Part shown: one piece after another, positions 1 through 64,000 of the stretch
How the letters are laid out: every line of letters starts with the position of its first letter
How positions within the stretch are numbered: the stretch's first letter is position 1
NCBI GenBank assembly: GCA_030429705.1
Contig: JAUIES010000001.1
Location: 186,001 to 250,000, forward strand
Direction of reading: 5' to 3'
Source: Phycisphaerae bacterium
GTDB taxonomy: Bacteria > Planctomycetota > Phycisphaerae > Phycisphaerales > UBA1924
Length of the DNA stretch: 64,000 nt
Notes under the pieces: model-generated
The model's input: the letters and a program-made list of their open reading frames with translations, nothing else
What the model was told of the DNA's origin: nothing
The model's database searches: none
Position numbers and translations under genes: made by a program

Positions 1-3000
1 TCAGCGTGAATCTCAACACGGCCAGAAATCTCTGACATCGTTGAGGGATCCTTCGGCTTGCGAGCTTCGAAAATCTCGGTCACGCGCGGCAAACCACCGA
101 CGATGTCCTGCGACCCGCCTGCGCCACGGGGCTGACGCGCGAGCATCTGGCCCGGTGTCACAGCCTGACCATCCTGCACTTCAATACGAGCCTTGGCGGG
201 CAGGTAGTGGAAGTCGAGGATGTTGTCATTCTCGTCGACGATGTTGATCTGCGGATGCAGGTCACCCTTGTGCTCGATTACAACGAGCGCCTTCTGACCA
301 CGACCAGCGTCTTCTTCACGCACAGTCTGACCGAGTTCGATATCGACAAGGCGAACCTTGCCACCCTTCTCGGCGAGAATCGGCGTCCGGTGCGGATCCC
401 ACTTCGCAATGAAGGCACCCTTCTTCACCTTTTCGCCGGCCTTCACATAGATGTAACCGCCGTACGGAATCTTGTACTTGTCAAGTTCGCGGCCTTTGTC
501 ATCAAGGATCGCGACTTCACCGTTCTGCTTCAGCGAAACGAGGACAACTTTACCGTCTTCATCTGTGACCTCAACCTCGTTACAGTCACGCAGTTCGACG
601 ATACCGGCACCGAGAGCACGGAACTCTGTCTCTGAAATGCTGCGCGTACCAATGCCACCCGTGTGGAAGGTTCGCATCGTCAGCTGCGTGCCGGGTTCAC
701 CGATGGACTGAGCTGCGATGATGCCGATAGCCATACCTTCTTCGACCAATCGGCCTGTGGACATGTCCATGCCGTAGTCGAAGACAGAACAACCGAAGCG
801 GCTGTCACTCGTCAGCGGGCTGCGGACCATGACTGAATCGATGCCGAGCGCTTCGATCTTCTCTGCGGCTTCTGGTGAGAACATCTCGTTCGCTTGAACG
901 ATCATTTCATCCGTAACTGGATTCACGATGTTGTTCACGCTCACGCGGCCGATGACTTGATCTTTCAGCGACACATCAACCTGCTCACCCTTATAGAGAG
1001 CACGCTTGAGGATGCCTCGCTTCGAGCCACAGTCGATCTCGCCAACGATGACACTCTGAGCGATGTCGCACAACTTGCGTGTCAGGTAGCCTGAGTCGGC
1101 GGTCTTCAGCGCGGTGTCTGCCAGACCCTTGCGAGCACCGTGCGTTGAACTGAAGTACTCGAGCACATTCAGCCCCTCGCGGAAGTTTGCACGAATCGGG
1201 GTTTCGATGATCTCACCCGAGGGCTTGGCCATCAGACCTCGCATACCAGCGAGCTGCTGCATCTGGCTCACATTACCACGAGCACCGGAGTCACTCATGA
1301 GATAGACCGGGTTCAGATAGGCATTGCCTTCCTTGTTCTCGATCGAGGTGTAGTTGCCGTTCTCATCGCGACGGTCATGCTTGAGAGTTTCGATCAGGAG
1401 TTTGGTCAACTCTTCGCGGCAGTGGCTCCAGATGTCGATCAACTGGTTGTACCGCTCACGCTCGGTGATGATGCCGAGTTCGAAACTTTCTTCCACGCGG
1501 TCAGCACGCTTCTGCGCCTCAGCGAGCAACTTGGGCTTGTTCGCAGGGATACGCAGATCCGTCACACCGAAACTCAAACCCGCAGTCGTCGATTGCTTGA
1601 AACCGGTTCGCTTCATGTCATCGAGCAAGTCGATCGTGGCCGGACGACCCGCGACCGCGTAAGTATCGTCAATCACACGGGCGCAGCCCTTCTTACCGAG
1701 TGCGCAGTTGTAGAACGGCATACCGGGAGCGAGAATCTCGCTGAACAGCACACGACCCACGGTCGTGACGATTCGACCATGATCGGGGAGGCTCTCGACC
1801 GGACCCTGCTGTGCGTTGACCACGCCTTCGAAACCATCGAGACGAACACTGATCAGATCCTGCAAACCGATCTTGTTCGAGTCATAGGCAAGAATCGCTT
1901 CGGTGCGATCCTTGAATCGAGGCAGTTCGCTCTCGTTCTTCATCTCGGCGATGGTCGTCGTGATGAAGTACACACCCATGACGATGTCCTGCGACGCCGA
2001 GATAATCGGGCTGCCGTTCGCCGGGCTGAAAATATTGTTCGTACTGAGCATCAGCACATGCGCTTCTGCCTGGGCTTCGACCGAGAGCGGCAAATGCACC
2101 GCCATCTGGTCGCCGTCAAAGTCAGCGTTGAACCCGCCGCACACCAGGGGGTGCAGACGAATCGCGTTGCCTTCCACGAGCACCGGCTCAAACGCCTGAA
2201 TACCCATGCGGTGAAGCGTTGGGGCGCGGTTCAGCAACACCGGGTGCTGGAAAATCACTTCTTCAAGGATGTCCCACACCTCGGCATCGCGGCGTTCGAG
2301 CATCCGCTTGGCGCTCTTGATCGTGTCGGCGAGCCCGTGCTCCTTGAGCTTGCGGATGATGAACGGCTGATACAGTTCCAGCGCGATCTTCTTGGGCAAA
2401 CCGCACTGCCACAGTTTGAGTTCAGGCCCGACCACAATCACGGAACGCGCGGAGTAATCCACACGCTTACCGAGCAGGTTCTCGCGGAAGCGGCCCTGCT
2501 TGCCCTTGATCATGTCCGTCAGACTCTTGAGTGGACGGTTGCTCGAACCAAGCACCGGACGACGACAACGGTTGTTGTCAAAGAGTGCATCAACCGCCTG
2601 TTGAAGCATGCGCTTCTCGTTGCGGATGATGACCTCGGGTGCGTTCAGGTCCATCAACTTCTTGAGGCGGTTGTTGCGGTTGATGATGCGGCGATACAAA
2701 TCGTTCAGATCGCTCGTCGCAAAGTTGCCGCTCTCAAGCAGCACCAACGGACGAAGGTCCGGCGGGATCACCGGCACCACATCCATCACGAGCCACGCCG
2801 GGTCATTCTCGCTGCCGCGAACAGCCTCGACCAGTTTCAGACGCTTGGCAAAGTCCTTGATCTTCTGCTTGCTTCGCGTTTCGCGCAGTTCCTTGCGGAT
2901 CTGCTCAGCCTCGGCGGAAAGATCGAGGCGCTCGATCAAGTCGCGCAGCGCATCGGCACCCATGAGGGCCTTGAACGCATTGCCGAACTTCTCGACCGAG

Positions 3001-3485
3001 GTGCGGTACTCGTCTTCCGTCAAGACCTGCTTGAACTTGAGTTCGGTATCGCCCGGATCGACGACGACATAGTCCTGGTAGTAAATGATCTTTTCGAGAT
3101 CGCTCGTCTTCATGGCGAGCAGGGTGCCAAGGCGACTCGGCATGCTCTTGAAGAACCAGATGTGCACCGTCGGAGCAGCAAGGTTGATGTGCCCCATGCG
3201 CTTGCGGCGAACACGACTGTGCGTCACCTTCACGCCGCAGCGGTCACAGATAATGCCCTTGTACTTGGTCCCGCGGAACTTGCCGCAGGCGCACTCGTAG
3301 TCGCGCTCAGGGCCGAAGATCCGCTCGCAGAACAGGCCGTCCTTTTCAGGGCGGTAGGTGCGGTAGTTGATCGTCTCGGGCTTCTTCACTTCGCCGTAGG
3401 ACCACGCGCGGATGTCATTGGGTGACGCGAGGGTCACCTTCACCGCTGAGTAGTCATTGACGCGTTCGTACACATTTTCAGTCAT
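1..3485 (-). CDS. rpoC: DNA-directed RNA polymerase beta' subunit, 3' end cut by window edge
   Basis: This is the clamp and active-centre subunit of RNA polymerase. About 1161 N-terminal residues are visible. They include the N-terminal zinc site (YECACGKF...ICDRCG), a [19 protein letters not shown] segment typical of the lid/rudder region, and the catalytic Mg-binding NADFDGDQM. The reading frame is open to base 1, so the C-terminus (roughly 200 or more residues by family length) lies outside. The ATG at 3485 overlaps the stop of the upstream 122-codon ORF by 8 nt, which implies translational coupling. It belongs to the rpoB-orf-rpoC transcript. The identification is certain from continuous similarity to the family along the visible part. 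Confidence 0.98.
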
Positions 3486-3846
3486 TCTTGCCTCCCCCGA
3501 GCTTTACGCTCCGGAAGTTCTTGATATCAAACTCACGCTCGGCGCTTTCGCGAGCAAGTCGAGTTTGATCGAGTAACGAGTATTCTGCCGCCACGACGAT
3601 CCGAAAAAAGCACTCGTCTCCGCAGAACTCGTTGTTCAACCAGTTTTTCAAAGCAACGATCTCCGCTTCGACATTCTTATTGCCGGTCGCACCTGATTCT
3701 CGACTGATGCAGATCACTAACGGAGCATCAGTCAACTGTCTATGAGACTCGACGACTCTGAGTGTTTCACCGAGTTGCTCCCGGTGATCCGCAAGCCATG
3801 CATCCGCCAGACGCACAACCCGCTTGTCGAAGTCGACGAAATCCAT
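3478..3846 (-). CDS. Uncharacterised 122-residue protein between rpoB and rpoC
   Basis: I do not recognise this protein. It starts with ATG 3 nt after the rpoB stop and its stop overlaps the rpoC start by 8 nt, so it must be co-transcribed and is probably translationally coupled with both polymerase genes. The protein is soluble, with no signal peptide or membrane segment. It is helical in appearance, has two cysteines near the middle ([12 protein letters not shown]) and a short basic-glycine tail (VKLGGGKND). Codon use resembles its neighbours. In most bacteria rpoB and rpoC are directly adjacent, so an intact gene here is unusual. The tight spacing argues against a random open frame. Function is unknown; a role linked to polymerase assembly or regulation is only a guess from position. 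Confidence 0.75.
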
Positions 3847-3849
3847 TGC

Positions 3850-6800
3850 TTATAACAATCCCCCGCCCTCAACTCGCTTCTTCTCAAGCGTGATGTTCAT
3901 TCCGAGACCTTTCAGTTCATTGCAGAGCACATCGAACGCGACGGGCATGCCGGCTTCGAGTCGGTTGGTGCCCTTGACCATGGATTCGTAAATCTTGGTT
4001 CGGCCTTCGACATCGTCGCTCTTCACCGTCAGCAGTTCCTGCAGGATGTACGACGCGCCGTATGCTTCGAGCGCCCACACTTCCATCTCGCCAAATCGCT
4101 GACCACCTGTTCTGGCTTTACCACCAAGAGGCTGCTGGGTGATGAGGCTGTACGGCCCGGTCGCACGGGCGTGGATCTTGTCGTCCACGAGGTGGTGCAG
4201 TTTGAGCAGGTACATGAACCCGACGGTGGTCTTCTGGTTGAAGGCTTCACCGGTGCGGCCATCGAACAACTGAATCTTGCCGCCCATCGGCATGTGCGCG
4301 AGAAGTTCGCGTGGGCCGACAGGTTCGCCGGAGTCTTCGACGCTCTGCCAACGGTCAGCAACATACTTGTTCGCTTCGTCGATCGCGGCGTGAATCTCGT
4401 CTTCGGTTGCACCGTCAAACACAGGTGTCACCGCCTGGAACCCGAGCACTTGCGCAGCCCAACCGAGGTGGGTCTCGAGGATCTGCCCGACATTCATACG
4501 ACTGGGCACGCCGAGCGGGTTGAGCATGACATCGACAGGGGTGCCGTCTTCCATGAATGGCATGTCGGCTTCGGGGACGATTCGTGCGACCACACCCTTG
4601 TTGCCGTGACGACCGGCGAACTTGTCTCCGACGGACAGATGGCGCTTGGTAGCAAGGTAGACCTTGACCATTTCGAGCACGCCGTTGGGCAGTTCGTCGC
4701 CACGCTTCATGTGGGCGACCTTACGAGACTTCTCGACCTCGATCGCTTCGATGCGAGGCCAGAACTGCCCGTAGACAACTTCTGCCTGCTCGCGAACTTC
4801 CTTGCTGCCCTTGACCCATTTGATCTCAAAGGTCTGAATCTGTTCGAGGATAACCTCAGGGATATCACTCGCACCAACCTTCTGGCGGGTCATCGGGTCG
4901 ACCATTTCGGTGCCGACCGCTTCGTTGATCGCGGTCGTCATCTGCTTGAACAGCGCGATCGCCTGCTCGTCCATCGAGTTTTCGTATTCCTCGATGTCCG
5001 CCTTGAGTTGCTTCTTCTGCGCGTCGTTCATGTGAACGCGACGGCTGAACTTGCGAGCACCGATCACGATGCCTTCGCCGCCCGCAGGAACTTCAAGCGA
5101 ATCGTTCTTCACATCTTCGCCAGCTCGGCCGAAGATCGCGTGAAGCAGTTTCTCTTCCGGCGTCAACTCGGTCTTGCTCTTGGGGCTGACCTTGCCGACG
5201 AGGATATCGCCAGGACCGACGCGAGCACCGATGCGAATGATGCCCTCGTCGTCGAGATTGCGGAGCATTTTCTCGGAGACATTCGGGATGTCACGCGTGA
5301 ACTCTTCGCGGCCCAACTTGGTATCGCGGATCTCGACATCGAACGAATCGATGTGAATCGAAGTGAACGCATCGTCCTTGAGCAAACGCTCACTCATGAC
5401 GATTGCGTCTTCGAAGTTGTACCCGTCGAAGGTGTTAAACGCCACGAGCATGTTCTTGCCGATCGCCAGTTCGCCCATCTGGGTACTGGCGCCATCCGCG
5501 ATGACATCGCCCTTCTTCACCTTTTGGCCGAGACTAACAACCGGCTTCTGGTTCTGACAAGTGCGCTCGTTGAGGCCGACAAACTTGCGAAGGACATACT
5601 CGTCCGCGTTGTCGATGATGATGCGTTCAGCGTCGACCGTTGTCACGGTGCCGCTGCGATTCGCAGTCACCACCATGCCCGAATTCTTACCGATCTCTTT
5701 TTCGAGACCGGTCGCGATACACGGCGGGTCAATCTTGATGAGCGGCACAGCCTGACGCTGCATGTTGGAACCCATCAACGCACGGTTTGCATCATCATGC
5801 TCAAGGAACGGGATCAGTCCTGCTGAAATACCCACGATTTGCTTGGGTGAAATATCGACAAAGTTGACCTGCGCCGAATCGACTTCTGTCAATTCGCCGT
5901 CGACTCGAGCGAGCACCGCACCCTCTTTGAGTTTGCCGTCCAGATCCATCGCGTCCGCTGGTGTGAGCACAGCACGCAACTCTTCATCAGCGCGAAGTTG
6001 AACGATCTTGCCCGTGGGCTTGCCATCCTTCACTTCGCGATAGGGCGTGCGCAGGAATCCATACTCGTCAACCGACGAGAAGATCCCCAGCGAACAGATC
6101 AGGCCGATGTTTGTGCCTTCCGGTGTTTCAATCGGGCACACGCGACCGTAGTGCGAGATGTGCACATCGCGCACTTCAAACCCGGCACGCTTGCGGTTCA
6201 AGCCGCCCGGCCCGAGCGCTGAAAGACGGCGTTCGTGGATCAGCGAACTCAACGGGTTCGTCTGGTCAACGACCTGACTCAGTTCGCTGCGACCAAAGAA
6301 GAAGTCAATCGCACTCGAAATACTCTTCGAGTTCACCAGGTCGGCAATCTTCAAAACCTCTTCTGGGTCCTTGACACTCATGCGTTCCTGCACCGTGCGG
6401 CGGAGCTTGAGGAAGCCCTTGCGAAGTTCTTCAACCGCCAACTCGTCCAGCGTGCGCAATCGACGATTGCCGAGGTGGTCGATGTCATCGACCTGAGCGA
6501 TCGGCCGATCGGTATCAGGGTCCATGCGGTTCGACCGAAGGTCGAGCAGATATTGAATGACACGCAAGAAGTCTTCACTGCGCAGGAACATCTCGTCCTC
6601 TGGCACATCGAGGTTAAACTTGCGGTTGATCCGGAAACGACCGACACGCCCGAGGCGGTAGCGGTTGTCATCGAAGAACTTCTCATCGAAGAGTTGCTTG
6701 GCTTTTTCCACCTGCGGCGGGTTGCCAGGACGCAGCTTCGAATACACACGCAGCAACGCACGCTCAAACTCCGAATCCGCGGTCTCCGCGAACAGGTCGA

Positions 6801-7692
6801 GTTTCTCTTCAGCGATCGTGTTCAGGATCAGTGAGTCGGAGGGATTCTCAACCACGCGGACTGTCTTGAGCGAACTCGCGATGATTGCTTCAGCAGCGTC
6901 GCCGATCTGACGGCCGACATGCACCAATTCTTCGCCGGTTTCGGTATCGATAATCGACTGGGCAGCCCAGTGCTCGGGTTCGATCTTCTCAGCCTTGATC
7001 TCACTGACTTCGTAGAACAGGCCGATGATCGCGTCAGTCGTCGCAACCGATTCATCGAGGCAACGCAGGAATGTCGTCGCCGCGAGTTTGGTCGATTGAT
7101 CGATCCGCATCGCCAAGACATCTTTCTTGGTGACTTCGAGTTCGATCCATGAGCCGCGCTCGGGGATGACGCGTGCTGAGTGCAGCGGACGGTCGCCCTC
7201 GCTGGAAACGATCGAGAAGTCCACACCCGGTGATCGGTGCAACTGGCTGACGATGACTCGTTCAGCACCGTTGACGATGAACTCGCCACCACCGATCATC
7301 TTGGGAAACTCACCAAGATAGATATCTTCTTCAGGAAGATCGGGGTGTGTTTCGCGCGAGAGTCGAAGCGTGAGCTTGAACGGCAGGCCGTATGTCAGGC
7401 GCAACTCGCGACATTCGTCCGAGGTGTACCTCGGTTCGTCGAGTTCGTACTTGACATACTCGAGACGCATGGTCCCGTCGTAACTTTCAATTGGAAAGAT
7501 CTCTCGCAACAGGGATTCGAGCCCAAGATGCTTCACGCGATCTTCAGCGACGGTTCCTGGTTGGAGAAAACGCTCGTAGGCAACCGATTGTACTTCGGTC
7601 AGATTCTGGATCCCCATCGCGTCGCCGCGCTTGGTGAAACTACGAATCTTCCGACCGCCCGTAACGCTTCCGCGCAATGTGGTTGATGCCAT
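3850..7692 (-). CDS. rpoB: DNA-directed RNA polymerase beta subunit
   Basis: Catalytic beta subunit of RNA polymerase, 1280 residues. Recognisable blocks include the rifampicin-pocket region ([19 protein letters not shown], then [14 protein letters not shown]), the beta flap and the C-terminal clamp anchor with [21 protein letters not shown] chose ATG 7692 because GAGGG lies about 6 nt upstream; a GTG two codons earlier (7698) is possible but lacks a better ribosome site. It is the first gene after the rplL terminator, so it either has its own promoter in 7693-7930 or depends on read-through. The next gene starts 3 nt after its stop. Confidence 0.98.
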
Positions 7693-7896
7693 CAACACCC
7701 TCGCGATGGGTTCATGCGGCGCGCACCTTCAGGGCTTGCTTGACAACATCTCCGTATTTCGGATCAGTTGGTATAACAACACCCGTCGTCGCACCACAGT
7801 TTCTGTATAAAAATCCCTGGCTGGCCCCGCACCGTGCCGAACCCATGAGTATAACCAGGGGAACGGACGCAAGCGAGCCCAATTTTCAAGATTCTC

Positions 7897-7918
7897 AAAA
7901 TCGAGAAAACTCGATTTT
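7897..7918 (-). promoter_or_regulatory. Hairpin in the rplL-rpoB intergenic region
   Basis: A perfect 9-bp inverted repeat (AAAATCGAG / CTCGATTTT) with a four-base loop lies between the rplL terminator and rpoB. On the transcribed strand it follows the terminator and precedes rpoB by about 200 nt. It could be part of an rpoB leader or a protein-binding site. A TATACT box is present at 7849-7854 on the minus strand, but no convincing -35 accompanies it, so the rpoB promoter is not resolved. Confidence 0.4.
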
Positions 7919-7935
7919 TGAAATCTCACAATAGA

Positions 7936-7965
7936 AAAGGAACCCCCGCAATTGGGGGTTCCTTT
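7936..7965 (-). terminator. Rho-independent terminator after rplL
   Basis: A 12-bp perfect stem (AAAGGAACCCCC / GGGGGTTCCTTT) with a 6-nt loop is followed on the minus strand by a short T-rich run. It lies 18 nt past the rplL stop. It separates the ribosomal-protein operon from rpoB and may act as a partial terminator that sets the ratio of ribosomal to polymerase transcripts, as is known for the rplL-rpoB junction in E. coli. Confidence 0.88.
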
Positions 7966-7982
7966 GTTTGATCCATACCCGA

Positions 7983-8384
7983 TTACGCGATTTCGACTTC
8001 GGCGCCAACTTCCTTGAGTTGTTCGGCGAGTGCGTCGGCTTCGTCCTTCGAGATGCCTTCCTTGATCTTGGCGGGGAGGTTGTCGACCATTTCCTTGGCT
8101 TCCTTCAAGCCGAGACCGGTCGCTTCGCGGACAACCTTGATGACCTTGATCTTCTGCCCGCCGTCGCTCTTGACGACTACAGCGAACTCGGTCTGCTCTT
8201 CTTCTGCCTCGGCGGCACCGCCTGCAGGACCGGCCATCATGACCGCTCCACCGGCTGCTGCTTCGATGCCGTAGGTGTCCTTCATGTAGTCACCCAGGTC
8301 GACGGCTTCCTTGAGGGTCAAACCGGCGAGTTGATCACCGAGGTCTGAGATCTTTTGGTCGAATGTTTTTGCTTCTTCGCTCAT
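7983..8384 (-). CDS. rplL: 50S ribosomal protein L7/L12
   Basis: Stalk protein of the large ribosomal subunit, 133 residues, which recruits translation GTPases. The sequence has the usual layout: an N-terminal dimerisation helix pair ([20 protein letters not shown]), an Ala/Gly/Glu hinge ([19 protein letters not shown]) and the C-terminal domain with [20 protein letters not shown]. The ATG at 8384 is chosen because the homologous N-terminus begins there; the frame is open 14 codons further upstream. It is the last gene of rplKAJL, with a terminator directly downstream. Confidence 0.98.
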
Positions 8385-8532
8385 ATCTGATTCACCATTC
8401 CTTACTTCGGCCTCGATCGGCCTCACACAGTCGCGCCCGAGAGGGGACGGCCCTTTGCCGCCTCTTTAACCCATCGCCCCGCCGAAGCGGTTCATCACAG
8501 GGCCAGTCGGAGCGTCGATTTGTTGCTCTTTG

Positions 8533-9075
8533 TTACGCCTTGGCGATCGTCTCGCCGCTTTCCAACTTCTCTTCGATTGCTTTGACAATGCCTGCGAGCG
8601 CACCGCCAGGACCCTTGATCGCTCCCATGAGATTGCGAGCCGGGCTGAGGATCAGCGTGACATCCTGCGCGATCGCTTCGTCGCGTGTCGGATACTTGCT
8701 GAGTTCCTTGACGCCCGCATCACCCTCAAAGAGCATGCCGTCAAGAACCGCACCGCGGAGTTCGATCTCCGGAAACTTCTCGACGAGCCTCACAACTTCG
8801 CGTGCCACCTCGACGACAGATTCAGCACCGTACGCCAGAGCGTTTGAACCAGTCAGCAAAGGGCTCAGTTCGGCGAGTTTGGAATCGCCGAAGGCCTGCA
8901 TGAACAACTTGTTGCGGATGACCGTGACATGGATGTCCTGCTTGACCAACTCAGAGCGAAACTCGTTGTTGTCGTTGGCACCAACGCCGCGGAGGCTGAT
9001 CAGCATCGCGTCGTCAATGTCTCCGATCCGCTCTTTGTAGTCGCGGATCATGATTTTCTTCATCGGCTTTGACAT
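8533..9075 (-). CDS. rplJ: 50S ribosomal protein L10
   Basis: Stalk base protein L10, 180 residues, which anchors L7/L12 dimers on 23S rRNA. The N-terminal domain includes VTVIRNKLFMQAF, and a C-terminal helix (ALAGIVKAIEEKLESG) is the L12-binding segment. The gap to rplL is about 150 nt, longer than the other gaps in the operon. The gap to rplA is only 47 nt, so an L10 leader of the classical type has little room between rplA and rplJ. Confidence 0.97.
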   Translation of the reverse strand: MSKPMKKIMIRDYKERIGDIDDAMLISLRGVGANDNNEFRSELVKQDIHVTVIRNKLFMQAFGDSKLAELSPLLTGSNALAYGAESVVEVAREVVRLVEKFPEIELRGAVLDGMLFEGDAGVKELSKYPTRDEAIAQDVTLILSPARNLMGAIKGPGGALAGIVKAIEEKLESGETIAKA

Positions 9076-9122
9076 TGCCTAACTCCTCCCAGCAACCCGG
9101 CGTTCGCCCGGCTGCCGGTTCA

Positions 9123-9821
9123 TCACTTGCTGCTCAATTCCAGATCGTCATACCTGAGTTGAATGCCAGGTGTCATGGTGCCACTGATCGTGATCTTCTT
9201 GATATAGGTCCCCTTCACCGAACTCGGACGGATTTTCTCGATCGTCGTGATGAAGTGGTTCAGGTTCTCAAGCAGATCGTCGTCAGGGAAACTCATCTTT
9301 CCAATGACAGCGTGAACATTGCCACTCTTGTCGGTGCGATATTCAACCTTGCCGGCGGCAAACTCACCGACCGCTGCCGGGACATTCGGTGTGACCGTGC
9401 CATTCTTCGGGCTGGGCATCAGGCCCTTGGGCCCGAGAACGCGACCGAGTTTTGAAATCACACGCATCATGTCGGGCGACGCCACAGCGACATCAAAGTC
9501 GTCGAAGCCTTGCTCAATCTCTTGCACAAGGTCTTCGCCGCCTGCTTTGATCGCCCCTGCTGCCATCGCATCCTTCGCGACATCGGAAGGGCAGAACGCG
9601 ATAACGCGCTTGCTACGACCGATCCCCTTTGGTAGTGAGACCGACCCGCGAAGCATCTGATCGGCCTGCTTGGTATCGACACCAAGGTGGATACAGATAT
9701 CAACCGACTGGTCAAACTTGGGGCCCTGGAACTTCTTGAGCATCGAGACCGCAGACTGAGGCTCGAGCGGTGTCTTCGGCTTGAGGGATTCGTTGTGCTT
9801 GAATCGTTTCTTCAGTGCCAT
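9123..9821 (-). CDS. rplA: 50S ribosomal protein L1
   Basis: Ribosomal protein L1, 232 residues, binds the mobile L1 stalk of 23S rRNA and commonly represses its own operon. Typical motifs are visible: GSVSLPKGIGRSKRVIAFC near residue 65 and GRVLGPKGLMPSPKNGTV in the second domain. ATG 9821 is preceded by GGAGGG. The frame is open 54 codons upstream, but that part overlaps rplK and is not homologous. The start lies 4 nt after the rplK stop. Confidence 0.98.
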   Translation of the reverse strand: MALKKRFKHNESLKPKTPLEPQSAVSMLKKFQGPKFDQSVDICIHLGVDTKQADQMLRGSVSLPKGIGRSKRVIAFCPSDVAKDAMAAGAIKAGGEDLVQEIEQGFDDFDVAVASPDMMRVISKLGRVLGPKGLMPSPKNGTVTPNVPAAVGEFAAGKVEYRTDKSGNVHAVIGKMSFPDDDLLENLNHFITTIEKIRPSSVKGTYIKKITISGTMTPGIQLRYDDLELSSK

Positions 9822-9825
9822 CTGA

Positions 9826-10254
9826 TCAACCCTCCACCACAACGCCCATGGAGCGGGCTGTGCCTTCGATGACGCGCATCGCCGATTCGATCGACGACGC
9901 GTTGAGGTCCACCAGTTTCTCTTCCGCGATCTTGCGAACCTGTTCGCTGGTGATCTTGCCAACCTTGGTTTTATTGGGTTCACCCGATCCCTTCGGCACG
10001 CCCGCCGCTTCCTTGATCAAAACCGACGCAGGCGACGACTTGATCTCGAACTCGAACGAACGATCGGAATAGACCGTGACCACACAGCCCACGACCTTGC
10101 CGTTCAGAGCGCCGGTTGCGGCATTAAACTGCTGAATGAACTGCCCGGGGTTGACACCCTTGGCACCGAGAACCGGCCCGAGCGGCGGCGCAGGCGTCGC
10201 CTGACCTCCGGGGGCCATGATCTTGAATTGCTCTGTGATCTCTTTTTTGGCCAT
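9826..10254 (-). CDS. rplK: 50S ribosomal protein L11
   Basis: Ribosomal protein L11, 142 residues, forms the GTPase-associated centre with L10/L12. It starts MAKKEITEQFKIMAPGGQAT, followed by the proline-rich PAPPLGPVLGAKGVN hinge and the C-terminal RNA-binding domain (KTKVGKITSEQVRKIAEEKL). ATG 10254 has GGAG in a good position. It is the first gene of the operon. nusG and secE, the usual upstream neighbours, are not here. Confidence 0.98.
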   Translation of the reverse strand: MAKKEITEQFKIMAPGGQATPAPPLGPVLGAKGVNPGQFIQQFNAATGALNGKVVGCVVTVYSDRSFEFEIKSSPASVLIKEAAGVPKGSGEPNKTKVGKITSEQVRKIAEEKLVDLNASSIESAMRVIEGTARSMGVVVEG

Positions 10255-10362
10255 TTGGTCTCCACCTCCCACCGTCCGGAAAGTTCTGTCAGGGCCAAGC
10301 CGACAGCCGAAGGTGGTGCACACGGTTCACATTGTTCGCGCAGACGCTCCACGCGGGCCCAG

Positions 10363-10390
10363 AGTATAGACCCTCAGAACGGGCGGGCAA
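10363..10390 (-). promoter_or_regulatory. Sigma70-type promoter of rplKAJL
   Basis: On the minus strand TTGCCC (10385-10390) and TATACT (10363-10368) are separated by 16 nt. Transcription would start near 10356, giving a leader of about 100 nt before rplK. The same hexamers with the same 16-nt spacer occur upstream of rpsB at 57635-57662, which supports both calls. Confidence 0.65.
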
Positions 10391-10489
10391 TCTCAATGGA
10401 CTCCGAGAATGACCCTGGACCAATGATCAGCATTCAAATGAGATCACGCGAGAGAGCATCGTCTCTCGACGCATGTGAACAAAATCCTA

Positions 10490-11572
10490 TTATAATTTCA
10501 GTTTCGCACGGAAGAGTGTCACAATCTCAGCGTCGAGTCCCGCTTCCTCAGCTTTCTGAATGATGCGCAGCGCCGCTCGGGCTTTATCTTGCCCTTGCAA
10601 CAACACCGCCAGCGAGAGCCATGCGGATGAGGTCTTCAACTTATTCGCGGTCGGCGAGACCTTGCCCATCAGTTTGCGCGACCGTGACGATTCAAATCCA
10701 AGACGACGAAGCTCGAGCGGCGAGGACACGAGATCGGGTTGGTCTCGATAGGCCTTGCGGATCGCTGCAAAACCTTCTTCGGGTCGCTCGAGTTCAAACA
10801 TGGTGAGCGCGAACTCGCGAAGTGCTTCCGAATCATCGGTGTGTTCTTGAATGTGCAGACGATACTGCTCCTCAGCCGCCTCAAGGTCACCGATGATGAG
10901 CGCAAACCGCGCCAGTTCGAGCGTGGTTGGTGGTTCCGGAGGTGTTGCCGGTGCTGTCGGAAGCGCCTGGCGAGGTTGATTCAACATCCCCCACCCATTG
11001 GTCTGTGTTGGCGCTGACTGCCCGTTGGCGTAATACACATTCCCTGCGGGATACCAGCCATATCCGAAGCCGGTGTAGTAATTTCCGCCGTGCCCGTAGT
11101 GGTATGGCAGACAAACGACATCGTAACTCCAGCCGTAGTCAGCGCCGTACAGCACGGTGGTGTGGTCGCGGATATGCACCGGCAGATCGGCGAGCACGCG
11201 ATTGGCATCTGGGACAGTGACGCACGATCCTGAACGGGCGTAACTCGATCCGAACGCATTCCCGCGATAGGTATTGAACCCAAGTTGACCCGCAAGCCCG
11301 CCGTTGAGACCGATTGAGAAACCATCGCCGTTGATATTGAGAGAAGTCCCTGTCGATACATACGCAGGAAACCCGTATCCGTACACAGACTGCCCGTGAC
11401 CGGGAATGACGCTGAACAAATCGCCGCCGGTTGTTTGTGGTGTTTGACCGAACCCGGTCCTCATGGGAACGCCCGTGCTCGTCCGCAGTTGCCCAGGCTG
11501 ACTCTGAGCCACCGCCAAGGTCGAACCGAGCGAGAGAACACTCGTCAACACGGCGAAAATGATGGATCGCAT
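10490..11572 (-). CDS. Secreted protein with C-terminal TPR-like repeats
   Basis: A 360-residue exported protein. An N-terminal signal peptide (MRSIIFAVLTSVLSLGSTLA, cleavage after AVAQ) is followed by a Gly/Tyr-rich low-complexity region with repeated tyrosines (YHYGHGGNYYTGFGYGWYPA), and then from about residue 210 by helical repeats resembling TPRs (LELARFALIIGDLEAAEEQYRL, EALREFALTMFELERPEEGF, SAWLSLAVLLQGQDKARAAL). ATG 11572 is chosen over two upstream starts because GGAGG lies 6 nt before it. It is probably periplasmic or surface-associated. It reads in the same direction as rplK, but the rplK promoter lies in between, so it is likely a separate unit. Partner and role are unknown. Confidence 0.85.
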   Translation of the reverse strand: MRSIIFAVLTSVLSLGSTLAVAQSQPGQLRTSTGVPMRTGFGQTPQTTGGDLFSVIPGHGQSVYGYGFPAYVSTGTSLNINGDGFSIGLNGGLAGQLGFNTYRGNAFGSSYARSGSCVTVPDANRVLADLPVHIRDHTTVLYGADYGWSYDVVCLPYHYGHGGNYYTGFGYGWYPAGNVYYANGQSAPTQTNGWGMLNQPRQALPTAPATPPEPPTTLELARFALIIGDLEAAEEQYRLHIQEHTDDSEALREFALTMFELERPEEGFAAIRKAYRDQPDLVSSPLELRRLGFESSRSRKLMGKVSPTANKLKTSSAWLSLAVLLQGQDKARAALRIIQKAEEAGLDAEIVTLFRAKLKL

Positions 11573-11717
11573 AGGAAGCCTCCGATTCATGCCTGTTTCA
11601 TACCGCACGTCACACACCTCTATATACTCGCAAACTGTGCGAAAGATTCAATCAAAACCCGTCCAAGTCCGTGAAAACCTGACCAAATTCACCCACACAT
11701 GGCACGCTTCGCATGTG

Positions 11718-11723
11718 TATCCT
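11718..11723 (+). promoter_or_regulatory. -10-like box TATCCT, 9 nt before the lipoprotein start
   Basis: No Shine-Dalgarno sequence is present between this box and the ATG at 11733. Confidence 0.4.
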
Positions 11724-11732
11724 GTCCATTCC

Positions 11733-12401
11733 ATGCTCTACAGAACATTTATCGTGATCGTGGCACTTATCTCGGTCTCTTTGCCGGGCGGCTGTTCGGT
11801 GTTGCCTCCAGCACTCGTTGGCGCTCGCAGTTCGGTCGAGTTGGTCTCGGTTGACGGCTCGACGGCGTTGCGACCAGCACTTCCGACAAGACTCTACCGA
11901 TTCGTCGACGAGAACACCGCTGATGTGATTCTCACCGATCTTTCCTTGGAGGAACTGACATCGGCTGACGCACCACCCGCAACCGGGCAGATCGTTCACC
12001 TCCAACTGTTCATGCGACCGATGCCGGGCCGTACACCGATTGCTCGAGAGGCCTGCTCGACCTCGATCCGTTGTGCGGTTCTCGCGCGCGGTCAGGTTGG
12101 AATGTACGGCGGGGGTGGGTTCTTGATCCCAGAATCGAAGCCGGGCGGGCAACTTTTTGGTGGCTCAATGTCGCGGGGATCTTTGCGATTGATCAAATCG
12201 ACCGGCCAATTCGTCGATCGACTCGGACCGACGCACGCCGATGTTTCATTCACCGCCAATCGCGACGATGATGCCGTGACGACCTGGCTCAGTCTGATGG
12301 ACCGCCTGGCACTTGTCGGTGTAAGCGTTGAACAACCCGCACCAGCCGCGCCTGAAGAGCCGGTAGAGAAAGACAACGCAGAACCGGCATCACCAGAGTG
12401 A
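11733..12401 (+). CDS. Putative lipoprotein
   Basis: A 222-residue protein with a hydrophobic N-terminus (MLYRTFIVIVALISVSLPGG) ending at a cysteine at position 21. The lipobox is imperfect (LPGGC, proline at -3), but the context is that of a lipoprotein. The mature part has no domain I recognise. It carries a Gly-rich turn (GMYGGGGFLIPESKPGGQLFGG) and an acidic, proline-rich C-terminus. The in-frame extension upstream overlaps the divergent gene's promoter region and is rejected. It is transcribed divergently from the secreted TPR protein and converges on the amidohydrolase with an 18-nt gap. Confidence 0.75.
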   Translation: MLYRTFIVIVALISVSLPGGCSVLPPALVGARSSVELVSVDGSTALRPALPTRLYRFVDENTADVILTDLSLEELTSADAPPATGQIVHLQLFMRPMPGRTPIAREACSTSIRCAVLARGQVGMYGGGGFLIPESKPGGQLFGGSMSRGSLRLIKSTGQFVDRLGPTHADVSFTANRDDDAVTTWLSLMDRLALVGVSVEQPAPAAPEEPVEKDNAEPASPE

Positions 12402-12418
12402 TTCAAAATCTGTGCAAG

Positions 12419-13573
12419 TCACCCGCCGTGAGCTGCGTACCACGCGTCAAGCGTGCGCTCTGCGGCGCTGCGGTAGAACACGGTGAGGACATCCTCGGGC
12501 AATTGGTGACCGGTCAACTGGGGGGCACTCAGTTCGTCGTACCGCTCAGGATCAACCATCGCAAGATCAGGATCGGCGATGTTTGATTCACCACGATCAC
12601 CAGACTCGTACATGGTCCGCAACGCCCAATAGCGACTGGCATACAGGTTGAATGCGTCATCGTCACTAGCGGCGAGCGTCGCGCCAAAACGCGGGCTGTC
12701 GGGGTCGCCAGCCTCGAGGTGCTCATCACTGACGACGATATCTGAACCGAAGAGGATGCGGCCATTGAACCGCTCGAGGAATCCGAGGAATGCATCTCGC
12801 GGATGTTTGCTCAGTTCCCGCACCATCCACTTGGTCGCGGACGCATCGAGAATCAGATTGTCGTGTCGCTCGAGCAATCCAGTGAGAAACGCGAGATCTT
12901 CCGGCCACCCCCCCATGTGGGCAGCCATCCATGGTTGGGTGTAGATAGCGAGCATGCGCTCGAGACCGACATATTGATCGCGTTTGGTGCCATATCGGGT
13001 GCTGTCCGCGTAGGTGGTCTTGAACCAGGTATCAGGATCAGCAATGTGGATCATGCCCATCATGTTCAGTTCGCTGGCGCGGTCCATGATTCGACGCCGC
13101 CACGGTGCGTCGGCAGCAACGACCTCTTCAGGATCGACACCCGCCTTTTCGACATAGTCACGCAAGCGCGGCGCGCTCCAGAGTTTGACACACCGAGCAC
13201 CCCGCTCGTGCCACTCGGGCAGCAGATCGAGAAACCCCTCTCGCATGGCATGGCCGATGTCGTCACTGCCATAGTTGGGGATCGCGATAAACCGCGCCCG
13301 GTCGCCCATGACGGCACTGACTTCGTCGTGGGCGGCGATCTGTGTCTGGCTGTAGACCCGTTCGATGCCGTAGGCGTCAGCGACTTCGAGGAATATGCGT
13401 GCGCTCTTCGGGCCGTTGATATGCATGTGGGCATCGATGATCGGAACAACCGGTTGACCGAGCCGAACGGCTTCAGCCGCGTAGTCGAGACCAAACCGGT
13501 TGGCGGCAATGCGGGCCCGCTCGATCGGATCGACGGGCGGCGGGCTCGGGTCTCGTGTACGCTTGGTAGACAT
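12419..13573 (-). CDS. Amidohydrolase-family metal-dependent hydrolase
   Basis: A 384-residue cytoplasmic protein of the amidohydrolase-2 type (TIM-barrel). The first metal-binding motif is at residues 47-53 (DAHMHIN, H49 and H51). Later elements fit the fold: MIHIADPDTW for a strand-5/6 histidine, AAHMGGWP and LFGSDIVVSD, where the last aspartate is the usual catalytic/metal ligand. Substrate is not predictable; relatives include decarboxylases and uronate isomerase-like enzymes. Start ATG 13573 lies 6 nt after a TACGAT box and has no ribosome-binding sequence. It is divergent from the glycosyltransferase, and the two starts are only 66 nt apart. Confidence 0.85.
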   Translation of the reverse strand: MSTKRTRDPSPPPVDPIERARIAANRFGLDYAAEAVRLGQPVVPIIDAHMHINGPKSARIFLEVADAYGIERVYSQTQIAAHDEVSAVMGDRARFIAIPNYGSDDIGHAMREGFLDLLPEWHERGARCVKLWSAPRLRDYVEKAGVDPEEVVAADAPWRRRIMDRASELNMMGMIHIADPDTWFKTTYADSTRYGTKRDQYVGLERMLAIYTQPWMAAHMGGWPEDLAFLTGLLERHDNLILDASATKWMVRELSKHPRDAFLGFLERFNGRILFGSDIVVSDEHLEAGDPDSPRFGATLAASDDDAFNLYASRYWALRTMYESGDRGESNIADPDLAMVDPERYDELSAPQLTGHQLPEDVLTVFYRSAAERTLDAWYAAHGG

Positions 13574-13579
13574 CTGGCG

Positions 13580-13585
13580 ATCGTA
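13580..13585 (-). promoter_or_regulatory. -10-like box TACGAT, 6 nt before the amidohydrolase start
   Basis: The spacing places the likely transcription start at the A of the ATG at 13573. Confidence 0.45.
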
Positions 13586-13639
13586 GCCACGGCGCATTGC
13601 CCGATTGTCCGTTCCAACAGCCTATTCAACAGAGCCACC

Positions 13640-14890
13640 ATGCCAAGTAATACACCACGCCCCACCGACGACATTCCTGATTCCAATGAGGCGTTCCTGT
13701 CATCGCAGCGACCAACGAAGGACACGCGTCGTACGGGGCCAGCCCGCATCGCCCTCGCGCATGACTGGACGGTCACCGTGCGTGGCGGCGAGGCGGTCCT
13801 CGAACGCATCGCCGGTTATGTCGACATGCACCACAAGGCTGCGGCTCTGTTCACGCTCTTTGATTCGGGGGTCGCCATCGGGCCCAAGACCGACAAGATC
13901 CCTCGGGTTGCGTCGAGCAAGAGCAAGTTGCCCATGGCCAAGGGGCTGCGCCGCTGGATGGCGCCTTTGTATCCCTCGATGGTTGAAGAACTGGGCGGTC
14001 GACTTGAGAACTTGCACAAGGCCGAGCCGATTGATCTGTTGATCTCGACCAGTTCGGCGATGATCAAGAACCTTCGGCCGCCCGGCGATGCGGCCCACAT
14101 CTGCTATTGCCACACGCCCGCGCGCTGGTTGTACGACCAGATGGACGCCTATGGCAAGGGTTCGGGCGGCGGCGGGCTGCGTGGGCTCGGACTCAAGATG
14201 TTCGGCGACAAATTACGCGCGTTCGATGCATCGGGCACGCGCACCGTTTCGGTCTTTTTGGCAAACTCGGAAGCGACGCGGGCGATGATCGAGCGGATCT
14301 ATAACCGTGACGCGGCGGTGGTGTGGCCTCCTGTGCGGACCGCGTTCTTTACGCCCGATGCCAATGTTGCCCGCGAGGATTTCTGGCTGCTCGTCAGTGC
14401 GCTCGAACCGTACAAGCGGGTGGATCTCGCGATCGAGGCGGCGTGCAAAGCGCGGCAGCGGCTGATCGTCGCGGGCGAGGGGACACAGAAGGGGTTTTTG
14501 GCGGCCCATGCCCGGGCGATGAGCAAGAAGCACGCCGGCGGGGTCAAGGGGCTTATCTCATTCGTCGGGCGCGTCGGTGATGAGCAACTGCGCGACCTGT
14601 ATCGCCGGGCGGGTGCGTTCATTTTCCCGCAGATCGAGGATTTTGGCATCACGGCTGTTGAGGCGCAGGCGTGCGGCTGCCCGGTGGTCGCTCGCAGCGA
14701 AGGGGGGGCTATCGATTCGGTGATCCCCGGCAAGACGGGGGCGTTCTTTGAAGACGCCGATGCCGACGCACTCGTTGCAGCGGTCAAGGCGCTGCCGTCG
14801 AACGCGGCGGCGTGCCGCACCAATGCCGAGCGTTTCAGCGAGAAACTGTTTGATCAGCGACTGGCGATGCATGTCGAGGCAGCGGTGTAG
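13640..14890 (+). CDS. GT4-family glycosyltransferase
   Basis: A 416-residue glycosyltransferase of the GT-B fold. The N-terminal acceptor half begins RIALAHDWTVTVRGGEAVLE, and ICYCHTPARWLYDQMDAY is typical of mannosyltransferase-like GT4 enzymes. The C-terminal half has LLVSALEPYKRVDLAIEA and the donor-binding E-x7-E motif in EDFGITAVEAQACGCPVV near residue 335. It probably adds a sugar to a polysaccharide or lipid carrier at the inner face of the membrane; substrate is unknown. The frame is open far upstream, but that region is antisense to the amidohydrolase, so the first ATG after it is used. No other polysaccharide gene is adjacent. Confidence 0.92.
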   Translation: MPSNTPRPTDDIPDSNEAFLSSQRPTKDTRRTGPARIALAHDWTVTVRGGEAVLERIAGYVDMHHKAAALFTLFDSGVAIGPKTDKIPRVASSKSKLPMAKGLRRWMAPLYPSMVEELGGRLENLHKAEPIDLLISTSSAMIKNLRPPGDAAHICYCHTPARWLYDQMDAYGKGSGGGGLRGLGLKMFGDKLRAFDASGTRTVSVFLANSEATRAMIERIYNRDAAVVWPPVRTAFFTPDANVAREDFWLLVSALEPYKRVDLAIEAACKARQRLIVAGEGTQKGFLAAHARAMSKKHAGGVKGLISFVGRVGDEQLRDLYRRAGAFIFPQIEDFGITAVEAQACGCPVVARSEGGAIDSVIPGKTGAFFEDADADALVAAVKALPSNAAACRTNAERFSEKLFDQRLAMHVEAAV

Positions 14891-14896
14891 GTGGGG

Positions 14897-14938
14897 AAGG
14901 CATTGGGGATTAGGCATTGGGCATTGGGAAATCGGGGG
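14897..14938 (+). repeat. Heptanucleotide tandem tract
   Basis: Six 7-nt units of the type aaggcat-tggggat-taggcat-tgggcat-tgggaaa directly follow the glycosyltransferase stop. Consensus is near tRGGcAt. Related tracts occur at 22536-22577 and, in the opposite orientation, at 23356-23390. Confidence 0.7.
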
Positions 14939-14989
14939 ATTGAGGCGTGACGACCGGCTACCCGTGCGCTTGCGCCGTGACAGGCAGCA

Positions 14990-15153
14990 TGCTCCCTCCC
15001 TTGCGCCTTCGCGGGGGATGTGGCTGCGTCCTCGAAGCCGGAGGGGGTCTTGGGCCGGGTGCGTTCGCCGTATGATGCAGTCGATGTCAAAGCAGGCGCA
15101 CCCCCACCGACCATCGCTGCGCTCGGCCACCTCCCCCGCGGCGCGGGGGAGGG
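14990..15153 (+). repeat. Compound palindromic element A, copy 1
   Basis: Left arm: an imperfect hairpin (ctccctcccttgcg / cgcgggggat) followed by gaagccggagggggtc. A short variable centre follows, then a right arm with gcaccccc, gctgcgctcggcc and a near-perfect hairpin (cctcccccgc / gcgggggagg). The arms are roughly inverted copies of each other. It lies between the glycosyltransferase and the 3' end of the first ribbon gene and contains no gene. Confidence 0.75.
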
Positions 15154-15179
15154 CGGAAATTCGCCGGGTGACGACAATA

Positions 15180-15857
15180 TCAGATGGCGGATGTTGGCCG
15201 CCCCCACCCACACTCCGGGCAGCCGTGTTCGAAGGCGCCCTTGAGGTCGTAGTTGCACTGCGGGCAGTGGCCGTTGCGGCGGCGACGGCGGCGGCGGAGC
15301 ACCGGCCAGCCAAAGAGTGGAGCCGACCAGAGCGCGGCGTAGAACGCAGAACCGGCGATCAGCCCGCGCCAGATCGGGCGCAGCGGGATCGCGCGGTAGG
15401 CGTGCGATTGGCGGCCAGTGATTCGGATGAGGTCGATCCCGCCGCTGGCGGCGTGAACCCCGATCTTGCTCGGTCCGGCCAGCGGGTACCAGTAACTGAG
15501 CATGGGCCAGCCGAAGCCTTCCTGACCGAGGTTCCGCGGGTTGGCGAGCAGGGCATCGACCGATGCGGTCGGCCAGTCTTCCCACGCGACCACAGGAGCA
15601 TCGGGGTCGAGCGGCGTGCGGGGGGGCCACATCGTCGTGATGCACCCGCGATATTCGCGGCCGAATGAGAACAAGCGCGATTGATGAAGGCCGGGGCCGG
15701 TCTCACGGATATCGCGCGACGCGGGACCGGCGGGCGTGCGGCGGGGCAGGAGATCTTCTCCCCACCCCGCGAGCAGAGCCGCGACCAGCCAGTTGGTCAC
15801 CGCCCCCAAGAGGAGGCAGAGCAGAAGCGTCAGGATCAAGCGTGGCCATGGCCGCAT
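15180..15857 (-). CDS. Membrane protein with C-terminal zinc ribbon
   Basis: A 225-residue protein with an N-terminal membrane segment (residues 6-30, LILTLLLCLLLGAVTNWLVA), an exported middle domain, a second hydrophobic segment (LIAGSAFYAALWSAPLFGWPVL), an Arg-rich stop (LRRRRRRRN) and a cytoplasmic zinc ribbon CPQCNYDL...GCPECGWG. It shares this order and several motifs with the 291-residue protein at 17334-18209, so the two are paralogues. The ligand or partner is unknown; the ribbon may bind zinc for protein or nucleic-acid contact. ATG 15857 lies 6 nt after a TAGACT box. Confidence 0.85.
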   Translation of the reverse strand: MRPWPRLILTLLLCLLLGAVTNWLVAALLAGWGEDLLPRRTPAGPASRDIRETGPGLHQSRLFSFGREYRGCITTMWPPRTPLDPDAPVVAWEDWPTASVDALLANPRNLGQEGFGWPMLSYWYPLAGPSKIGVHAASGGIDLIRITGRQSHAYRAIPLRPIWRGLIAGSAFYAALWSAPLFGWPVLRRRRRRRNGHCPQCNYDLKGAFEHGCPECGWGRPTSAI

Positions 15858-15863
15858 GGAGAG

Positions 15864-15869
15864 AGTCTA
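15864..15869 (-). promoter_or_regulatory. -10-like box TAGACT, 6 nt before start 15857
   Basis: The box and the following pyrimidine-rich CTCTCC are nearly identical to those before 18209 and 21591. Confidence 0.45.
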
Positions 15870-15956
15870 CCGGTGCCGTGGGCCAAGGGGTGCAGGCTGT
15901 GACTGGCCCGTTGCGCGACCTGTCTTGGTCGGTCGGCTGCATGCAAGGCACCTTGT

Positions 15957-16192
15957 GCTCCCTCCCCCGTGTCTTCGCGGGGGAGGTGGTCGAGTCTTCG
16001 AGACCGGAGGGGGTCCTCTCAATCCTCCCCCGCGTCTTCGTGGGGGAGGTGGCTGAGACTTCGAAGCCGGAGGGGGTCTTCGGGCGGGTGCATCCGGCAT
16101 CTAAATCGCCGATCATCAAGCCGGACGCACCCCCGCAGGCCTTCGCTGCGCTCGGCCACCTCCCCCGCGGCGCGGGGGAGGGAGATGGCGGG
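15957..16192 (+). repeat. Compound palindromic element A, copy 2 (left arm duplicated)
   Basis: The left arm (hairpin plus gagaccggagggggtc) occurs twice in tandem, at about 15959-16017 and 16024-16083. A variable centre and one right arm (cttcgctgcgctcggccacc plus hairpin) ending at 16192 follow. It fills the 356-nt gap between two divergent ribbon genes and ends 7 nt before the TACGAT box of the next gene. It is open in several frames, so conceptual peptides from it are artefacts. Confidence 0.8.
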
Positions 16193-16198
16193 CCGCCC

Positions 16199-16204
16199 TA
16201 CGAT
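16199..16204 (+). promoter_or_regulatory. -10-like box TACGAT, 9 nt before start 16214
   Basis: Any -35 element would fall inside the right arm of repeat element A copy 2. Confidence 0.4.
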
Positions 16205-16213
16205 GCAAGAGCC

Positions 16214-16837
16214 ATGACCACGCCGTCACCAAAACCCGAGACCCCCCCAGCCGGGCCGACGGTCTGCGAATGTGGCTATGACCTGACGGGGTTGCCGGTG
16301 GATGACGACGCGAAGTGCCCGGAGTGCGGTGTTGTCATATCAACGATCAAGCCACCCATCGAAATTGACGGGCGGACGGTTCTGGCAACCACCATTGCGT
16401 TTATGCCATCGATCGTTGCCGGAACGAAGGTTTGCACTTGCGGCTATGACCTGACGGGGTTGCCAGCGGATGGCGACACAAAATGTCCCGAGTGTGGGAT
16501 TGTTCTTGCAACAATCAAGCCGCGCGTTCGAGTCGGCATTCGGGAATTCGTATTGTTCGCCGTCGCGATTCTTCCATCGATCATGGTTGTTTGCGATCCG
16601 TTGATCGAGATGATGCACACCAGAGGGTTTCTGACATCACCCGCGATCGACGCTCTGACTTGGGTCATCATCGGATGGTTCTTCTTCGTGTCCATGCCGG
16701 CAAGCGTTCTGCTTCTTCAACCATCCCTCGCTGGCAAGCCTACTCCAGAACGATTGATGCCTCAGGTGATTGCGGTCGGTTTGTGTTTCATCGTGAACAT
16801 CGAAATCAGCGTCCTGGCGATGTATCTGATGATGTAG
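16214..16837 (+). CDS. Membrane protein with two tandem zinc ribbons
   Basis: A 207-residue protein. The first ribbon (CECGYDLTGLP...KCPECG, residues about 17-38) is followed by VVISTIKP, and a near-copy (CTCGYDLTGLP...KCPECG, then IVLATIKP) begins about 58 residues later. Two or three membrane segments follow (EFVLFAVAILPSIMVV, LTWVIIGWFFFVSMPASVLL, VIAVGLCFIVNIEISVLAMY). The duplicated N-terminus suggests recombination between neighbouring paralogues that left one gene with two ribbon modules. Its C-terminal half resembles the ribbonless protein at 18902-19252. ATG 16214 is used; the upstream open frame runs through the repeat. Function unknown. Confidence 0.82.
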   Translation: MTTPSPKPETPPAGPTVCECGYDLTGLPVDDDAKCPECGVVISTIKPPIEIDGRTVLATTIAFMPSIVAGTKVCTCGYDLTGLPADGDTKCPECGIVLATIKPRVRVGIREFVLFAVAILPSIMVVCDPLIEMMHTRGFLTSPAIDALTWVIIGWFFFVSMPASVLLLQPSLAGKPTPERLMPQVIAVGLCFIVNIEISVLAMYLMM

Positions 16838-16870
16838 GATTGATCGTGCGTGGCACAAGCCGACTCGCCA

Positions 16871-16876
16871 TACGAT
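16871..16876 (+). promoter_or_regulatory. -10-like box TACGAT, 9 nt before start 16886
   Basis: The stretch between box and ATG ends in CCAGCC, much like the copy before 16214. Confidence 0.4.
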
Positions 16877-16885
16877 GTACCAGCC

Positions 16886-17344
16886 ATGACCACCCAGCCG
16901 TCCAAACCTGAGACCCCCCCAGTCGGACCGATGGTGTGCGCGTGCGGCTATGACCTGACGGGGTTGCCGGTGGATGCCGGAGCGAAGTGTCCGGAGTGCG
17001 GCGCAGAAGTCGGGTCTGGCACGCATGGCGGTGCGTGGCACGGGCGGACCTGGGTTCGATTGCTGATCGCAGCAGCGCCGGCCATTGTCTTTATTGTCTA
17101 TTTCTTTGGTATTGGATCAGTGGCCAGCAGGCCGTTGATGGAATCCACGGTGAACCCTGTGATGATCGTCAGTGCTGCGCTTCTGCTGTTCGTGTCACTG
17201 CCGATGAGTGTCGTGATCGGCCTCGCGTTCTGGCCAACCGAGGGTGCGGCCAAGGGGATTGCTGTGGCACTCGGAGCGGTTGCCCTGTGCTTGATTGTTC
17301 ATTTCTTGGTTTTCGTCGGCATGGGTTTGTGGTTCACGCGTTAA
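16886..17344 (+). CDS. Membrane protein with N-terminal zinc ribbon
   Basis: A 152-residue protein: a Pro-rich lead (SKPETPPVGP), ribbon CACGYDLTGLP...KCPECG at residues 18-40, then three hydrophobic segments (LLIAAAPAIVFIVYFFGI, VMIVSAALLLFVSLPMSVVI, GIAVALGAVALCLIVHFLVF). The ribbon should face the cytoplasm. It lies 48 nt after the two-ribbon gene in the same direction but has its own -10-like box and start, so it may be an independent unit. Its last 11 nt overlap the convergent gene at 17334-18209. Confidence 0.83.
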   Translation: MTTQPSKPETPPVGPMVCACGYDLTGLPVDAGAKCPECGAEVGSGTHGGAWHGRTWVRLLIAAAPAIVFIVYFFGIGSVASRPLMESTVNPVMIVSAALLLFVSLPMSVVIGLAFWPTEGAAKGIAVALGAVALCLIVHFLVFVGMGLWFTR

Positions 17345-18209
17345 GGCGTGACGGGCGCGAGGATTGTTCTTGTCGCGCCTCACGCCCCCACCCGCATTCC
17401 GGGCAGCCGTGTTCGAGGTCGCTCTTGAGGTCGTAGTTGCAGTGCGGGCAGTGGCCCTTGCGTCGGCGGCGGCGTTGCTTGAGTAGCGGCAGGCCGATGA
17501 GGGGGAGAGCCCAGATCGCGCCGTAGAACACGGTATTCGCGGCAAGACCAGACCAAACGGGATGCAATGGGAGGAGCCATGTCGCGTCGACAGTATTGGC
17601 GTTGGTTTGCCCATGCAGCGTGATCGACCAGTGATGCTCTTCTGGAGGCTCGGTTGTACCGGGAGGGACACTCCGTTCGGGCCTGACACTCGCCCACTCC
17701 ATGCAAACGAACGGCCAACCATGGGCCAGTGTTCTGATGATCACTTGTTGACCTGGCCCGACAAACTCCCCCAGCCATAACGAATGAAGGTCCGCTGCCC
17801 GATCTGCAAGCAATGGCGGATAGATGTACGCTTCCGATTGATAATCCATCACGAGCCGATCGTCCCTATTCGCGCCATATCGCTCTACATACTCCCGCTG
17901 CGCAGTCTCGCGCATTCGGTACGCGCCGCGCCGCGATGCATTGCTCATTTGCGAGGCAAAACTGCCATCGTCGGGATGGTCCATTCGGGCGATTCGCCAT
18001 GTCTCCCATCGAACCCCTCTTTCCTGTCCTCGAGAGAGGCTGATAAAGTGAGGTTCGACGACTGTCATAGCTTCTGTCCAGTTTCCTCGCGGCTTGAACC
18101 AGTCCATCCATTGCGAGAACGAAAGCCCCCATGCGACCATCCACGAGGTAACCGCTCCGAGCAGGACACAGAGCGTGAGCCGGATAATGAGTGATCGCCG
18201 TGACCGCAT
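17334..18209 (-). CDS. Membrane protein with C-terminal zinc ribbon (larger paralogue)
   Basis: A 291-residue paralogue of the 15180-15857 product: N-terminal membrane segment (IIRLTLCVLLGAVTSWMVAW), an exported domain of about 180 residues with many charged and aromatic residues, a second membrane segment (GLAANTVFYGAIWALPLIGL), Arg/Lys-rich LKQRRRRRKG, then ribbon CPHCNYDL...GCPECGWG near residues 250-275. The segments PLRPIWRGL/PLHPVWSGL and the membrane anchors align well between the two. ATG 18209 lies 6 nt after a TAGACT box. Function unknown. Confidence 0.85.
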   Translation of the reverse strand: MRSRRSLIIRLTLCVLLGAVTSWMVAWGLSFSQWMDWFKPRGNWTEAMTVVEPHFISLSRGQERGVRWETWRIARMDHPDDGSFASQMSNASRRGAYRMRETAQREYVERYGANRDDRLVMDYQSEAYIYPPLLADRAADLHSLWLGEFVGPGQQVIIRTLAHGWPFVCMEWASVRPERSVPPGTTEPPEEHHWSITLHGQTNANTVDATWLLPLHPVWSGLAANTVFYGAIWALPLIGLPLLKQRRRRRKGHCPHCNYDLKSDLEHGCPECGWGREARQEQSSRPSRLNA

Positions 18210-18215
18210 GGGATG

Positions 18216-18221
18216 AGTCTA
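18216..18221 (-). promoter_or_regulatory. -10-like box TAGACT, 6 nt before start 18209
   Basis: Extended context TGATAGACT is shared with the boxes before 21591 and 23079. Confidence 0.45.
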
Positions 18222-18265
18222 TCAGAGGGCCGCCAGTCCACCAATGACCGATACAGGCTGTCTCA

Positions 18266-18308
18266 TGAGGGGGTGCGGGGGAACCCTCCCCCGCGGGAGC
18301 GGTGCCGA
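18266..18308 (+). repeat. Hairpin repeat B, copy 1
   Basis: Unit tgagggggtgcgggggaacc followed by ctcccccgcgggagcggtgc. The core gcggggg/cccccgc can pair. It lies between the 3' end of the 18370-18774 gene and the 5' end of the 17334-18209 gene. Confidence 0.75.
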
Positions 18309-18369
18309 AACACCTCGAACCGTTGATCAGCATTTCAACATGGCTTCAATGTGACACGCACAGAGTTCT

Positions 18370-18774
18370 TTACGACCCTGCCGCTCGATTGCTCACTCGA
18401 GTTGTGCGCGACTTTGTTCGAATCTCGGCTCGCATCATGGCAAACCAGATCACTGGTGCAATGAGAACGAAGATACCCGAGTTCAGCGCCGGCTTCATGC
18501 GCGTGGCACTGATGTCGTCGCCAAGGTACCCGATGATGGATGCAATCAAGATGAGGGCGCAGGCGGCGAAGAGCGCGAGCATCGCAACGGTGTATGTCAC
18601 AACCCCAACCCACCAGCCGAGTCGTGGATTCCGGTACAACACGATCCGAGGTAAACCGAGGCAGCCCAAAACAGCCAGCCCGAGATATGCCAAGCCGCCA
18701 AGCGTGAATAACAAGTATCCGGGCCATCCAAAACTGTTGATCCACTCGATCATGCGGCGCATAGCCTCCTGCAT
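18370..18774 (-). CDS. Small integral membrane protein
   Basis: A 134-residue protein with three or four hydrophobic segments (GYLLFTLGGLAYLGLAVLGC, LGWWVGVVTYTVAMLALFAA, ALILIASIIGYLG, GIFVLIAPVIWFAMM) and a basic C-terminus. It has no ribbon or recognised family. It sits within the ribbon-protein array and shares the promoter-start arrangement: TAGAAT 6 nt before ATG 18774. Two downstream ATGs (18762, 18750) follow an AGGAGG and could be alternative starts. Function unknown. Confidence 0.7.
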   Translation of the reverse strand: MQEAMRRMIEWINSFGWPGYLLFTLGGLAYLGLAVLGCLGLPRIVLYRNPRLGWWVGVVTYTVAMLALFAACALILIASIIGYLGDDISATRMKPALNSGIFVLIAPVIWFAMMRAEIRTKSRTTRVSNRAAGS

Positions 18775-18780
18775 GTCACG

Positions 18781-18786
18781 ATTCTA
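18781..18786 (-). promoter_or_regulatory. -10-like box TAGAAT, 6 nt before start 18774
   Basis: Five of six positions match the TATAAT consensus. Confidence 0.45.
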
Positions 18787-18830
18787 TCGATCCCGACCAT
18801 GCCACGGATCGTCTATATCGGTCCGTGCCC

Positions 18831-18874
18831 GATGAGGGGGTGCGGGGGAACCCTCCCCCGCGTGAGCGGCGCCG
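18831..18874 (+). repeat. Hairpin repeat B, copy 2
   Basis: Nearly identical to copy 1 over 40 bases (tgagggggtgcgggggaacc, then ctcccccgcgtgagcggc). It lies in the divergent promoter region between the 18370-18774 and 18902-19252 genes. Confidence 0.78.
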
Positions 18875-18886
18875 ATTGCCTCGCCT

Positions 18887-18892
18887 TACACT
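18887..18892 (+). promoter_or_regulatory. -10-like box TACACT, 9 nt before start 18902
   Basis: The spacer ends in AACC and carries no ribosome-binding sequence. Confidence 0.42.
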
Positions 18893-18901
18893 GCTGCAAC
18901 C

Positions 18902-19252
18902 ATGTCCATGCCGCCACCTGAACTCAAGAAACCCGCTTCGGCTCGGAAGATTGCACGATTGGGCATACTGGTGCTGATCTGTTTGATGCCGTCGCTGTTC
19001 TCGGCGTTTGAAACCGTGAGATATTCAGTTACGCGGACCCACTGGATTCCGGAATCGGCGAACGACACCGTCTTGTGGTGTGTGTTGGGGTGGTTGTTTC
19101 TGCTGTCGATCCCAGCCAGTCTGGTTTTGATGAGTTCGGCCTCAAAAGGAAAATCGCTGGCTGCGCGTTCGATGAACAGTCTGGTCGCCGTCGTCGCCTG
19201 TATCTATCTGAACGCGCAGATTGCGGTCGGTGCTCACTTTCTTTTCGCGTGA
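18902..19252 (+). CDS. Small membrane protein, ribbonless relative of the array
   Basis: A 116-residue protein with three hydrophobic segments (IARLGILVLICLMPSLFSAF, VLWCVLGWLFLLSIPASLVL, SLVAVVACIYLNAQIAVGAH). The segment VLGWLFLLSIPASLVLMSS matches IIGWFFFVSMPASVLLLQPS of the two-ribbon protein at 16214-16837, and their C-termini align as well, so it is a paralogue that lacks the N-terminal ribbon. It keeps a short Pro-rich lead (MPPPELKKPA), where the ribbon would follow in relatives. Function unknown. Confidence 0.78.
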   Translation: MSMPPPELKKPASARKIARLGILVLICLMPSLFSAFETVRYSVTRTHWIPESANDTVLWCVLGWLFLLSIPASLVLMSSASKGKSLAARSMNSLVAVVACIYLNAQIAVGAHFLFA

Positions 19253-19272
19253 GCTGATCGTCCACGCAGCCC

Positions 19273-19314
19273 TTGAGGGGGTGCGGGGGAAGCCTCCCCG
19301 GCGTGAGCGACGAT
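19273..19314 (+). repeat. Hairpin repeat B, copy 3
   Basis: Diverged copy (ttgagggggtgcgggggaag, then cctccccggcgtgagcga) directly 3' of the 18902-19252 gene, same orientation as copies 1 and 2. Confidence 0.72.
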
Positions 19315-19423
19315 CGCATATCCGGACCTGTCGGCACGCGCACCCTCATGGCCATGCGGTGTCACGACCGTGGCAGCTTGTGTGTTGATTTGGACATCAC
19401 TTTGTGTATACACGCCCATTGAC

Positions 19424-19651
19424 AGGCCAGCGGCCTGATCGTCCATAGCCGGGGGTGAAGGGCACAGCCCGCCACCCCCGGTGGGTGGTGTGTTTATCGC
19501 GACGCAGGCTGAAGGCCTGCTCGTGGGGGGCGCGTTGACGCTATTGCACGAGCAGACTTGCAGCCTGCTTCGTTCAATCTCGACCTGTCCGGGGGTGGCG
19601 TTCGCTTCGCTCGCTTCACGCCCGGCTATGAACGGCCAGCCCGTCGGGCTG
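19424..19651. repeat. Nested imperfect inverted repeat, about 230 bp
   Basis: Outer arms: 19424-19460 (ggccagcggcc...atagccgggggtgaag) and 19614-19651 (cttcacgcccggctat...ggccagcccg) are imperfect inverted copies. Inner arms: caggctgaaggcctgctcgt at about 19505-19524 pairs with acgagcagacttgcagcctg at 19548-19567. Direct ccaccccc/gggggtgg pairs lie between them. The whole can fold into a long cruciform. It is probably a non-coding interspersed repeat. Confidence 0.65.
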
Positions 19652-19740
19652 AATCGGCCTGACGACCCGACCTCGCGTGTACAGTCATCGCTGTATCGAT
19701 TGCCGTCTGCCGATTCCCGTCTGCCGATCTCCTCGCGCGT

Positions 19741-19797
19741 GGGTGCGGGGGCCGCCACAGGCGGTTTTGTCAAACCATCCCCCGCATGAGCGGTGCG
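19741..19797 (+). repeat. Hairpin repeat B, copy 4, interrupted
   Basis: The left part gggtgcggggg and right part tcccccgcatgagcggtgcg match repeat B, but about 26 nt (ccgccacaggcggttttgtc and following) separate them. The inserted piece itself starts with a ccgcc/ggcgg hairpin. Confidence 0.5.
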
Positions 19798-19902
19798 ACA
19801 GGGCGCAGACCTCCTGATCGACACAAGACGCGCAGCGAATGGCAGCCCAAACACCGCGTCAACTGGAGCAGATGCCGTCGTATGTGCTCTGCGCGTCGCC
19901 GC

Positions 19903-20091
19903 GCGCAGAGCAGATGACGCGACGCGCAGAGCACATGGCGTGCAGCGCAGAGCAGATGACGCGACGCGCAGAGCACATGGCGTGCAGCGCAGAGCACATG
20001 ACGCGTCGCGCAGAGCAAAAGGCGTCGCGCGCGGAGCAGATGACGCGTCGCGCAGAGCACATGCGACGACGCGCAGAGCAGATTTCGCCAA
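19903..20091. repeat. 21-bp minisatellite, nine units
   Basis: Nine contiguous 21-nt units share the start gcgcagagca; the following atgacgcgac and catggcgtgca variants alternate in the first four units, giving a 42-bp higher-order repeat. Immediately before it, 19883-19902 carries an inverted partial unit (tgtgctctgcgcg). Because 21 is divisible by 3, both strands stay open through it. It ends about 250 nt before the 20342 gene. Confidence 0.9.
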
Positions 20092-20341
20092 ACCCATCCC
20101 GCGAACGAGGGGTTATTTTGGGCGAAGCCTTACCACCAGCCCGCACGCCGCTAGCGAGAACCCCGCGCGTTCGTGACAGATCGCCCCGCGTTCGACGCGC
20201 AATCACACAACTTGGCCAATCAGCCCAAAAACAGCCGCCCCCAGCCTCAAGCCGCTCGCCCCCGTCGTCGATCAACCGGCCAGCAAACCAAACCCGGCCG
20301 CGGGCGTCACGCGTCACGCCGCCAACACAAGGAGACTCGCT

Positions 20342-21025
20342 ATGGGCATCGTACCGAACACGCAGCAGGGCGCGATTGACTTCTTCGCCAACCGCCTGCC
20401 CACCTGGGGCGCCAACGCCATCAAGATCGGATTGTCAGCAGAGCAGGTCACGCAGATCGCGACGGATGTCAGCGACGCATCCGACAAGCTCGCCGCAGCC
20501 CAGGCGGCCCGCATCGCGGCCAAGAACGCGACGCTGGAACTGGCGCTCGCCATGGACACCATGCGGTCGTTCGGCGGCGACCTGGTCAAGACCATCCGCA
20601 CCTACGCCGAGACCACGGGTGACAACGAAGTCTACACACTCAGCGATGTCCCCCCCATCGCCCCCCCGACACCCGTGGGCGCTCCTGCAACCCCCACCGA
20701 CCTGACCGCGGTGATCAACAACTTCGGCGAGATCAAGACCGAGTGGAAGGGAAGCCGAGCCGCCGGCACGCAGTTCATCCTGCAGCGCCAGATGAAGGCC
20801 GTCGACGGCACCCTCGGCGAGTGGACTTATGCGGGTAGCAGCACGACCAACGACTACACGGACAACGCCGTGCCCACGGGTTTCGCCGCGGTCAGTTATC
20901 GCGTCTACGCCCAGAGGCCGGGCGGCACCAGCGATGCCTCGGGCACAACCACGCTCAACTTCGGCATCGGCGGCAGCCAGGCCGTTTCCGCCAGCGGCAA
21001 CACCGACCTGACCATCGCGGCCTGA
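20342..21025 (+). CDS. Fibronectin-III-like domain protein, hypothetical
   Basis: A 227-residue protein without a signal peptide. Residues 1-100 are mostly helical and Ala-rich (QIATDVSDASDKLAAAQAAR). A Pro-rich hinge (PPIAPPTPVGAPATPTDLTA) leads to a beta-rich domain with the look of fibronectin type III (GTQFILQRQMK, YRVYAQRPGGTSDASGTTTL). ATG 20342 is preceded by AAGGAG at good spacing, unlike most genes nearby. A terminator follows the stop. The architecture recalls hypothetical proteins common in planctomycetes; the role is unknown, perhaps structural or adhesive. Confidence 0.85.
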   Translation: MGIVPNTQQGAIDFFANRLPTWGANAIKIGLSAEQVTQIATDVSDASDKLAAAQAARIAAKNATLELALAMDTMRSFGGDLVKTIRTYAETTGDNEVYTLSDVPPIAPPTPVGAPATPTDLTAVINNFGEIKTEWKGSRAAGTQFILQRQMKAVDGTLGEWTYAGSSTTNDYTDNAVPTGFAAVSYRVYAQRPGGTSDASGTTTLNFGIGGSQAVSASGNTDLTIAA

Positions 21026-21057
21026 GCCGCGACGACCAACATTCCGGGTGTGTATGG

Positions 21058-21091
21058 TGCAGGCCTCTTGCCAGGGGCCTGTGCCTTTTTT
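21058..21091 (+). terminator. Terminator after the fibronectin-like gene
   Basis: Stem gcaggcc / ggcctgt with an internal loop, followed by a run of six T at 21086-21091. It lies 33 nt past the stop at 21025. Confidence 0.75.
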
Positions 21092-21138
21092 GTGTCTGAA
21101 TGAAATTCGCGTCCGTGCTCATTTTCTCGTTCAACTCT

Positions 21139-21591
21139 TCAAAGAGACAACAAGACCACTCCAAAAATTGCATTGGCCATCACAAGCAAACCAAAGAGAC
21201 CGACAACGCAAAGAAAATTGGCGATGAACCCTCTCCCGCGGTATCCACTCATGACATGAAGAATGAGAACAGGAAAGGACACGAAGATAAAACCGATACC
21301 TCCCAACCCAACAAGAGCAATCGAGACGAGAGGCCCAATGACAGGAACCAATCCTGAGGTCCCAACGGCAAAACCAAAAACTGCGAGCACAAATGGCACG
21401 ATCATCACCATCACGAGAAACCAACCCCGGACGCGCCATCGATCAAAGGTCGTCAGTCCGGCAACCACCGCCCCGCACTCCGGACACTTGGCCGCCGCAT
21501 CATCCGGCAACCCGCTCAGGTCGTAGCCGCACACGCACACCGATGGCGGCGAAGCGGGCGTGTCGGATGCGTTGGTCTGGTCGGAAGGCAC
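21139..21591 (-). CDS. Membrane protein with N-terminal zinc ribbon
   Basis: A 150-residue member of the ribbon family: ribbon CVCGYDLSGLP...KCPECG at residues 19-41, then three or four membrane segments (LVMVMIVPFVLAVFGFAVGT, ALVGLGGIGFIFVSFPVLIL, VVGLFGLLVMANAIFGVVLL). The start is a GTG at 21591, 6 nt after a TAGACT box, with no Shine-Dalgarno. It is the first of three ribbon genes plus a fragment on the minus strand, each with its own -10-like box. Function unknown. Confidence 0.83.
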   Translation of the reverse strand: MPSDQTNASDTPASPPSVCVCGYDLSGLPDDAAAKCPECGAVVAGLTTFDRWRVRGWFLVMVMIVPFVLAVFGFAVGTSGLVPVIGPLVSIALVGLGGIGFIFVSFPVLILHVMSGYRGRGFIANFLCVVGLFGLLVMANAIFGVVLLSL

Positions 21592-21597
21592 GGAGAC

Positions 21598-21603
21598 AGT
21601 CTA
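21598..21603 (-). promoter_or_regulatory. -10-like box TAGACT, 6 nt before GTG 21591
   Basis: The same TGATAGACT context precedes genes at 18209 and 23079, here with a GTG start. Confidence 0.45.
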
Positions 21604-21672
21604 TCACGGGGCAGCCCAAGCGCCATGAGAAACACACGCCGGGCGCGGAAGGGCGTTCGGCAACGCGCCGGC

Positions 21673-22134
21673 TCACCACGACAACACGAGCGTTGCAAGG
21701 AACACCACGAACCCGTTGAACAAAAACGAAACCGGAACGCACACGAAGAAGAAAACGAGCCACATGACCGCCATGTTCGTGATGCGCAGCGCCGTCACGA
21801 TGAGGAGCCAGCACGCGAGCATCGACACCACGCCGCTGACAAGCAACATGAACGCGAGCACCACGACCAATAGATCGGGCAACGCACCGGTTGCAACGGC
21901 GGTGGATTCCAATGCCGTCCAGAGCCAGCCCACGACGCTCGGCGACAGAAACATCGCGAGATGCCGCCGCCAACGATCGAACCTCGGCACCAGTGGCTTA
22001 AGGTCGGCCAGCACCGCCCCGCACTCCGGGCACTTCGCGTCCGCATCCCTCGGCAACCCCGTCAGGTCATAGCCGCAAGAGCAGGTCGTCGGCTCGGCCG
22101 GGGGGGTGTGAGGCATGGACGGTGGATGAGACAT
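21673..22134 (-). CDS. Membrane protein with N-terminal zinc ribbon
   Basis: A 153-residue member: Pro-rich lead, ribbon CSCGYDLTGLP...KCPECG (residues about 18-40), AVLADLKP linker as in the two-ribbon paralogue, then membrane segments (FLSPSVVGWLWTALESTAVA, LLVVVLAFMLLVSGVVSMLA, MAVMWLVFFFVCVPVSFLFN, GFVVFLATLVL). ATG 22134 is used because the open frame further upstream runs into repeat element A. Function unknown. Confidence 0.83.
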   Translation of the reverse strand: MSHPPSMPHTPPAEPTTCSCGYDLTGLPRDADAKCPECGAVLADLKPLVPRFDRWRRHLAMFLSPSVVGWLWTALESTAVATGALPDLLVVVLAFMLLVSGVVSMLACWLLIVTALRITNMAVMWLVFFFVCVPVSFLFNGFVVFLATLVLSW

Positions 22135-22143
22135 CGCTCGATC

Positions 22144-22149
22144 ATTGTA
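22144..22149 (-). promoter_or_regulatory. -10-like box TACAAT, 9 nt before start 22134
   Basis: Any -35 element would lie at the edge of repeat element A copy 3. Confidence 0.42.
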
Positions 22150-22162
22150 GGGGAGCCAGCCT

Positions 22163-22331
22163 TCTCCCTCCCCCGCGACGCGGGGGAGGCGATCGAGCGC
22201 AGCGAAGGGCGGAGGGGGTGCGTCCGGTCCAAGATTCAATCGGTCGAAGGTTCAATTCAAAGTCGCCAAAACCCCCTCCGGTCTCGAAGACTCGACCACC
22301 TCCCCCTCGAAGACGCGGGGGAGGGAGAGAT
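22163..22331 (-). repeat. Compound palindromic element A, copy 3 (inverted)
   Basis: The element is in the opposite orientation to copies 1 and 2: right-arm hairpin (cctcccccgcgacgcggggg) first, then gatcgagcgcagcgaagggc and ggagggggtgcg, a variable centre, then accccctccggtctcgaaga and the left-arm hairpin ending at about 22331. It overlaps the 3' end of the truncated ribbon gene and supplies its last codons. Confidence 0.78.
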
Positions 22332-22470
22332 GAACGCCATACAACGCAAGCATGATCGACTCAACCGGCCTTGCCGCAGCAGCCACCGGCAACCCCGTCA
22401 GGTCATAGCCGCAGGTGCAGGTCGCGACTGCAGCAGCACGAGCATCCGGTTTAGGTGGCGTAGAAGGCAT
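22252..22470 (-). pseudogene. Truncated zinc-ribbon gene fused to repeat element A
   Basis: The first about 28 residues match the family (Pro-rich lead, CTCGYDLTGLPVAAAA), but the second CPECG half of the ribbon and all membrane segments are missing. After a few codons the frame enters repeat element A and ends with LPRVFEGEVVESSRPEGVL, a peptide that the same repeat also encodes at 15957-16192. The gene therefore looks cut by insertion of, or recombination with, the repeat. It still has a TACACT box 9 nt before ATG 22470, so it may be transcribed. A functional 72-residue product is unlikely because the zinc site is incomplete. Confidence 0.75.
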
Positions 22471-22479
22471 CGCAGCACA

Positions 22480-22485
22480 AGTGTA
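22480..22485 (-). promoter_or_regulatory. -10-like box TACACT, 9 nt before start 22470
   Basis: The signal is kept although the gene downstream is truncated, consistent with a recent event. Confidence 0.4.
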
Positions 22486-22535
22486 CGGCATCTCGCTTGC
22501 AGGCACTTCTACGAGCCAATACACGGACCAAGGAC

Positions 22536-22577
22536 CGGCCATCAGGGATCAAGGATTGGGGTTTCGGGATCGGGAAA
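22536..22577 (+). repeat. Heptanucleotide tandem tract
   Basis: Units cggccat-cagggat-caaggat-tggggtt-tcgggat-cgggaaa, six in all, between the truncated ribbon gene and the 3' end of the next ribbon gene. Confidence 0.6.
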
Positions 22578-22617
22578 CTGCTCCGAACGAACCCTGCGCC
22601 GGTCCGCCAACACGCTG

Positions 22618-23079
22618 TCAATACCAGCCGACGACCCACACAAACAGCCCAACCATCAGCAAGTTTGTGATGAGAGACAGTGGCACCGCGAAGATCATCA
22701 AGAAAAATCGTTTCCACGCCGGCATCGAGGGAAACTCCCGATACATATACACACAACAAGCTGGTGTGGAGACGATCACAATGAGCCCGAGGATGATCCC
22801 CCATCCAATCAACTCAAAGTCTTTTGGAAACCACGCCGAGGGAAGCAACTCAAGCACACTGAACAGGAGCATGATGAACACCGTTGGCGAGACAAACGCC
22901 ACGCTGATGATCCATCCACGCATGTACCACGGCACGGTTGGCACGAGTTCCGCAATTACCGCCCCGCACTCCGGACACTTGGCCGCCGCATCCGCCGGCA
23001 ACCCGCTCAGGTCGTAGCCGCATACGCACACGGTTGGCGCGGGCGGCGGCACTTCTGGTTGGCTCGGCGGCGGAAGCAT
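22618..23079 (-). CDS. Membrane protein with N-terminal zinc ribbon
   Basis: A 153-residue member: ribbon CVCGYDLSGLP...KCPECG (residues about 18-40), AVIAELVP linker, then hydrophobic segments (GWIISVAFVSPTVFIMLLFS, LIGWGIILGLIVIVSTPACC, FFLMIFAVPLSLITNLLMVG, LFVWVVGWY). It is closest in its ribbon to the 21139-21591 paralogue (both CVCGYDLSGLP). ATG 23079 lies 9 nt after a TAGACT box. Function unknown. Confidence 0.83.
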   Translation of the reverse strand: MLPPPSQPEVPPPAPTVCVCGYDLSGLPADAAAKCPECGAVIAELVPTVPWYMRGWIISVAFVSPTVFIMLLFSVLELLPSAWFPKDFELIGWGIILGLIVIVSTPACCVYMYREFPSMPAWKRFFLMIFAVPLSLITNLLMVGLFVWVVGWY

Positions 23080-23088
23080 GGCTGGGGG

Positions 23089-23094
23089 AGTCTA
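23089..23094 (-). promoter_or_regulatory. -10-like box TAGACT, 9 nt before start 23079
   Basis: Same TGATAGACT context as at 18216 and 21598, but three bases further from the start. Confidence 0.42.
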
Positions 23095-23112
23095 TCACAG
23101 AGCAGCCGAGCC

Positions 23113-23310
23113 ACCGGCCCGAAGCCGGTCCCACTGAAGAGGGAGGCACGATGCGCCGCTTGGAAAGCGGCCCCACGAGGGAGCGATGTCGATCAAGCCG
23201 GTTGGAAACCGGCTCCCCAAAGGGAAGTGGTGTGTCGCGCCGCTTGGAAAGCGGCCCACGGGAGAACGGGACCAATGCCACTTTGCGAAAGAACGCCCCG
23301 GAGGGGCGAG
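23113..23310. repeat. 42-bp tandem array of small hairpins
   Basis: Exact 42-nt period at 23155, 23197 and 23239. Each unit starts with a hairpin (gccgcttggaaagcggc or gccggttggaaaccggc) and continues with ccc and a variable 20-nt part. Compensating changes (CTT/AAG stem flank against GTT/AAC) keep the hairpin in the middle unit. Degenerate units flank on both sides. It occupies most of the 318-nt gap before metG. Confidence 0.82.
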
Positions 23311-23355
23311 GTACCCGAGCCAAGTCACGACGCATCGGCTCGGAGAGCCGATCTA

Positions 23356-23390
23356 CCCAGTGCCTAGTGCCTGATGCCTAGTGCCTATTC
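23356..23390 (-). repeat. Heptanucleotide tandem tract (inverted)
   Basis: Plus-strand units cccagtg-cctagtg-cctgatg-cctagtg-cctattc, which read TAGGCAC/TAGGCAT on the minus strand. The last unit merges with the TATTCT box before metG. Confidence 0.68.
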
Positions 23391-23391
23391 T
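23386..23391 (+). promoter_or_regulatory. -10-like box TATTCT, 6 nt before metG
   Basis: The box is formed by the last unit of the heptanucleotide tract, so the repeat itself may have supplied the promoter. Confidence 0.42.
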
Positions 23392-23397
23392 CCTTCC

Positions 23398-25098
23398 ATG
23401 CCGACGCCGTACTACATCACCACGCCGATTTACTATGTCAATGACAGGCCGCATATCGGCCACTGCTACACGACGCTCTTGGCCGATGTCGCCGCGCGGG
23501 CGGCACGGCTGATCGGGCGCGATGTCTTCTTCCTGACCGGGACGGACGAGCACGCGGAGAAGGTTGTCGCCAAGGCGGCCGAAAACGGGGTCACGCCGCA
23601 GGCCTGGGCCGACCGCAACGCGGCGGCCTTCAAGGACGCGTTTGCGTTCATGAACTTCAGCAACGACGACTTCATCCGCACCACCGAAGCCCGGCACACC
23701 TCCAAAGCCTCGGCCTACATTCAGCGGCTCGTTGACTCGGGCGATATCGAACTGGGCGACTACGAAGGCTGGTTCGACGCATCGCAAGAGGAATATGTCA
23801 CCGAGACCGTCGCTAAAGAGAACGACTACAACAGCCCCGTCACCGGCAAGCCGCTCGAAAAACGGGTGGAACAGAACTACTTCTTCCGCCTCGACAAGTA
23901 CGAATCGTGGCTCATCGAACAGATCGAGACCGACGCCATCGTTGTCGCCCCCGAAGCTCGCAAGAACGAGGTGCTCGGCCGCCTCAAAGGCGGGCTCAAC
24001 AAAGTGCCCGTCTCCCGCCGCATCAAGGACGGCGACGCCGACTGGGGCGTGGTCATGCCCAATGACCCCGAGCACCGCGTGTATGTCTGGATCGAGGCGC
24101 TCTGCAACTACATGACCGTGGTCGACACGAACGAACGCCGCAAGTACTGGCCGGCAACCGTGCACCTGATGGCCAAGGACATCACCTGGTTCCACGCCAT
24201 CGTCTGGCCCGCGATGCTCAAGGCCCTCGGGCACGCCCCCCCGGCCATGATCTACGCCCATGCCTACTTCATCGCCGAAGGCCGCAAGATGAGTAAATCG
24301 CTCGGCAACTTCGTCGAGATCGACCTGCTGCGGGCCTACGCCGATCGCTTCGGGCTCGACGCGCTCCGCTGGTTTCTCACCACGCAAGGCCCGCTCGGCG
24401 CGAACGATGCCGACTTCGCCTACGCCCGCTTCGTCGAGGTCTATAACGCTGACCTCGCCAACAGCGTCGGCAACTCGATGAGCCGCGTGTCGAACATGAT
24501 CAACAAGTACTTTGACGGCAAGATCACCCATGTGTGCAACGGCGAATACGGATTCCCCAACGGGACCGCGCTCCAGATCGCACTCAAAGCTCTCGATAAC
24601 GCAGGCAAACCCGCGGCTGAAGCCCGCACCTACCACTTCGCCGATTTCACCAAAGCCGCGGTCGAGGCAGCCATCGAAGCCCACGCCCGAATGGACCTTG
24701 GTGAAATGCTGTCGCAAGGGCTCTCCATCGTGCGGCATGTCGATGACTTCATCTCCTTCTGCGCCCCGTTCACGCTCGCCAAGCAACTCGACGACCTGGA
24801 TGGAGCCGAAGACGCATTGGCCGCAATCCTCTATTCATGCGCCGAAGCCCTCCGCATCGCCAGCCTGCTGCTTGCCCCCACCATGCCCGAGACCATGGCC
24901 GACCTGTGGCGACGATGGAACTGCGCGCATCTCACCGATGCCAACGACGCGAACGCAGCCTTCGTCGCGCCGATCGCTGAACTGACCAGGTGGGCCGGGC
25001 CGCACGGACTCAAGCACGGGCAGGTCATCACTAAAGGCGACGCACTCTTCATGCGGGCCGACGGCAAAGACCCGGCACCGGAAGTCAAGGAGGCTTAA
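23398..25098 (+). CDS. metG: Methionyl-tRNA synthetase
   Basis: Class I synthetase charging tRNA-Met, 566 residues. The HIGH-type signature is PHIGHCYTT (residues about 18-26) and the KMSKS loop is GRKMSKSLGNFVEID (near residue 300). YEGWFDASQEEYV marks the connective-peptide region, where the zinc-knuckle cysteines of the E. coli-type enzyme are absent. The C-terminal anticodon-binding helical domain includes PTMPETMADLWR. No C-terminal tRNA-binding dimerisation domain is present. ATG 23398 follows a -10-like box by 6 nt and has no Shine-Dalgarno. The epimerase gene starts 2 nt after its stop. Confidence 0.97.
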   Translation: MPTPYYITTPIYYVNDRPHIGHCYTTLLADVAARAARLIGRDVFFLTGTDEHAEKVVAKAAENGVTPQAWADRNAAAFKDAFAFMNFSNDDFIRTTEARHTSKASAYIQRLVDSGDIELGDYEGWFDASQEEYVTETVAKENDYNSPVTGKPLEKRVEQNYFFRLDKYESWLIEQIETDAIVVAPEARKNEVLGRLKGGLNKVPVSRRIKDGDADWGVVMPNDPEHRVYVWIEALCNYMTVVDTNERRKYWPATVHLMAKDITWFHAIVWPAMLKALGHAPPAMIYAHAYFIAEGRKMSKSLGNFVEIDLLRAYADRFGLDALRWFLTTQGPLGANDADFAYARFVEVYNADLANSVGNSMSRVSNMINKYFDGKITHVCNGEYGFPNGTALQIALKALDNAGKPAAEARTYHFADFTKAAVEAAIEAHARMDLGEMLSQGLSIVRHVDDFISFCAPFTLAKQLDDLDGAEDALAAILYSCAEALRIASLLLAPTMPETMADLWRRWNCAHLTDANDANAAFVAPIAELTRWAGPHGLKHGQVITKGDALFMRADGKDPAPEVKEA

Positions 25099-25100
25099 CA

Positions 25101-26018
25101 ATGCGCGTCGCACTCACCGGTATCAGCGGCTTCATCGGCTCGACCATCGCCAAGCACCTCGCAGAAGCCGGGCACCATGTCGTCGGCCTCGTCCGAGAGA
25201 CAAGCACTCGCGACCACATTCGACCCTTCGTCGAACGCCTCGTCACCGGCGATCAATCGGACGAGAGCATCATCCCCGAACTCATCGATGGCTGCGACGC
25301 GATCATCCACAACTCATTCGACTGGGGCCCACTCCGCGACGGCTACGACCAAAAGGGCGGCTTTCGCACGCACTACAAGCAGAATCTCGCCAGCGCCCTT
25401 CGCCTGCTCGAACTGAGCCACCCGTGCCAGTTCATCTACATCTCCAGCATCGCTGTCCACCACGACATGAGTCCGCGCTGGCAGGGCAAACCCGATGAAG
25501 ACCACCCCCTGCGACCCGGCACGCCTTATGGCGCGTTCAAAGCCGCCGTCGAAGCCCACCTGTGGGCCGACCACTTCACCCGAGGCCGACACACCTGTGC
25601 GCTTCGCCCGTGCGGCGTGTACGGGCTCGACCCCAAACTCGACCGATCACACGGGTTCTCGATCGTTCGGCAGATTATCGAAGAACGCAAGTACATCAAA
25701 TCGGGCGGCGGCAAGTTTGTACATGTCGATGATGTTGCCAAAGCAGCCGTCGCTGTGCTCGGCAATGACCTCGCAAACGGCAAGGCGTTCAATCTGACCG
25801 ACTGCTACGCAAGGTGGAGCGACTGGGCCAAGATGGCTGCCGAGATCCTCCAGATACGCCCCGAGATCACCGTCTCAAGCCCGGCGGAACCCGAGAATGT
25901 CTTTGACAAGGCTGCTGCGCGGGCGCTCGGGGTCGCGCTCGATCGAGGCAAAGACGGGATTTACGCCCACCTCGAGGCCCTGATCGCCGAAATGGACCGG
26001 CTCGGGCTGACCAAGTAA
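25101..26018 (+). CDS. NAD(P)-dependent epimerase/dehydratase (extended SDR)
   Basis: A 305-residue Rossmann-fold enzyme. The N-terminal nucleotide-binding motif is TGISGFIGSTIAKHL; the active-site YxxxK is PYGAFKAAVE near residue 150, preceded by the serine-containing strand FIYISSIAVHH. The C-terminal half has FVHVDDVAKAAVAVL. Typical substrates are nucleotide sugars, flavanone-like alcohols or steroid-like alcohols; none can be assigned here. It lies 2 nt after metG, with AAGGAGG just upstream inside metG, so it is co-transcribed with it. The functional link is unclear. Confidence 0.93.
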   Translation: MRVALTGISGFIGSTIAKHLAEAGHHVVGLVRETSTRDHIRPFVERLVTGDQSDESIIPELIDGCDAIIHNSFDWGPLRDGYDQKGGFRTHYKQNLASALRLLELSHPCQFIYISSIAVHHDMSPRWQGKPDEDHPLRPGTPYGAFKAAVEAHLWADHFTRGRHTCALRPCGVYGLDPKLDRSHGFSIVRQIIEERKYIKSGGGKFVHVDDVAKAAVAVLGNDLANGKAFNLTDCYARWSDWAKMAAEILQIRPEITVSSPAEPENVFDKAAARALGVALDRGKDGIYAHLEALIAEMDRLGLTK

Positions 26019-26079
26019 CCTGTCGCGATTTTTCGGCAGACTGGAGCCCGACAATTCGTCGAGCCGATGCACACTGTGC

Positions 26080-27147
26080 ATGGTCAAATACCTCGGTTCA
26101 AAACGACTGCTCATCGCGACGATCCTCGACACCATTGCTCAGTGCGAAGATGTTCACACCGTTGCCGATCTGTTCAGTGGCACCGCACGCGTTGGATACG
26201 CACTCAAACAAGCCGGTTACCGCGTCATTTCCAATGACTGCCTTGCGTTTGCGAACACCATTGCGACCTGCTATGTGCAGGCTGACTACGAGCGGGTGGC
26301 TGACGACGCGGAACGGATCATCAATGATCTCAACCGTCTGCCCGGCAGCCCCGGCTATGTCACCGGTGTGTTCTGTGAGCAATCGAGGTTCTTTCAACCC
26401 AAGAACGGAGAGCGAATCGATGCCATCCGAGCGCAGATCGCCCGCCTGTCACTCCGCCCGGAACTCGAAGCCGTCGTCCTGACGAGCCTCATCGAAGCAG
26501 CCGACCGGGTGGACTCGACCACCGGTGTGCAGATGGCGTATGTCAAACAATGGGCCAAGCGATCGTACAACGACCTTGAACTTCGTATCCCCCACCTATT
26601 GCCGCAATCGCCGCGCGGACCGGGCCGGGCACTGATGATGGATGCCCTCGAAGCCGCCCGCCGCGTGCATGTTGATCTTGCGTACCTCGATCCGCCCTAC
26701 AACCAGCACAGTTATCTCGGCAACTACCATATCTGGGAGACCATTGTGCGGGGCGATTCGCCGGAGCATTACGGGGTGGCGTGCAAGCGAACTGACTGCC
26801 GCGAGCGTAAGAGCGCGTTCAACTCGAAGCCGCGCGCCGAACAAGCGCTCGCCGATGTCGTGAAAGCAATCGACGCGCGTTATCTGCTTGTGTCATTCAG
26901 CGATGAGGGCTATATCTCACGCGAAGCCATCGAAGGGATTCTCGGTGAACGCGGGCCTGTTCACACGATCAGTGTGCCGTTCCGTCGATATGTCGGTGCC
27001 AGAATCGGTATCCACAATCAAAAGGGCGATCGTGTCGGTACTGTCGGCAAACTCAACAACACCGAATACCTGTTTCTCGTGGGTCCAACGAAACGCGTTT
27101 CTGAGGAAGCTCAGCCTGAACGATCCTCGGTCAGCGCTGCCAAGTAA
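26080..27147 (+). CDS. Dam-type (D12 class) N6-adenine DNA methyltransferase
   Basis: A 355-residue methyltransferase. The N-terminal MVKYLGSKRLL matches the KxxGGK-like opening of D12 enzymes, DLFSGTARVGYAL (residues 30-42) is the S-adenosylmethionine motif I, and LDPPYNQHSY near residue 205 is the catalytic DPPY motif. The late segment NTEYLFLVG fits family ends. It presumably methylates adenine in a short target; the target is unknown. No restriction endonuclease gene is adjacent, so it is an orphan methylase. The 3' end overlaps the convergent membrane-protein gene by 37 nt. The start is preceded by no good ribosome site. Confidence 0.9.
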   Translation: MVKYLGSKRLLIATILDTIAQCEDVHTVADLFSGTARVGYALKQAGYRVISNDCLAFANTIATCYVQADYERVADDAERIINDLNRLPGSPGYVTGVFCEQSRFFQPKNGERIDAIRAQIARLSLRPELEAVVLTSLIEAADRVDSTTGVQMAYVKQWAKRSYNDLELRIPHLLPQSPRGPGRALMMDALEAARRVHVDLAYLDPPYNQHSYLGNYHIWETIVRGDSPEHYGVACKRTDCRERKSAFNSKPRAEQALADVVKAIDARYLLVSFSDEGYISREAIEGILGERGPVHTISVPFRRYVGARIGIHNQKGDRVGTVGKLNNTEYLFLVGPTKRVSEEAQPERSSVSAAK

Positions 27148-27719
27148 GGGCTCTTCCCACGCCAGAAAACCGCCAGACAGAGGCAAACAAACGCGAGTGC
27201 CGCAATAGCAGCGCTCGTGAGCCATCCCGGTGTTGCCGCATCGACTTTCTCCGGGAACACCTGACTCGGGTCATAAAACAACGCCAAGTCGACGGTACTG
27301 CCGTCGTCCGAAGGATCGGTCGGAGCCATCAAGATTTCAAAATCTCGGTGTTCACCAGGATCGATGACCAGGAAATGCCGATATCGCCGACCGAATATCC
27401 GCGAATACCCCTGCAGCGGCTCGGTTGAAATCTGCTCGCCGTCTGGTGTTTCAATCGCGACATCAACGACCGGCAATGGTTCGTCAATCGACTTCACTAT
27501 AACCGCCAAATAGTACCGTGCCCCCACCCGCGGTGTCTCGACCTTGAGCAACTGTCCCTCGTCGAACTCTTCGATTGGAATTGCGACAAGCGGAAAAACC
27601 TGAGCAACAAAGTTTGCGGTGGAGTAGGCGAACAGACCGATCGCCGCAAGAAAAAGCACCACTGCCGCAAACAGGCAATACACCCTTCGGCGTGCAATTA
27701 TCTGCATTGTTTGTGCCAT
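27111..27719 (-). CDS. Two-span membrane protein with extracytoplasmic domain
   Basis: A 202-residue protein: N-terminal membrane helix (YCLFAAVVLFLAAIGLFAYS), a beta-rich domain of about 130 residues (LLKVETPRVGARYYLAVIVK and FLVIDPGEHRDFEILMAP), and a C-terminal helix (LTSAAIAALAFVCLCLAVFW) followed by a short cytoplasmic tail. The layout suggests a cell-envelope protein; I recognise no family. ATG 27719 is preceded by GGGGTG; a GTG at 27734 is an alternative. It lies 51 nt downstream of pdhC on the same strand and may be co-transcribed. Confidence 0.75.
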   Translation of the reverse strand: MAQTMQIIARRRVYCLFAAVVLFLAAIGLFAYSTANFVAQVFPLVAIPIEEFDEGQLLKVETPRVGARYYLAVIVKSIDEPLPVVDVAIETPDGEQISTEPLQGYSRIFGRRYRHFLVIDPGEHRDFEILMAPTDPSDDGSTVDLALFYDPSQVFPEKVDAATPGWLTSAAIAALAFVCLCLAVFWRGKSPYLAALTEDRSG

Positions 27720-27770
27720 GACGCAACACCCCACGACCCTGTCGGACTCATATCACGATGCGTCGATGGG

Positions 27771-29120
27771 CTAGACCAGAAGTGCCGCAGGGTTTTCGAG
27801 CATGTCCTTTACAGAGTTCAAGTACGCAGCCGCCATCGCGCCATCGACGATGCGGTGATCGCTCGACATGGTCATCGCCATCTCGTGTCCAAGAACGAGT
27901 TCAGGTTCGCCGTCTTCGTCGTATTCGATAAATGGCTTCTCGATCGCTCGACCGACTGCGAGAATAGCTGCGTTCGGCGGATTGATGATCGCTGTAAAGT
28001 GATCAACTCCGAACATGCCGAGGTTTGAAATCGTGAATGTCGAATCGGCCATCTCTTCGATCGACAGTCCCTTTTCGCGGGCCTTCTTCGCAAGACGCTT
28101 CGTCTCGCCTGAGATTTCACGCAGCCCGATCCGATCGGCATCGCGTAGTGTTGCGACCACCAGCCCTCCGCCGCGCTCTTCGGGGAGCGCGACTGCCACG
28201 CCGATGTTCACGCGACCATGCAACTGGATCGAAGGCCCCTGATCGACCCATGAACTGTTCACAAATGGATGCTCGTGCATCGCAAGGGCACACGCTCGAA
28301 CCAGGAAATCGTTCACACTGAGTTTGATTCCCTGCGAACTGAGTTGGCTGTTCAACTGTTCGCGGAGACCCATCAGCGAATCGAGCCGCGCCGAAACCGT
28401 CACTTGGTAATGCGGAATCGTGGTCTTTGACTCGACAAGGCGGCGAGCAATGGTCGCACGCATGTTCGACAATGTCACCGTCTTGTCTTCAAGCGTCGCA
28501 CCGATCGCAGGCATGGTCATCCGGGCAGCCGGAGCCGATGAAGCCGAAGTGGACGGGATCGAGTCGCCGCTGGCAGCCGCTTGCTCGACATCTTTGCGCA
28601 CAATACGACCGCTCGGGCCTGAGCCTTGCAACGCTGACAGGTTCACGCCAGTTTCAGCGGCGACTTTGCGAGCGAGCGGGCTGGCAAAAATCCGACCGCC
28701 AGCACTGCCGTTAGAACTTGAAGAATCTGAGGTTGATGATGACCCGTTGGCGGCTGGCTCAGCAACGGCTGTGGCTGATGATGAACCGCTTGACGCTGGC
28801 GCTTCTTGCCCCCCCGCAACTTTGGCAGCCGGGGCCTCCGCAGTGCTGCCCGCCGACTTGGCAATCGACACTGCATCTTCGCCTTTGCCAGCGAGCACTG
28901 CGATCACGGTCCCGACGGCAACCTGCGTGCCTTCGTCGGCGACAAGTTTGGCAATCACACCATCGTCAAAGGTCTGCAGTTCCATCGTGGCTTTGTCGGT
29001 CTCGATGTCCGCGATCACATCGCCGGACGCGACCGTATCACCTTCCTTGACTTGCCAGGAGACAACCGTCCCCTGTTCCATCGTGTCAGAAAGGCGAGGC
29101 ATGGTGATTTCAACGGGCAT
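27771..29120 (-). CDS. pdhC: Pyruvate dehydrogenase E2, dihydrolipoamide acetyltransferase
   Basis: Core E2 subunit, 449 residues, transfers the acetyl group from lipoyl-lysine to CoA. One lipoyl domain (residues 1-80, lysine in DIETDKATME), an Ala/Ser-rich linker, the peripheral subunit-binding domain (FASPLARKVAAETGVNLSAL, about 140-175) and a catalytic domain from about residue 215 ending with SSDHRIVDGAMAAAYL, which holds the active-site histidine and aspartate. It follows pdhB by 47 nt in the same direction. E1 alpha and E3 are not in the window. A 2-oxoglutarate or branched-chain role cannot be fully excluded, but the E1 beta neighbour fits pyruvate dehydrogenase. Confidence 0.93.
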   Translation of the reverse strand: MPVEITMPRLSDTMEQGTVVSWQVKEGDTVASGDVIADIETDKATMELQTFDDGVIAKLVADEGTQVAVGTVIAVLAGKGEDAVSIAKSAGSTAEAPAAKVAGGQEAPASSGSSSATAVAEPAANGSSSTSDSSSSNGSAGGRIFASPLARKVAAETGVNLSALQGSGPSGRIVRKDVEQAAASGDSIPSTSASSAPAARMTMPAIGATLEDKTVTLSNMRATIARRLVESKTTIPHYQVTVSARLDSLMGLREQLNSQLSSQGIKLSVNDFLVRACALAMHEHPFVNSSWVDQGPSIQLHGRVNIGVAVALPEERGGGLVVATLRDADRIGLREISGETKRLAKKAREKGLSIEEMADSTFTISNLGMFGVDHFTAIINPPNAAILAVGRAIEKPFIEYDEDGEPELVLGHEMAMTMSSDHRIVDGAMAAAYLNSVKDMLENPAALLV

Positions 29121-29167
29121 GGGAGTTCTCCGCTAAGAGGCGCGAGCGATTTCAAACTTGCAAACGA

Positions 29168-30235
29168 TCAGCCGGCTGTCACAACCTTGCGTACTGCCTC
29201 AACAATCCGATCCGCGTTCGGCAGATACGCCGCTTCCAGTTCCTTGGCATACGGCGTCGGCACATCGCGCGTGTTCACACGCACCGGCTGATGGTCGAGC
29301 CAATCGAAACCGTGTTCGCAGATCTGGGCCATCACTTCACTCGCCACCGAACCAAACGGCCACGATTGATCGACCACCACCACGCGGCTCGTTTTCTTCA
29401 GGCTCTCGACCACCGATTCAATATCAAGCGGCCGAATCGTCCGCATGTCGAGCACATCGCATTCGATGCCTTCCGCAGCCAGTCGCTCGGCAGCATCCAT
29501 GCAGAAATGCACCGGACGCCCCCAACTGACCAGCGTGCACGCATCGCCTTCACGCATGAGATTGGCCTGGCCGAACGGAATGTAGTACTCCTCTTCCGGC
29601 ACATGTCCCTTGTCGCCGAGCATCCGCTCGCTTTCGAGGAAGAACACCGGGTCAGGATCGCGGATCGCGGTCTTGAGCAGCCCCTTCGCGTCATACGGGT
29701 TGCTCGGGATCGCCATCTTCAGACCGGGCACATTACTGAACATGCCTTCAACACACCAGGAGTGGGTTGAGCCGAGCTGCCCCCCCGCGCCGTCGTTGCC
29801 GCGGAAGACAATCGGGCAGCCCCACTGGCCGCCTGACATATACAACATCTTCGGTGCGTTGTTCAAGATCGGGTCGGCGGCCACCAGGCTGAACGACCAC
29901 GACATGAATTCGACGATCGGCCGCAAGCCGTACATCGCCGCCCCGATCATCGCCCCGGCGAAGCCATTCTCACTGATCGGGCTGTCGATGATGCGCTTTT
30001 CGCCAAACTCATCGAGCATGCCCTGACTGATCTTGTACGCCCCGTTGTATTGGGCGACTTCTTCGCCGATGAGGAAGACCCGTTCATCGCGTTGCATCTC
30101 TTCGGTCATCGCTTCGCGAAGGGCTTCGCGGAACTGCAGCATCCGGTCGCCATCGCGGCTCGGCAGCGGCTTGGAGAAATCGGGCAAATCCCATTCGCCA
30201 ACGGCCGGGTGAATCGCACTGTCAATCATCGTCAT
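29168..30235 (-). CDS. pdhB: Pyruvate dehydrogenase E1 component, beta subunit
   Basis: E1 beta subunit, 355 residues, which with E1 alpha binds thiamine diphosphate and decarboxylates pyruvate. Typical segments: FREALREAMTEEMQRDERVF, GEEVAQYNGAYKISQGML, DSPISENGFAGAMIGAAMYG, PIVFRGNDGAGGQLGSTHS and, in the C-terminal transketolase-like domain, EGIECDVLDMRTIRPLDIES. I chose ATG 30235 (GGGAA 7 nt upstream); in-frame ATGs at 30253 and 30313 would add residues of no clear homology. A TAGAAT box at 30344-30349 (minus strand) is a possible promoter. pdhA is normally adjacent but is absent here. Confidence 0.94.
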   Translation of the reverse strand: MTMIDSAIHPAVGEWDLPDFSKPLPSRDGDRMLQFREALREAMTEEMQRDERVFLIGEEVAQYNGAYKISQGMLDEFGEKRIIDSPISENGFAGAMIGAAMYGLRPIVEFMSWSFSLVAADPILNNAPKMLYMSGGQWGCPIVFRGNDGAGGQLGSTHSWCVEGMFSNVPGLKMAIPSNPYDAKGLLKTAIRDPDPVFFLESERMLGDKGHVPEEEYYIPFGQANLMREGDACTLVSWGRPVHFCMDAAERLAAEGIECDVLDMRTIRPLDIESVVESLKKTSRVVVVDQSWPFGSVASEVMAQICEHGFDWLDHQPVRVNTRDVPTPYAKELEAAYLPNADRIVEAVRKVVTAG

Positions 30236-30777
30236 GGGTGATTCCCGCGTCATTTCGGCATCGGAGACCCCGCGGCCCGCCTTCGCCTCGCCCTTTGTCC
30301 ACACAAACACCATCCCCAGCGTTCCGGGGCGTGGCTCAAGTCGATTCTAGGCCACCCAACCGGGCTGATTGAGGGCTTTGAAGCAGTTGACTGGGGCGTT
30401 GCAAAACCCCAATTGGCCTCGTTCAGGCGTGTGCCGAGATCATGGGCCGGCGTGGCCACGATGCGCTGCGAGGGTCTGAAGCGAGAGCCCAAGAGAACGT
30501 GGCAACGCGGAGGGGCGCAGAGATCAAGGGGATTCGGTTGTTGGTTGAGCCGAAATGCCGGCGGCGTATGGCCCGAACGATCGCTCGCGTAGTGTGGTTC
30601 TCGACGCGTCTTTGTGCATGCCGGGTGCCGGGTCCCATTATTGCCTCTTCATGGCCATGTCGGAGTGTCCCCAATTTCGTTCATGGCCCTGCAGAGTCAA
30701 GACCATGCCACCCGCCTCAAGTCAAGCGCACGGCGTTTGATACCAGTGCCGTGCCATGAGCAATCGGCACATGAAAA
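30236..30777. other. 542-nt stretch upstream of pdhB
   Basis: It contains a TAGAAT -10-like box for pdhB (30344-30349, minus) and one copy of a short repeat with a 22-codon ORF (30638-30706), listed separately. The remainder shows no gene I can support. Confidence 0.5.
30638..30706 (-). CDS. Very short ORF, 22 codons, related to the one at 32135-32284
   Basis: ATG preceded by GGTGGC. It encodes MVLTLQGHERNWGHSDMAMK plus two residues. It shares MVL-x-LQGH-x-RN-x-G and DMAM with the 49-codon ORF at 32135-32284, and several differences between the two fall at codon third positions. Whether it is translated is unknown; it may be a fragment of an older repeat-borne gene. The two copies lie on either side of the beta-propeller gene in the same orientation. 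Confidence 0.35.
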   Translation of the reverse strand: MVLTLQGHERNWGHSDMAMKRQ

Positions 30778-32088
30778 CTACGGACACCCAGCTGCAAAAG
30801 CCTGCAGGAAGCTCTGCACATCGAAAAAGTCGAGGATGTCATCGTCAACGAAGTCGGCGATCTGGTCGCTGGCCGCAAAGGCATTGAGAAACACGCTGAC
30901 ATCAAAAAAATCAAGGTCACCTTCGCCGGTAAGATCGGCTGGGCAACCGGCTCCACAATCAAACACAGTGGCATTCCATGCGTCGTTGTGGCCGCCGGCG
31001 CTGGCGAACTGACCGCCAGCATAAATCACACCATGCGGATCAACTGCCACATCAAATACTGAAGTCTGGAAACTCGGGATCATGCCTGACCCGAGGGCGG
31101 ACCATTCACCGGTCGACGGGTCCAAGATCGCTATGTTGTTGACCGGGACCGAATCAACCATATCGAACGCGCCTGACATCACAACCATTCCCTGCGCGGT
31201 TGTCTCGAGTGCAAAAGGCGAAGAATTGCTTACACCGTTGAGTCCATCACCCATTGCAGACCAACTGCTGCCATCCCAGATCGCGAGACCATTGCAAGGC
31301 ACCCCCCCTGCCGATCCGAACAGGCCCGCGACAAGCAATCTTCCATCGGGCAACACAGTCATCGCCCTCACGGTACCGGTTGTGCCTGAACCCAGAGGTG
31401 ACCAACTCAAACCATTCCAACGAGCGATACCGGGAGATGAAAGATTGTCAGCGTGCGTAAAGTTGCCGCCCGCGATGATGTCCCCATTGGGCATTTCAGC
31501 GAGACACAGAACAAAGGTCGGCGTGTTTCCAGACCCGAAGTGCCCAGAGAACCCGCCGCCGAGCGAGCGGTTTCCCATCTTCGTCCAGACGCTGCCATCC
31601 CACCGAGCAATGCCCCAAGCAGGCAAACCATCGGCTTGAAGAAATGTTCCCGACGCGATGAGTTTATTCGTGCTCGTCCACAACAGATCTCGACATGAAC
31701 CTGCATCGAGACCCTGCCCAAACGCGGACCACTGGGTTCCATCCCATCGAGCAACTAAACTGGCTGGCATGCCACCTGCGTGCGTGAACTGGCCACCCGC
31801 AACAAATCCGCCATCTGGCATGGCCAATATTGTGCGCACAAAACCATTCACGCCACCGCCGATCGGCTGCCAACTAGCCCCGTCCCACTGGGTGATAAAG
31901 TCGACTTCCAGACTTCCGGCAAGTGAGATTGAGCCGCCATACACAGCCTGCCCATCGGTCAATACAGCCGTCGCGTAGGCAGCAGGCCCCACGCCGGTTC
32001 CCAAAGGAGCCCAATCGCAATCTCCGGCACCTGCCCATGAACTGGAGAAAACAGCGGCGCACATCACTTGCTTGAACATATTCAACAT
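30778..32088 (-). CDS. Secreted beta-propeller protein with dockerin-like C-terminus
   Basis: A 436-residue exported protein. The N-terminus (MLNMFKQVMCAAVFSSSWAG) is a signal peptide. About eight repeats of the form IARWDGxxWSPLGSG and LPDGRLLVAGLF suggest a Kelch/galactose-oxidase-like propeller. The C-terminus has GCPADLTGEGDLDFFDVSVF, then a second DDDILDFFDVQSFL, which is the two-helix calcium-binding pattern of dockerin-like tails seen in many Phycisphaerae secreted proteins. Probably attached to the cell surface or a matrix. ATG 32088 has AAGGA 7 nt upstream. Ligand unknown. Confidence 0.85.
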   Translation of the reverse strand: MLNMFKQVMCAAVFSSSWAGAGDCDWAPLGTGVGPAAYATAVLTDGQAVYGGSISLAGSLEVDFITQWDGASWQPIGGGVNGFVRTILAMPDGGFVAGGQFTHAGGMPASLVARWDGTQWSAFGQGLDAGSCRDLLWTSTNKLIASGTFLQADGLPAWGIARWDGSVWTKMGNRSLGGGFSGHFGSGNTPTFVLCLAEMPNGDIIAGGNFTHADNLSSPGIARWNGLSWSPLGSGTTGTVRAMTVLPDGRLLVAGLFGSAGGVPCNGLAIWDGSSWSAMGDGLNGVSNSSPFALETTAQGMVVMSGAFDMVDSVPVNNIAILDPSTGEWSALGSGMIPSFQTSVFDVAVDPHGVIYAGGQFASAGGHNDAWNATVFDCGAGCPADLTGEGDLDFFDVSVFLNAFAASDQIADFVDDDILDFFDVQSFLQAFAAGCP

Positions 32089-32134
32089 GTCTGGATCCTT
32101 GTTCCGTGACGCGGGGCCATTCCCGCTCACAGAC

Positions 32135-32284
32135 TCACATTGCAAACGCGGTGCCAGAATCAGAGTTGCACATCAAGGCGGTGGCACCCAGCGGACAACA
32201 CGCGCCGAGTGCCATAGCCATGTCTTCACGGCCTTGAGGGAGCGTCCCAAAGTTTCGACCATGACCTTGCAAAGCCAAGACCAT
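32135..32284 (-). CDS. Very short ORF, 49 codons, related to the one at 30638-30706
   Basis: It starts MVLALQGHGRNFGTLPQGRE, continues DMAMALGACCPLG and ends 46 nt before the beta-propeller start. It shares the same GGTGGCATGGTCTTG entry and peptide motif as the 22-codon ORF at 30638-30706. Translation is uncertain. Confidence 0.35.
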   Translation of the reverse strand: MVLALQGHGRNFGTLPQGREDMAMALGACCPLGATALMCNSDSGTAFAM

Positions 32285-32346
32285 GCCACCCGCCTCGTTG
32301 CAAATTCACAAAAATACCCAATGACCATCAACGAGGGCCGACTCAC

Positions 32347-32988
32347 TCAGCAGCCGTGAGCGTCGCGCAGCGCGTCTCTGGTCGCATCATTGAGTTCGCC
32401 GTTCGCTGTCAGATCGTGCTCATGCTGAAACACACGCACCGCTCCTCGCGTCAACGGACCAATCAGGTCATCCACCGGGCCGGGGTCGATGCCCAGATTG
32501 AACAAGCGTGCCTGCACGCCGCTCACCGTCTCGATTGGATTCAGTGAGCCGACCAACAGGTGGTACTGTTCGATCTTCTCGTGCGGCCCGCACCGGAGCG
32601 TGACCCTTGAGAACTGTGGATCGATCTCGGTTTCGATTTCGCCGTTATTCGAGGTTGTCCCCTCGGCGATGACTCGGCCTGCGTGTAGCAAAGTCCACGC
32701 CTCATCAGCCCGAGGCTCATCGTTCTCATGAAGACGAATACGCAGCTTCGTCGGCTCCGCTGTTCGTCGGTAGCGATGGCGCTGCTCAGTGGCCCGTGAT
32801 TCCTCTTTCGGCTCGGGCGACGGAATCGAAAGTTCGTCGCCGGGACGAAGAATGAACGGATCGCGAATGTTGCGAATCTGTTCATTGCCTGCATCTTGCC
32901 AAACTTTGTCGCGGAACATTCTCTCGTCGGCTGCGACACTTGCAAGGCACTCGCCTTGTTTGATGCGATGGATGCGCGACTCGGTCAT
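32347..32988 (-). CDS. LysM and peptidoglycan-binding domain protein
   Basis: A 213-residue protein without a signal peptide. Residues 5-58 form a LysM-like domain (HRIKQGECLASVAADERMF, then DPFILRPGDELSIPSPEP). A charged linker and a beta-rich middle (LRIRLHENDEPRADEAWTLL) follow, then a C-terminal peptidoglycan-binding-1 domain (VQARLFNLGIDPGPVDDLIG, then VRVFQHEHDLTANGELND). Its ATG overlaps the amidase stop by 4 nt, so the two are coupled. Similar LysM proteins accompany contractile injection and type VI secretion effectors, which also lack signal peptides; that link is inference only, since no VgrG, PAAR or sheath gene is visible. Confidence 0.85.
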   Translation of the reverse strand: MTESRIHRIKQGECLASVAADERMFRDKVWQDAGNEQIRNIRDPFILRPGDELSIPSPEPKEESRATEQRHRYRRTAEPTKLRIRLHENDEPRADEAWTLLHAGRVIAEGTTSNNGEIETEIDPQFSRVTLRCGPHEKIEQYHLLVGSLNPIETVSGVQARLFNLGIDPGPVDDLIGPLTRGAVRVFQHEHDLTANGELNDATRDALRDAHGC

Positions 32989-35201
32989 AGCAACGGCTCC
33001 TCCCAATCGAAACGCGGCGTGATCCGCCACTCTCGCGTTCGTTGATTCGGATCGGTTGTTGCATCGGTCCGCGAACCGGTGCCGTTGTAATAGCCGCGCG
33101 GGTTCTGCATGCCGCGCGACAGCCCGTTCAGCCAGTTGAGCATGCGAATGGGATGGAAGTAATAGAACTGGTGCTGGCGTGGCCATGGCCCCATACTTGC
33201 AATCCATCGCGCTGATCGTTGAATCTCCTGCCGTGTTGCGCCAATCGCCCAAGCGCTCCGAAGCCACTGCATTTCGTCAACATAGTGATCGTTGAAAAGG
33301 GTCCACTGGTTTTGCGCTGTACGCCACGCTCCGACCCCGTTGCCACCCCACACCCCGCGCGGGATCTGGCTCCACTCTGCCGCCCACTCGCTGATATGGC
33401 GCGCGACAATCATGCTCATGGCATTCTGAAACGCCGCATGCTCCGTTGGCGGCGCCAAGTCGGCACGCTCTTCGTTCCGGTCGATCCCTTCCAGTTCGGT
33501 GCGCCGTGTGTTCAAACGCGCCAAGAGTGCGGCGTCGCCATAGTTCCCGCGCGGATCGCGATATCGCGCCTCGACAAGCGGATTGCGCGTCGTGTCATTG
33601 ACCGTCCAGTTCCTCGCGACGCCGGCATCGAATCCAAACTTCTCGAGGAGGTTGTCATTCGAGAACATCTCGAAGTGCAACAGCGGTTGCTTGTTTCGCT
33701 CGACTGCTGATCCGTCGGGTGCAATCGCGAACGAGGCATGCTCGCCGACCTTCGCAATCACATCGCCGGTGCGGACCGGAACGGCAAGCATACCGAAGGC
33801 GTGCGTGGCGTCGGTGGTCGTGACAAGTTGGTGCAGTGCAGGGTCGCGCCGCTCAAGTTCCTTGAGCCATTCAAAATTGTCAGCGGCGGCCGCATTCGCA
33901 AGCGGCTGCACATGCATGTACAGTGAGTAGTAGTTCAGCGGATATGGGCGGCGTTTACCGGCCCTCGGTCTCCACATGGTGCGAGCATCGCATACGGGCG
34001 GATCGCAGTGTTGCATCAAGATCCAACTCGCACTGCCAAACTCGGCCGTACTTCCGTCAGGCTGCTGATAGTTGATCTCCTTCTTGAGATTCGTCGCGAT
34101 CACCCAGCCATCGCGAACCGCATAGACATCGCCGCCAGCGGCTTGAGGATGCAGGTGACAGCCGTTATGCCAAATGGGGCGTCGGCCATACGGAAATGCC
34201 CCCCCGGGCCGAGATCGAGAATTGGTCATGTACACGACTGCAGTGGCGGTCTCGTCGGTGAGATTGGCAGCGTTGACCGAATCCTGCCCATTGGCATCGC
34301 GTTCCCAGACGCGCTTGAGACCAGGGACAGCATTCCCAGCCAGAGCGATCGGATAGCAATAGCGTGACTGCGCCCCGACGGTAACGGCGTGAGCAGTATC
34401 AAGGTTGTGCGCGTGCGCGAGTCGATCTTCAAGATCGAGCACATAGCGTTCGGCGTCGTAACCAGGGCATTCGCGCCGGGTCTGAACATTGTGCGTGAAA
34501 TGGCCGTGGACCTGCGAGTCAGGGATGCGGTAGAAGTCCTGGAGATAGCGAACGACGCCTCGAAGGGCCTTGTGTTGTCGTTCAGACGATCGGCCTTCGG
34601 GCGTGTTGTACCGTCCGTTGGGGTAGGTATAGGTTCGCGGGTGTCCCATAAGCGAGATGCCGATGCTCACTTCATTGTGTCCGCCAGCGTGAGGGCTTGC
34701 GACGCTCAGGTCCTGCATCTTATAGACGAGGACGCGTCCGTTGATTTCGTCGGCAAAATATGGAATGACGAAGTGGTAGCCAAAGGTGGAGTGGCCGTAA
34801 CGGGTGTTGCCCCTGACAACGACCGTGTGGCTGGCTTTGGTCTCGACGAGTTGTTGGAGTCGACGGTAGATACCGTGGGTGCCCATGTGTCGTGCATCGC
34901 CGACTGCTTCGCCCGTGCCGCCGGCGTTCTGGTGGACGATGATGTTTCGGACGCTCCACGGTCGATGTGCCTTCGAGGGGCGTCGGTTTCTTGGAAATCT
35001 GTTATTCACATTGACATACCAGTGATCATGGACATGGTCTGAGACATCCATGATGCGCACTGAATAGGGTGCGGGAAGATCGGCATACCAATAGTTGTAA
35101 GTGTTGCCGCCCGAGACATGGGCAAAGCTCGCGGTCCAGTCCGGAGGGGTGGGATCGGTCGAAGGAACACCAACGGCTGCATTCGGATCGGGTAGTGGCA
35201 T
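32985..35201 (-). CDS. Large N-acetylmuramoyl-L-alanine amidase-like protein with M23-like region
   Basis: A 738-residue protein. The N-terminal part holds an amidase-2/PGRP-type domain: VRNIIVHQNAGG, GYHFVIPYF, HNEVSIGISLMGH and HGHFTHNVQTRRECPGYD contain the expected zinc ligands (two histidines and a cysteine/histidine position). A middle region (WHNGCHLHPQAAGGDVYAVR, GWVIATN, GDVIAKVGEHASFAI) resembles the M23/lysostaphin fold but lacks a clear HxxxD-HxH set, so it may be non-catalytic. The C-terminal 200 residues are Trp/Arg-rich and unassigned. No signal peptide is present. ATG 35201 or TTG 35228 are possible starts. It probably cleaves peptidoglycan, either for lysis or as a delivered effector. 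Confidence 0.82.
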   Translation of the reverse strand: MPLPDPNAAVGVPSTDPTPPDWTASFAHVSGGNTYNYWYADLPAPYSVRIMDVSDHVHDHWYVNVNNRFPRNRRPSKAHRPWSVRNIIVHQNAGGTGEAVGDARHMGTHGIYRRLQQLVETKASHTVVVRGNTRYGHSTFGYHFVIPYFADEINGRVLVYKMQDLSVASPHAGGHNEVSIGISLMGHPRTYTYPNGRYNTPEGRSSERQHKALRGVVRYLQDFYRIPDSQVHGHFTHNVQTRRECPGYDAERYVLDLEDRLAHAHNLDTAHAVTVGAQSRYCYPIALAGNAVPGLKRVWERDANGQDSVNAANLTDETATAVVYMTNSRSRPGGAFPYGRRPIWHNGCHLHPQAAGGDVYAVRDGWVIATNLKKEINYQQPDGSTAEFGSASWILMQHCDPPVCDARTMWRPRAGKRRPYPLNYYSLYMHVQPLANAAAADNFEWLKELERRDPALHQLVTTTDATHAFGMLAVPVRTGDVIAKVGEHASFAIAPDGSAVERNKQPLLHFEMFSNDNLLEKFGFDAGVARNWTVNDTTRNPLVEARYRDPRGNYGDAALLARLNTRRTELEGIDRNEERADLAPPTEHAAFQNAMSMIVARHISEWAAEWSQIPRGVWGGNGVGAWRTAQNQWTLFNDHYVDEMQWLRSAWAIGATRQEIQRSARWIASMGPWPRQHQFYYFHPIRMLNWLNGLSRGMQNPRGYYNGTGSRTDATTDPNQRTREWRITPRFDWEEPLL

Positions 35202-35208
35202 AGTGGGG

Positions 35209-35472
35209 TTACGCGCTGAACCAGGCAAAGCCGCCGGTTCGAAGGTTGATGGTGTTGAGGTTCATGCGCGCGACACGATGGGTTGGTGTCGGTACGACCC
35301 CTTCAGGATTTGCTCGTTCTGAGTTCAGTCGTTCCGGCGTCAATCCGTTTTCGGCAAGGTCCTCGATCTCGTTCACTTCTCCATCGACATCATCGAGATC
35401 GCCGGGCTCGTCTTGTTCGTGGGGTTCGTGGGGTTCGTGGGTCATCGCATCTTCGCGGAAGTTGTCGGACAT
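35209..35472 (-). CDS. Small acidic protein upstream of the amidase
   Basis: An 87-residue protein with a strongly acidic first two thirds (HEPHEPHEQDEPGDLDDVDG) and a basic/aromatic end (THRVARMNLNTINLRTGGFA, then WFSA). No domain is recognised. It ends 7 nt before the ATG of the amidase, or overlaps it if the TTG start is used, so the three genes form one unit. The leader-plus-tail composition could fit a chaperone, an immunity/adaptor protein or a peptide precursor; nothing decides between these. Confidence 0.6.
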   Translation of the reverse strand: MSDNFREDAMTHEPHEPHEQDEPGDLDDVDGEVNEIEDLAENGLTPERLNSERANPEGVVPTPTHRVARMNLNTINLRTGGFAWFSA

Positions 35473-35521
35473 GGCATTGGTCCCTGCGGAGCGAAGCAAT
35501 ATTCTTCAGAGGAGTCTCCTC

Positions 35522-35788
35522 TTACAGTACAGACTGCAGAGGATCGATGCACTCAAAAACTGAAAAGGGGTCCAGACCGCTCACGAACGATCTTCGATCC
35601 GGGCGATAGAGCCAAATACTGTCTATTTCAGTTGCAATCACGGCCCTATCGCCATCTGGGGTGATCGCCGGTTTCTCGCATACCCACTCAGTTCGCCATC
35701 TCGCCATTCCGACTGTCGACAAGCCGATCTCCATGACAGGGTCGCAACCTTGCACTATCAGCCGCAGACCGAAGGCGAGATAATTCAA
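35522..35788 (-). CDS. Possible short hypothetical protein
   Basis: An 88-codon frame starting at TTG 35788, with no Shine-Dalgarno and no recognised domain (WLYRPDRRSFVSGLDPFSVF near the end). The composition looks protein-like, but the start is poor. It is bracketed by two short inverted repeats built on agaggagt (35511-35527 and 35966-35986). It may be a remnant. The remaining bases of the gap from 35473 to 35996 show no other gene. Confidence 0.3.
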   Translation of the reverse strand: MNYLAFGLRLIVQGCDPVMEIGLSTVGMARWRTEWVCEKPAITPDGDRAVIATEIDSIWLYRPDRRSFVSGLDPFSVFECIDPLQSVL

Positions 35789-35996
35789 TACCCCCCCAGA
35801 AAGGATTGGATATCACGACCATGCAAGCCGGTCGCGTTTATCGATGCTTTGACCTCAACCGGACAGTCCACAATCCGTTGCGTGTCCATCACCTGTAAGC
35901 GGCATCACAAGTATCGTCGTCACAAGCCGCGTCGGCATCATCGTCAATTCAATGCACCGTACTCCTAAGAGGAGTTTCTTAGGCACAGGCTTGGCA

Positions 35997-38957
35997 TCAC
36001 TCTGATTCGTCGGGCTTCGGCGAGACCGCCCGACGACTTCGACGCAGATCCGGCTTGACCGCACCGACCATGTCATCTCCGTTCAAACTGAAAGGAAGAA
36101 ATCCCTGTATCTGATCAACAATCGCTGCAGGGTCTTGCAGCGCTATGTTGTAATCGACTTCAAGAACAGCGACATCAGGCTGCGCTACAAGCCACTGTCT
36201 CGCATCGTCGATCATCTGTAACAACGACTCTGTCAGTTGATCATTCTCAAGCCGTGCACCGGTTCGACCGAGCCGATCCAACATGGCTCGCTGACTTTGC
36301 ACAATCTCATCAATATCACGGCGCATGAAGATCACACACTTTGTTTCGCTCGTCGGCAAGTGCGGCAACAGATTGGCGATCACCTTGATGCCATGACCGC
36401 GTGCGCCTGACAACCAGGATTGGTCTATTCGCAATCGCTTGACGCGCTCATCTTCCAGGTATCCAGCAGGATTATCAATGTCTGGTTCACGAACATCGTC
36501 AGCGCAAATCGGCAACCTGCCCGCGCGAAGCATCTGCATCATCATCGAAGTACCAGATCTCGGGACTCCACTGACAACCGTGATAAGCGTCGCTGGATCA
36601 TGGTGTGAAGCACTGCCTTGACCAAGTGACCGCGGGACCGATCCAACCGCGTGCTTGCTTTGCAAGTCGCTTTGACGATCGAGATTGAGCATTGCAGACC
36701 ATGACTGATTCATTCGATCGATCCGAGCGATGTCCCGATGCCGCTTGGCGTCGGCCGGGCGATCAAGGTGGTGACGATATAGTCTCGCGATCGATCGATG
36801 AGCGGCCGCGTAGCCGGGTGCCTGTTTGATCGCTGTGAGCAATACCTGTTCCGCTTCCGTGTACTTGCCAAGCTCCATGAACGCACGCCCGATGAGGTGA
36901 TGACCGCCCGGGTTCGCTGGCTCGAGTTCGACAGCAGAGAGAGCCGCATCCAGTGCATCGCTGTAGTTATCGAGAGCGATGCACGCTTCAGCAATGCCCA
37001 AGAGTGCATCCGGCGAGTCCGGGTCGTTGCGCACGATTGACTGATACAGCCGAAGGGCCTGCTCGTGGTCTCCAAGGTGCGCTGATGCTTGGGCAAACTG
37101 TCCGGCCATTGAGAGGGGGATCTTCCCCGTTGCACTGATCTGTTTCAGCAAATCCTTCGCTCGGTTGGTGTCGCCCTCCATGATGCATTGCTTCAGCGTG
37201 AGCCATTGGATGTGTGTCGCCCGGGGACTCAATCGATCGATGATGCGCCTGAGTTCTCGGACGAGTGCATTGGGTGGGGGTTCGTATTCATCAGAAACTG
37301 GCGACCGCGCTTGCTCGTTTCGTGAAACAACGGGCTGATCCGGGTCGGGAATCTCGATGCCGTACTTCGCACATTCCGGCTGCAATTGCTTGAGTCGGGC
37401 CTTAGCTCTTTCGCGCGTTTCCTGAACACGCAATGCAAACAGGTCTAGCGCCTTGCTTCGTTCGTCAGCCCAACCGAGTGACTCATAGCAACTCATCAGT
37501 CGAACGCCGAATCGGTGCTCATCCGGCCACTCGTCCCAGAGCGACTTCAAAATCTCCGCCGCGTCTGCGTGCATCATCGCATCGATTTGGGCCTCAGCCA
37601 GATTGAATCGAAGTTCTCGTGTGCACTCATCGAGTCGTGTTTGTTCGTCCCCTGAAGGTGGTTCGACATAACCGAGATCAACAAGATGTCGGAGCATTTC
37701 TGCGCTGGTATCGGCATCCAGCGCCGTGTTTGGGGCGTGCATCCCCGCAGGACCCTCAACCGTCTCCCAGGAACTGATGCGATCGAGTTCGGCCTTGTCT
37801 TCGAACGCTTCCGTGATCGGTCGTCCTTCCATGTCTTCGCCGACTGGCAAGTCGAACAGTGTGAGTATTGTCGGCACAATATCGAGGAGATTGATGCCGT
37901 ACACCGACTCGCCTTTCCGGATGCCGGGCCCACTGGCAACGAAGACTCCGAAGGGGCGGTGTTCTGCAGCGGGTCCGGCTGGCTCGGGCGGCGTGTGCTC
38001 GAGTCGCCCCTCATCGGGGTGGAATCCATGGTCAGAGACAAGCATCACCACCGTGTCGTCACCGGCAAGTCGCAAGTATGTCCCCAGCATCTGGTCGTGC
38101 AAGCGATAGGCACCCTCGACCACGCCTTTGTACAGTTCAAATTCTCTTTCGCTCACCCATGGCAATTTGGGGGGGTGGTACCGCATGAAGCCATGACCAA
38201 AGTGATCGATCCCGTCAAAATACACAGCTGCAAAGTCCCATGGTTCGAGTTCCATGAGTGCCGTGCCGGCGCCGTGAACACTGATTGTTTCGGCCAAGAT
38301 TTTCATGAATGCTGTCACGCGCTGATCTTCGCGAGGGTCGATGGTGTCAATCTCTGGAATGAACGCGGCGCACTGCTCGGCGGTCAACTCGAGCGGATGA
38401 AAGCGAAACTCTTGCAGCTTTCGTTCCATGTTTTGCGGATGGACTGTGCCCTCGGGCATAGGCCAATCGTCAGCGTTCCATCCGTCTTTTGGCGCTTTCA
38501 CCAAGCCGAGGTTGTCCCGATCCACATGCTCAAGCGAGCCGGCGGATTGAAATCGATTGCTGACCATCACGCCATTGATTGGCTCGACGGGATACGAAGG
38601 CCACCAGCCGACAACCAGTGATCGTCGATCGGACTGGCTCAGAATGTTCCAGATTGCTTTGCACCGCCGCGAAAGATTCGTGATCGGGCGCACACTCGAT
38701 CCATCCGGCGTGGGTTCAATGAACCCATGGATGCCGTGCTTGTGTGCGCGCTTGCCGGTTGCGATGGATGTCCACAGCATGGGACTGAGCACTGGTCGCA
38801 GTGTTGCGAGATTTCCATGCACCCCGTTCTCGATCATCCGCTTGAGGTTCGGCATGGCCCCAGCATCGAGAAGTGGGCGCAACACGCGCCAGTCCGCGGC
38901 GTCCCATCCAAGGAGCAGCACACGCGGCGTCGTATTGTTTTTCTGGTGTGCCGACAC
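35997..38957 (-). CDS. Phosphodiesterase/TPR/sulfotransferase fusion protein
   Basis: A 986-residue three-part protein. Residues about 12-400 are an alkaline-phosphatase-superfamily type I phosphodiesterase/nucleotide pyrophosphatase: metal aspartate in LLGWDAADW (D19), nucleophile in LWTSIATGK (T63), YFDGIDHFGH and SDHGFHPDEG for the metal sites. Residues about 600-760 hold TPR repeats (HEQALRLYQSIVRNDPDSPD, YTEAEQVLLTAIKQAPG). Residues about 790-986 form a sulfotransferase: P-loop-like GVPRSGTSMMMQML for the 5'-phosphosulfate and FMRRDIDEIVQSQ for the 3'-phosphate. There is no signal peptide, so it is probably cytoplasmic. The GTG start at 38957 follows the VPAPG-protein stop by 8 nt. Substrate unknown. 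Confidence 0.87.
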   Translation of the reverse strand: MSAHQKNNTTPRVLLLGWDAADWRVLRPLLDAGAMPNLKRMIENGVHGNLATLRPVLSPMLWTSIATGKRAHKHGIHGFIEPTPDGSSVRPITNLSRRCKAIWNILSQSDRRSLVVGWWPSYPVEPINGVMVSNRFQSAGSLEHVDRDNLGLVKAPKDGWNADDWPMPEGTVHPQNMERKLQEFRFHPLELTAEQCAAFIPEIDTIDPREDQRVTAFMKILAETISVHGAGTALMELEPWDFAAVYFDGIDHFGHGFMRYHPPKLPWVSEREFELYKGVVEGAYRLHDQMLGTYLRLAGDDTVVMLVSDHGFHPDEGRLEHTPPEPAGPAAEHRPFGVFVASGPGIRKGESVYGINLLDIVPTILTLFDLPVGEDMEGRPITEAFEDKAELDRISSWETVEGPAGMHAPNTALDADTSAEMLRHLVDLGYVEPPSGDEQTRLDECTRELRFNLAEAQIDAMMHADAAEILKSLWDEWPDEHRFGVRLMSCYESLGWADERSKALDLFALRVQETRERAKARLKQLQPECAKYGIEIPDPDQPVVSRNEQARSPVSDEYEPPPNALVRELRRIIDRLSPRATHIQWLTLKQCIMEGDTNRAKDLLKQISATGKIPLSMAGQFAQASAHLGDHEQALRLYQSIVRNDPDSPDALLGIAEACIALDNYSDALDAALSAVELEPANPGGHHLIGRAFMELGKYTEAEQVLLTAIKQAPGYAAAHRSIARLYRHHLDRPADAKRHRDIARIDRMNQSWSAMLNLDRQSDLQSKHAVGSVPRSLGQGSASHHDPATLITVVSGVPRSGTSMMMQMLRAGRLPICADDVREPDIDNPAGYLEDERVKRLRIDQSWLSGARGHGIKVIANLLPHLPTSETKCVIFMRRDIDEIVQSQRAMLDRLGRTGARLENDQLTESLLQMIDDARQWLVAQPDVAVLEVDYNIALQDPAAIVDQIQGFLPFSLNGDDMVGAVKPDLRRSRRAVSPKPDESE

Positions 38958-38965
38958 GCCGGCGC

Positions 38966-39661
38966 TCAGGCTGCGCTACCTTGTCTGGACCGCCTCATAC
39001 CTGCTGCGCCGAGCGCGAGTAGTGCAATACCCGTTGTTCCTGGTGCTGGAACCTGGCCGGTGAGAATCGATGCGCCGGTGTCATCAAATGCCCAGCGTTC
39101 CAGCGTGAACCCTTCTGTGTCGCCGCCCACGGTTAGCTCGGCCCAGCCGTGCAGGGTCGTGCCACCAGAATCAAATCGGAAACCGACAAATCCCGATCCT
39201 CTTGAATACCAACCGTTTTCAATGCCGATGCCCACATTGCCGCTATCGGTGCTGATGAGGTTGCTGACACTCGATGCGCCCCATAATTGCGACGGAGTTC
39301 CAACAAGAACACCCGTGCCCAATCGTGCCGCTCCCCTCGGATTGGGCATCGGTTGCACAAACTGCAATCCAGCTCTGCCGATCCCCATGCCGACAGAATA
39401 TGTCGAAGTGGTTGTCCAGAAATGATGGCTCAAGGAAAACACAGGTGAACCATCCAGATCACCTCCATCTGTCACCACATTCCCGGTCTCAATCTGAACC
39501 CAGAATCGTTCGAATACCGATTGTCCCGGAGATTGGATCGAGATCGGGCCATCGAACACAACGATGTCTCCCACGGCCGGGGACGCCACCATGAGTCCGC
39601 CGCCGGCCAAGGTTGACACATATCGCGCAATGCGCGCAGATTGCGGGTTGGAACTGGTCAT
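38966..39661 (-). CDS. Exported protein with VPAPG C-terminal sorting signal
   Basis: A 231-residue protein. The N-terminus has a weak signal (ARIARYVSTLAGGGLMVASP, then AVGDI), the middle is beta-rich and Gly/Ser-rich, and the C-terminus is VPAPGTTGIALLALGAAGMR followed by basic residues. This is the PEP-CTERM-like arrangement of motif, membrane helix and Arg cluster that planctomycetes use for exosortase-type sorting. It is first in a two-gene unit with the phosphodiesterase fusion, 8 nt upstream of it. An AGGGAG lies before ATG 39661. Function unknown. Confidence 0.8.
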   Translation of the reverse strand: MTSSNPQSARIARYVSTLAGGGLMVASPAVGDIVVFDGPISIQSPGQSVFERFWVQIETGNVVTDGGDLDGSPVFSLSHHFWTTTSTYSVGMGIGRAGLQFVQPMPNPRGAARLGTGVLVGTPSQLWGASSVSNLISTDSGNVGIGIENGWYSRGSGFVGFRFDSGGTTLHGWAELTVGGDTEGFTLERWAFDDTGASILTGQVPAPGTTGIALLALGAAGMRRSRQGSAA

Positions 39662-39808
39662 TTGTCTATCTCCCTCGCGGTCGCTCTCGACTGACTTGTC
39701 TTCTGTAATGAGTGCTTCGTCAACAGATTTGCAGCCGGACTCTCATCGCCTGCAACAGAACCAGATTAACAGAATTGGATGTCGCAAGCAACTTTGCAAA
39801 ATAATTTT

Positions 39809-39916
39809 CGTGTGAAAATAGGGTGTTTGCACACCACAGCCCCAGTTGAAGCCGCCAAGATGCTTGTAAAACCGCCTAGAACTTGCGTGGAGGCGTAGAA
39901 ACGCGGTTTTCACACG
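39809..39916. repeat. Inverted repeat cgtgtgaaaa / ttttcacacg, 88 nt apart
   Basis: A perfect 10-bp inverted pair (39809-39818 and 39907-39916) bounds an 88-nt segment that itself contains gtgtttgcacac. It lies in the gap between the VPAPG gene's 5' side and the DUF2007 gene. It could be a regulatory site pair or a small mobile relic. No gene lies inside. Confidence 0.45.
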
Positions 39917-39947
39917 AGAATCAAATGGGGAGTCGGTCAATTCGCGT

Positions 39948-40229
39948 TCAATCTTCCATCTCGCCCAGATCGACCTGCGACCAGTCAATCTCCTTGGCCT
40001 CTTCACGAATCTCGGCGATGAGACGCAACGCTTCGGCCAGATCGTCAGCATGCACCAGCACCTTGGCCACACCCGGTGCCTCAGCCCGGAAGCCCGCTGT
40101 CGCCCCCCCGACCACGCGGGCTTCGATGCCGCGCTCGTTGAGGCCGGATGCAATCATCGACGCTTCTAGTTCGGTCGTGCACGCAGCGACCGGCACCGCT
40201 TTGCCTGATTCACCGTAATCGTCCGTCAT
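39948..40229 (-). CDS. DUF2007-type putative signal-transducing protein
   Basis: A 93-residue protein: VPVAACTTELEASMIASGLN, ARVVGGATAGF and VAKVLVHADDLAEALRLIAE match the compact alpha/beta DUF2007 fold, in which a short domain resembles the ferredoxin-like part of PII-type proteins. The acidic C-terminus (IDWSQVDLGEMED) is extra. GAGG precedes ATG 40229. It appears monocistronic. Biochemical role is unknown for the family. Confidence 0.8.
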   Translation of the reverse strand: MTDDYGESGKAVPVAACTTELEASMIASGLNERGIEARVVGGATAGFRAEAPGVAKVLVHADDLAEALRLIAEIREEAKEIDWSQVDLGEMED

Positions 40230-40332
40230 GGCAGTACCTCAGATTGCGGATCTCGTGTGACCAATGAAGTGTAACGACGCATCGACCGCCACACAACATC
40301 GGAGCTCCGTGAGACCGACCTGCCGACCACCC

Positions 40333-40338
40333 TACGAT
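40333..40338 (+). promoter_or_regulatory. -10-like box TACGAT, 6 nt before start 40345
   Basis: This places the first transcribed base at or next to the ATG; no ribosome-binding site is present. Confidence 0.45.
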
Positions 40339-40344
40339 CTTGCC

Positions 40345-41220
40345 ATGTTGAATCTGATCGCCATATTCGTTCTCAGTGCTGTGCCACACGCCGTGGTTGA
40401 CTCCCTCTCGGCACCTTCTATCGAGCTCCGTCGCCCTACTGCCGTCTCTTCTGACCCCGACCCTTACATCCACACCATGCCCGAGTCCATCGATGACTAC
40501 ACCCTCGAACAACTCGCAGGCATCAAAGCCGGTGCTTTTCCCATCATGGTCAATAACGCCTTGATCGAACGCGAGCCGGAACTCCTCGCCCGCGTCAAGA
40601 TCATGCTGGCGAGCGATCTCCTGATGATCGAACGCATTGTGCCGAAACCTGCCTACGACCACATCACGACCACCACCTTCTGGATCGAACTGCAAGGGCC
40701 GAGGGTCGAGGGGGGCATGAGCGGCCGCGGCATGTGTTACCACGCATCATTCGCCTGGGTCACCGGGCATGGGCTGCTCGGCGAGAAGACCGGCGGCGTC
40801 GAGATCTGCCGGGCTGACGACTTCATCGACTGGCGCCGCAGTCAGCCGTTCATGACACTTCACGAACTCGCCCACGCCTATCACCACATGCTGGGTACCG
40901 ACTTCGCCCCCGTCGCCGAGGCCTACGAACACGCCAAGGCTGCAGGGCTCTATGAACAGGTCGCTCGCAACAACCACAATCGCACCGAACGGGCCTACGC
41001 CATCACCAACACCACCGAATATTTCAGTGAACTCACCGAAGCCTACTTCGGACTCAACGATTTTTTCCCGTACAGCCGCGGACAACTGAGAGAGCACGAC
41101 CCACGCGGATACGACGCAATCGAACAGGCGTGGAATCTGTCTGCGAAAGAACTCGATACGATCATCGGACCAGCCGAGTCCGCCGAGCCCGACCCCGCAC
41201 CCAAGGCCGACCGCCCGTGA
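40345..41220 (+). CDS. Exported zinc metallopeptidase-like protein (HExxH)
   Basis: A 291-residue protein with a signal peptide (MLNLIAIFVLSAVPHAVVDS). The gluzincin-type motif HELAHAYHH gives H173, E174 and H177, and FSELTEAYFG about 60 residues later may provide the third zinc ligand (a glutamate). The segment GRGMCYHASFAWVTGHG contains two histidines near a cysteine. It resembles anthrax-lethal-factor-like and planctomycete hypothetical metallopeptidases. The release-factor-like gene starts inside its last codons (GTGA overlap), so they form an operon. Confidence 0.82.
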   Translation: MLNLIAIFVLSAVPHAVVDSLSAPSIELRRPTAVSSDPDPYIHTMPESIDDYTLEQLAGIKAGAFPIMVNNALIEREPELLARVKIMLASDLLMIERIVPKPAYDHITTTTFWIELQGPRVEGGMSGRGMCYHASFAWVTGHGLLGEKTGGVEICRADDFIDWRRSQPFMTLHELAHAYHHMLGTDFAPVAEAYEHAKAAGLYEQVARNNHNRTERAYAITNTTEYFSELTEAYFGLNDFFPYSRGQLREHDPRGYDAIEQAWNLSAKELDTIIGPAESAEPDPAPKADRP

Positions 41221-41768
41221 CTCGCGACGACCCTGGTGCCATCTTTGATCGTCGCGTCAACCGCCCGGTTCACCCGGCGGCACTCATCGGCGACGAACTC
41301 CTCGCCCAATGCCAACTCTCGCGTAGCCGAACCAGCGGCCCGGGCGGCCAACACCGCAATAAAGTCGAAACCGCGGTCACACTGGTGCATGCACCCACGG
41401 GCATCTCGGCCACCGCGACAGAACGACGAAGTGCTCGCGAGAACAAGCCAGTCGCCATCAAACGCCTGCGGCTTGCTCTCGCCACCGAACATCGCGTGCC
41501 CGTCCCCGCGGGCGAAATCAGGTCTGACCTCTGGCGCTCGCGTTGTCAGGGCGAACGGATCGTGTGCAGCCTCAGCCATGCCGATTACCCGACGCTCCTG
41601 GCGGAGGCTTTGGATGTGATCGATGCCAGCGACTATGACACTGGGAAGGCTGCGACCCGCCTCGGATGCACCGCCAGTCAACTTCACAAATTGGTGCGGG
41701 GGCATCCGCCTGCGTGGGTGAATCTCAATCAGGCCCGAGAATCGCGTGGATTGCGCGTGCTCCGATAG
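41217..41768 (+). CDS. Peptide-chain release factor-like protein (ArfB/RF-1 domain)
   Basis: A 183-residue protein with the RF-1 domain: SRSRTSGPGGQHRNKVETAV carries the catalytic GGQ (residues 43-45), followed by LVHAPTGISATATERRSARE. It lacks codon-recognition domains, as in ArfB (YaeJ) and related rescue factors that hydrolyse peptidyl-tRNA on stalled ribosomes. The C-terminus is moderately basic (NQARESRGLRVLR), but less so than the E. coli ArfB tail, and is preceded by an unusual DYDTGKAATRLGCTASQLHK helix that looks like an HTH. The GTG start overlaps the previous stop by 4 nt. Confidence 0.88.
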   Translation: MTRDDPGAIFDRRVNRPVHPAALIGDELLAQCQLSRSRTSGPGGQHRNKVETAVTLVHAPTGISATATERRSARENKPVAIKRLRLALATEHRVPVPAGEIRSDLWRSRCQGERIVCSLSHADYPTLLAEALDVIDASDYDTGKAATRLGCTASQLHKLVRGHPPAWVNLNQARESRGLRVLR

Positions 41769-41969
41769 TCTGTAGTTGATACACTGCGAAAACAGCACCC
41801 AATTGCCCCTGAGAGCCTGTACAGGCCCCTTGGGGTTGGTTGATTCGGTGCCGAAAGACCGAAAAGACGGCTGGAATCGCACCGAAAGGCGGCGCGACCA
41901 TCCGGTCGGTGGACAATTCCGCCGCACATTTTCAAAGGTGTGGGGGCACATCTTGAGGAGGAACGACCC

Positions 41970-44699
41970 GTGCGTTCAGTGATCACCAGTATCGGGGCTC
42001 TCGCGATCATCGCGGCAGCCGGGCATGCCAAAGAACTCCCGCCTTTCGCCAAGGTTTCGGAAGGCTATTCAAAAGTCGTTTCAACCGCGGACGGCAAGGC
42101 GTCCATGTACGGCGTCTATCACAACAAAAAAGACCACCAGTTGCTCGCCTCTCTGCCAGGCAATTACGCCTCGCAAAAGTTCTTCGTCGTCGCCACCGTG
42201 GCCGGCGGCGACCCGCAGATGGGTGTCTACTCCATCTGGCATAACCGAGTGGGCAGCCCCGCCAAGTACCTCTACTGGAAGAAATACGGCGATCAACTCG
42301 CCCTCATGGAACCAAACCTCTCGGTTCGTTCATCGGGCGACAAAGAAAATCGCGACTCGACCAACCGCATTTACACTGACCGTGTCGTGTTGACGGTGCC
42401 GATCGTGGCCAATGGTCCGACCGGTGGACCGGTCATCGATCTTGATCGACTCATGGTCGGAAACGCCAGCACCTTCTTCGGCGGCTTCACCCGCGGCGCC
42501 CGCACAGACCTCGCTGAAGTCGAGAGTGTCAAAGCGTTCCCAAACAACATCGAGGTGACATTCGAGATGCCCATCGCGGGCGGCCGTCTCGCCAAGATTC
42601 ACTACTCGATCGGTATTCCTCAGCAAGATCGCAGTTTCAAGCCGCGTATTGCTGACCGCCGCGTCGGGTTCTTCTACACCGACTTCACCGAACGGGCAGA
42701 GCATGACCGCGACGAAACCACAAAGCGGTACATCAACCGCTGGAATCTCGAGAAGGCTGATAAGTCGCTAAAGATGAGCCCCCCCAAGCAGCCGATCGTC
42801 TACTACATCGAACACACCACACCCGTGCGATATCGCCGCTGGGTGCGCGATGGTATCCTCGCCTGGAACCGTGCGTTCGAGCAGGCTGGCATTGTCAACG
42901 CAATCGAGGTCTATCAACAGGATGCAGCATCCGGCGCCCATATGGACAAGGACCCGGAGGACATGCGATATTCGTTCGTCCGCTGGACCAACTCAAACAT
43001 GGGCTTTGCGATTGGTCCGAGCCATGCGCATCCCGAAACCGGTCAGATCTTTGAAGCCGACATCGTCATGGACGAAGGCTTCCTCTCAGGCTGGGCCAAT
43101 GCACATGAGCAGTCGCTGCTCGCTTCGGCCGCCATGGCAAACATGGAACCCGAAACCGTCGACTGGCTTGCAGATCACCCCGAGTGGGATCCACGCTATC
43201 GCCTCGCAGAGCCGAGCGATCGACCTGCAGTCCTCGCATACATGAAAGCACTCAAGGAAGGCACCGCCGACGAAACGCAAGCCCCCCCGACCATGTTGCC
43301 CGGCGTGTGGGTTGACCCACGCGACGCGCCCATGCACGGACTCTGCATGTCATCGCCGGCGATGGCATCAAATGTTGAGATGATGCGCCTCGCCGTCGAA
43401 TCAGGCTTGGTCACACTCGAAGCAGAAGACGACGAGCAGACACTCGACGGCTTGCCCGAATCGTTCGTCGGACCGCTTCTGCGTGATGTCATCATGCACG
43501 AAGTCGGACACACCATGGGTCTCATGCATAACTGGAAGGGCTCGTCAACCTATTCCTTCGCCGAGATGAACAGCGAAGCGTTCAAAGGGACCAAGCCCAT
43601 CCTCACCAGCGTCATGGACTACGCCCCCACCAACATCACCGTCGAAGACGGCGCGTTGATTCAGGGCGACTACACCGCGATCGACATTGGCCCATACGAC
43701 ATGTGGGCCATCGCCTGGGGCTACACCGACAACCCCGACGAAGTCATGAAGGATTGCACCAACCCTGAGCATGCCTTTACTTCAGACGAAGGCTCTTCCG
43801 GTCCTGACCCGCATGCCAAAGTCTGGGATCTTGGCGAGAACTCGCTTGACTTTGCCGACTCCGAAATGCGATTCGTCAACAAGGTCCGCGGCGAACTGCT
43901 CGATAAAGTCGTCGAAGAAGGCGAAAGCTGGAAGAAAGCACGCAGCGGATTCAACGCGCTGCTCACCAAGCAGGTCCGTTCGATGGGCGTCGCTTCAAAC
44001 TGGATCGGTGGTGTTCATTTCAACAGCTACAAGAAGGGCGACGAAAACGCGCCCGACCCCGTCCGTCCGGTCGCGGTCGAACGCCAACGCAGAGCACTTG
44101 AGTTCATTCTCGAGAACGGCTTTGAGGACGACGCGTTCGGGCTCACACCGGAGATCCTCGCCAAATTGGGCGCCGAACAGTGGTTCGACGGCCCGGGTGG
44201 TCGTGGCCGCGCCGATGTCCCGATCCACGACACCGTCCTTGGTGTCCAGGCCTCGGCCATGACCATGCTTCTCAACCCGACCCGACTTGGTCGCGTACTC
44301 GACAACGAAATGCGCACCGCAGAAGGCGAAGATGCACTCACCGTGCCCGAGGTCTTCAGCGAAGTCCGCGAGAAGGTCTGGAGTTCACTCGAACCCGTGT
44401 ACGGCAACGGCAGCGCCAAGCACTCGTACACCTCTCGCGAGCCCATGATCTCGAGTCTGCAGCGCAACCTGCAGCGTGAATATCTCGATCGCATGATCGC
44501 GCTCTCGGTGGGCACGAGTTGGCCGAATGCCAGTTACAACTCGGTCACGACGCTCGCCCGCAATGAACTTCGCGCGGTTGACGAGATGATTGAGAAAACG
44601 CTGAAGACCGAGTCTGATCCTTACACAGACGCACACTTGGTCGATGCACGCGAACGCATCAACCGGGCGCTTGAGGCCGCCTACATTCGTCAGGACTGA
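41970..44699 (+). CDS. Secreted zinc-dependent metalloprotease (DUF5117/DUF5118 type)
   Basis: A 909-residue exported protease. The signal peptide is MRSVITSIGALAIIAAAGHA. The middle contains the extended metzincin motif HEVGHTMGLMHNW (first His near residue 510), and SVMDYAPTNITVE further on matches the conserved Met-turn region. The family is widespread in Bacteroidetes and planctomycetes and probably degrades extracellular protein. GTG 41970 has GGAGG about 8 nt upstream; a GTG ten codons earlier (41940) is less likely. A perfect 12-bp palindrome (gcctgtacaggc, 41814-41825) lies in the upstream region and a terminator follows the gene. Confidence 0.9.
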   Translation: MRSVITSIGALAIIAAAGHAKELPPFAKVSEGYSKVVSTADGKASMYGVYHNKKDHQLLASLPGNYASQKFFVVATVAGGDPQMGVYSIWHNRVGSPAKYLYWKKYGDQLALMEPNLSVRSSGDKENRDSTNRIYTDRVVLTVPIVANGPTGGPVIDLDRLMVGNASTFFGGFTRGARTDLAEVESVKAFPNNIEVTFEMPIAGGRLAKIHYSIGIPQQDRSFKPRIADRRVGFFYTDFTERAEHDRDETTKRYINRWNLEKADKSLKMSPPKQPIVYYIEHTTPVRYRRWVRDGILAWNRAFEQAGIVNAIEVYQQDAASGAHMDKDPEDMRYSFVRWTNSNMGFAIGPSHAHPETGQIFEADIVMDEGFLSGWANAHEQSLLASAAMANMEPETVDWLADHPEWDPRYRLAEPSDRPAVLAYMKALKEGTADETQAPPTMLPGVWVDPRDAPMHGLCMSSPAMASNVEMMRLAVESGLVTLEAEDDEQTLDGLPESFVGPLLRDVIMHEVGHTMGLMHNWKGSSTYSFAEMNSEAFKGTKPILTSVMDYAPTNITVEDGALIQGDYTAIDIGPYDMWAIAWGYTDNPDEVMKDCTNPEHAFTSDEGSSGPDPHAKVWDLGENSLDFADSEMRFVNKVRGELLDKVVEEGESWKKARSGFNALLTKQVRSMGVASNWIGGVHFNSYKKGDENAPDPVRPVAVERQRRALEFILENGFEDDAFGLTPEILAKLGAEQWFDGPGGRGRADVPIHDTVLGVQASAMTMLLNPTRLGRVLDNEMRTAEGEDALTVPEVFSEVREKVWSSLEPVYGNGSAKHSYTSREPMISSLQRNLQREYLDRMIALSVGTSWPNASYNSVTTLARNELRAVDEMIEKTLKTESDPYTDAHLVDARERINRALEAAYIRQD

Positions 44700-44723
44700 T
44701 TGCATCACATCATTGCTTTGACC

Positions 44724-44755
44724 AGGGCGTGTCCGATCTGGGCACGCCCTTTTTC
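44724..44755 (+). terminator. Terminator after the metalloprotease
   Basis: Stem agggcgtg / cacgccct, 11-nt loop, then a run of five T. It starts 25 nt past the stop and also lies at the 3' end of the convergent QueC-like gene. Confidence 0.85.
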
Positions 44756-44811
44756 ATGCGCATATGAACAGCAAGAGCACACAAGATCAATCGGGTCATT
44801 CTCGATTGGAA

Positions 44812-45429
44812 CTAAGCCACACTTGTATGCGAGACCAACCCGAGCGGCTCGCACACCGGCGACCAACGCTCGCGGTTTGCCCGCGCGCACGCGCCTGATG
44901 CATCACGCCACCACAGCGTGTTCCACGGGACACCCAGATCGGCAGCGAAGTCTGCAATCTGTTCGTCAGAGAGATCTATGAGCGGTGTCTCGACGCGAAC
45001 CTCGGGTACCTGCGATGCTGGGTCATCCCACAAATCAAGCGATGCCAAACGAGAAACCAGCAATGCACGATCAGTCGTCGTCGCGATCGTGTCGAGGTCA
45101 GGCTCGGTTCCGATGTACGGGTACTGCACCGACCACACCAGCCGTCGCTTCCCCGCACAGGCAGCGATGCGGGCGGCCGTCAAGAGTGCAGGACTCTGCT
45201 CCGAACACGATGCACCGCCGAGTAAAAACGCGCCTTCGATGCGCGTCGCCTGATAGATACGAGACTGTGCTTGAACGGCATCGCGGGCAACCTCGGCTTC
45301 CTCCGGTCCCATGCCGCCGAGCAGGTCACCTGCCAAAACGAGAGGCGCAGAATCTGCGCGTTCGGCTTCGATCGCCAACGCCACCAATCCCGCAAGGGAT
45401 CCATCACAAAGAACCACGCAATCACTCAC
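44812..45429 (-). CDS. QueC-like (7-cyano-7-deazaguanine synthase-related) protein, degenerate ATP site
   Basis: A 205-residue protein. The C-terminal half fits the QueC/PP-loop fold: VRVETPLIDLSDEQIADFAA, DLGVPWNTLWWR, then a Cys-containing end (CARANRERWSPVCEPLG). The N-terminal nucleotide loop, normally SGGxDS, reads LCDGSLAGLVALAIEAE, so the PP-loop pyrophosphatase residues are not conserved. Either it performs a different reaction or it is inactive. No other queuosine or 7-deazapurine-in-DNA genes are near. The start is a GTG at 45429; it is a single gene convergent with the metalloprotease. Confidence 0.6.
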   Translation of the reverse strand: MSDCVVLCDGSLAGLVALAIEAERADSAPLVLAGDLLGGMGPEEAEVARDAVQAQSRIYQATRIEGAFLLGGASCSEQSPALLTAARIAACAGKRRLVWSVQYPYIGTEPDLDTIATTTDRALLVSRLASLDLWDDPASQVPEVRVETPLIDLSDEQIADFAADLGVPWNTLWWRDASGACARANRERWSPVCEPLGLVSHTSVA

Positions 45430-45728
45430 AGCCGAATCATCGGATGATCTCTCATTGTGTATTCAGTTCCCAGAACCCCGTACAGGCAAGTTTTCAGATG
45501 AATGACGATTCATGCCGGCATGCACTCAATACATTAAAATGGCTGGGTTTTGGCCCTAATTTTAGGACCATTTTGCCCAATGTGTTGCATTCCGTGAATC
45601 TCAGCGCACATTGAACTCGGTAGATTGTCGCAACTGCAAGGATTGCTTTGTCGTAAACTACTGTCAACAAGAGGTTTCGTTCTGAAACCGTTCACCAGTC
45701 AATCGAGATGGGCATAGGAGTTTCAAGG

Positions 45729-46394
45729 ATGCGTCGCTCTCGATTTGTTGTGAATTCGATTATTGCAAGTTGCTTTTTGTCGAGCTTCGCGCATGCGGGC
45801 GAGTCGCCGTTCATCACGCCGTCGCCCTATTTGCAAGCTCCCGACAGCCCTTTCAGTGGGTACGGTGGCTACCTCGAAGACTTTGAAGACGGCATCCTGA
45901 ACACTTTGGGTCTCTCCGCAAATGCCGGGCGAGTGCTGTCACCTGCATTCAATGTCGACAGCGTCGATGCTGATGACGGATCAATCGATGGCAGCGGCAA
46001 TGGTGGCCACTCGTGGTTTGTGTTTGGAAGTGCAGGCGTTTTGACTTTTACATTCGACGCTGTCGCTCTGGATGGGCTGCCCACATGGGCAGGGCTCGTT
46101 TGGACCGACGGCCGCGATGACATCGTGTTCAAAGCGTTCGATAGCGAAGGGCAACTCATTGGATCCATCACCAATTCATCCAGCGATGGAAGCCCCTACG
46201 GACAGACCGGCGAAGATCGTTTCTATGGCCTGCAGTACGAATCAGGCATCAGCGCGATCTCGATCTGGAATACGCAGAATGTGGCGATGGAAGTCGACCA
46301 CATCCAATACGGAGGATTCATCCCTGCACCGGGCTCACTGATGGCGGTGTCCATCATGGGACTGGTCACCAGTCGCAGAAAACGCCGCGCTTAG
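45729..46394 (+). CDS. Exported protein with IPAPG C-terminal anchor
   Basis: A 221-residue protein with a signal peptide (RFVVNSIIASCFLSSFAHAG), a beta-rich body (LTFTFDAVALDGLPTWAGLV, FYGLQYESGISAISIWNTQN) and a PEP-CTERM-like tail: IPAPGSLMAVSIMGLVTSRR followed by KRRA. The body resembles the jelly-roll segments of other planctomycete PEP-CTERM proteins. Probably an extracellular or surface protein. ATG 45729 is chosen with GGAG about 9 nt upstream; an ATG at 45708 would lengthen the positively charged N-region. A terminator follows. Confidence 0.82.
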   Translation: MRRSRFVVNSIIASCFLSSFAHAGESPFITPSPYLQAPDSPFSGYGGYLEDFEDGILNTLGLSANAGRVLSPAFNVDSVDADDGSIDGSGNGGHSWFVFGSAGVLTFTFDAVALDGLPTWAGLVWTDGRDDIVFKAFDSEGQLIGSITNSSSDGSPYGQTGEDRFYGLQYESGISAISIWNTQNVAMEVDHIQYGGFIPAPGSLMAVSIMGLVTSRRKRRA

Positions 46395-46422
46395 CACGAG
46401 ACCATTCCAGGTGAATCACTCC

Positions 46423-46448
46423 AACCGGGCCAACAGGCCCGGTTTTTG
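46423..46448 (+). terminator. Terminator after the IPAPG protein
   Basis: Perfect 9-bp stem aaccgggcc / ggcccggtt with a four-base loop and trailing T run. Confidence 0.88.
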
Positions 46449-46541
46449 TATTGACGGCGAGCCAAGAAACCAGCCCGCACTGTCGAGAAGCAGCGACTGC
46501 GCGGGCGCTACCATCCAAGCGACATATACAAGGAGAGCAAC

Positions 46542-47180
46542 ATGGCACTGCACATCGGCGACACCGCACCAGACTTCACACAGGACTCCACCGAAGGTCC
46601 GATCCATTTCCACGATTTCCTCGGAGAATCATGGGGCATCCTCTTCAGTCACCCGGCAGACTTCACACCCGTTTGCACGACCGAACTGGGGACCGTGGCA
46701 CGGCTGAAGCCAGACTTTGACAAGCGGAATGTCAAGGTCGCCGGTCTCAGTGTCGATGGTCTCAGCGATCACAAGAAGTGGAGCGCCGATATCGCAGAAA
46801 CGCAAGGCACCGCGCTCAACTTCCCGCTGATCGCAGATGCCGACCGAAAAGTCGCGAACCTCTACGACATGATCCCACCCAAAGCCGCCAACAATCTCAC
46901 GGTACGATCCGTTTTCTTCATCGACCCGGCCAAACACATCCGACTGATCCTCACTTACCCGGCCAGCGTCGGACGCAATTTCCACGAGGTGCTTCGTGCG
47001 ATTGATGCCCTGCAGACCGGCGAGCGTTGTGGCGTCGCAACGCCCGCCGACTGGACCCCCGGACAGGACTGCATCATTCCGCCATCGGTCAGCAATGAAG
47101 ATGCTGCAAGTCAGTTCCCGCAAGGATTCAAAGAGGTCAAGCCATACCTGCGAACCGTCTCCATCAAAACCGACTTGTAA
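46542..47180 (+). CDS. 1-Cys peroxiredoxin (Prx6 type)
   Basis: A 212-residue thiol peroxidase. The peroxidatic motif is HPADFTPVCTTE with Cys45 (P38-x3-T42-x2-C45). The Prx6 arrangement is supported by FPLIADADRKVANLYDMI and the long C-terminal extension (RCGVATPADWTPGQDCIIPP). Two further cysteines lie in the C-terminal part, but the position matches 1-Cys enzymes. It reduces hydrogen peroxide and alkyl hydroperoxides in the cytoplasm. AAGGAG precedes ATG 46542. It lies 73 nt upstream of the DUF1080 gene. Confidence 0.96.
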   Translation: MALHIGDTAPDFTQDSTEGPIHFHDFLGESWGILFSHPADFTPVCTTELGTVARLKPDFDKRNVKVAGLSVDGLSDHKKWSADIAETQGTALNFPLIADADRKVANLYDMIPPKAANNLTVRSVFFIDPAKHIRLILTYPASVGRNFHEVLRAIDALQTGERCGVATPADWTPGQDCIIPPSVSNEDAASQFPQGFKEVKPYLRTVSIKTDL

Positions 47181-47253
47181 ACTGATCTCGTCAATGTGTT
47201 CTCATAGCCGAATACCGCCGGACACCTCACCACCACCGAGAGAGGAACATCTC

Positions 47254-48156
47254 ATGTTCAATCGACTGTCAAGCAACTGTGCGCTCATGATAACATCTGT
47301 TTTCATTGTCTCCCCCGCGGCTCTGGCCCAGGGTGTTGGTTACGACGACGGCCCGCAAATCCCCCACCAACAGTGGCGCGTGCACGACATCAATCGCCCG
47401 AACCCGCCCGTGGTCGACCCGGGACCAGCACCAACGACCATCGCGCAGCCACCAAGTGATGCAATCGTGCTCTTCGACGGCACTTCTTTCGATGCCTGGC
47501 GTCATGGCGGCGAAAAGGCAGCCCAGTGGACAATGCTGCACGACCAACATGCGATGCAGGTCAAACCCGGCACAGGCGATCTCTGGTCGCGCGAACAGTT
47601 CGGTGATGTGCAACTCCACCTCGAATGGGCGACACCAGCCAAGGTAGAAAGTCAGAGCCAGGGACGCGGAAACTCAGGCGTTTTCTTCTTCGGCCGATAC
47701 GAGATTCAGATTCTGGACTCATATCAGAACAAGACCTACGCCGATGGACAAGCCGGCGCTCTCTATGGGCAGTACCCTCCCATGGTCAACGCTTGCCGAG
47801 CGCCAGGCGAGTGGCAAACCTATGACATCTTCTTCGAGGCTCCGCGATTCAATGACGACGGCGATCTCGTTCGCCCAGCCTATGTCACGCTCATTCACAA
47901 CGGCGTGCTCGTTCACAACCATGTCGCCATGCTTGGTGCAACGCAACATCGCGCGGTCGCCTCATACTCAGCCCACGATGCGACGGGCCCGATCAAACTA
48001 CAAGACCACGGCAACACCATGCGATTCCGCAACATCTGGGCCCGCCCGCTCGATCTCGGCATTGACCATGATCACGACAACGACGAACATCACGGCGAAC
48101 ATCACGAACACGGAGATAACGATAGTCACCACGGGGACGGTGGCCAAGGCGGATAA
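47254..48156 (+). CDS. Exported DUF1080 protein with histidine-rich tail
   Basis: A 300-residue protein with a signal peptide (CALMITSVFIVSPAALAQ). The DUF1080 (3-keto-disaccharide hydrolase-like, concanavalin-like fold) domain spans about residues 70-270: IVLFDGTSFDAWRHGG, GDVQLHLEWATPAK, SQGRGNSGVFFFGRYEIQIL, MRFRNIWARPL. After it comes a tail rich in His and acidic residues (DHDHDNDEHHGEHHEHGDND, then SHHGDGG), about 30 residues, which looks like a metal-binding extension not usual for the family. ATG 47254 has AGAGAGGA upstream. The frame is open further 5', but that part overlaps the peroxiredoxin gene antiframe and is rejected. Confidence 0.88.
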   Translation: MFNRLSSNCALMITSVFIVSPAALAQGVGYDDGPQIPHQQWRVHDINRPNPPVVDPGPAPTTIAQPPSDAIVLFDGTSFDAWRHGGEKAAQWTMLHDQHAMQVKPGTGDLWSREQFGDVQLHLEWATPAKVESQSQGRGNSGVFFFGRYEIQILDSYQNKTYADGQAGALYGQYPPMVNACRAPGEWQTYDIFFEAPRFNDDGDLVRPAYVTLIHNGVLVHNHVAMLGATQHRAVASYSAHDATGPIKLQDHGNTMRFRNIWARPLDLGIDHDHDNDEHHGEHHEHGDNDSHHGDGGQGG

Positions 48157-48185
48157 TCGAAGCACTCTCAAATCGACGAAACACC

Positions 48186-48213
48186 AAACACATGGAAGTC
48201 CCATGTGTTTTTT
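48186..48213 (+). terminator. Terminator after the DUF1080 gene
   Basis: Perfect 10-bp stem aaacacatgg / ccatgtgttt with a 5-nt loop and T run 48208-48213. Confidence 0.85.
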
Positions 48214-48304
48214 GTCGTGTGCCTGCATTGTTGATTCGAGTCGATCATGAAGAAAGGCGACCCGCCCGCATCGCACTGTTCGATTCTCGATTGATCTGCA
48301 AACA

Positions 48305-48871
48305 TCACTCGTTCGCCGAAGCGATCGGCGATGCAAACTCTCGCTTGAGCACCGCGTACACGACATCGTCGCGGAAGGCACCGTCTTTTTTGACATTCTC
48401 TCGATGCGTCCCTTCGTAGGACATGCCGAGTTTCTTCATCACCTTTGCTGATGCGTCGTTCCCGGGGACATGACACGCAACGATTCGATGCAGACCGAGG
48501 TGCGCAAACCCGTATTTCATAATCGCAGCCGAAGCCTCCGTCGCGAAGCCCTGGTTCCACATGGGCACCGCAATCCAGTACCCGAGTTCCGCTCGATCCA
48601 TCGGACGATTGATTTCAAGTCCGACCGCTCCGATGGGTTCATCCGTCTCACGCAGACAAACCACCATCGCCAAACCGGTTTCACTGGCCCACGCCGCTTG
48701 TTGCACCGCCATGAACTGCTTCGCATCTTCAAACCGATACGGCAGTGGCATGCGCAGCGTCGTGTCATAGATCTCCTGCCGATTCGCTCGCTCGGCGAAC
48801 AACGCAAGATCGCGATCTTCAAGTAGTCGTAATCGCAAACGCTTGGTGACAAGAACCGGCGACTCAGCCAC
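48305..48871 (-). CDS. GNAT-family N-acetyltransferase (RimJ/RimL type)
   Basis: A 188-residue acetyltransferase. Segments of the RimJ/RimL group are visible: LVTKRLRLRLLEDRDLALFA, IGAVGLEINRPMDRAELGYW, the acetyl-CoA loop MWNQGFATEASAAIMKYGF, and LHRIVACHVPGNDASAKVMK with KKLGMSYEGTHRE. It probably acetylates a protein N-terminus or a small amine. I use GTG 48871, which follows a GGGGGTG; an in-frame TTG at 48913 would add 14 residues without homology. Confidence 0.88.
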   Translation of the reverse strand: MAESPVLVTKRLRLRLLEDRDLALFAERANRQEIYDTTLRMPLPYRFEDAKQFMAVQQAAWASETGLAMVVCLRETDEPIGAVGLEINRPMDRAELGYWIAVPMWNQGFATEASAAIMKYGFAHLGLHRIVACHVPGNDASAKVMKKLGMSYEGTHRENVKKDGAFRDDVVYAVLKREFASPIASANE

Positions 48872-49035
48872 AGCGCACCCCCACCACCTGACGGCGGCAT
48901 GCAGCAAAATCAAGGCCCAAAAACGAATTCAGTTTCCTTACAGGTTTGATCATTACGGCACTCGACTCTATCAAGGTCACATCATCCTCGCAGAACGCAC
49001 GCGGAGATCGATGATAGGTCGGTGCACCGGTTGCC

Positions 49036-49572
49036 TTATGGCTGATCTCGTTCGATGCCGTAATGCTCGACGCGCCCATCGAGATGTGTGACGGACACAT
49101 GTCCATCGGCGATCGCGGTAATGGTCCAGCCCGGACCAACGCGCTCGCCGATTCGCCGGGCTCGCCCATCGATAATCGCAACCGGACTGCGTCCGCCCAT
49201 GATCGAGGTCACGATAAGAGCCGGCGCAAGTTGCTCTGTCGCTGGTTGGTCATTGTGCCCAGGGTCTATTGGCGGCAGGTTCCCGATAAGCGGATCCGCA
49301 TCGATCGCGACCGTTCGCCGAGGAAACACATCGGGTGCACCCAACATGGCCATGCGTGCGATTTCTTTGAGCACATCCCGCTCAAGATCGGTGATGGGAT
49401 GCTCCTGGTAGTTTGTCAAACCTGCAATGGGCACTGCTGCGTCGGGGGTTGCCGCTGTCGCTGTCGCAGGCCCGGAAGCGCCGAGCCAGATGCGAACGAC
49501 ACCCAACGCGATGATCGGACACATCGCGACGCCAGCGTCACGCAAATTTAATGAGACAGATCGTTTGCTCAT
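49036..49572 (-). CDS. PilP/GspC-like protein of the secretion operon
   Basis: A 178-residue protein with an N-terminal membrane anchor (VAMCPIIALGVVRIWLGASG), a low-complexity linker, and a C-terminal small beta domain (ALIVTSIMGGRSPVAIIDGR, then GPGWTITAIADGHVSVTHLD) resembling the homology region of GspC/PilP, which contacts the secretin. It is the last gene of the operon; its ATG overlaps the stop of the PilO-like gene by 4 nt. The assignment rests on size, layout and position rather than strong motifs. Confidence 0.65.
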   Translation of the reverse strand: MSKRSVSLNLRDAGVAMCPIIALGVVRIWLGASGPATATAATPDAAVPIAGLTNYQEHPITDLERDVLKEIARMAMLGAPDVFPRRTVAIDADPLIGNLPPIDPGHNDQPATEQLAPALIVTSIMGGRSPVAIIDGRARRIGERVGPGWTITAIADGHVSVTHLDGRVEHYGIERDQP

Positions 49573-50159
49573 TCCACTTCATCCTCCGACCCGAACAGAT
49601 TTTCAATCGTGATGTGCTCCGTCCGCAGCGTCACATGGACGAGCGCCGATTCTTGATCAGTCGATCTTGCAGGAATGATCCGTAGAGATGTAATCTTGCA
49701 CAATCCGCTTTCACTCTGGATCAGGCTGATGAACTCACGCACCGCTTCAAGTGTGCCATCACCTTCGACAACGAATCGACTGGTCGTGACTTCAGCAGAA
49801 CCGTCAGTAAATTTCGATTCCAGATCAGTTGGCTCGAGTCGGCTGATGGTCAACCTCGCTCGCCGAGCAAGTGGATCGAAATGGTTGTAGATATCGGAAC
49901 CGGTACCGATCGACACGAACGATGATTGATATTCACTCGCCTTCGACTCCATAAGCGAGAGAATCTCGTGCGGGTGTACCGCTGTTGCCGCAATATCCTT
50001 CAGCCCTTGTTCGACATCCGCCGACATATTTTCAAATGCAGCAGACTGTGACTCGGCCTTCGCACTCATCGGACGGACAACAACCTGCCACGCTGCAACA
50101 ACAGCAAACGAAGCGACCGCGACAAGCATCCAGGAGACTCGACCTTGATAGTGGTTCAT
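49569..50159 (-). CDS. PilO/GspM-like inner-membrane protein
   Basis: A 196-residue protein with one N-terminal membrane helix (VSWMLVAVASFAVVAAWQVV), a helical stalk (SAAFENMSADVEQGLKDIAA) and a ferredoxin-like C-terminal domain (SRFVVEGDGTLEAVREFISL, KITSLRIIPA). This is the standard PilO/GspM layout, which pairs with PilN/GspL in the inner-membrane platform. It overlaps both neighbours by 4 nt. Confidence 0.72.
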   Translation of the reverse strand: MNHYQGRVSWMLVAVASFAVVAAWQVVVRPMSAKAESQSAAFENMSADVEQGLKDIAATAVHPHEILSLMESKASEYQSSFVSIGTGSDIYNHFDPLARRARLTISRLEPTDLESKFTDGSAEVTTSRFVVEGDGTLEAVREFISLIQSESGLCKITSLRIIPARSTDQESALVHVTLRTEHITIENLFGSEDEVE

Positions 50160-51784
50160 TGCTCGCCCCCCAGCACCGTGAGTTGTGGACGCAGATCGGC
50201 CAGCGATGCCCGCAGCCGGAACTGATAGATGGGCTTATCCTCCAACTCGATCAACAACCGCGACTCGACATCAACTTGCTCGATGAGACTCGAAGATTCG
50301 AGTTTCTCAATAAAGTCTGCCAGCTTCGTAGAGTCTTTCTGCGCTTCAGCAATCCCATAGATCAATAACACGCCGTCCGCCCGCTCCTGACTCCCGCGAA
50401 TCTCCGTGAGTTTCACAGTGTTGTCTGCTGCGTTTGCAAGATGTGTCAACGCGGCGGTCCAATCAGGTTGTGGCCCGACATAGCGTTCGAGCAGATCCTC
50501 GGCCTCTCCGAGTTGCGCGTTCAGCGCGACGGCTTGTTCACTGAGATCACGGAACTGCTGGACGCGCGCTACATCACTTGACATGCTTTGCGTCTGCCGC
50601 TCAAGCCCGGTCCCCTTGTGCAGGAAGCGACCAGCCTCAGCGCCAAGCACCACAAACCCGAGCAGTGCCCCAAAAACAACCGCCCTCCGAAAGCGACCCT
50701 CCGAAACCGCTGCAAGGTGACGAGCCGAATACAGCGTCAAGGACTGGTCACTCTTTCTGACGAGTCGTTGAGGAATCGAGTCCGCAAGACCATCCCGATC
50801 ATGCACAATAAACTCGGCATCAATCGTTCGCATGAGAGCATCGGTCAGCCCGTGAACCTGCGCGCCAGGTCCCTGCAACTCAATGCGCACAGCACTTGTA
50901 TCGTTGCGACGCAGCACCATGCGGAGTGATTGCTTGATCTCAACGGTCAGTCGTTGAATCACCGGCTGAAGTAAAGGCAAGATTGCATTTGCAGACAAAC
51001 CAACATCACCACCAATGTCTTCGCCCGGCTCAGGAATCCCGTGTTCACGCAGGATTTCGACCGCACGCCCCAGCGTCAACGGGTTGCCCTGCACGCGATC
51101 GCTCCCCTGAGAGGCTCGAACAACGGCTTCGCCAAACTTGTTGAGCCCGATGTCAAAAGTACGCAGAAGGTCGATCTTACCTTCTGATGTCATGCCAATA
51201 GCGCACCGGTGTTCGTCAATGTGAAGCAAGAGTCGGTAGCCTTCACGCGTCGTCGATTGCACCAACTGATCGGCCACTTCGTTCAGGAGCAATCCACCCG
51301 CAGGCGAAACCCCGGCGCATCTCAGTCCCGCTCGTTCGGTCCACATGTGGACCGCATCGACATGAGCATCAGTCGCTCCCGCCACGACCACCACGCCGTT
51401 CGTCAGATCATTGCTACTGATCAGGTGCGTCGCAACAGATTCGGTGGTGCGTGGAAGTGACAATCGCTCGCACATCGCCAGTCTGAGCGATGCCAACCCG
51501 ACCTGAACTTCTCCCACAGGCAGCGACTGCGCCTCCGTAATTGCCGAAGGTGATTCAAATGCAACCATCGTCGTCGTACCTGGTGCAACACCGAGCCGCG
51601 TCACCACATCGAGGAGCGCATCATCAAAACCGCGCAGGCCGCCCTCCCAGGCTTCCGTCCATTCTGCACCGGGTAACCCGACTCGTGTCGTCTTTTCAAC
51701 GCCCGAACCCTTGGTCCACAGCGCGTGGATCGCGTTCGGTTCGATATGCAAGACAAGCATGGGCCATTTCGTTCGTGTTCTCAT
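50156..51784 (-). CDS. PilM-PilN fusion / GspL-like protein
   Basis: A 542-residue protein. The first about 350 residues form an actin-like PilM/GspL cytoplasmic domain (KIDLLRTFDIGLNKFGEAVV). One membrane helix follows at about 366-388 (RRAVVFGALLGFVVLGAEAG), then a coiled coil and a ferredoxin-like PilN domain (ALTHLANAADNTVKLTEIRG). One chain thus replaces PilM and PilN, as in GspL. ATG 51784 is chosen; a GTG/ATG further upstream overlaps nothing but lacks homology. It links the ATPase to the periplasmic platform proteins. Confidence 0.78.
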   Translation of the reverse strand: MRTRTKWPMLVLHIEPNAIHALWTKGSGVEKTTRVGLPGAEWTEAWEGGLRGFDDALLDVVTRLGVAPGTTTMVAFESPSAITEAQSLPVGEVQVGLASLRLAMCERLSLPRTTESVATHLISSNDLTNGVVVVAGATDAHVDAVHMWTERAGLRCAGVSPAGGLLLNEVADQLVQSTTREGYRLLLHIDEHRCAIGMTSEGKIDLLRTFDIGLNKFGEAVVRASQGSDRVQGNPLTLGRAVEILREHGIPEPGEDIGGDVGLSANAILPLLQPVIQRLTVEIKQSLRMVLRRNDTSAVRIELQGPGAQVHGLTDALMRTIDAEFIVHDRDGLADSIPQRLVRKSDQSLTLYSARHLAAVSEGRFRRAVVFGALLGFVVLGAEAGRFLHKGTGLERQTQSMSSDVARVQQFRDLSEQAVALNAQLGEAEDLLERYVGPQPDWTAALTHLANAADNTVKLTEIRGSQERADGVLLIYGIAEAQKDSTKLADFIEKLESSSLIEQVDVESRLLIELEDKPIYQFRLRASLADLRPQLTVLGGEQ

Positions 51785-51845
51785 CGCGACAACCTCAACT
51801 CTCTCATCGTCCTGAAACACGCCCCGCTTGGGGCAAATTCACCGG

Positions 51846-52199
51846 TTAGGGTGTTTCCACATCGACCGCGACGCGCCGGCGCGCTCGCCCCGACTGGCCT
51901 TCAATGACAACCGTCCCCGCTTCACCAGCATCCGGAGCCGAAACATAAATCATCCGCTCGGTTCCGATATCCACCGTCTCGCCAGCATCGATCGTTTCCC
52001 CCGCAGCATCCATGCGTATCCACACAACAACACCCGAGTCCGCCGCAAGGAATGCCCGAAGCGTCTCCAGCCGCAGCGTTTGCACATCCGACTCACGCGC
52101 ACCCGAACTCACCGAACCGATCACCACAATGTGAATAATCGCGAGCAAGACCACGATGCCGACCACCGCCATCCCGCGTCGACTTGGGTGCCTGGTCAT
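51846..52199 (-). CDS. Minor pseudopilin-like / GspK-like short protein
   Basis: A 117-residue protein with an N-terminal hydrophobic helix (GMAVVGIVVLLAIIHIVVIG) after a short basic lead (MTRHPSRR), similar in place and layout to GspK or PilX. It lacks the large domain of a full GspK (about 300 residues). A G-M junction could serve as the prepilin peptidase site, but there is no glutamate at +5. It overlaps the upstream prepilin gene by 4 nt and is followed by a 61-nt gap, the largest in the operon. Confidence 0.6.
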   Translation of the reverse strand: MTRHPSRRGMAVVGIVVLLAIIHIVVIGSVSSGARESDVQTLRLETLRAFLAADSGVVVWIRMDAAGETIDAGETVDIGTERMIYVSAPDAGEAGTVVIEGQSGRARRRVAVDVETP

Positions 52200-52693
52200 G
52201 TTCCGTACCTCGCTCGGCAGAACGCAATCGACCGCAACTCGAGTCCGTCTATGACCAATCCCACCTCAAACCGGTGTGTCGTACCGGCGGCACCAGCGGC
52301 GCTTGTCCCGTCTGCGGCTATCGGTCGTAGTTCAAAAGAATCAACGCCTGTCGCAACGACACCTTCAGCCCCCCCGGAAAACAACATCACCAGTTCACTG
52401 CCATCGAGTCGAACTCCGGTGCCATCCGTGAACTCGATCATGGTTGAAGATGACGATGTCACGCCGATGGTGCCCTCCGACCCACCCGGCGGCGCTTCAC
52501 GCAACACATTCACGACGCGATCAAGCGCAAAACTCAGGTCATCAACCACCCTCGCTGCACGCGAAGAAGCCGCATACATCTCGGTCGACGCGCTGATGAG
52601 TGGCAGCGTCACCGCACCAAGGATCCCCAGTACCGTCGTCGTCACGAGCGCTTCGATCAAAGTGAAACCGCGTTGGCTCCTCATCCACATCAT
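52196..52693 (-). CDS. Type IV prepilin-like protein (GspJ position)
   Basis: A 165-residue pseudopilin. The class III signal is QRGFTLIEALVTTTVLGILG, with cleavage after G and glutamate at +5. The rest is a beta-rich head (SSSTMIEFTDGTGVRLDGSE). Position and size fit GspJ, a minor pseudopilin of the tip complex. Overlaps its neighbours by 4 nt on both sides. Confidence 0.8.
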   Translation of the reverse strand: MMWMRSQRGFTLIEALVTTTVLGILGAVTLPLISASTEMYAASSRAARVVDDLSFALDRVVNVLREAPPGGSEGTIGVTSSSSTMIEFTDGTGVRLDGSELVMLFSGGAEGVVATGVDSFELRPIAADGTSAAGAAGTTHRFEVGLVIDGLELRSIAFCRARYGT

Positions 52694-53169
52694 GGGTTCG
52701 GCTCTCCCAACATCAGCGTGACAGGGACCGCCAAAATCGCACCACTTGCCGTTGGTACGCCAACCTCAATGGTGACCACACGAAACATATTGTCATTTGC
52801 ATCAGCCGAGACCGCGCCTTGCCAATCAACCAGGCTGGAAATCGTCACCGACGCTGTGAGATTACGATCTTCATAAGGCGTCATCACCCATGACATTCGG
52901 TCCCAAAGGCCGGTCCCGGGCGTGTCCAGATACACCGAAGTGTCGGCGAGCACATCCAAACCGCCTTTGCTCACATCGGCCATGATCTGATCGGCGATCG
53001 CTTGAGCAGAAGTTGTCCCAACCGCAAGCAAGACCCGGTCGGCCCGTTGCGAAGATGCTTCGGTCATCATGCGAATCGAGGGCGGTACCGCAATCGAAAT
53101 CATCACCACAATGATGACTGCTTCGATCAGACTGAACCCGCGACCACGCGACCATCGGCGCGCGCTCAT
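52690..53169 (-). CDS. Type IV prepilin-like protein (GspI position)
   Basis: A 159-residue pseudopilin: GRGFSLIEAVIIVVMISIAV at the N-terminus has the cleavage glycine and +5 glutamate. The head domain includes WVMTPYEDRNLTASVTISSL. Operon position and size suggest GspI. Processing would need a prepilin peptidase not seen here. Confidence 0.8.
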   Translation of the reverse strand: MSARRWSRGRGFSLIEAVIIVVMISIAVPPSIRMMTEASSQRADRVLLAVGTTSAQAIADQIMADVSKGGLDVLADTSVYLDTPGTGLWDRMSWVMTPYEDRNLTASVTISSLVDWQGAVSADANDNMFRVVTIEVGVPTASGAILAVPVTLMLGEPNP

Positions 53170-53690
53170 TGGATCAACCCCGTTCTGCGTTCGACCGTGA
53201 TCGTCGTTCCGCCGTCAAGGGTGATAGAGCCATTGGTCGTTGCGGGTCCGATGTACGAACCATCTGTATCGCGCAGTTCCAGTGTGCCGATCTCCGAGAA
53301 CCAGATCGTGCCCGCCGTCGCTGATCCGTCGGGCATGACGACCGAATCAACCCCGGCTGCCGTGAACAGCGCCGACAGATCAACCGGTACTTCGGGTGTA
53401 CCGAGCGGATCAAGCAGCGCACTCGGACTGTTACCAGGCGCAATCCACACCAGCGCGATCGACTCGGTCGAAGGATCCACAGAGAGCCCGGTCGGATCCC
53501 CCAGCGCCATCGCATGCGAACGCGCGGACCGTAGCGAAGCCCGTACCTCGGCGGCCGCTGCAGCCCTTTCGGTCTCACTCAAGCGATCGAGCGCCGGAAG
53601 CGCACTGACAGACACAATGCCGACGATCACCATCACAACCGTCAGTTCAAGAAGCGTAAAACCAGCCTGGACTTGGCGTCGTTTCGTCAT
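53166..53690 (-). CDS. GspH/FimT-like pseudopilin
   Basis: A 174-residue protein with QAGFTLLELTVVMVIVGIVS (G at -1, E at +5). After the helix, EVRASLRSARSHAMALGDPT matches the ARxxA-like segment typical of GspH/FimT, and a beta domain follows with repeated SDxDGSY-like turns. A minor pseudopilin of the assembly tip. Confidence 0.84.
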   Translation of the reverse strand: MTKRRQVQAGFTLLELTVVMVIVGIVSVSALPALDRLSETERAAAAAEVRASLRSARSHAMALGDPTGLSVDPSTESIALVWIAPGNSPSALLDPLGTPEVPVDLSALFTAAGVDSVVMPDGSATAGTIWFSEIGTLELRDTDGSYIGPATTNGSITLDGGTTITVERRTGLIQ

Positions 53691-54175
53691 AGTTCATTTG
53701 CAGTCAATGCATCACCGTCGCTATCAGTTTGCGTCGATTCATCGTCCGAATTGGCATAAAATACCGCCACAGGTGGCGATGCGTCATTGTCGACATAATA
53801 ATTCCAACCGGCTGTTGCACCGACAACCGAACGACTCGCTGCCTGAGCCTGTGAAACAGCCTGCACACCCGACACCCCCGTAAACGGATTCGCCGGAATC
53901 TCATCTTGTAACACGGTGCCAATCGTCGTGAGTTCGGCGAGCGTCGGGAATGGATCTTCACCCGCGATGACCGCTCGAGTCCGAAATGCAGCGATCGACG
54001 CTCGCACCCCTCCGACCGTCGACTGAACTGAAGCTGTCTGGGCAGATGTACTCGCCGAAGCAAACTTGGGCACGACGATCGCTGCCAGGATGCCAAGGAT
54101 AATGACAACGATGGTCACTTCCAACAGGCTGAACGCACGCGACAAGGGTTGAGAGACTTTCGCAGCAAGCGTCAT
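53687..54175 (-). CDS. gspG: Major pseudopilin-like protein (GspG type)
   Basis: A 162-residue protein with SRAFSLLEVTIVVIILGILA: the -1 residue is alanine rather than glycine, which is unusual for prepilin peptidase substrates, while E at +5 is kept. The C-terminal part has ANPFTGVSGVQ and NYYVDNDASPPVAVFYANSD, ending in an acidic DDESTQTDSDGDAL loop that recalls the calcium site of GspG. Its start codon shares one base with the gspF stop (TGATG). Confidence 0.82.
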   Translation of the reverse strand: MTLAAKVSQPLSRAFSLLEVTIVVIILGILAAIVVPKFASASTSAQTASVQSTVGGVRASIAAFRTRAVIAGEDPFPTLAELTTIGTVLQDEIPANPFTGVSGVQAVSQAQAASRSVVGATAGWNYYVDNDASPPVAVFYANSDDESTQTDSDGDALTANEL

Positions 54176-55377
54176 CAGTTCACTCCAATCAACTTCCACA
54201 TGGGCAAGAAAACGCTCAATGCAACCACCAGCACCACAACTGCCAGAACGATGGTCATGACCGGCTCGATGACAGAACTCAAACTCGCCGACAGGTGTTT
54301 GGCTTCGCGGTCGAAATGTCGAGCAACAATCGAAGCCGACCGCGCGACTTCGCTGTTGTCTTTCGACGCTGCCAGCAATCGGCGCGCGAACGGCGGGATC
54401 GTTTTGCTCTCGTCCATCACTTCCGCAAGCGATGACCCGCTTCGCAACTTGGACGAAAACCGTTCAGACTCTTCTTTGACGAGTGCCGAGCCCGAAGCGC
54501 TCGCACTCACATCAATCGCCTCTGTGAGTCCGATGCCTGCATCTGACGAGATCGCAAGAACCTGGCAAAACCGGGTCGTCGAAACCGCATTGAGCAAGTT
54601 GCTCAGGTAAGGCACTCGTGTGAGTAGAGACTCGATTTTGAATCGGCCCTTCGGCGTGCCCCAGACCTGCAGCGTCACCACAATGAAAGCAATCGTGAGA
54701 CCAAGGTACAACCACCACCACGACTGCATCGAAGCGCCCACCGCCTGCACGATCCGTGTCGCCAACGGCAGATCGATTCCGGCAGCCGAATAGGTCTTTG
54801 CAAACCGCGGCACCACAAAACCAAGAATCACACTCAATGCAACACCAACAACCGAAAGTACGATGACCGGGTAGGTCGCTGCGCGGCGGAGTTGCTGACG
54901 CATCGCAGTCTCTGACTCGAGCATGTCAGCGAGGTGGGTTGTTACTTCAGCAAGTTTGCCCGATGCCTCGGCCGCTCGCATGGTCGCAATGTACACATCA
55001 CCAAGCACCTGTCGATGATGGGCGATCGCATCGCTGACCGTTTCGCCCGCTTCAATGCGGTTCGCGATGTCTCGAATCATGTTCGCGAGTGCCGGGTTCC
55101 GCTCATTCGCAGCCATCGCCTCCAGGCCTTGACTGAGCGGGATACGAGCCTCAACCAACACACTCAGTTCGCGGGTCATCGCAGCGATAACACTTCGCGA
55201 TATGCGTTTGGATCGCGTCCCGACAGAGAACATCGGGACCCTTTCTTTGATCTTGATCGGCTTGAGCCCCCCCGATACCAGCCGACGGTACACCTCGTGT
55301 TCGTCCACGCCGGACAGAACACCTCGTGTTTTGGTACCATCTGCACCAATAGCGCTGTATTGAAACGACGCTTTCAT
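54175..55377 (-). CDS. gspF: Type II secretion/type IV pilus inner-membrane protein F
   Basis: A 400-residue polytopic platform protein. Two copies of the T2SSF domain are seen: the first has LSVLVEARIPLSQGLEAMAA with YPVIVLSVVGVALSVILGFV, the second CQVLAISSDAGIGLTEAIDV with the last helix VMTIVLAVVVLVVALSVFLP. The N-terminal lead MKASFQYSAIGADGTKTRGV is the usual start. It overlaps gspE by 4 nt. GspF binds the ATPase and transmits motion to the pseudopilus. Confidence 0.93.
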   Translation of the reverse strand: MKASFQYSAIGADGTKTRGVLSGVDEHEVYRRLVSGGLKPIKIKERVPMFSVGTRSKRISRSVIAAMTRELSVLVEARIPLSQGLEAMAANERNPALANMIRDIANRIEAGETVSDAIAHHRQVLGDVYIATMRAAEASGKLAEVTTHLADMLESETAMRQQLRRAATYPVIVLSVVGVALSVILGFVVPRFAKTYSAAGIDLPLATRIVQAVGASMQSWWWLYLGLTIAFIVVTLQVWGTPKGRFKIESLLTRVPYLSNLLNAVSTTRFCQVLAISSDAGIGLTEAIDVSASASGSALVKEESERFSSKLRSGSSLAEVMDESKTIPPFARRLLAASKDNSEVARSASIVARHFDREAKHLSASLSSVIEPVMTIVLAVVVLVVALSVFLPMWKLIGVN

Positions 55378-57053
55378 GCTGCCACCTTCGGTTCATCTTC
55401 CGTGTCAAGACACACTCGGAGCTTTTCAACTTCGGTCACCGATGTCAGTCCCATCGCGGCCTTCTCGCAGCCATCCTGCAGCAGCGTCCGCATCCCGCAT
55501 CGGATCGCTTCCCGTTGCAAGTCAACGAGCGTGGCGTTCTGCTCAATCAACTGACGAATGGGTGAACTCAGAACAAGCAACTCGTGCACACCAAGGCGCC
55601 CGCGATAACCTGTGTTCAGGCACTTCGTACACCCGATGCCCATGCGGAACGGCGAGTTCGCTGTTGTACACTCGATGTTGTGCAACTCTTCGGCAGTCGG
55701 TTGATACGGTTCGCCGCAGTCTTCGCAGACTCGACGCAGGAGCCGCTGCGAAAGCACACCCAGCAGCGCCGTGTTGAGCGCATACGACGGGATGCCGAAG
55801 TCACGCATGCGAGCGACGGTGCCAACAGAGTCATTGGTGTGCAGCGTGCTCAGCACCAGGTGACCGGTCATCGCTGCCGAGATAGCGATTCGGCCGGTTT
55901 CCTCGTCTCGAATCTCGCCAACCAGGATGACATCAGGGTCTTGACGCAGCATCGACCGAAGTGCGGCGGCAAAAGTCATGCCGATCTCAGTATTGACCTG
56001 AACCTGACGCAACATCGGCAATCGAATTTCCACCGGATCTTCAATCGTCATGATGTTGCGGTCCGGCGAGTTCAGTTCATTGAGCGCTGTATAGAGCGTC
56101 GTCGTCTTGCCTGACCCCGTCGGACCGGTCACCAGGATCATCCCGTGTGAGCGATGCACCATTTCCTTGAATTGACTCGCTGTGGCTGGTGCGATGCCCA
56201 GATCATCAATTTTAGAGATGGATGCGGTCGGTCGTAACAATCGGCAAACAACATTCTCGCCATTGATCGTCGGGATCATGCTCAGACGCACATCTATCGC
56301 ATTGCCACCAGAAGAGAAGCGGAACTTGCCATCCTGAGGCCGACGCGACTGCGTCAGGTCCAACCGACCAAGAACCTTGAATCGCTGCACGATCCCCTGA
56401 TGCGCAGCCAGCGGCAACGCGTCGAGTCGCTGCAGAACTCCATCAACGCGCAGGCGGATGTGCAACTCGCGCTCGTCCGGGTTGATGTGCAAGTCACTCG
56501 CACCCGCATCAATCGCAGCGATCAACAACTGATTGACAGCCACAACATTCGGTTCATCTGAAGGCCCGGCTCCGGGAGTCGATGCGACCTCTTCGCTCGA
56601 TGAATCTTCAGCCGCCCGGTACAACGAATACGACCGCTCAATCAGCCGTTCGAGTTGGACTGCATCGCATATGACCGGATCGACATCGCAGCGCAGGTGC
56701 TGGCGAACCTGATCGATCACATTGAGATCCATTGGGTCATCCATCGCAACCGTGGCGACACTATCCAGAACAAAGAGCGGGAAGACCTTCAACGACTCTG
56801 CAGTTCGGCGTGGCAATAACTCTGCGTTTCGTGTGTTGACATCGAAGGCAGCCAGGTCAAGAAATGGATACTCACTGACAACCGACCGAGCGAGGGCAAT
56901 ACTTCGAGTTGTGATCTGTGTGGACGCGACCAATGCGCTCAGCAGGTTGCCGTCGCTCTCGCTGGCGAGTTCGCGAGCACGCGCGAGCTCCTCTTGGGAC
57001 AGGTCGCCCGTATCGAGCAGGAACTGGATGATGAATTCATTGCCATCGAGCAT
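55374..57053 (-). CDS. gspE: Type II secretion/type IV pilus assembly ATPase E
   Basis: A 559-residue secretion ATPase. The N-terminal GspE-N domain spans about 60-150; the ATPase core has Walker A GPTGSGKTTT near residue 308, the Asp box (TIEDPVEIRLPMLRQVQVN), Walker B (DPDVILVGEIRDEETGRIA) and the His box. The four-cysteine zinc site is present as CEDCGEPY and GCTKCLNTGYRGR. ATG 57053 is preferred because GGGA lies 6 nt upstream; ATG 57059 would touch that sequence. Confidence 0.95.
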   Translation of the reverse strand: MLDGNEFIIQFLLDTGDLSQEELARARELASESDGNLLSALVASTQITTRSIALARSVVSEYPFLDLAAFDVNTRNAELLPRRTAESLKVFPLFVLDSVATVAMDDPMDLNVIDQVRQHLRCDVDPVICDAVQLERLIERSYSLYRAAEDSSSEEVASTPGAGPSDEPNVVAVNQLLIAAIDAGASDLHINPDERELHIRLRVDGVLQRLDALPLAAHQGIVQRFKVLGRLDLTQSRRPQDGKFRFSSGGNAIDVRLSMIPTINGENVVCRLLRPTASISKIDDLGIAPATASQFKEMVHRSHGMILVTGPTGSGKTTTLYTALNELNSPDRNIMTIEDPVEIRLPMLRQVQVNTEIGMTFAAALRSMLRQDPDVILVGEIRDEETGRIAISAAMTGHLVLSTLHTNDSVGTVARMRDFGIPSYALNTALLGVLSQRLLRRVCEDCGEPYQPTAEELHNIECTTANSPFRMGIGCTKCLNTGYRGRLGVHELLVLSSPIRQLIEQNATLVDLQREAIRCGMRTLLQDGCEKAAMGLTSVTEVEKLRVCLDTEDEPKVAA

Positions 57054-57069
57054 GGTCATTCCCTACGAA

Positions 57070-57489
57070 CTACGCGGCATCTGACTGATCAAGGAACGCA
57101 GCCAGCGTTTCAATGCTTGAAACCTGCTGCGTGGTGAGATCGGCATAGACGGTTCCAACAAGAAATGCGGGACGACGGTCGGTCATCTGCACACGCATAA
57201 TCCGTGCTTTGATATCGAGAACACTTTCCTTGACAGATTCGTCCGGGTTTGAAACGCGGACCCGAATCAGACTCTTTCGCGGCAGGTACACCTCGACGAC
57301 GAATCCAATCCCTCCTGGGCTGAAGTCGGTCAGTGTCGCTGGGACCCAGCCATCACGAACGCACACCGACTGCGAGAATCGAACCACGGACTGGTGCTCT
57401 GGCGCGATCGAAATACTCGCCGGCAGCACGAGATCGTGCCTTCGGTGCTTTCTGATATTGACCCCATCTTCGAGGCTTTTTTCTGCCAT
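57070..57489 (-). CDS. PilZ-domain protein
   Basis: A 139-residue protein with the c-di-GMP-binding pattern: RKHRR near residue 15 (RxxxR) and DFSPGGIG near residue 50 (D/NxSxxG). Beta segments such as LVLPASISI, VEVYLPRKSLIRVRVSN and AFLVGTVYADL complete the barrel. ATG 57489 has GAGGG 7 nt upstream. It precedes gspE by 16 nt, so c-di-GMP probably controls the secretion machinery through it. The open frame upstream has no homology. Confidence 0.88.
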   Translation of the reverse strand: MAEKSLEDGVNIRKHRRHDLVLPASISIAPEHQSVVRFSQSVCVRDGWVPATLTDFSPGGIGFVVEVYLPRKSLIRVRVSNPDESVKESVLDIKARIMRVQMTDRRPAFLVGTVYADLTTQQVSSIETLAAFLDQSDAA

Positions 57490-57634
57490 GCCCAAACCCT
57501 CATCCGGTCCACACCCTGAATCGATCGAGAATTCGGACGAAACATCATCCAAGTGAAGCAAATCACAAGGTTGAATACCCCAGTCGATTGACACGGCAGC
57601 TGATACAGTGACCGGAATCCACGATAATTGGGCC

Positions 57635-57662
57635 TTGCCCAACGCCCTATCGCACCTATACT
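57635..57662 (+). promoter_or_regulatory. Sigma70-type promoter of rpsB-tsf
   Basis: TTGCCC (57635-57640), 16-nt spacer, TATACT (57657-57662). The leader to rpsB would be about 180 nt and contains hairpins around acgagca/tgctcgt (57697-57716) and acccaagcgcccttgggt (57761-57780), which could serve autogenous control by S2. Confidence 0.68.
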
Positions 57663-57848
57663 CCCTCTCGGGCTCAGGTCGGGGAGCCAAAAGGACGAAC
57701 AGGGATGCTCGTCCAATGTGTGAAAAACTCTTGCTATCGCCACCCTATATCGGGGAGGCAAAACCCAAGCGCCCTTGGGTATCGTGGTTGCCGATTGCGG
57801 CGAAATCCCACCTCACGATGCCGGTGCCGCTGAACAGGATCAACGATC

Positions 57849-58697
57849 ATGGCCAACTCACTCGTCCAGGACCTCATCGAAGCCGGTATTCACTTCGGGC
57901 AGCGCGCCAGCAGCTGGAACCCGAAAATGCAGCCATATATATACGGCAAGCGGAACGGGATCCACATCATCGATGTCAAAGAGACCGTCAAGGGGCTCCT
58001 CCTCGCCAAACGCTATATCACCGGTGTCGTGTCACAAGGACAAGATGTCTGCTTTGTCGGAACCAAGCGTCAAGCCAAGACGGTTATCGAGCAGCGCATC
58101 ACCGATGTCAAAATGCACTATGTCACCGAACGCTGGCTTGGTGGCACGCTGACTAACTTCCGCACCATTCGTTTGCGCCTCAAGAGACTCGAAGAACTTG
58201 AAGCCATCGAAGCGAATGATAACTTCCAGTCTTACTCCAAGAAGATGGAGAGCCAACTTCGCCGGGAAATGCGCAAGATCAAGCGCAACCTCGATGGCAT
58301 CCGTAATATGAGCAAACTGCCCGGATGCCTGGTCATCATCGACCCGGGTCGTGAGCAGACCGCGGTGCACGAAGCACGCAAGTTGGGCATCCCCACCATC
58401 TGCCTGATTGATACTGATGGCGACCCCGATGCGGTTGACATTGCCATCCCCGGCAATGACGATTCAATGCGGTCGATCGATGTGATTCTCCGCGAGATTT
58501 GCCTTGCTGTGACCGACGGCCGGCAAAAGCGCGATGTCAGCCAAGCCGCAGCCGAAGCATCAAATGACAACAGCGAAGGCGAAGCCACCGCACGCCGTAG
58601 TTCACGCACACGCTACCGTGCCGACGACTCCGCCCAGCCTTCGGATGCCGATTCAACATCTGACCGCGATCCGGAACCCGCATCTGCAGATTCCTGA
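57849..58697 (+). CDS. rpsB: 30S ribosomal protein S2
   Basis: Ribosomal protein S2, 282 residues. Diagnostic segments are DLIEAGIHFGQRASSWNPKM, YIYGKRNGIHIIDVKETVKG, the ERWLGGTLTNFRTIR block and NDDSMRSIDVILREICLAV. The C-terminus carries an extra acidic/Arg-Ser tail of about 50 residues (DNSEGEATARRSSRTRYRAD, then DDSAQPSDADSTSD). AGGATC lies before ATG 57849. First gene of rpsB-tsf. Confidence 0.97.
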   Translation: MANSLVQDLIEAGIHFGQRASSWNPKMQPYIYGKRNGIHIIDVKETVKGLLLAKRYITGVVSQGQDVCFVGTKRQAKTVIEQRITDVKMHYVTERWLGGTLTNFRTIRLRLKRLEELEAIEANDNFQSYSKKMESQLRREMRKIKRNLDGIRNMSKLPGCLVIIDPGREQTAVHEARKLGIPTICLIDTDGDPDAVDIAIPGNDDSMRSIDVILREICLAVTDGRQKRDVSQAAAEASNDNSEGEATARRSSRTRYRADDSAQPSDADSTSDRDPEPASADS

Positions 58698-58806
58698 GCC
58701 CCGAGCAAACGACAACATAGACACGCGTTCAACAAAGCCTGATCAATCCCACTGGCTTGACGCTGTCAACCCGAAAGTTTTCACCGATCAGCAATTGGAG
58801 ACACCA

Positions 58807-59622
58807 ATGTCAATCAGTCCCAAAGATGTCATGAATCTTCGCAACCGAACGGGCCTGCCCATGATGGCCTGCAAAAAAGCACTGACCGAAGCCGGCGGCG
58901 ATGTGGATGCAGCCGAAGAACTTCTCCGCAAGCAACTCAAAGGCAAGATGGACAAACGCGTCGATCGCGCAGCCGGTGAAGGACGCATCGCAATCTCAGT
59001 CAACGAGGCATCAGGTTCAGCAGCCATCATCGAACTCCGCGCTGAAACAGACTTCACCGCCAAAAACGAAAAGTTCGTGGATGTCGCACAGAAGTTGGCT
59101 GACGCTGCAGTCAATGCCAGCGGCGCCGGCGATGTCACCATAGAAGGTGATGCCGTTGCCCTGGTCGAAGACATTCGCATTTCGACCGGTGAGAACATCT
59201 CCGTCGCTCGCGCTCACAAGTTGATCGGCGAAACAGGCACAACCGCGTACGGGCAGTATGTGCACCACGACGGCAAGACCGGCGTCATGATTCAAGCAGA
59301 GGGTTCCATTAATGATGAAACCCTCCGTCAGATCTGCATGCATGTCACAGCCGCGATTCCTCGTCCGCTGGCGATCACCGACGATCAGGTGCCTGCCGAT
59401 GTAGTCGAGAAAGAACGCAAGTTTCGCATCGAACAAGCCGTCGAAAGCGGCAAGCCGCAAGAGATTGCCGAGAAAATGGTCGAAGGCGGCATGCGGAAGT
59501 TCTTTGGTGAAGTCGCGCTCATGCAACAGCCCTTCGTCATGGACCCAAACAAAACCATCGGTGATATCGTCGGTTCAGATGCCACGATTACCGCGTTCGT
59601 TCGCTGGGAAGTCGGCGAGTAA
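58807..59622 (+). CDS. tsf: Elongation factor Ts
   Basis: Guanine-nucleotide exchange factor for EF-Tu, 271 residues. The N-terminal UBA-like module with RNRTGLPMMACKKALTEAGG and VDAAEELLRKQLKGKMDKR is followed by the core motif ELRAETDFTAKNEKF, which contains the TDF contact with EF-Tu, and by the C-terminal QQPFVMDPNKTIGDIV segment. ATG 58807 is chosen since the family begins there; the upstream open frame overlaps rpsB out of frame. A terminator follows. Confidence 0.97.
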   Translation: MSISPKDVMNLRNRTGLPMMACKKALTEAGGDVDAAEELLRKQLKGKMDKRVDRAAGEGRIAISVNEASGSAAIIELRAETDFTAKNEKFVDVAQKLADAAVNASGAGDVTIEGDAVALVEDIRISTGENISVARAHKLIGETGTTAYGQYVHHDGKTGVMIQAEGSINDETLRQICMHVTAAIPRPLAITDDQVPADVVEKERKFRIEQAVESGKPQEIAEKMVEGGMRKFFGEVALMQQPFVMDPNKTIGDIVGSDATITAFVRWEVGE

Positions 59623-59650
59623 GTCAGTCTGCCCTTCTACTTGAACCTCG

Positions 59651-59681
59651 CGGGCGAAGCATGTGTGCTTCGCCCGTTTTC
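59651..59681 (+). terminator. Terminator of rpsB-tsf
   Basis: Perfect 10-bp stem cgggcgaagc / gcttcgcccg, 6-nt loop atgtgt, then tttt. Confidence 0.92.
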
Positions 59682-59752
59682 ATACGCGACATGCCAGAGT
59701 TTACGATACGCTTGATGGGTATCCGAATCGCCCGCCCGAACCAGAGAACCAC

Positions 59753-60331
59753 ATGGCAGATCACGCCCATTACATCATCCGCCGAAAGGTCTTCAAGATC
59801 TTCGGAGCATCCTTTCACATCTATGACGCGACTGGCAGCCTGGTCGGATACTGCAAGCAGAAAGCGTTCAAACTTCGAGAAGACATACGCCTTTTCACCG
59901 ATGAGTCGATGTCCACACCGGTGCTCACACTTTGCGCCCGCAGCATCATCGACTTCGGCGTAACATTCGATGTGTCACTTCCCGATGGCTCGACCATCGG
60001 TTCACTTCGACGAAAAGGATTGATGTCCACTTTCATGCGTGACCAGTGGCACCTGTTCGATGAGCATGGCGTGGAGGCAGCACTCATTCAGGAACAAAAC
60101 GCTCTTGCAGCCCTGCTCCGGCGAACGGTCGACATGGTGGCGTTTCTGTCCCCGCAAAAATACGAAGTCATTTCAAATGATGGACGCATCATCGCGACCT
60201 TTCAACAACGATTCAACCCATTTATCTATCGGCTGATCGTGACAATCCATGAACAGGACGATCAACTCGATGACCTCGTCCTGCTCGGCGCCGGATGCCT
60301 CATCGCAGCGATCGAAGGACGACAGGAATAG
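59753..60331 (+). CDS. LURP-one-related (tubby-like) protein
   Basis: A 192-residue soluble protein. The pattern YIIRRKVFKIFGASFHIYDA, GSLVGYCKQKAFKLREDIRL and ISNDGRIIATFQQRF matches the LOR/DUF567 twelve-strand barrel with a central helix, related to tubby and scramblase folds; the end LDDLVLLGAGCLIAAIEGRQ is the central helix. Family members are thought to bind membrane lipids, but their bacterial function is unknown. ATG 59753 is used; a TACGAT box at 59702-59707 could serve as its -10. Confidence 0.85.
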   Translation: MADHAHYIIRRKVFKIFGASFHIYDATGSLVGYCKQKAFKLREDIRLFTDESMSTPVLTLCARSIIDFGVTFDVSLPDGSTIGSLRRKGLMSTFMRDQWHLFDEHGVEAALIQEQNALAALLRRTVDMVAFLSPQKYEVISNDGRIIATFQQRFNPFIYRLIVTIHEQDDQLDDLVLLGAGCLIAAIEGRQE

Positions 60332-60407
60332 CATCATCGCAATATTCGTTGGTTCCTATGGACGCAACGACCCTTGAGAATCAATCTTCATACGAGGAGA
60401 TGGCACC

Positions 60408-61157
60408 ATGACGCACATGAATCGCAGATCGGCACTCGGAGCAATGGCAGGCGCGAGTGCGCTGGCATCGGTTGGTTCACTTACACACGCTCGAACAGCA
60501 TCAATCGCTGGGCTTCAGCCAGAGGACCTCGGTTGGAACGATGCCACGCTTGAATACGAACTGCCGCCATTGCCGTACGAATATGACGCGCTCGAGCCGC
60601 ACATTGACGCGCAGACGATGACCATTCATCATGACAAGCACCATGCGGGATATGTCCGAGGTCTCAACAAGGCGCTCCAGAACCTGCGCGACATTCGCAA
60701 CGGCACCGGTGACGCAGCGATGATTTCACATTGGACGAAACAGGTCAGTTTTCATGGATCAGGGCATATCAACCACACGCTCTTCTGGCTCGGGCTTGCT
60801 CCAGCAAACAACGGCGGCGGCGGTATGCCGGAAGGCAAACTCGGTCGACAGATCGATCGGGACTTTGGAACCTTCGAACAATTCGTCGCCCAGTTCAAAT
60901 CTGCCGCTGCATCGGTCGAAGGCTCAGGGTGGGGCTGGCTCGTCTGGGAACCGCTCGCTCAACAACTGCTCATCCTGCAAGTCGAGAATCAACAGAAACT
61001 GATGGCCACCGGATGCGTGCCCATCATCGGCATCGATGTTTGGGAACACGCGTATTACCTCAAGTATCAGAACGCACGGAGCGCGTACATCGGGGCGGTC
61101 ATGAACATCTTGAACTGGGGATGGGCAAACACCCGGTTCGAGAGCATTTCGGCCTGA
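60408..61157 (+). CDS. sodA: Superoxide dismutase (Mn/Fe), exported
   Basis: A 249-residue superoxide dismutase with an N-terminal extension (MNRRSALGAMAGASALASVG) of the twin-arginine/signal type. Metal ligands by alignment are H74 (in TIHHDKHHAGY), H123 (INHTLFW), D210 and H214 (GIDVWEHAYY). GSGHINHTLFWLGL and ENQQ fit Mn-type enzymes better than Fe-type. It removes superoxide outside the cytoplasm or in the planctomycete periplasm. GAGGAG lies upstream of ATG 60408. The export signal is inferred from the sequence only. Confidence 0.94.
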   Translation: MTHMNRRSALGAMAGASALASVGSLTHARTASIAGLQPEDLGWNDATLEYELPPLPYEYDALEPHIDAQTMTIHHDKHHAGYVRGLNKALQNLRDIRNGTGDAAMISHWTKQVSFHGSGHINHTLFWLGLAPANNGGGGMPEGKLGRQIDRDFGTFEQFVAQFKSAAASVEGSGWGWLVWEPLAQQLLILQVENQQKLMATGCVPIIGIDVWEHAYYLKYQNARSAYIGAVMNILNWGWANTRFESISA

Positions 61158-61511
61158 TTTTGCCCGTTTTACCTGTTGTAAGTCATAGATTTGCGGGCTT
61201 CCGGCTTCTCACATAAACGCCTGAAAATCAAAGACTTGCGTCACTTGCGTAAAAATCTCTGCAAAATATTCGCACTGAGAGACTGGCACTTTCCGGACTA
61301 TGTGGCACATTACTTGTGTCTTGTCTCTCTCTCCTCCTATGACTCGGCTGCGGGCGGAAACGCGTAGCCGGGTTTTTTTATGCGCACAGGGCATCGCTCT
61401 CAGCGATTCGTGAACCACGCGCAACAACCGTCAATCGATCAAAGACCGGTGCTCACCACGACTGTCGAGTGTCAGACGACTGCTCTGTCTTCCTGCCATC
61501 GGAACGGCAGG
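61158..61511 (+). other. 354-nt gap with a sigma54-like site and a terminator
   Basis: No protein gene is seen. TGGCAC (61303-61308) and TTGTG (61314-61318) with a 5-nt gap resemble a sigma54 -24/-12 element, with GT in place of GC. A terminator follows only about 30 nt later. The segment between could be a very short RNA, or the terminator may simply end the superoxide dismutase transcript about 190 nt past its stop. Confidence 0.35.
61345..61379 (+). terminator. Terminator in the sod-oppF gap
   Basis: Stem cggct(gcg) / (cgcgt)agccg, then gg and a run of seven T (61373-61379). Confidence 0.8.
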
Positions 61512-62489
61512 CTATTCCACAATCCAACACGCAGCACGATGCCCACCTGATTTCAACTCCAGGGGCGGCATCTCGCGCTTGCATTGGTCGACCACCTTCG
61601 GGCAACGCGTTTGGAATGGGCAGCCCGTCGGCGGATTGAATGGACTCGGCACATCGCCCTGCAGCACCGTCAAAGGCCGACGATCATCGGGATCGTCAAT
61701 TGGGTTTGCACCCAACAGCGCCTGTGTATATGGATGCTGCGCCTGCTCAGCGATCGGGGGGGCATCCGCATGTGACTCCAGCTCTTCGACGACATAGCCG
61801 AGATACATGACCAGGATGCGATCGCAGAAATGCTCAACGACTTTCAGATCGTGACTGATGAACATCATCGTCAACCCAAAGTCGTCTTTGAGGTCCGTCA
61901 TGATGTTGAGCACCTGAGCCTGGATCGAAACATCCAACGCACTGACCGGCTCGTCCGCAACGACAAAGTCTGGCTTGACCGCCAAGGCTCGTGCGATACC
62001 GATGCGCTGACGCTGCCCACCACTGAACTCGTGCGGATACTTGTTCTTCGCATCGGGCCGCAACCCAACTTTTGTCATCAACTCATCAATGTACTTATCT
62101 TCAGCCTCACCCTGTTCCACAATCTTGTGGAACCGAATCGCCTCTTTCAAGTGACCCGCAATCGTCATGCGTGGGTTCAGCGACGAATACGGATCTTGAA
62201 AGATGATCTGCATCTTCCGCCGAAAAGGCATCATCTCGTTCGGCCCGAGCATGGTGATGTCTTTCCCCTTGAGCACGACGCGCCCATCCGTCGCTTCGAG
62301 CAACCGAATCACGGTCTTGCCTAGGGTCGATTTGCCACATCCTGACTCACCCACCACGCCGAGAGTCTCGCCCTCGTTGATCGAAAATGAGACGCCATTG
62401 ACCGCGTGGACCTTGCCCTGAATGCGGTTCAAAATCCCGCCGCGTACCGGGAAGTGCTTGACCAATCCTTCGACTTCGAGCATGGTCAT
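61512..62489 (-). CDS. oppF: Peptide/dipeptide ABC transporter ATP-binding protein (OppF/DppF type)
   Basis: A 325-residue ABC ATPase. Walker A GESGCGKST, Q-loop region QIIFQDPYSSLNPRMTI, signature SGGQRQRIGIARALAVKP, Walker B DFVVADEPVSALD and the H-loop ISHDLKVVEHFCDR. The C-terminal oligopeptide-transporter extension (GDVPSPFNPPTGCPFQTRCP, then CKREMPPLE) has the cysteines seen in OppD/OppF iron-sulfur-type clusters. Its ATG overlaps the oppD stop by 4 nt. Substrate may be peptides or nickel. Confidence 0.94.
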   Translation of the reverse strand: MTMLEVEGLVKHFPVRGGILNRIQGKVHAVNGVSFSINEGETLGVVGESGCGKSTLGKTVIRLLEATDGRVVLKGKDITMLGPNEMMPFRRKMQIIFQDPYSSLNPRMTIAGHLKEAIRFHKIVEQGEAEDKYIDELMTKVGLRPDAKNKYPHEFSGGQRQRIGIARALAVKPDFVVADEPVSALDVSIQAQVLNIMTDLKDDFGLTMMFISHDLKVVEHFCDRILVMYLGYVVEELESHADAPPIAEQAQHPYTQALLGANPIDDPDDRRPLTVLQGDVPSPFNPPTGCPFQTRCPKVVDQCKREMPPLELKSGGHRAACWIVE

Positions 62490-63520
62490 GATGCTGCCCC
62501 CCCACCATCGGTTGCGCCGACACTGACCTGATTCAGCGGGAAATGGCACCGCACCGGCTCCGGGCGTGAGTGCCCGACGAGATCCGGCTCTTCATTCACG
62601 CATCGTTCTTCAGCATAAGGGCAGCGGTCATTGAATCGACACCCCTTCGGCAGACTCTGCAATCCCGGTACAATCCCCGGGATCGTGGGCAGATATTTCG
62701 TCCTTTTTGCCCCTCGTTTGGGGATCGACTCAAGCAACGCCTTGGTGTATGGATGCTGCGGACGATGGAAGATATCACCCACCGGCCCCACTTCAATCGC
62801 TCGACCTGCGTACATCACCATGATGCGATCACACACCTGCGCCACAACACCCAGATCATGCGTGATGAGCATGATCGCCGTCGACAGTTTGTCTTTGAGC
62901 GAGTTCATCAGATCCAGAATCTGAGCCTGAATCGTGACATCAAGTGCGGTTGTTGGTTCGTCCGCGATCAATACATCCGGCTCACAGCACAGCGCCATCG
63001 CGATCATCGCCCGTTGCCGCATCCCACCAGACAACTGATGCGGATACTCATCAAACCGTCGTGATGGATTTGGGATCTCCACCAGCCGCAGCATTTCGAC
63101 CGCTCGTTCACGGCGCTGCTTCTTGTTCAGATCCGTGTGATATTTCAACGCTTCGTCGAGTTGCCATCCGATCGTGAACACCGGGTTCAGACTCGTCATC
63201 GGCTCCTGAAAGATCATCGCGATCTTGTCGCCGCGCACCTTGCGCATCTCGTGGGCACTCGCCTGCACAAGATTGGTGCCGGCGAACATGACTTCGCTCT
63301 GCTTCCCATACACAGTGACATGTTCGGGTAACAGTCGCATGATCGACTTGCTCGTCACAGTCTTCCCGCAACCAGATTCACCGACAATCCCGAGCGTTTC
63401 GCCCGCAGCGACATCGAAGCTCACATCGTCAACCGCAGTGACCAACCCACTATCCGTGCGGAAACTGGTGGTGAGGTGTCGAACACTGAGCACAGGTTTG
63501 GTAGCGGTCGCAACGGTCAT
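62486..63520 (-). CDS. oppD: Peptide/dipeptide ABC transporter ATP-binding protein (OppD/DppD type)
   Basis: A 344-residue ABC ATPase paired with OppF. Walker [17 protein letters not shown]-loop [14 protein letters not shown], signature [19 protein letters not shown], Walker [14 protein letters not shown], and the C-terminal extension [19 protein letters not shown] use ATG 63520, 4 nt after the oppC stop; an ATG at 63532 overlapping that stop is equally possible. Confidence 0.93.
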
Positions 63521-63524
63521 CGGC

Positions 63525-64000
63525 TCACACATGCTTGGGGTCAAACGCGTCCTGGAGCGCGTCAGAAACAATATTGAACGCCAGCACCAACCCAAACATC
63601 AGGGCGGTCGCTGACAGCACCGTCCAGAAGAAGAAGTTCTGCACATCCTCACGACCGAGCGAAATCATCACGCCCCAACTCGGCTGCCCTTGCACACCAA
63701 GCCCGAGGAAACTCAGGATGACCTCACTCTTGATCGCTCCGATGAAAATGAGGCTGAAGTTGATGAACATGATGTGTGTCGTATTCGGGATCACATGCTT
63801 GAGCAAGATCCGAATGCGACCGAACCCGATCGCGGTTGCTGCCTGAACATATTCGAGTTCTTTGATCTTCATAACTTCGCCGCGCACAACACGGCAAGTC
63901 CCGATCCAGAAAGTGAGCCCGAACGCCGCGTAGACCGGCACCAGGGCAAGCCCGGGTCGCTCCTGCGGATTGTCAAACCACTCGCTGAACAGCGCATTTC
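63525..64000 (-). CDS. oppC: Peptide ABC transporter permease (OppC/DppC type), 5' end cut by window edge
   Basis: About 158 C-terminal residues are visible. The EAA-like permease loop is ELEYVQAATAIGFGRIRILL, then KHVIPNTTHIMFI. Membrane helices are FINFSLIFIGAIKSEVILSF and FFFWTVLSATALMFGLVLAF, and the ending NIVSDALQDAFDPKHV matches OppC/DppC. The frame stays open to base 64000, so the N-terminal half is outside. It forms an operon with oppD and oppF. Confidence 0.93.
   Translation of the reverse strand, partial: NALFSEWFDNPQERPGLALVPVYAAFGLTFWIGTCRVVRGEVMKIKELEYVQAATAIGFGRIRILLKHVIPNTTHIMFINFSLIFIGAIKSEVILSFLGLGVQGQPSWGVMISLGREDVQNFFFWTVLSATALMFGLVLAFNIVSDALQDAFDPKHV

Follow-up and report, generated by a model that had tools for sequence, protein, structure and literature searches.

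Organisation of the array

Within the window, by which we mean the whole 64,000-nucleotide stretch of Phycisphaerae DNA analysed, positions 15180–23079 contain five genes for proteins with an N-terminal ribbon (a predicted zinc-binding module), one truncated ribbon gene, two genes with the ribbon at the C-terminus and two genes for ribbonless membrane proteins, as a preliminary description of this DNA had listed them. The C-ribbon proteins are P0001 (15180–15857, minus strand), defined by its translation and transmembrane (TM) prediction, and P0002 (17334–18209, minus strand), and the two are related (phmmer, 6.6e-33). P0001 begins with a TM segment, followed by an extracytoplasmic part, a weak second TM segment, an Arg-rich stretch and the ribbon, CPQCNYDLKG..CPECG. 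Among the N-ribbon proteins, P0004 (16886–17344, plus strand), P0005 (21139–21591, minus strand) and P0008 (22618–23079, minus strand) join the ribbon to three TM segments, and P0006 (21673–22134, minus strand) joins it to a TM part that fits the three-helix layout poorly. P0003 (16214–16837, plus strand) has two complete ribbons ahead of a membrane tail, as seen in its translation and as repeat family D3; the copies are spaced 168 nt apart, and the doubling is absent from the preliminary description.

The truncated gene, P0007 (22252–22470, minus strand), retains the first knuckle only; the second is lost and the reading frame continues into an interspersed GC-rich repeat. Of the ribbonless proteins, P0010 (18902–19252, plus strand) is a paralogue of the P0003 membrane tail (phmmer, 1.4e-11; 26 of 94 amino acids identical; tail z 21). 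P0009 (18370–18774, minus strand), with three hydrophobic segments, shares the promoter layout of the rest of the array and has no relative in the ORF set compared by phmmer. Inside the array lies a further gene not previously noted, P0011 (20342–21025, plus strand), encoding a fibronectin type III (FN3)-like protein; upstream of it is an array of 21-bp tandem repeats (19902–20083, strand not assigned). The second codon position is the lowest in G+C, as in coding sequence, in all ten of the genes P0001–P0006 and P0008–P0011. The ribbon DNA pattern occurs seven times in the window, always within the array stretch, and not once in 100 shuffles.

The ribbon module and its distribution

The module can be written CxxCGYDLxG...CPECG. 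P0001–P0006 and P0008, but not P0007, contain two Cys pairs, CxC/CxxC and CPxC, at a spacing suited to a single zinc; two suitably spaced pairs are what defines zinc ribbons in general, and the module is predicted to bind zinc. All four Cys, and likewise the surrounding G, Y, L, G, L and P, are invariant in the 11 N-ribbon rows of alignment A3. The Cys are also invariant in the order-wide CGYDL alignment, A4, by construction, its members having been picked by a motif requiring them. At E ≤ 0.001 the A4 profile matched the array ribbons, P0007 at 8.3e-4; P0008 and P0002 match by construction, since their ribbons are rows of A4.

The preliminary description had suggested counting ribbon paralogues elsewhere in the genome. 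The 27-row A4 profile matches 50 places, so that the module is not peculiar to the array, and 28 of these have a second match no more than 3 kb away, where random placement gives 4.0 on average and at most 16 in 2000 simulations. Within the order the profile matches 192 of 201 genomes, with 0 to 101 copies per genome, compared with 7 of 119 genomes across the phylum, yet no Pfam or NCBIfam model matched the module above its cut-off in the proteins scanned. The ribbon sits at either end of diverse proteins or inside them, often in clusters that recur across the order. One protein of a relative combines a ribokinase domain, the ribbon and TM segments in a single frame, and in the source genome of the window a CstA-type transporter contains a ribbon. 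The ribbon is also found on a DUF4177 protein with no predicted TM segment.

Comparison with known families

Scans against Pfam, NCBIfam, PHROGs and PADLOC gave nothing above cut-offs (P0007 lay outside all scans and P0006 outside the PHROG scan); for PADLOC, none of ten proteins matched at E ≤ 0.1. The PHROG matches (best 8.3e-4, P0003) were to families of unknown function and fell in or around the ribbon of the window proteins. The ribbon resembles HVO_2753/DUF1610 (PDB 6ydh) in its two Cys-pair knuckles of short spacing, and 6ydh gave the best whole-ribbon match among solved structures (positions 3–31, E 1.2e-4). According to PMC11241148, however, HVO_2753 is a small, free protein that carries four C(P)XCG motifs and binds one zinc, and against the cut-off of 80 bits for its family, NF041909, the window proteins reach 12.0–13.4 (P0003 12.2, P0005 12.0, P0006 13.3, P0008 13.4); the family was not listed for the other six array-region proteins scanned. 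The same paper describes several proteins with C(P)XCG motifs as binding no zinc. For DZR (PF12773, cut-off 27.3), P0003 was the best window protein at 15.0 bits, and the best of ten ribbon proteins scanned from relatives reached 22.2; for Zn_ribbon_3 (PF13248) the window proteins reached at most 14.7 bits against a cut-off of 27. In both families Cys4 knuckles often adjoin membrane helices.

TcaA-like bacterial proteins, which combine a zinc ribbon, a TM segment and an extracytoplasmic part, likewise hold a cytosolic ribbon on a membrane protein. The likeness is one of working layout, and nothing relevant to this combination turned up in the literature searched. Neither the ribbon family nor its arrays were described in the literature searched, including the available parts of PMC8567305 and PMC11241148. 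The earlier claim that no such system has been described thus stands for these libraries and this literature, but the array is not unique, as ribbon clusters recur across the order.

Duplication of the array and divergence of its genes

A paralogous array with the same gene order is found on contig C7 of the same genome: an N-ribbon gene (plus), a C-ribbon gene (minus), an FN3-like gene (plus) and three N-ribbon genes (minus). The counterpart of P0002 there, L031:6014-6844, matches it at 7.6e-63 (phmmer, 210.6 bits). The shared order points to block duplication plus birth and death of genes. Other traces of copying are seen within the array, where P0006 and P0003 share 209 nt at 79%, from the upstream repeat through the end of the ribbon (I1). 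A GC-rich interspersed repeat (15958–16014, plus strand) has a 96% complementary copy in the tail of P0007 (22271–22327) and further copies at 14995–15067 and 16024–16096; of its 13 matches in the genome, 5 fall inside the array or no more than 200 bp outside it.

In 78 pairs of 13 genes the ribbons are 72% identical in amino acid sequence, whereas the membrane tails are 16% identical. Identical residues use the same codon in 64% of cases in ribbons and 37% in tails; codon usage predicts 43%. Sameness is only moderately higher for N-ribbons (0.66) than for other ribbons of the genome (0.54), and slightly higher within clusters (0.69) than between them (0.62) at equal protein identity. Much of the contrast between ribbon and tail is thus plain protein selection, and the control with other genomic ribbons reduces codon sameness as proof of ribbon exchange to one pair of genes. 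This pair is P0005 and P0008, whose ribbons are identical at 66 of 69 nt, compared with 47–59 of 69 in the other 27 pairs compared. Their tails are 28% identical, within the range of other pairs, and each has its strongest match in a C7 gene (z 9.7 and 12.2), compared with only 3.1 between the two. P0005 and P0008 would be the sole clear case of ribbon exchange. With the duplicated array and the truncated, double-ribbon and ribbonless copies, this pair supports the earlier suggestion of a rapidly diversifying locus.

Promoter layout

The box resembling a −10 element noted previously ahead of single genes takes a precise form. Each of the ten array genes has a TAnnnT sequence whose end falls exactly 6 or 9 nt ahead of the start codon, for example TAGACT 6 nt before the ATG of P0001 and TACGAT 9 nt before that of P0003. 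When the array genes are taken together with P0011 and the genes of two paralogous clusters, 18 of 22 have the box at one of these distances, where mononucleotide shuffling of the 60 nt upstream gives an expectation of 0.34; the 22 genes are related to one another and so are not independent. With the box placed directly against the start codon, the array genes look leaderless, and their transcripts would be leaderless or nearly so. P0011 has a Shine–Dalgarno sequence.

Topology and structure models

Lys and Arg residues in 14 proteins number 34 before TM1, 9 in loop 1–2, 35 in loop 2–3 and 5 at the C-terminal end, a distribution by which the N-ribbon should be inside. Together with the fusion of ribokinase, ribbon and membrane segments, these counts place the N-ribbon probably in the cytosol. 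In the C-ribbon proteins the second membrane segment is weak (P0001 and P0002 detected at hydropathy 1.2, not at 1.6; the C7 copy only at 0.9), and if it were absent the C-ribbon would lie outside. The AlphaFold model of P0008, of medium confidence (pLDDT 74.5, pTM 0.48; pLDDT 58–71 over the ribbon stretch), has helices at 51–77, 87–115 and 121–152. A fold search with it returned 20 matches at E ≤ 10, the best at 2.0 and none at E ≤ 0.001. The model of the C-ribbon protein P0002 (44.1) was too poor for a fold search.

The FN3-like gene family

P0011 has no Pfam match, and its FN3-like character comes from a weak match of residues 112–186 to PDB 3mpc (E 0.027); the N-terminal half is unmatched and the likeness concerns P0011 alone. 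Its family has 12 matches in the genome, the closest relative (55%) being the one in the C7 array, a protein with four PHROG matches weaker than that of P0003. In the source genome 3 of the 12 lie within 1 kb of a ribbon, where 0.3 would be expected (P 0.0035), and the duplicated array accounts for two of the three. The corresponding figures are 5 of 44 in genome G023 (expected 1.2, P 0.007; 44 of 48 ribbons used) and 2 of 24 in G010 (P 0.28), rising to 5 within 2 kb (P 0.03) and 8 within 4 kb (P 0.009), with 89 of 101 ribbons used. Linkage of the family to ribbons was rejected as too weak across the three genomes, as was a 21-bp repeat upstream of every member, found by TRF at only 3 of 11 copies.

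The locus in relatives

The position of the array is not conserved: none of seven relatives with at least 10 kb upstream of metG, one of them (G032) without any ribbon, has a ribbon gene there. An eighth gave about 1.4 kb (L184), and 24 short metG loci (about 1.5 kb or less each side) have no ribbon upstream. Among these short loci, L166 of G014 does have a ribbon just downstream of metG, and L162 of G009 has a CPAC variant. The preliminary description had set the array against two alternatives, unrelated singletons scattered in relatives and assignment to different known families. The outcome is mixed: some ribbon genes of the relatives are scattered and others lie in clusters, none was seen upstream of metG, and no scanned array protein passes a known-family cut-off.

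Of ten flanking proteins chosen for scanning, seven could be assigned to Pfam families; one of the seven is a D12 DNA methyltransferase, and no integrase or transposase is among them. Viral contigs gave 56 pattern matches and no confirmed relative, a plasmid search with P0008 as the only query gave no relative, and Rfam gave no match at 12000–26000.

Discussion

The gene content of the array, its duplication, the ribbon–tail contrast, the promoter layout and the order-wide spread of the ribbon were observed here. The array represents the local expansion of a module, not yet catalogued, that is often used many times per genome in the order. In the reading we prefer, at a probability of roughly one half, a cytosolic ribbon provides variable membrane parts with a common docking module and has spread by ordinary duplication and ribbon exchange. 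The array would then be a lineage-specific chromosomal set of small inner-membrane proteins, in which a predicted Cys4 zinc knuckle faces the cytosol and docks, and the variable membrane parts set where the module is held. Each gene would have its own promoter right at the start codon, giving a leaderless or near-leaderless mRNA. The set would have grown by local duplication, with a block copied to or from C7; ribbons would be kept alike partly by segment exchange as tails diverge, and losses would give the truncated and ribbonless genes. A single cytosolic partner bound by all the ribbons, in line with the shared partner proposed in the preliminary description, is a guess. It is the best functional guess for a module that is cytosolic by charge, conserved over different tails and carried by unrelated proteins, and it is reached by inference only.

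The same array could have built up neutrally, the ribbon being a stable folding or insertion element whose copies drift without a joint function. Truncated, double and ribbonless copies adjoining one another, the divergence of the tails, the lack of any ribbon gene ahead of metG in those relatives that were examined and the range of copy numbers in the order all suit this account; we nevertheless consider it somewhat unlikely, as drift accords poorly with a ribbon strongly conserved where tails are not, with a box kept at 6 or 9 nt in every array gene and with coding-like codon positions. Four conserved Cys adjoining membrane helices, and a ribbon within a CstA-type transporter, would also be expected of a zinc or redox sensor in which metal loss or Cys oxidation alters the membrane part directly and each gene senses alone. 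Many copies on unrelated proteins, including the TM-less DUF4177 protein, better suit a docking tag, and G, Y, L, G, L and P are as invariant as the Cys, so that a sensor seems improbable.

Two further accounts appear very unlikely. Rapid diversification, the concentration of GC-rich repeats at the array and the multicopy FN3-like P0011 might suggest a selfish or mobile locus (phage, plasmid or satellite) or a defence cluster, but the flanks, viral contigs, plasmid search and PADLOC scan speak against the selfish locus considered previously. A ribbon tethering ribosomes or RNA to the membrane, akin to small archaeal or ribosomal zinc ribbons, would accord with the HVO_2753 match and with two weaker matches, both partial, to 9e71 (E 0.011, positions 20–27) and ribosomal S27ae (E 0.097, positions 3–12). 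Cys spacing alone, however, makes zinc ribbons look alike, and the two best E-values belong to the zinc-finger proteins 2i13 and 1mey, which match CPECG and its flanks only.

The docking-module reading can tentatively be carried further, to an extension we find doubtful, in which the ribbon would be an order-wide address tag: dozens to about 100 proteins per genome in many genomes, mostly membrane proteins, would bear it at one end or the other or within a loop and would share one cytosolic receptor, and arrays would generate tagged proteins by joining a ribbon segment to new tails. Planctomycetes are known for unusual membranes, and this extension, if true, would mean that these members of the group have a membrane-organising system not recognised so far. 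The array is a natural experiment, with near-identical ribbons on very different tails and with ribbonless and half-ribbon copies as built-in controls, and knowing the partner of the ribbon could help to explain the many membrane proteins that lack annotation in each genome.

Content of the array and layout of its proteins

The ten genes of the preliminary description are all present at 15180–23079 of the window, which spans positions 186001–250000 of contig C4 in a genome of 3.49 Mb and eight contigs. The ribbon pattern occurs seven times in the window and was not found in any of 100 shuffles. None of ten proteins (the array set without the truncated P0007, plus the FN3-like P0011) passes a curated Pfam or NCBIfam cut-off.

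The five N-ribbon proteins (P0003–P0006 and P0008) consist of about 17 residues, the ribbon CxCGYDL(T/S)GLP-x6-CPECG and a membrane part, modelled for P0008 as three helices at residues 51–77, 87–115 and 121–152 (pLDDT 74.5, pTM 0.48). Summed over the best three-helix placements in 14 proteins, Lys and Arg number 34 before TM1, 9 in loop 1–2, 35 in loop 2–3 and 5 at the C-terminus; P0006 fits this placement poorly. Because these residues are abundant before TM1 and in loop 2–3, the N-ribbon and loop 2–3 should be cytosolic. In the C-ribbon proteins, a TM segment near the N-terminus and a further hydrophobic stretch enclose an extracytoplasmic part; RRRRR and then the ribbon follow. The further stretch is weak, P0001 and P0002 being positive at a mean hydropathy of 1.2, not 1.6, and the copy on contig C7 only at 0.9. 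If it crosses the membrane, the C-ribbon would also be cytosolic; if not, it would lie outside.

Ribbon position varies among the N-terminus, middle and C-terminus of proteins for which hydropathy predicts between 0 and about 13 TM segments. Pfam domains above cut-off were found in three of 30 ribbon proteins scanned from this genome and relatives. In a CstA-type carbon-starvation transporter at C7:512–515k (L016:1027–3009), the ribbon is flanked by TM segments, a DUF4177 protein carries it at the C-terminus and has no predicted TM segment, and a ribokinase, a ribbon and a TM part are fused in a single open frame in the relative G025 (L061:1060–2817). Ribokinase is a cytosolic enzyme, which places the ribbon of this fusion on the cytosolic side.

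Promoter layout

The −10-like box ascribed earlier to nearly all of these genes is borne out as TAnnnT at exactly one of two distances from the start codon in all ten, ending 6 nt before it in P0001, P0002, P0005 and P0009, and 9 nt before it in P0003, P0004, P0006, P0007, P0008 and P0010. It lies at one of these distances in 18 of 22 genes, against 0.34 expected from shuffled upstream regions; the 22 (the array, P0011 and the genes of two paralogous clusters) are related and hence non-independent. The box is missing from both FN3-like genes and from two members of the C4:1662k cluster. In 464 kb of the genome, 3.9% of 310 long ORFs have the box at 6 nt and 0.6% have it at 9 nt, starts being taken as the first ATG and hence partly wrong; for internal Met codons, the figure is 0.1%. 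The natural reading of this spacing is that the array mRNAs would be leaderless or nearly so. Unlike the array ribbon genes, the 11 P0011-family copies examined by eye have Shine–Dalgarno-like sequences.

A second array and the turnover of copies

An N-ribbon profile search located further clusters at C7:342–349k and C4:1662–1664k. The C7 cluster (L031) reads N+, N+, N+, C-ribbon−, FN3-like+, N−, N−, N−, and the window array C-ribbon−, N+, N+, C-ribbon−, (P0009−, P0010+), FN3-like+, N−, N−, truncated−, N−, metG (N, N-ribbon gene; signs, strands). An unrelated-looking minus-strand ORF of 360 residues separates the first two N-ribbon genes on C7. The C-ribbon counterparts of the two arrays match at 210.6 bits (P0002 against P0001, 114.9 bits), and among 11 relatives in this genome, the C7 FN3-like gene is closest to P0011 (55%). 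The two arrays are best read as a block duplication. Beside the C7 array lie a gene that we take from its sequence to encode DNA polymerase I and a long repetitive protein with recurring N/T-rich motifs (L031:40–2679).

Within the window, an internal duplication has given P0003 two ribbons (copies 168 nt apart), and P0010 is a ribbonless counterpart of the P0003 tail. In P0007, the first knuckle is retained and is followed by a GC-rich repeat, of which a 96% copy lies at 15958–16014. This palindromic, interspersed repeat (copies at 14995–15067, 15958–16096 and 22271–22327) is matched 13 times in the genome, and five of these matches (one partial) lie inside the array or within 200 bp of it; among 20 relatives searched, G002 has seven matches, G006 one and the other 18 none.

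Seven of ten flanking proteins scanned fall into a Pfam family (ribosomal L10 and L1, glycosyltransferase, MetG, epimerase, D12 DNA methyltransferase, dehydrogenase acyltransferase); no integrase or transposase was found among the ten. No ribbon gene lies upstream of metG in seven relatives with at least 10 kb there, one of which is a ribbonless genome. Among 24 short metG loci, one is found just downstream in G014 and, as a variant, in G009; the G014 ORF (L166:391–1020) directly follows metG on the same strand, the window array lying instead upstream. P0011 (20342–21025) is FN3-like, with an unmatched N-terminal half; its family occurs in 13 of 41 genomes, with 12 matches in this genome, 44 in G023 and 24 in G010. 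A 21-bp tandem repeat (19902–20083) precedes it, and 21-bp arrays of different sequence precede two other copies (L129, L133), making three of 11 examined.

Distribution of the ribbon

A genome-wide count, proposed earlier as a check, gave 50 places in this genome with A4, a profile of 27 ribbons (E ≤ 0.001). Twenty-eight lie within 3 kb of another; when the three N-ribbon clusters are left aside, 10 of the remaining 32 still do. The ribbon is present in 192 of 201 genomes of the order, where per-genome counts are lower bounds (no more than 39 candidates scored in each); the nine without it belong to families f5 (seven) and f6 (two). In a phylum-wide draw, it was found in seven of 119 genomes, five being order members and the other two having one or two weak matches each. 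When as many as 150 candidates were scored, G010 has at least 101 ribbons, G023 48 and G014 20; six genomes reached through individual loci have at least 86, at least 71, 36, 26, 25 and 21, at least three of the six sharing match positions with genomes already counted under other handles.

Seventeen of 21 named loci with an N-ribbon relative are titled Phycisphaerales, Phycisphaerae or Phycisphaeraceae bacterium. Two records, L040 (titled Vicinamibacteraceae) and L055 (titled Alphaproteobacteria), come from the genomes with at least 71 and 86 ribbons. The L040 title is probably wrong, match positions in its genome being those of the order member G035, and the L055 title may be likewise.

The strong N-ribbon form (>100 bits) is confined to this genome among 41 searched, none of the same genus, the next best match scoring 47.4 bits. 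Relatives also have clusters: L119 and L123 with four N-ribbon genes each, L124 with six ribbon genes, and L118 and L126 with ten (along 17 kb) and seven C-ribbon genes, respectively. In L121, the strict motif found none. The stretches were picked from match lists showing clusters and are illustrative, not a measure of frequency.

Conserved ribbons on divergent tails

In 78 pairs of 13 genes, P0003 entering with its second ribbon, amino acid identity is 72% for ribbons and 16% for tails; identical residues share a codon in 64% and 37% of cases, respectively, and 43% would be expected from codon usage alone. Codon sameness at anchor positions is 0.66 within a set of 14 N-ribbons, 0.55 between them and 20 other ribbons of the genome and 0.54 within those 20; it is 0.69 within and 0.62 between clusters at equal protein identity (0.74). 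The N-ribbons thus have more in common than codon bias explains, though to a moderate degree.

The ribbons of P0005 and P0008 are identical at 66 of 69 bases; among the eight genes compared, the 27 other pairs share 47–59. Their tails are 28% identical in pairwise global alignment, inside the 15–36% of other pairs, and match at 14 of 98 positions in a multiple alignment; each tail has its best match in C7 gene f (shuffle z 9.7 and 12.2, respectively), against 3.1 for each other. Exchange of a ribbon segment within the array would explain this pattern simply, and, judged from sequence, this pair is the clear case of such exchange. In a repeat search, homology extending from the upstream repeat or promoter ends at the ribbon end (I1, 209 nt, 79%; I2, 137 nt, 75%).

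Possible function

Over the whole double knuckle, the nearest solved structure by sequence is HVO_2753 (6ydh; E 1.2e-4); the window proteins miss the cut-off of its family by far and also fall below those of DZR and Zn_ribbon_3. Their layout is like that of zinc-ribbon membrane proteins of other bacteria. The literature searched contained no description of such a ribbon family. According to PMC8567305, duplication and divergence of protein families are wide in Planctomycetales and Gemmataceae, so expansion of the ribbon as such is unsurprising.

The chief rival to a functional reading is drift, the ribbon being a module that is easily duplicated and tolerated. Against pure drift, the tails change but the ribbon, the promoter layout and the coding pattern persist, and we regard this explanation as rather unlikely. 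We favour, with a probability of about one half, the reading that the putative zinc ribbon is a docking module: on the cytosolic side, it would bind one or a few partners, and the membrane part to which it is joined would set the place or context of docking.
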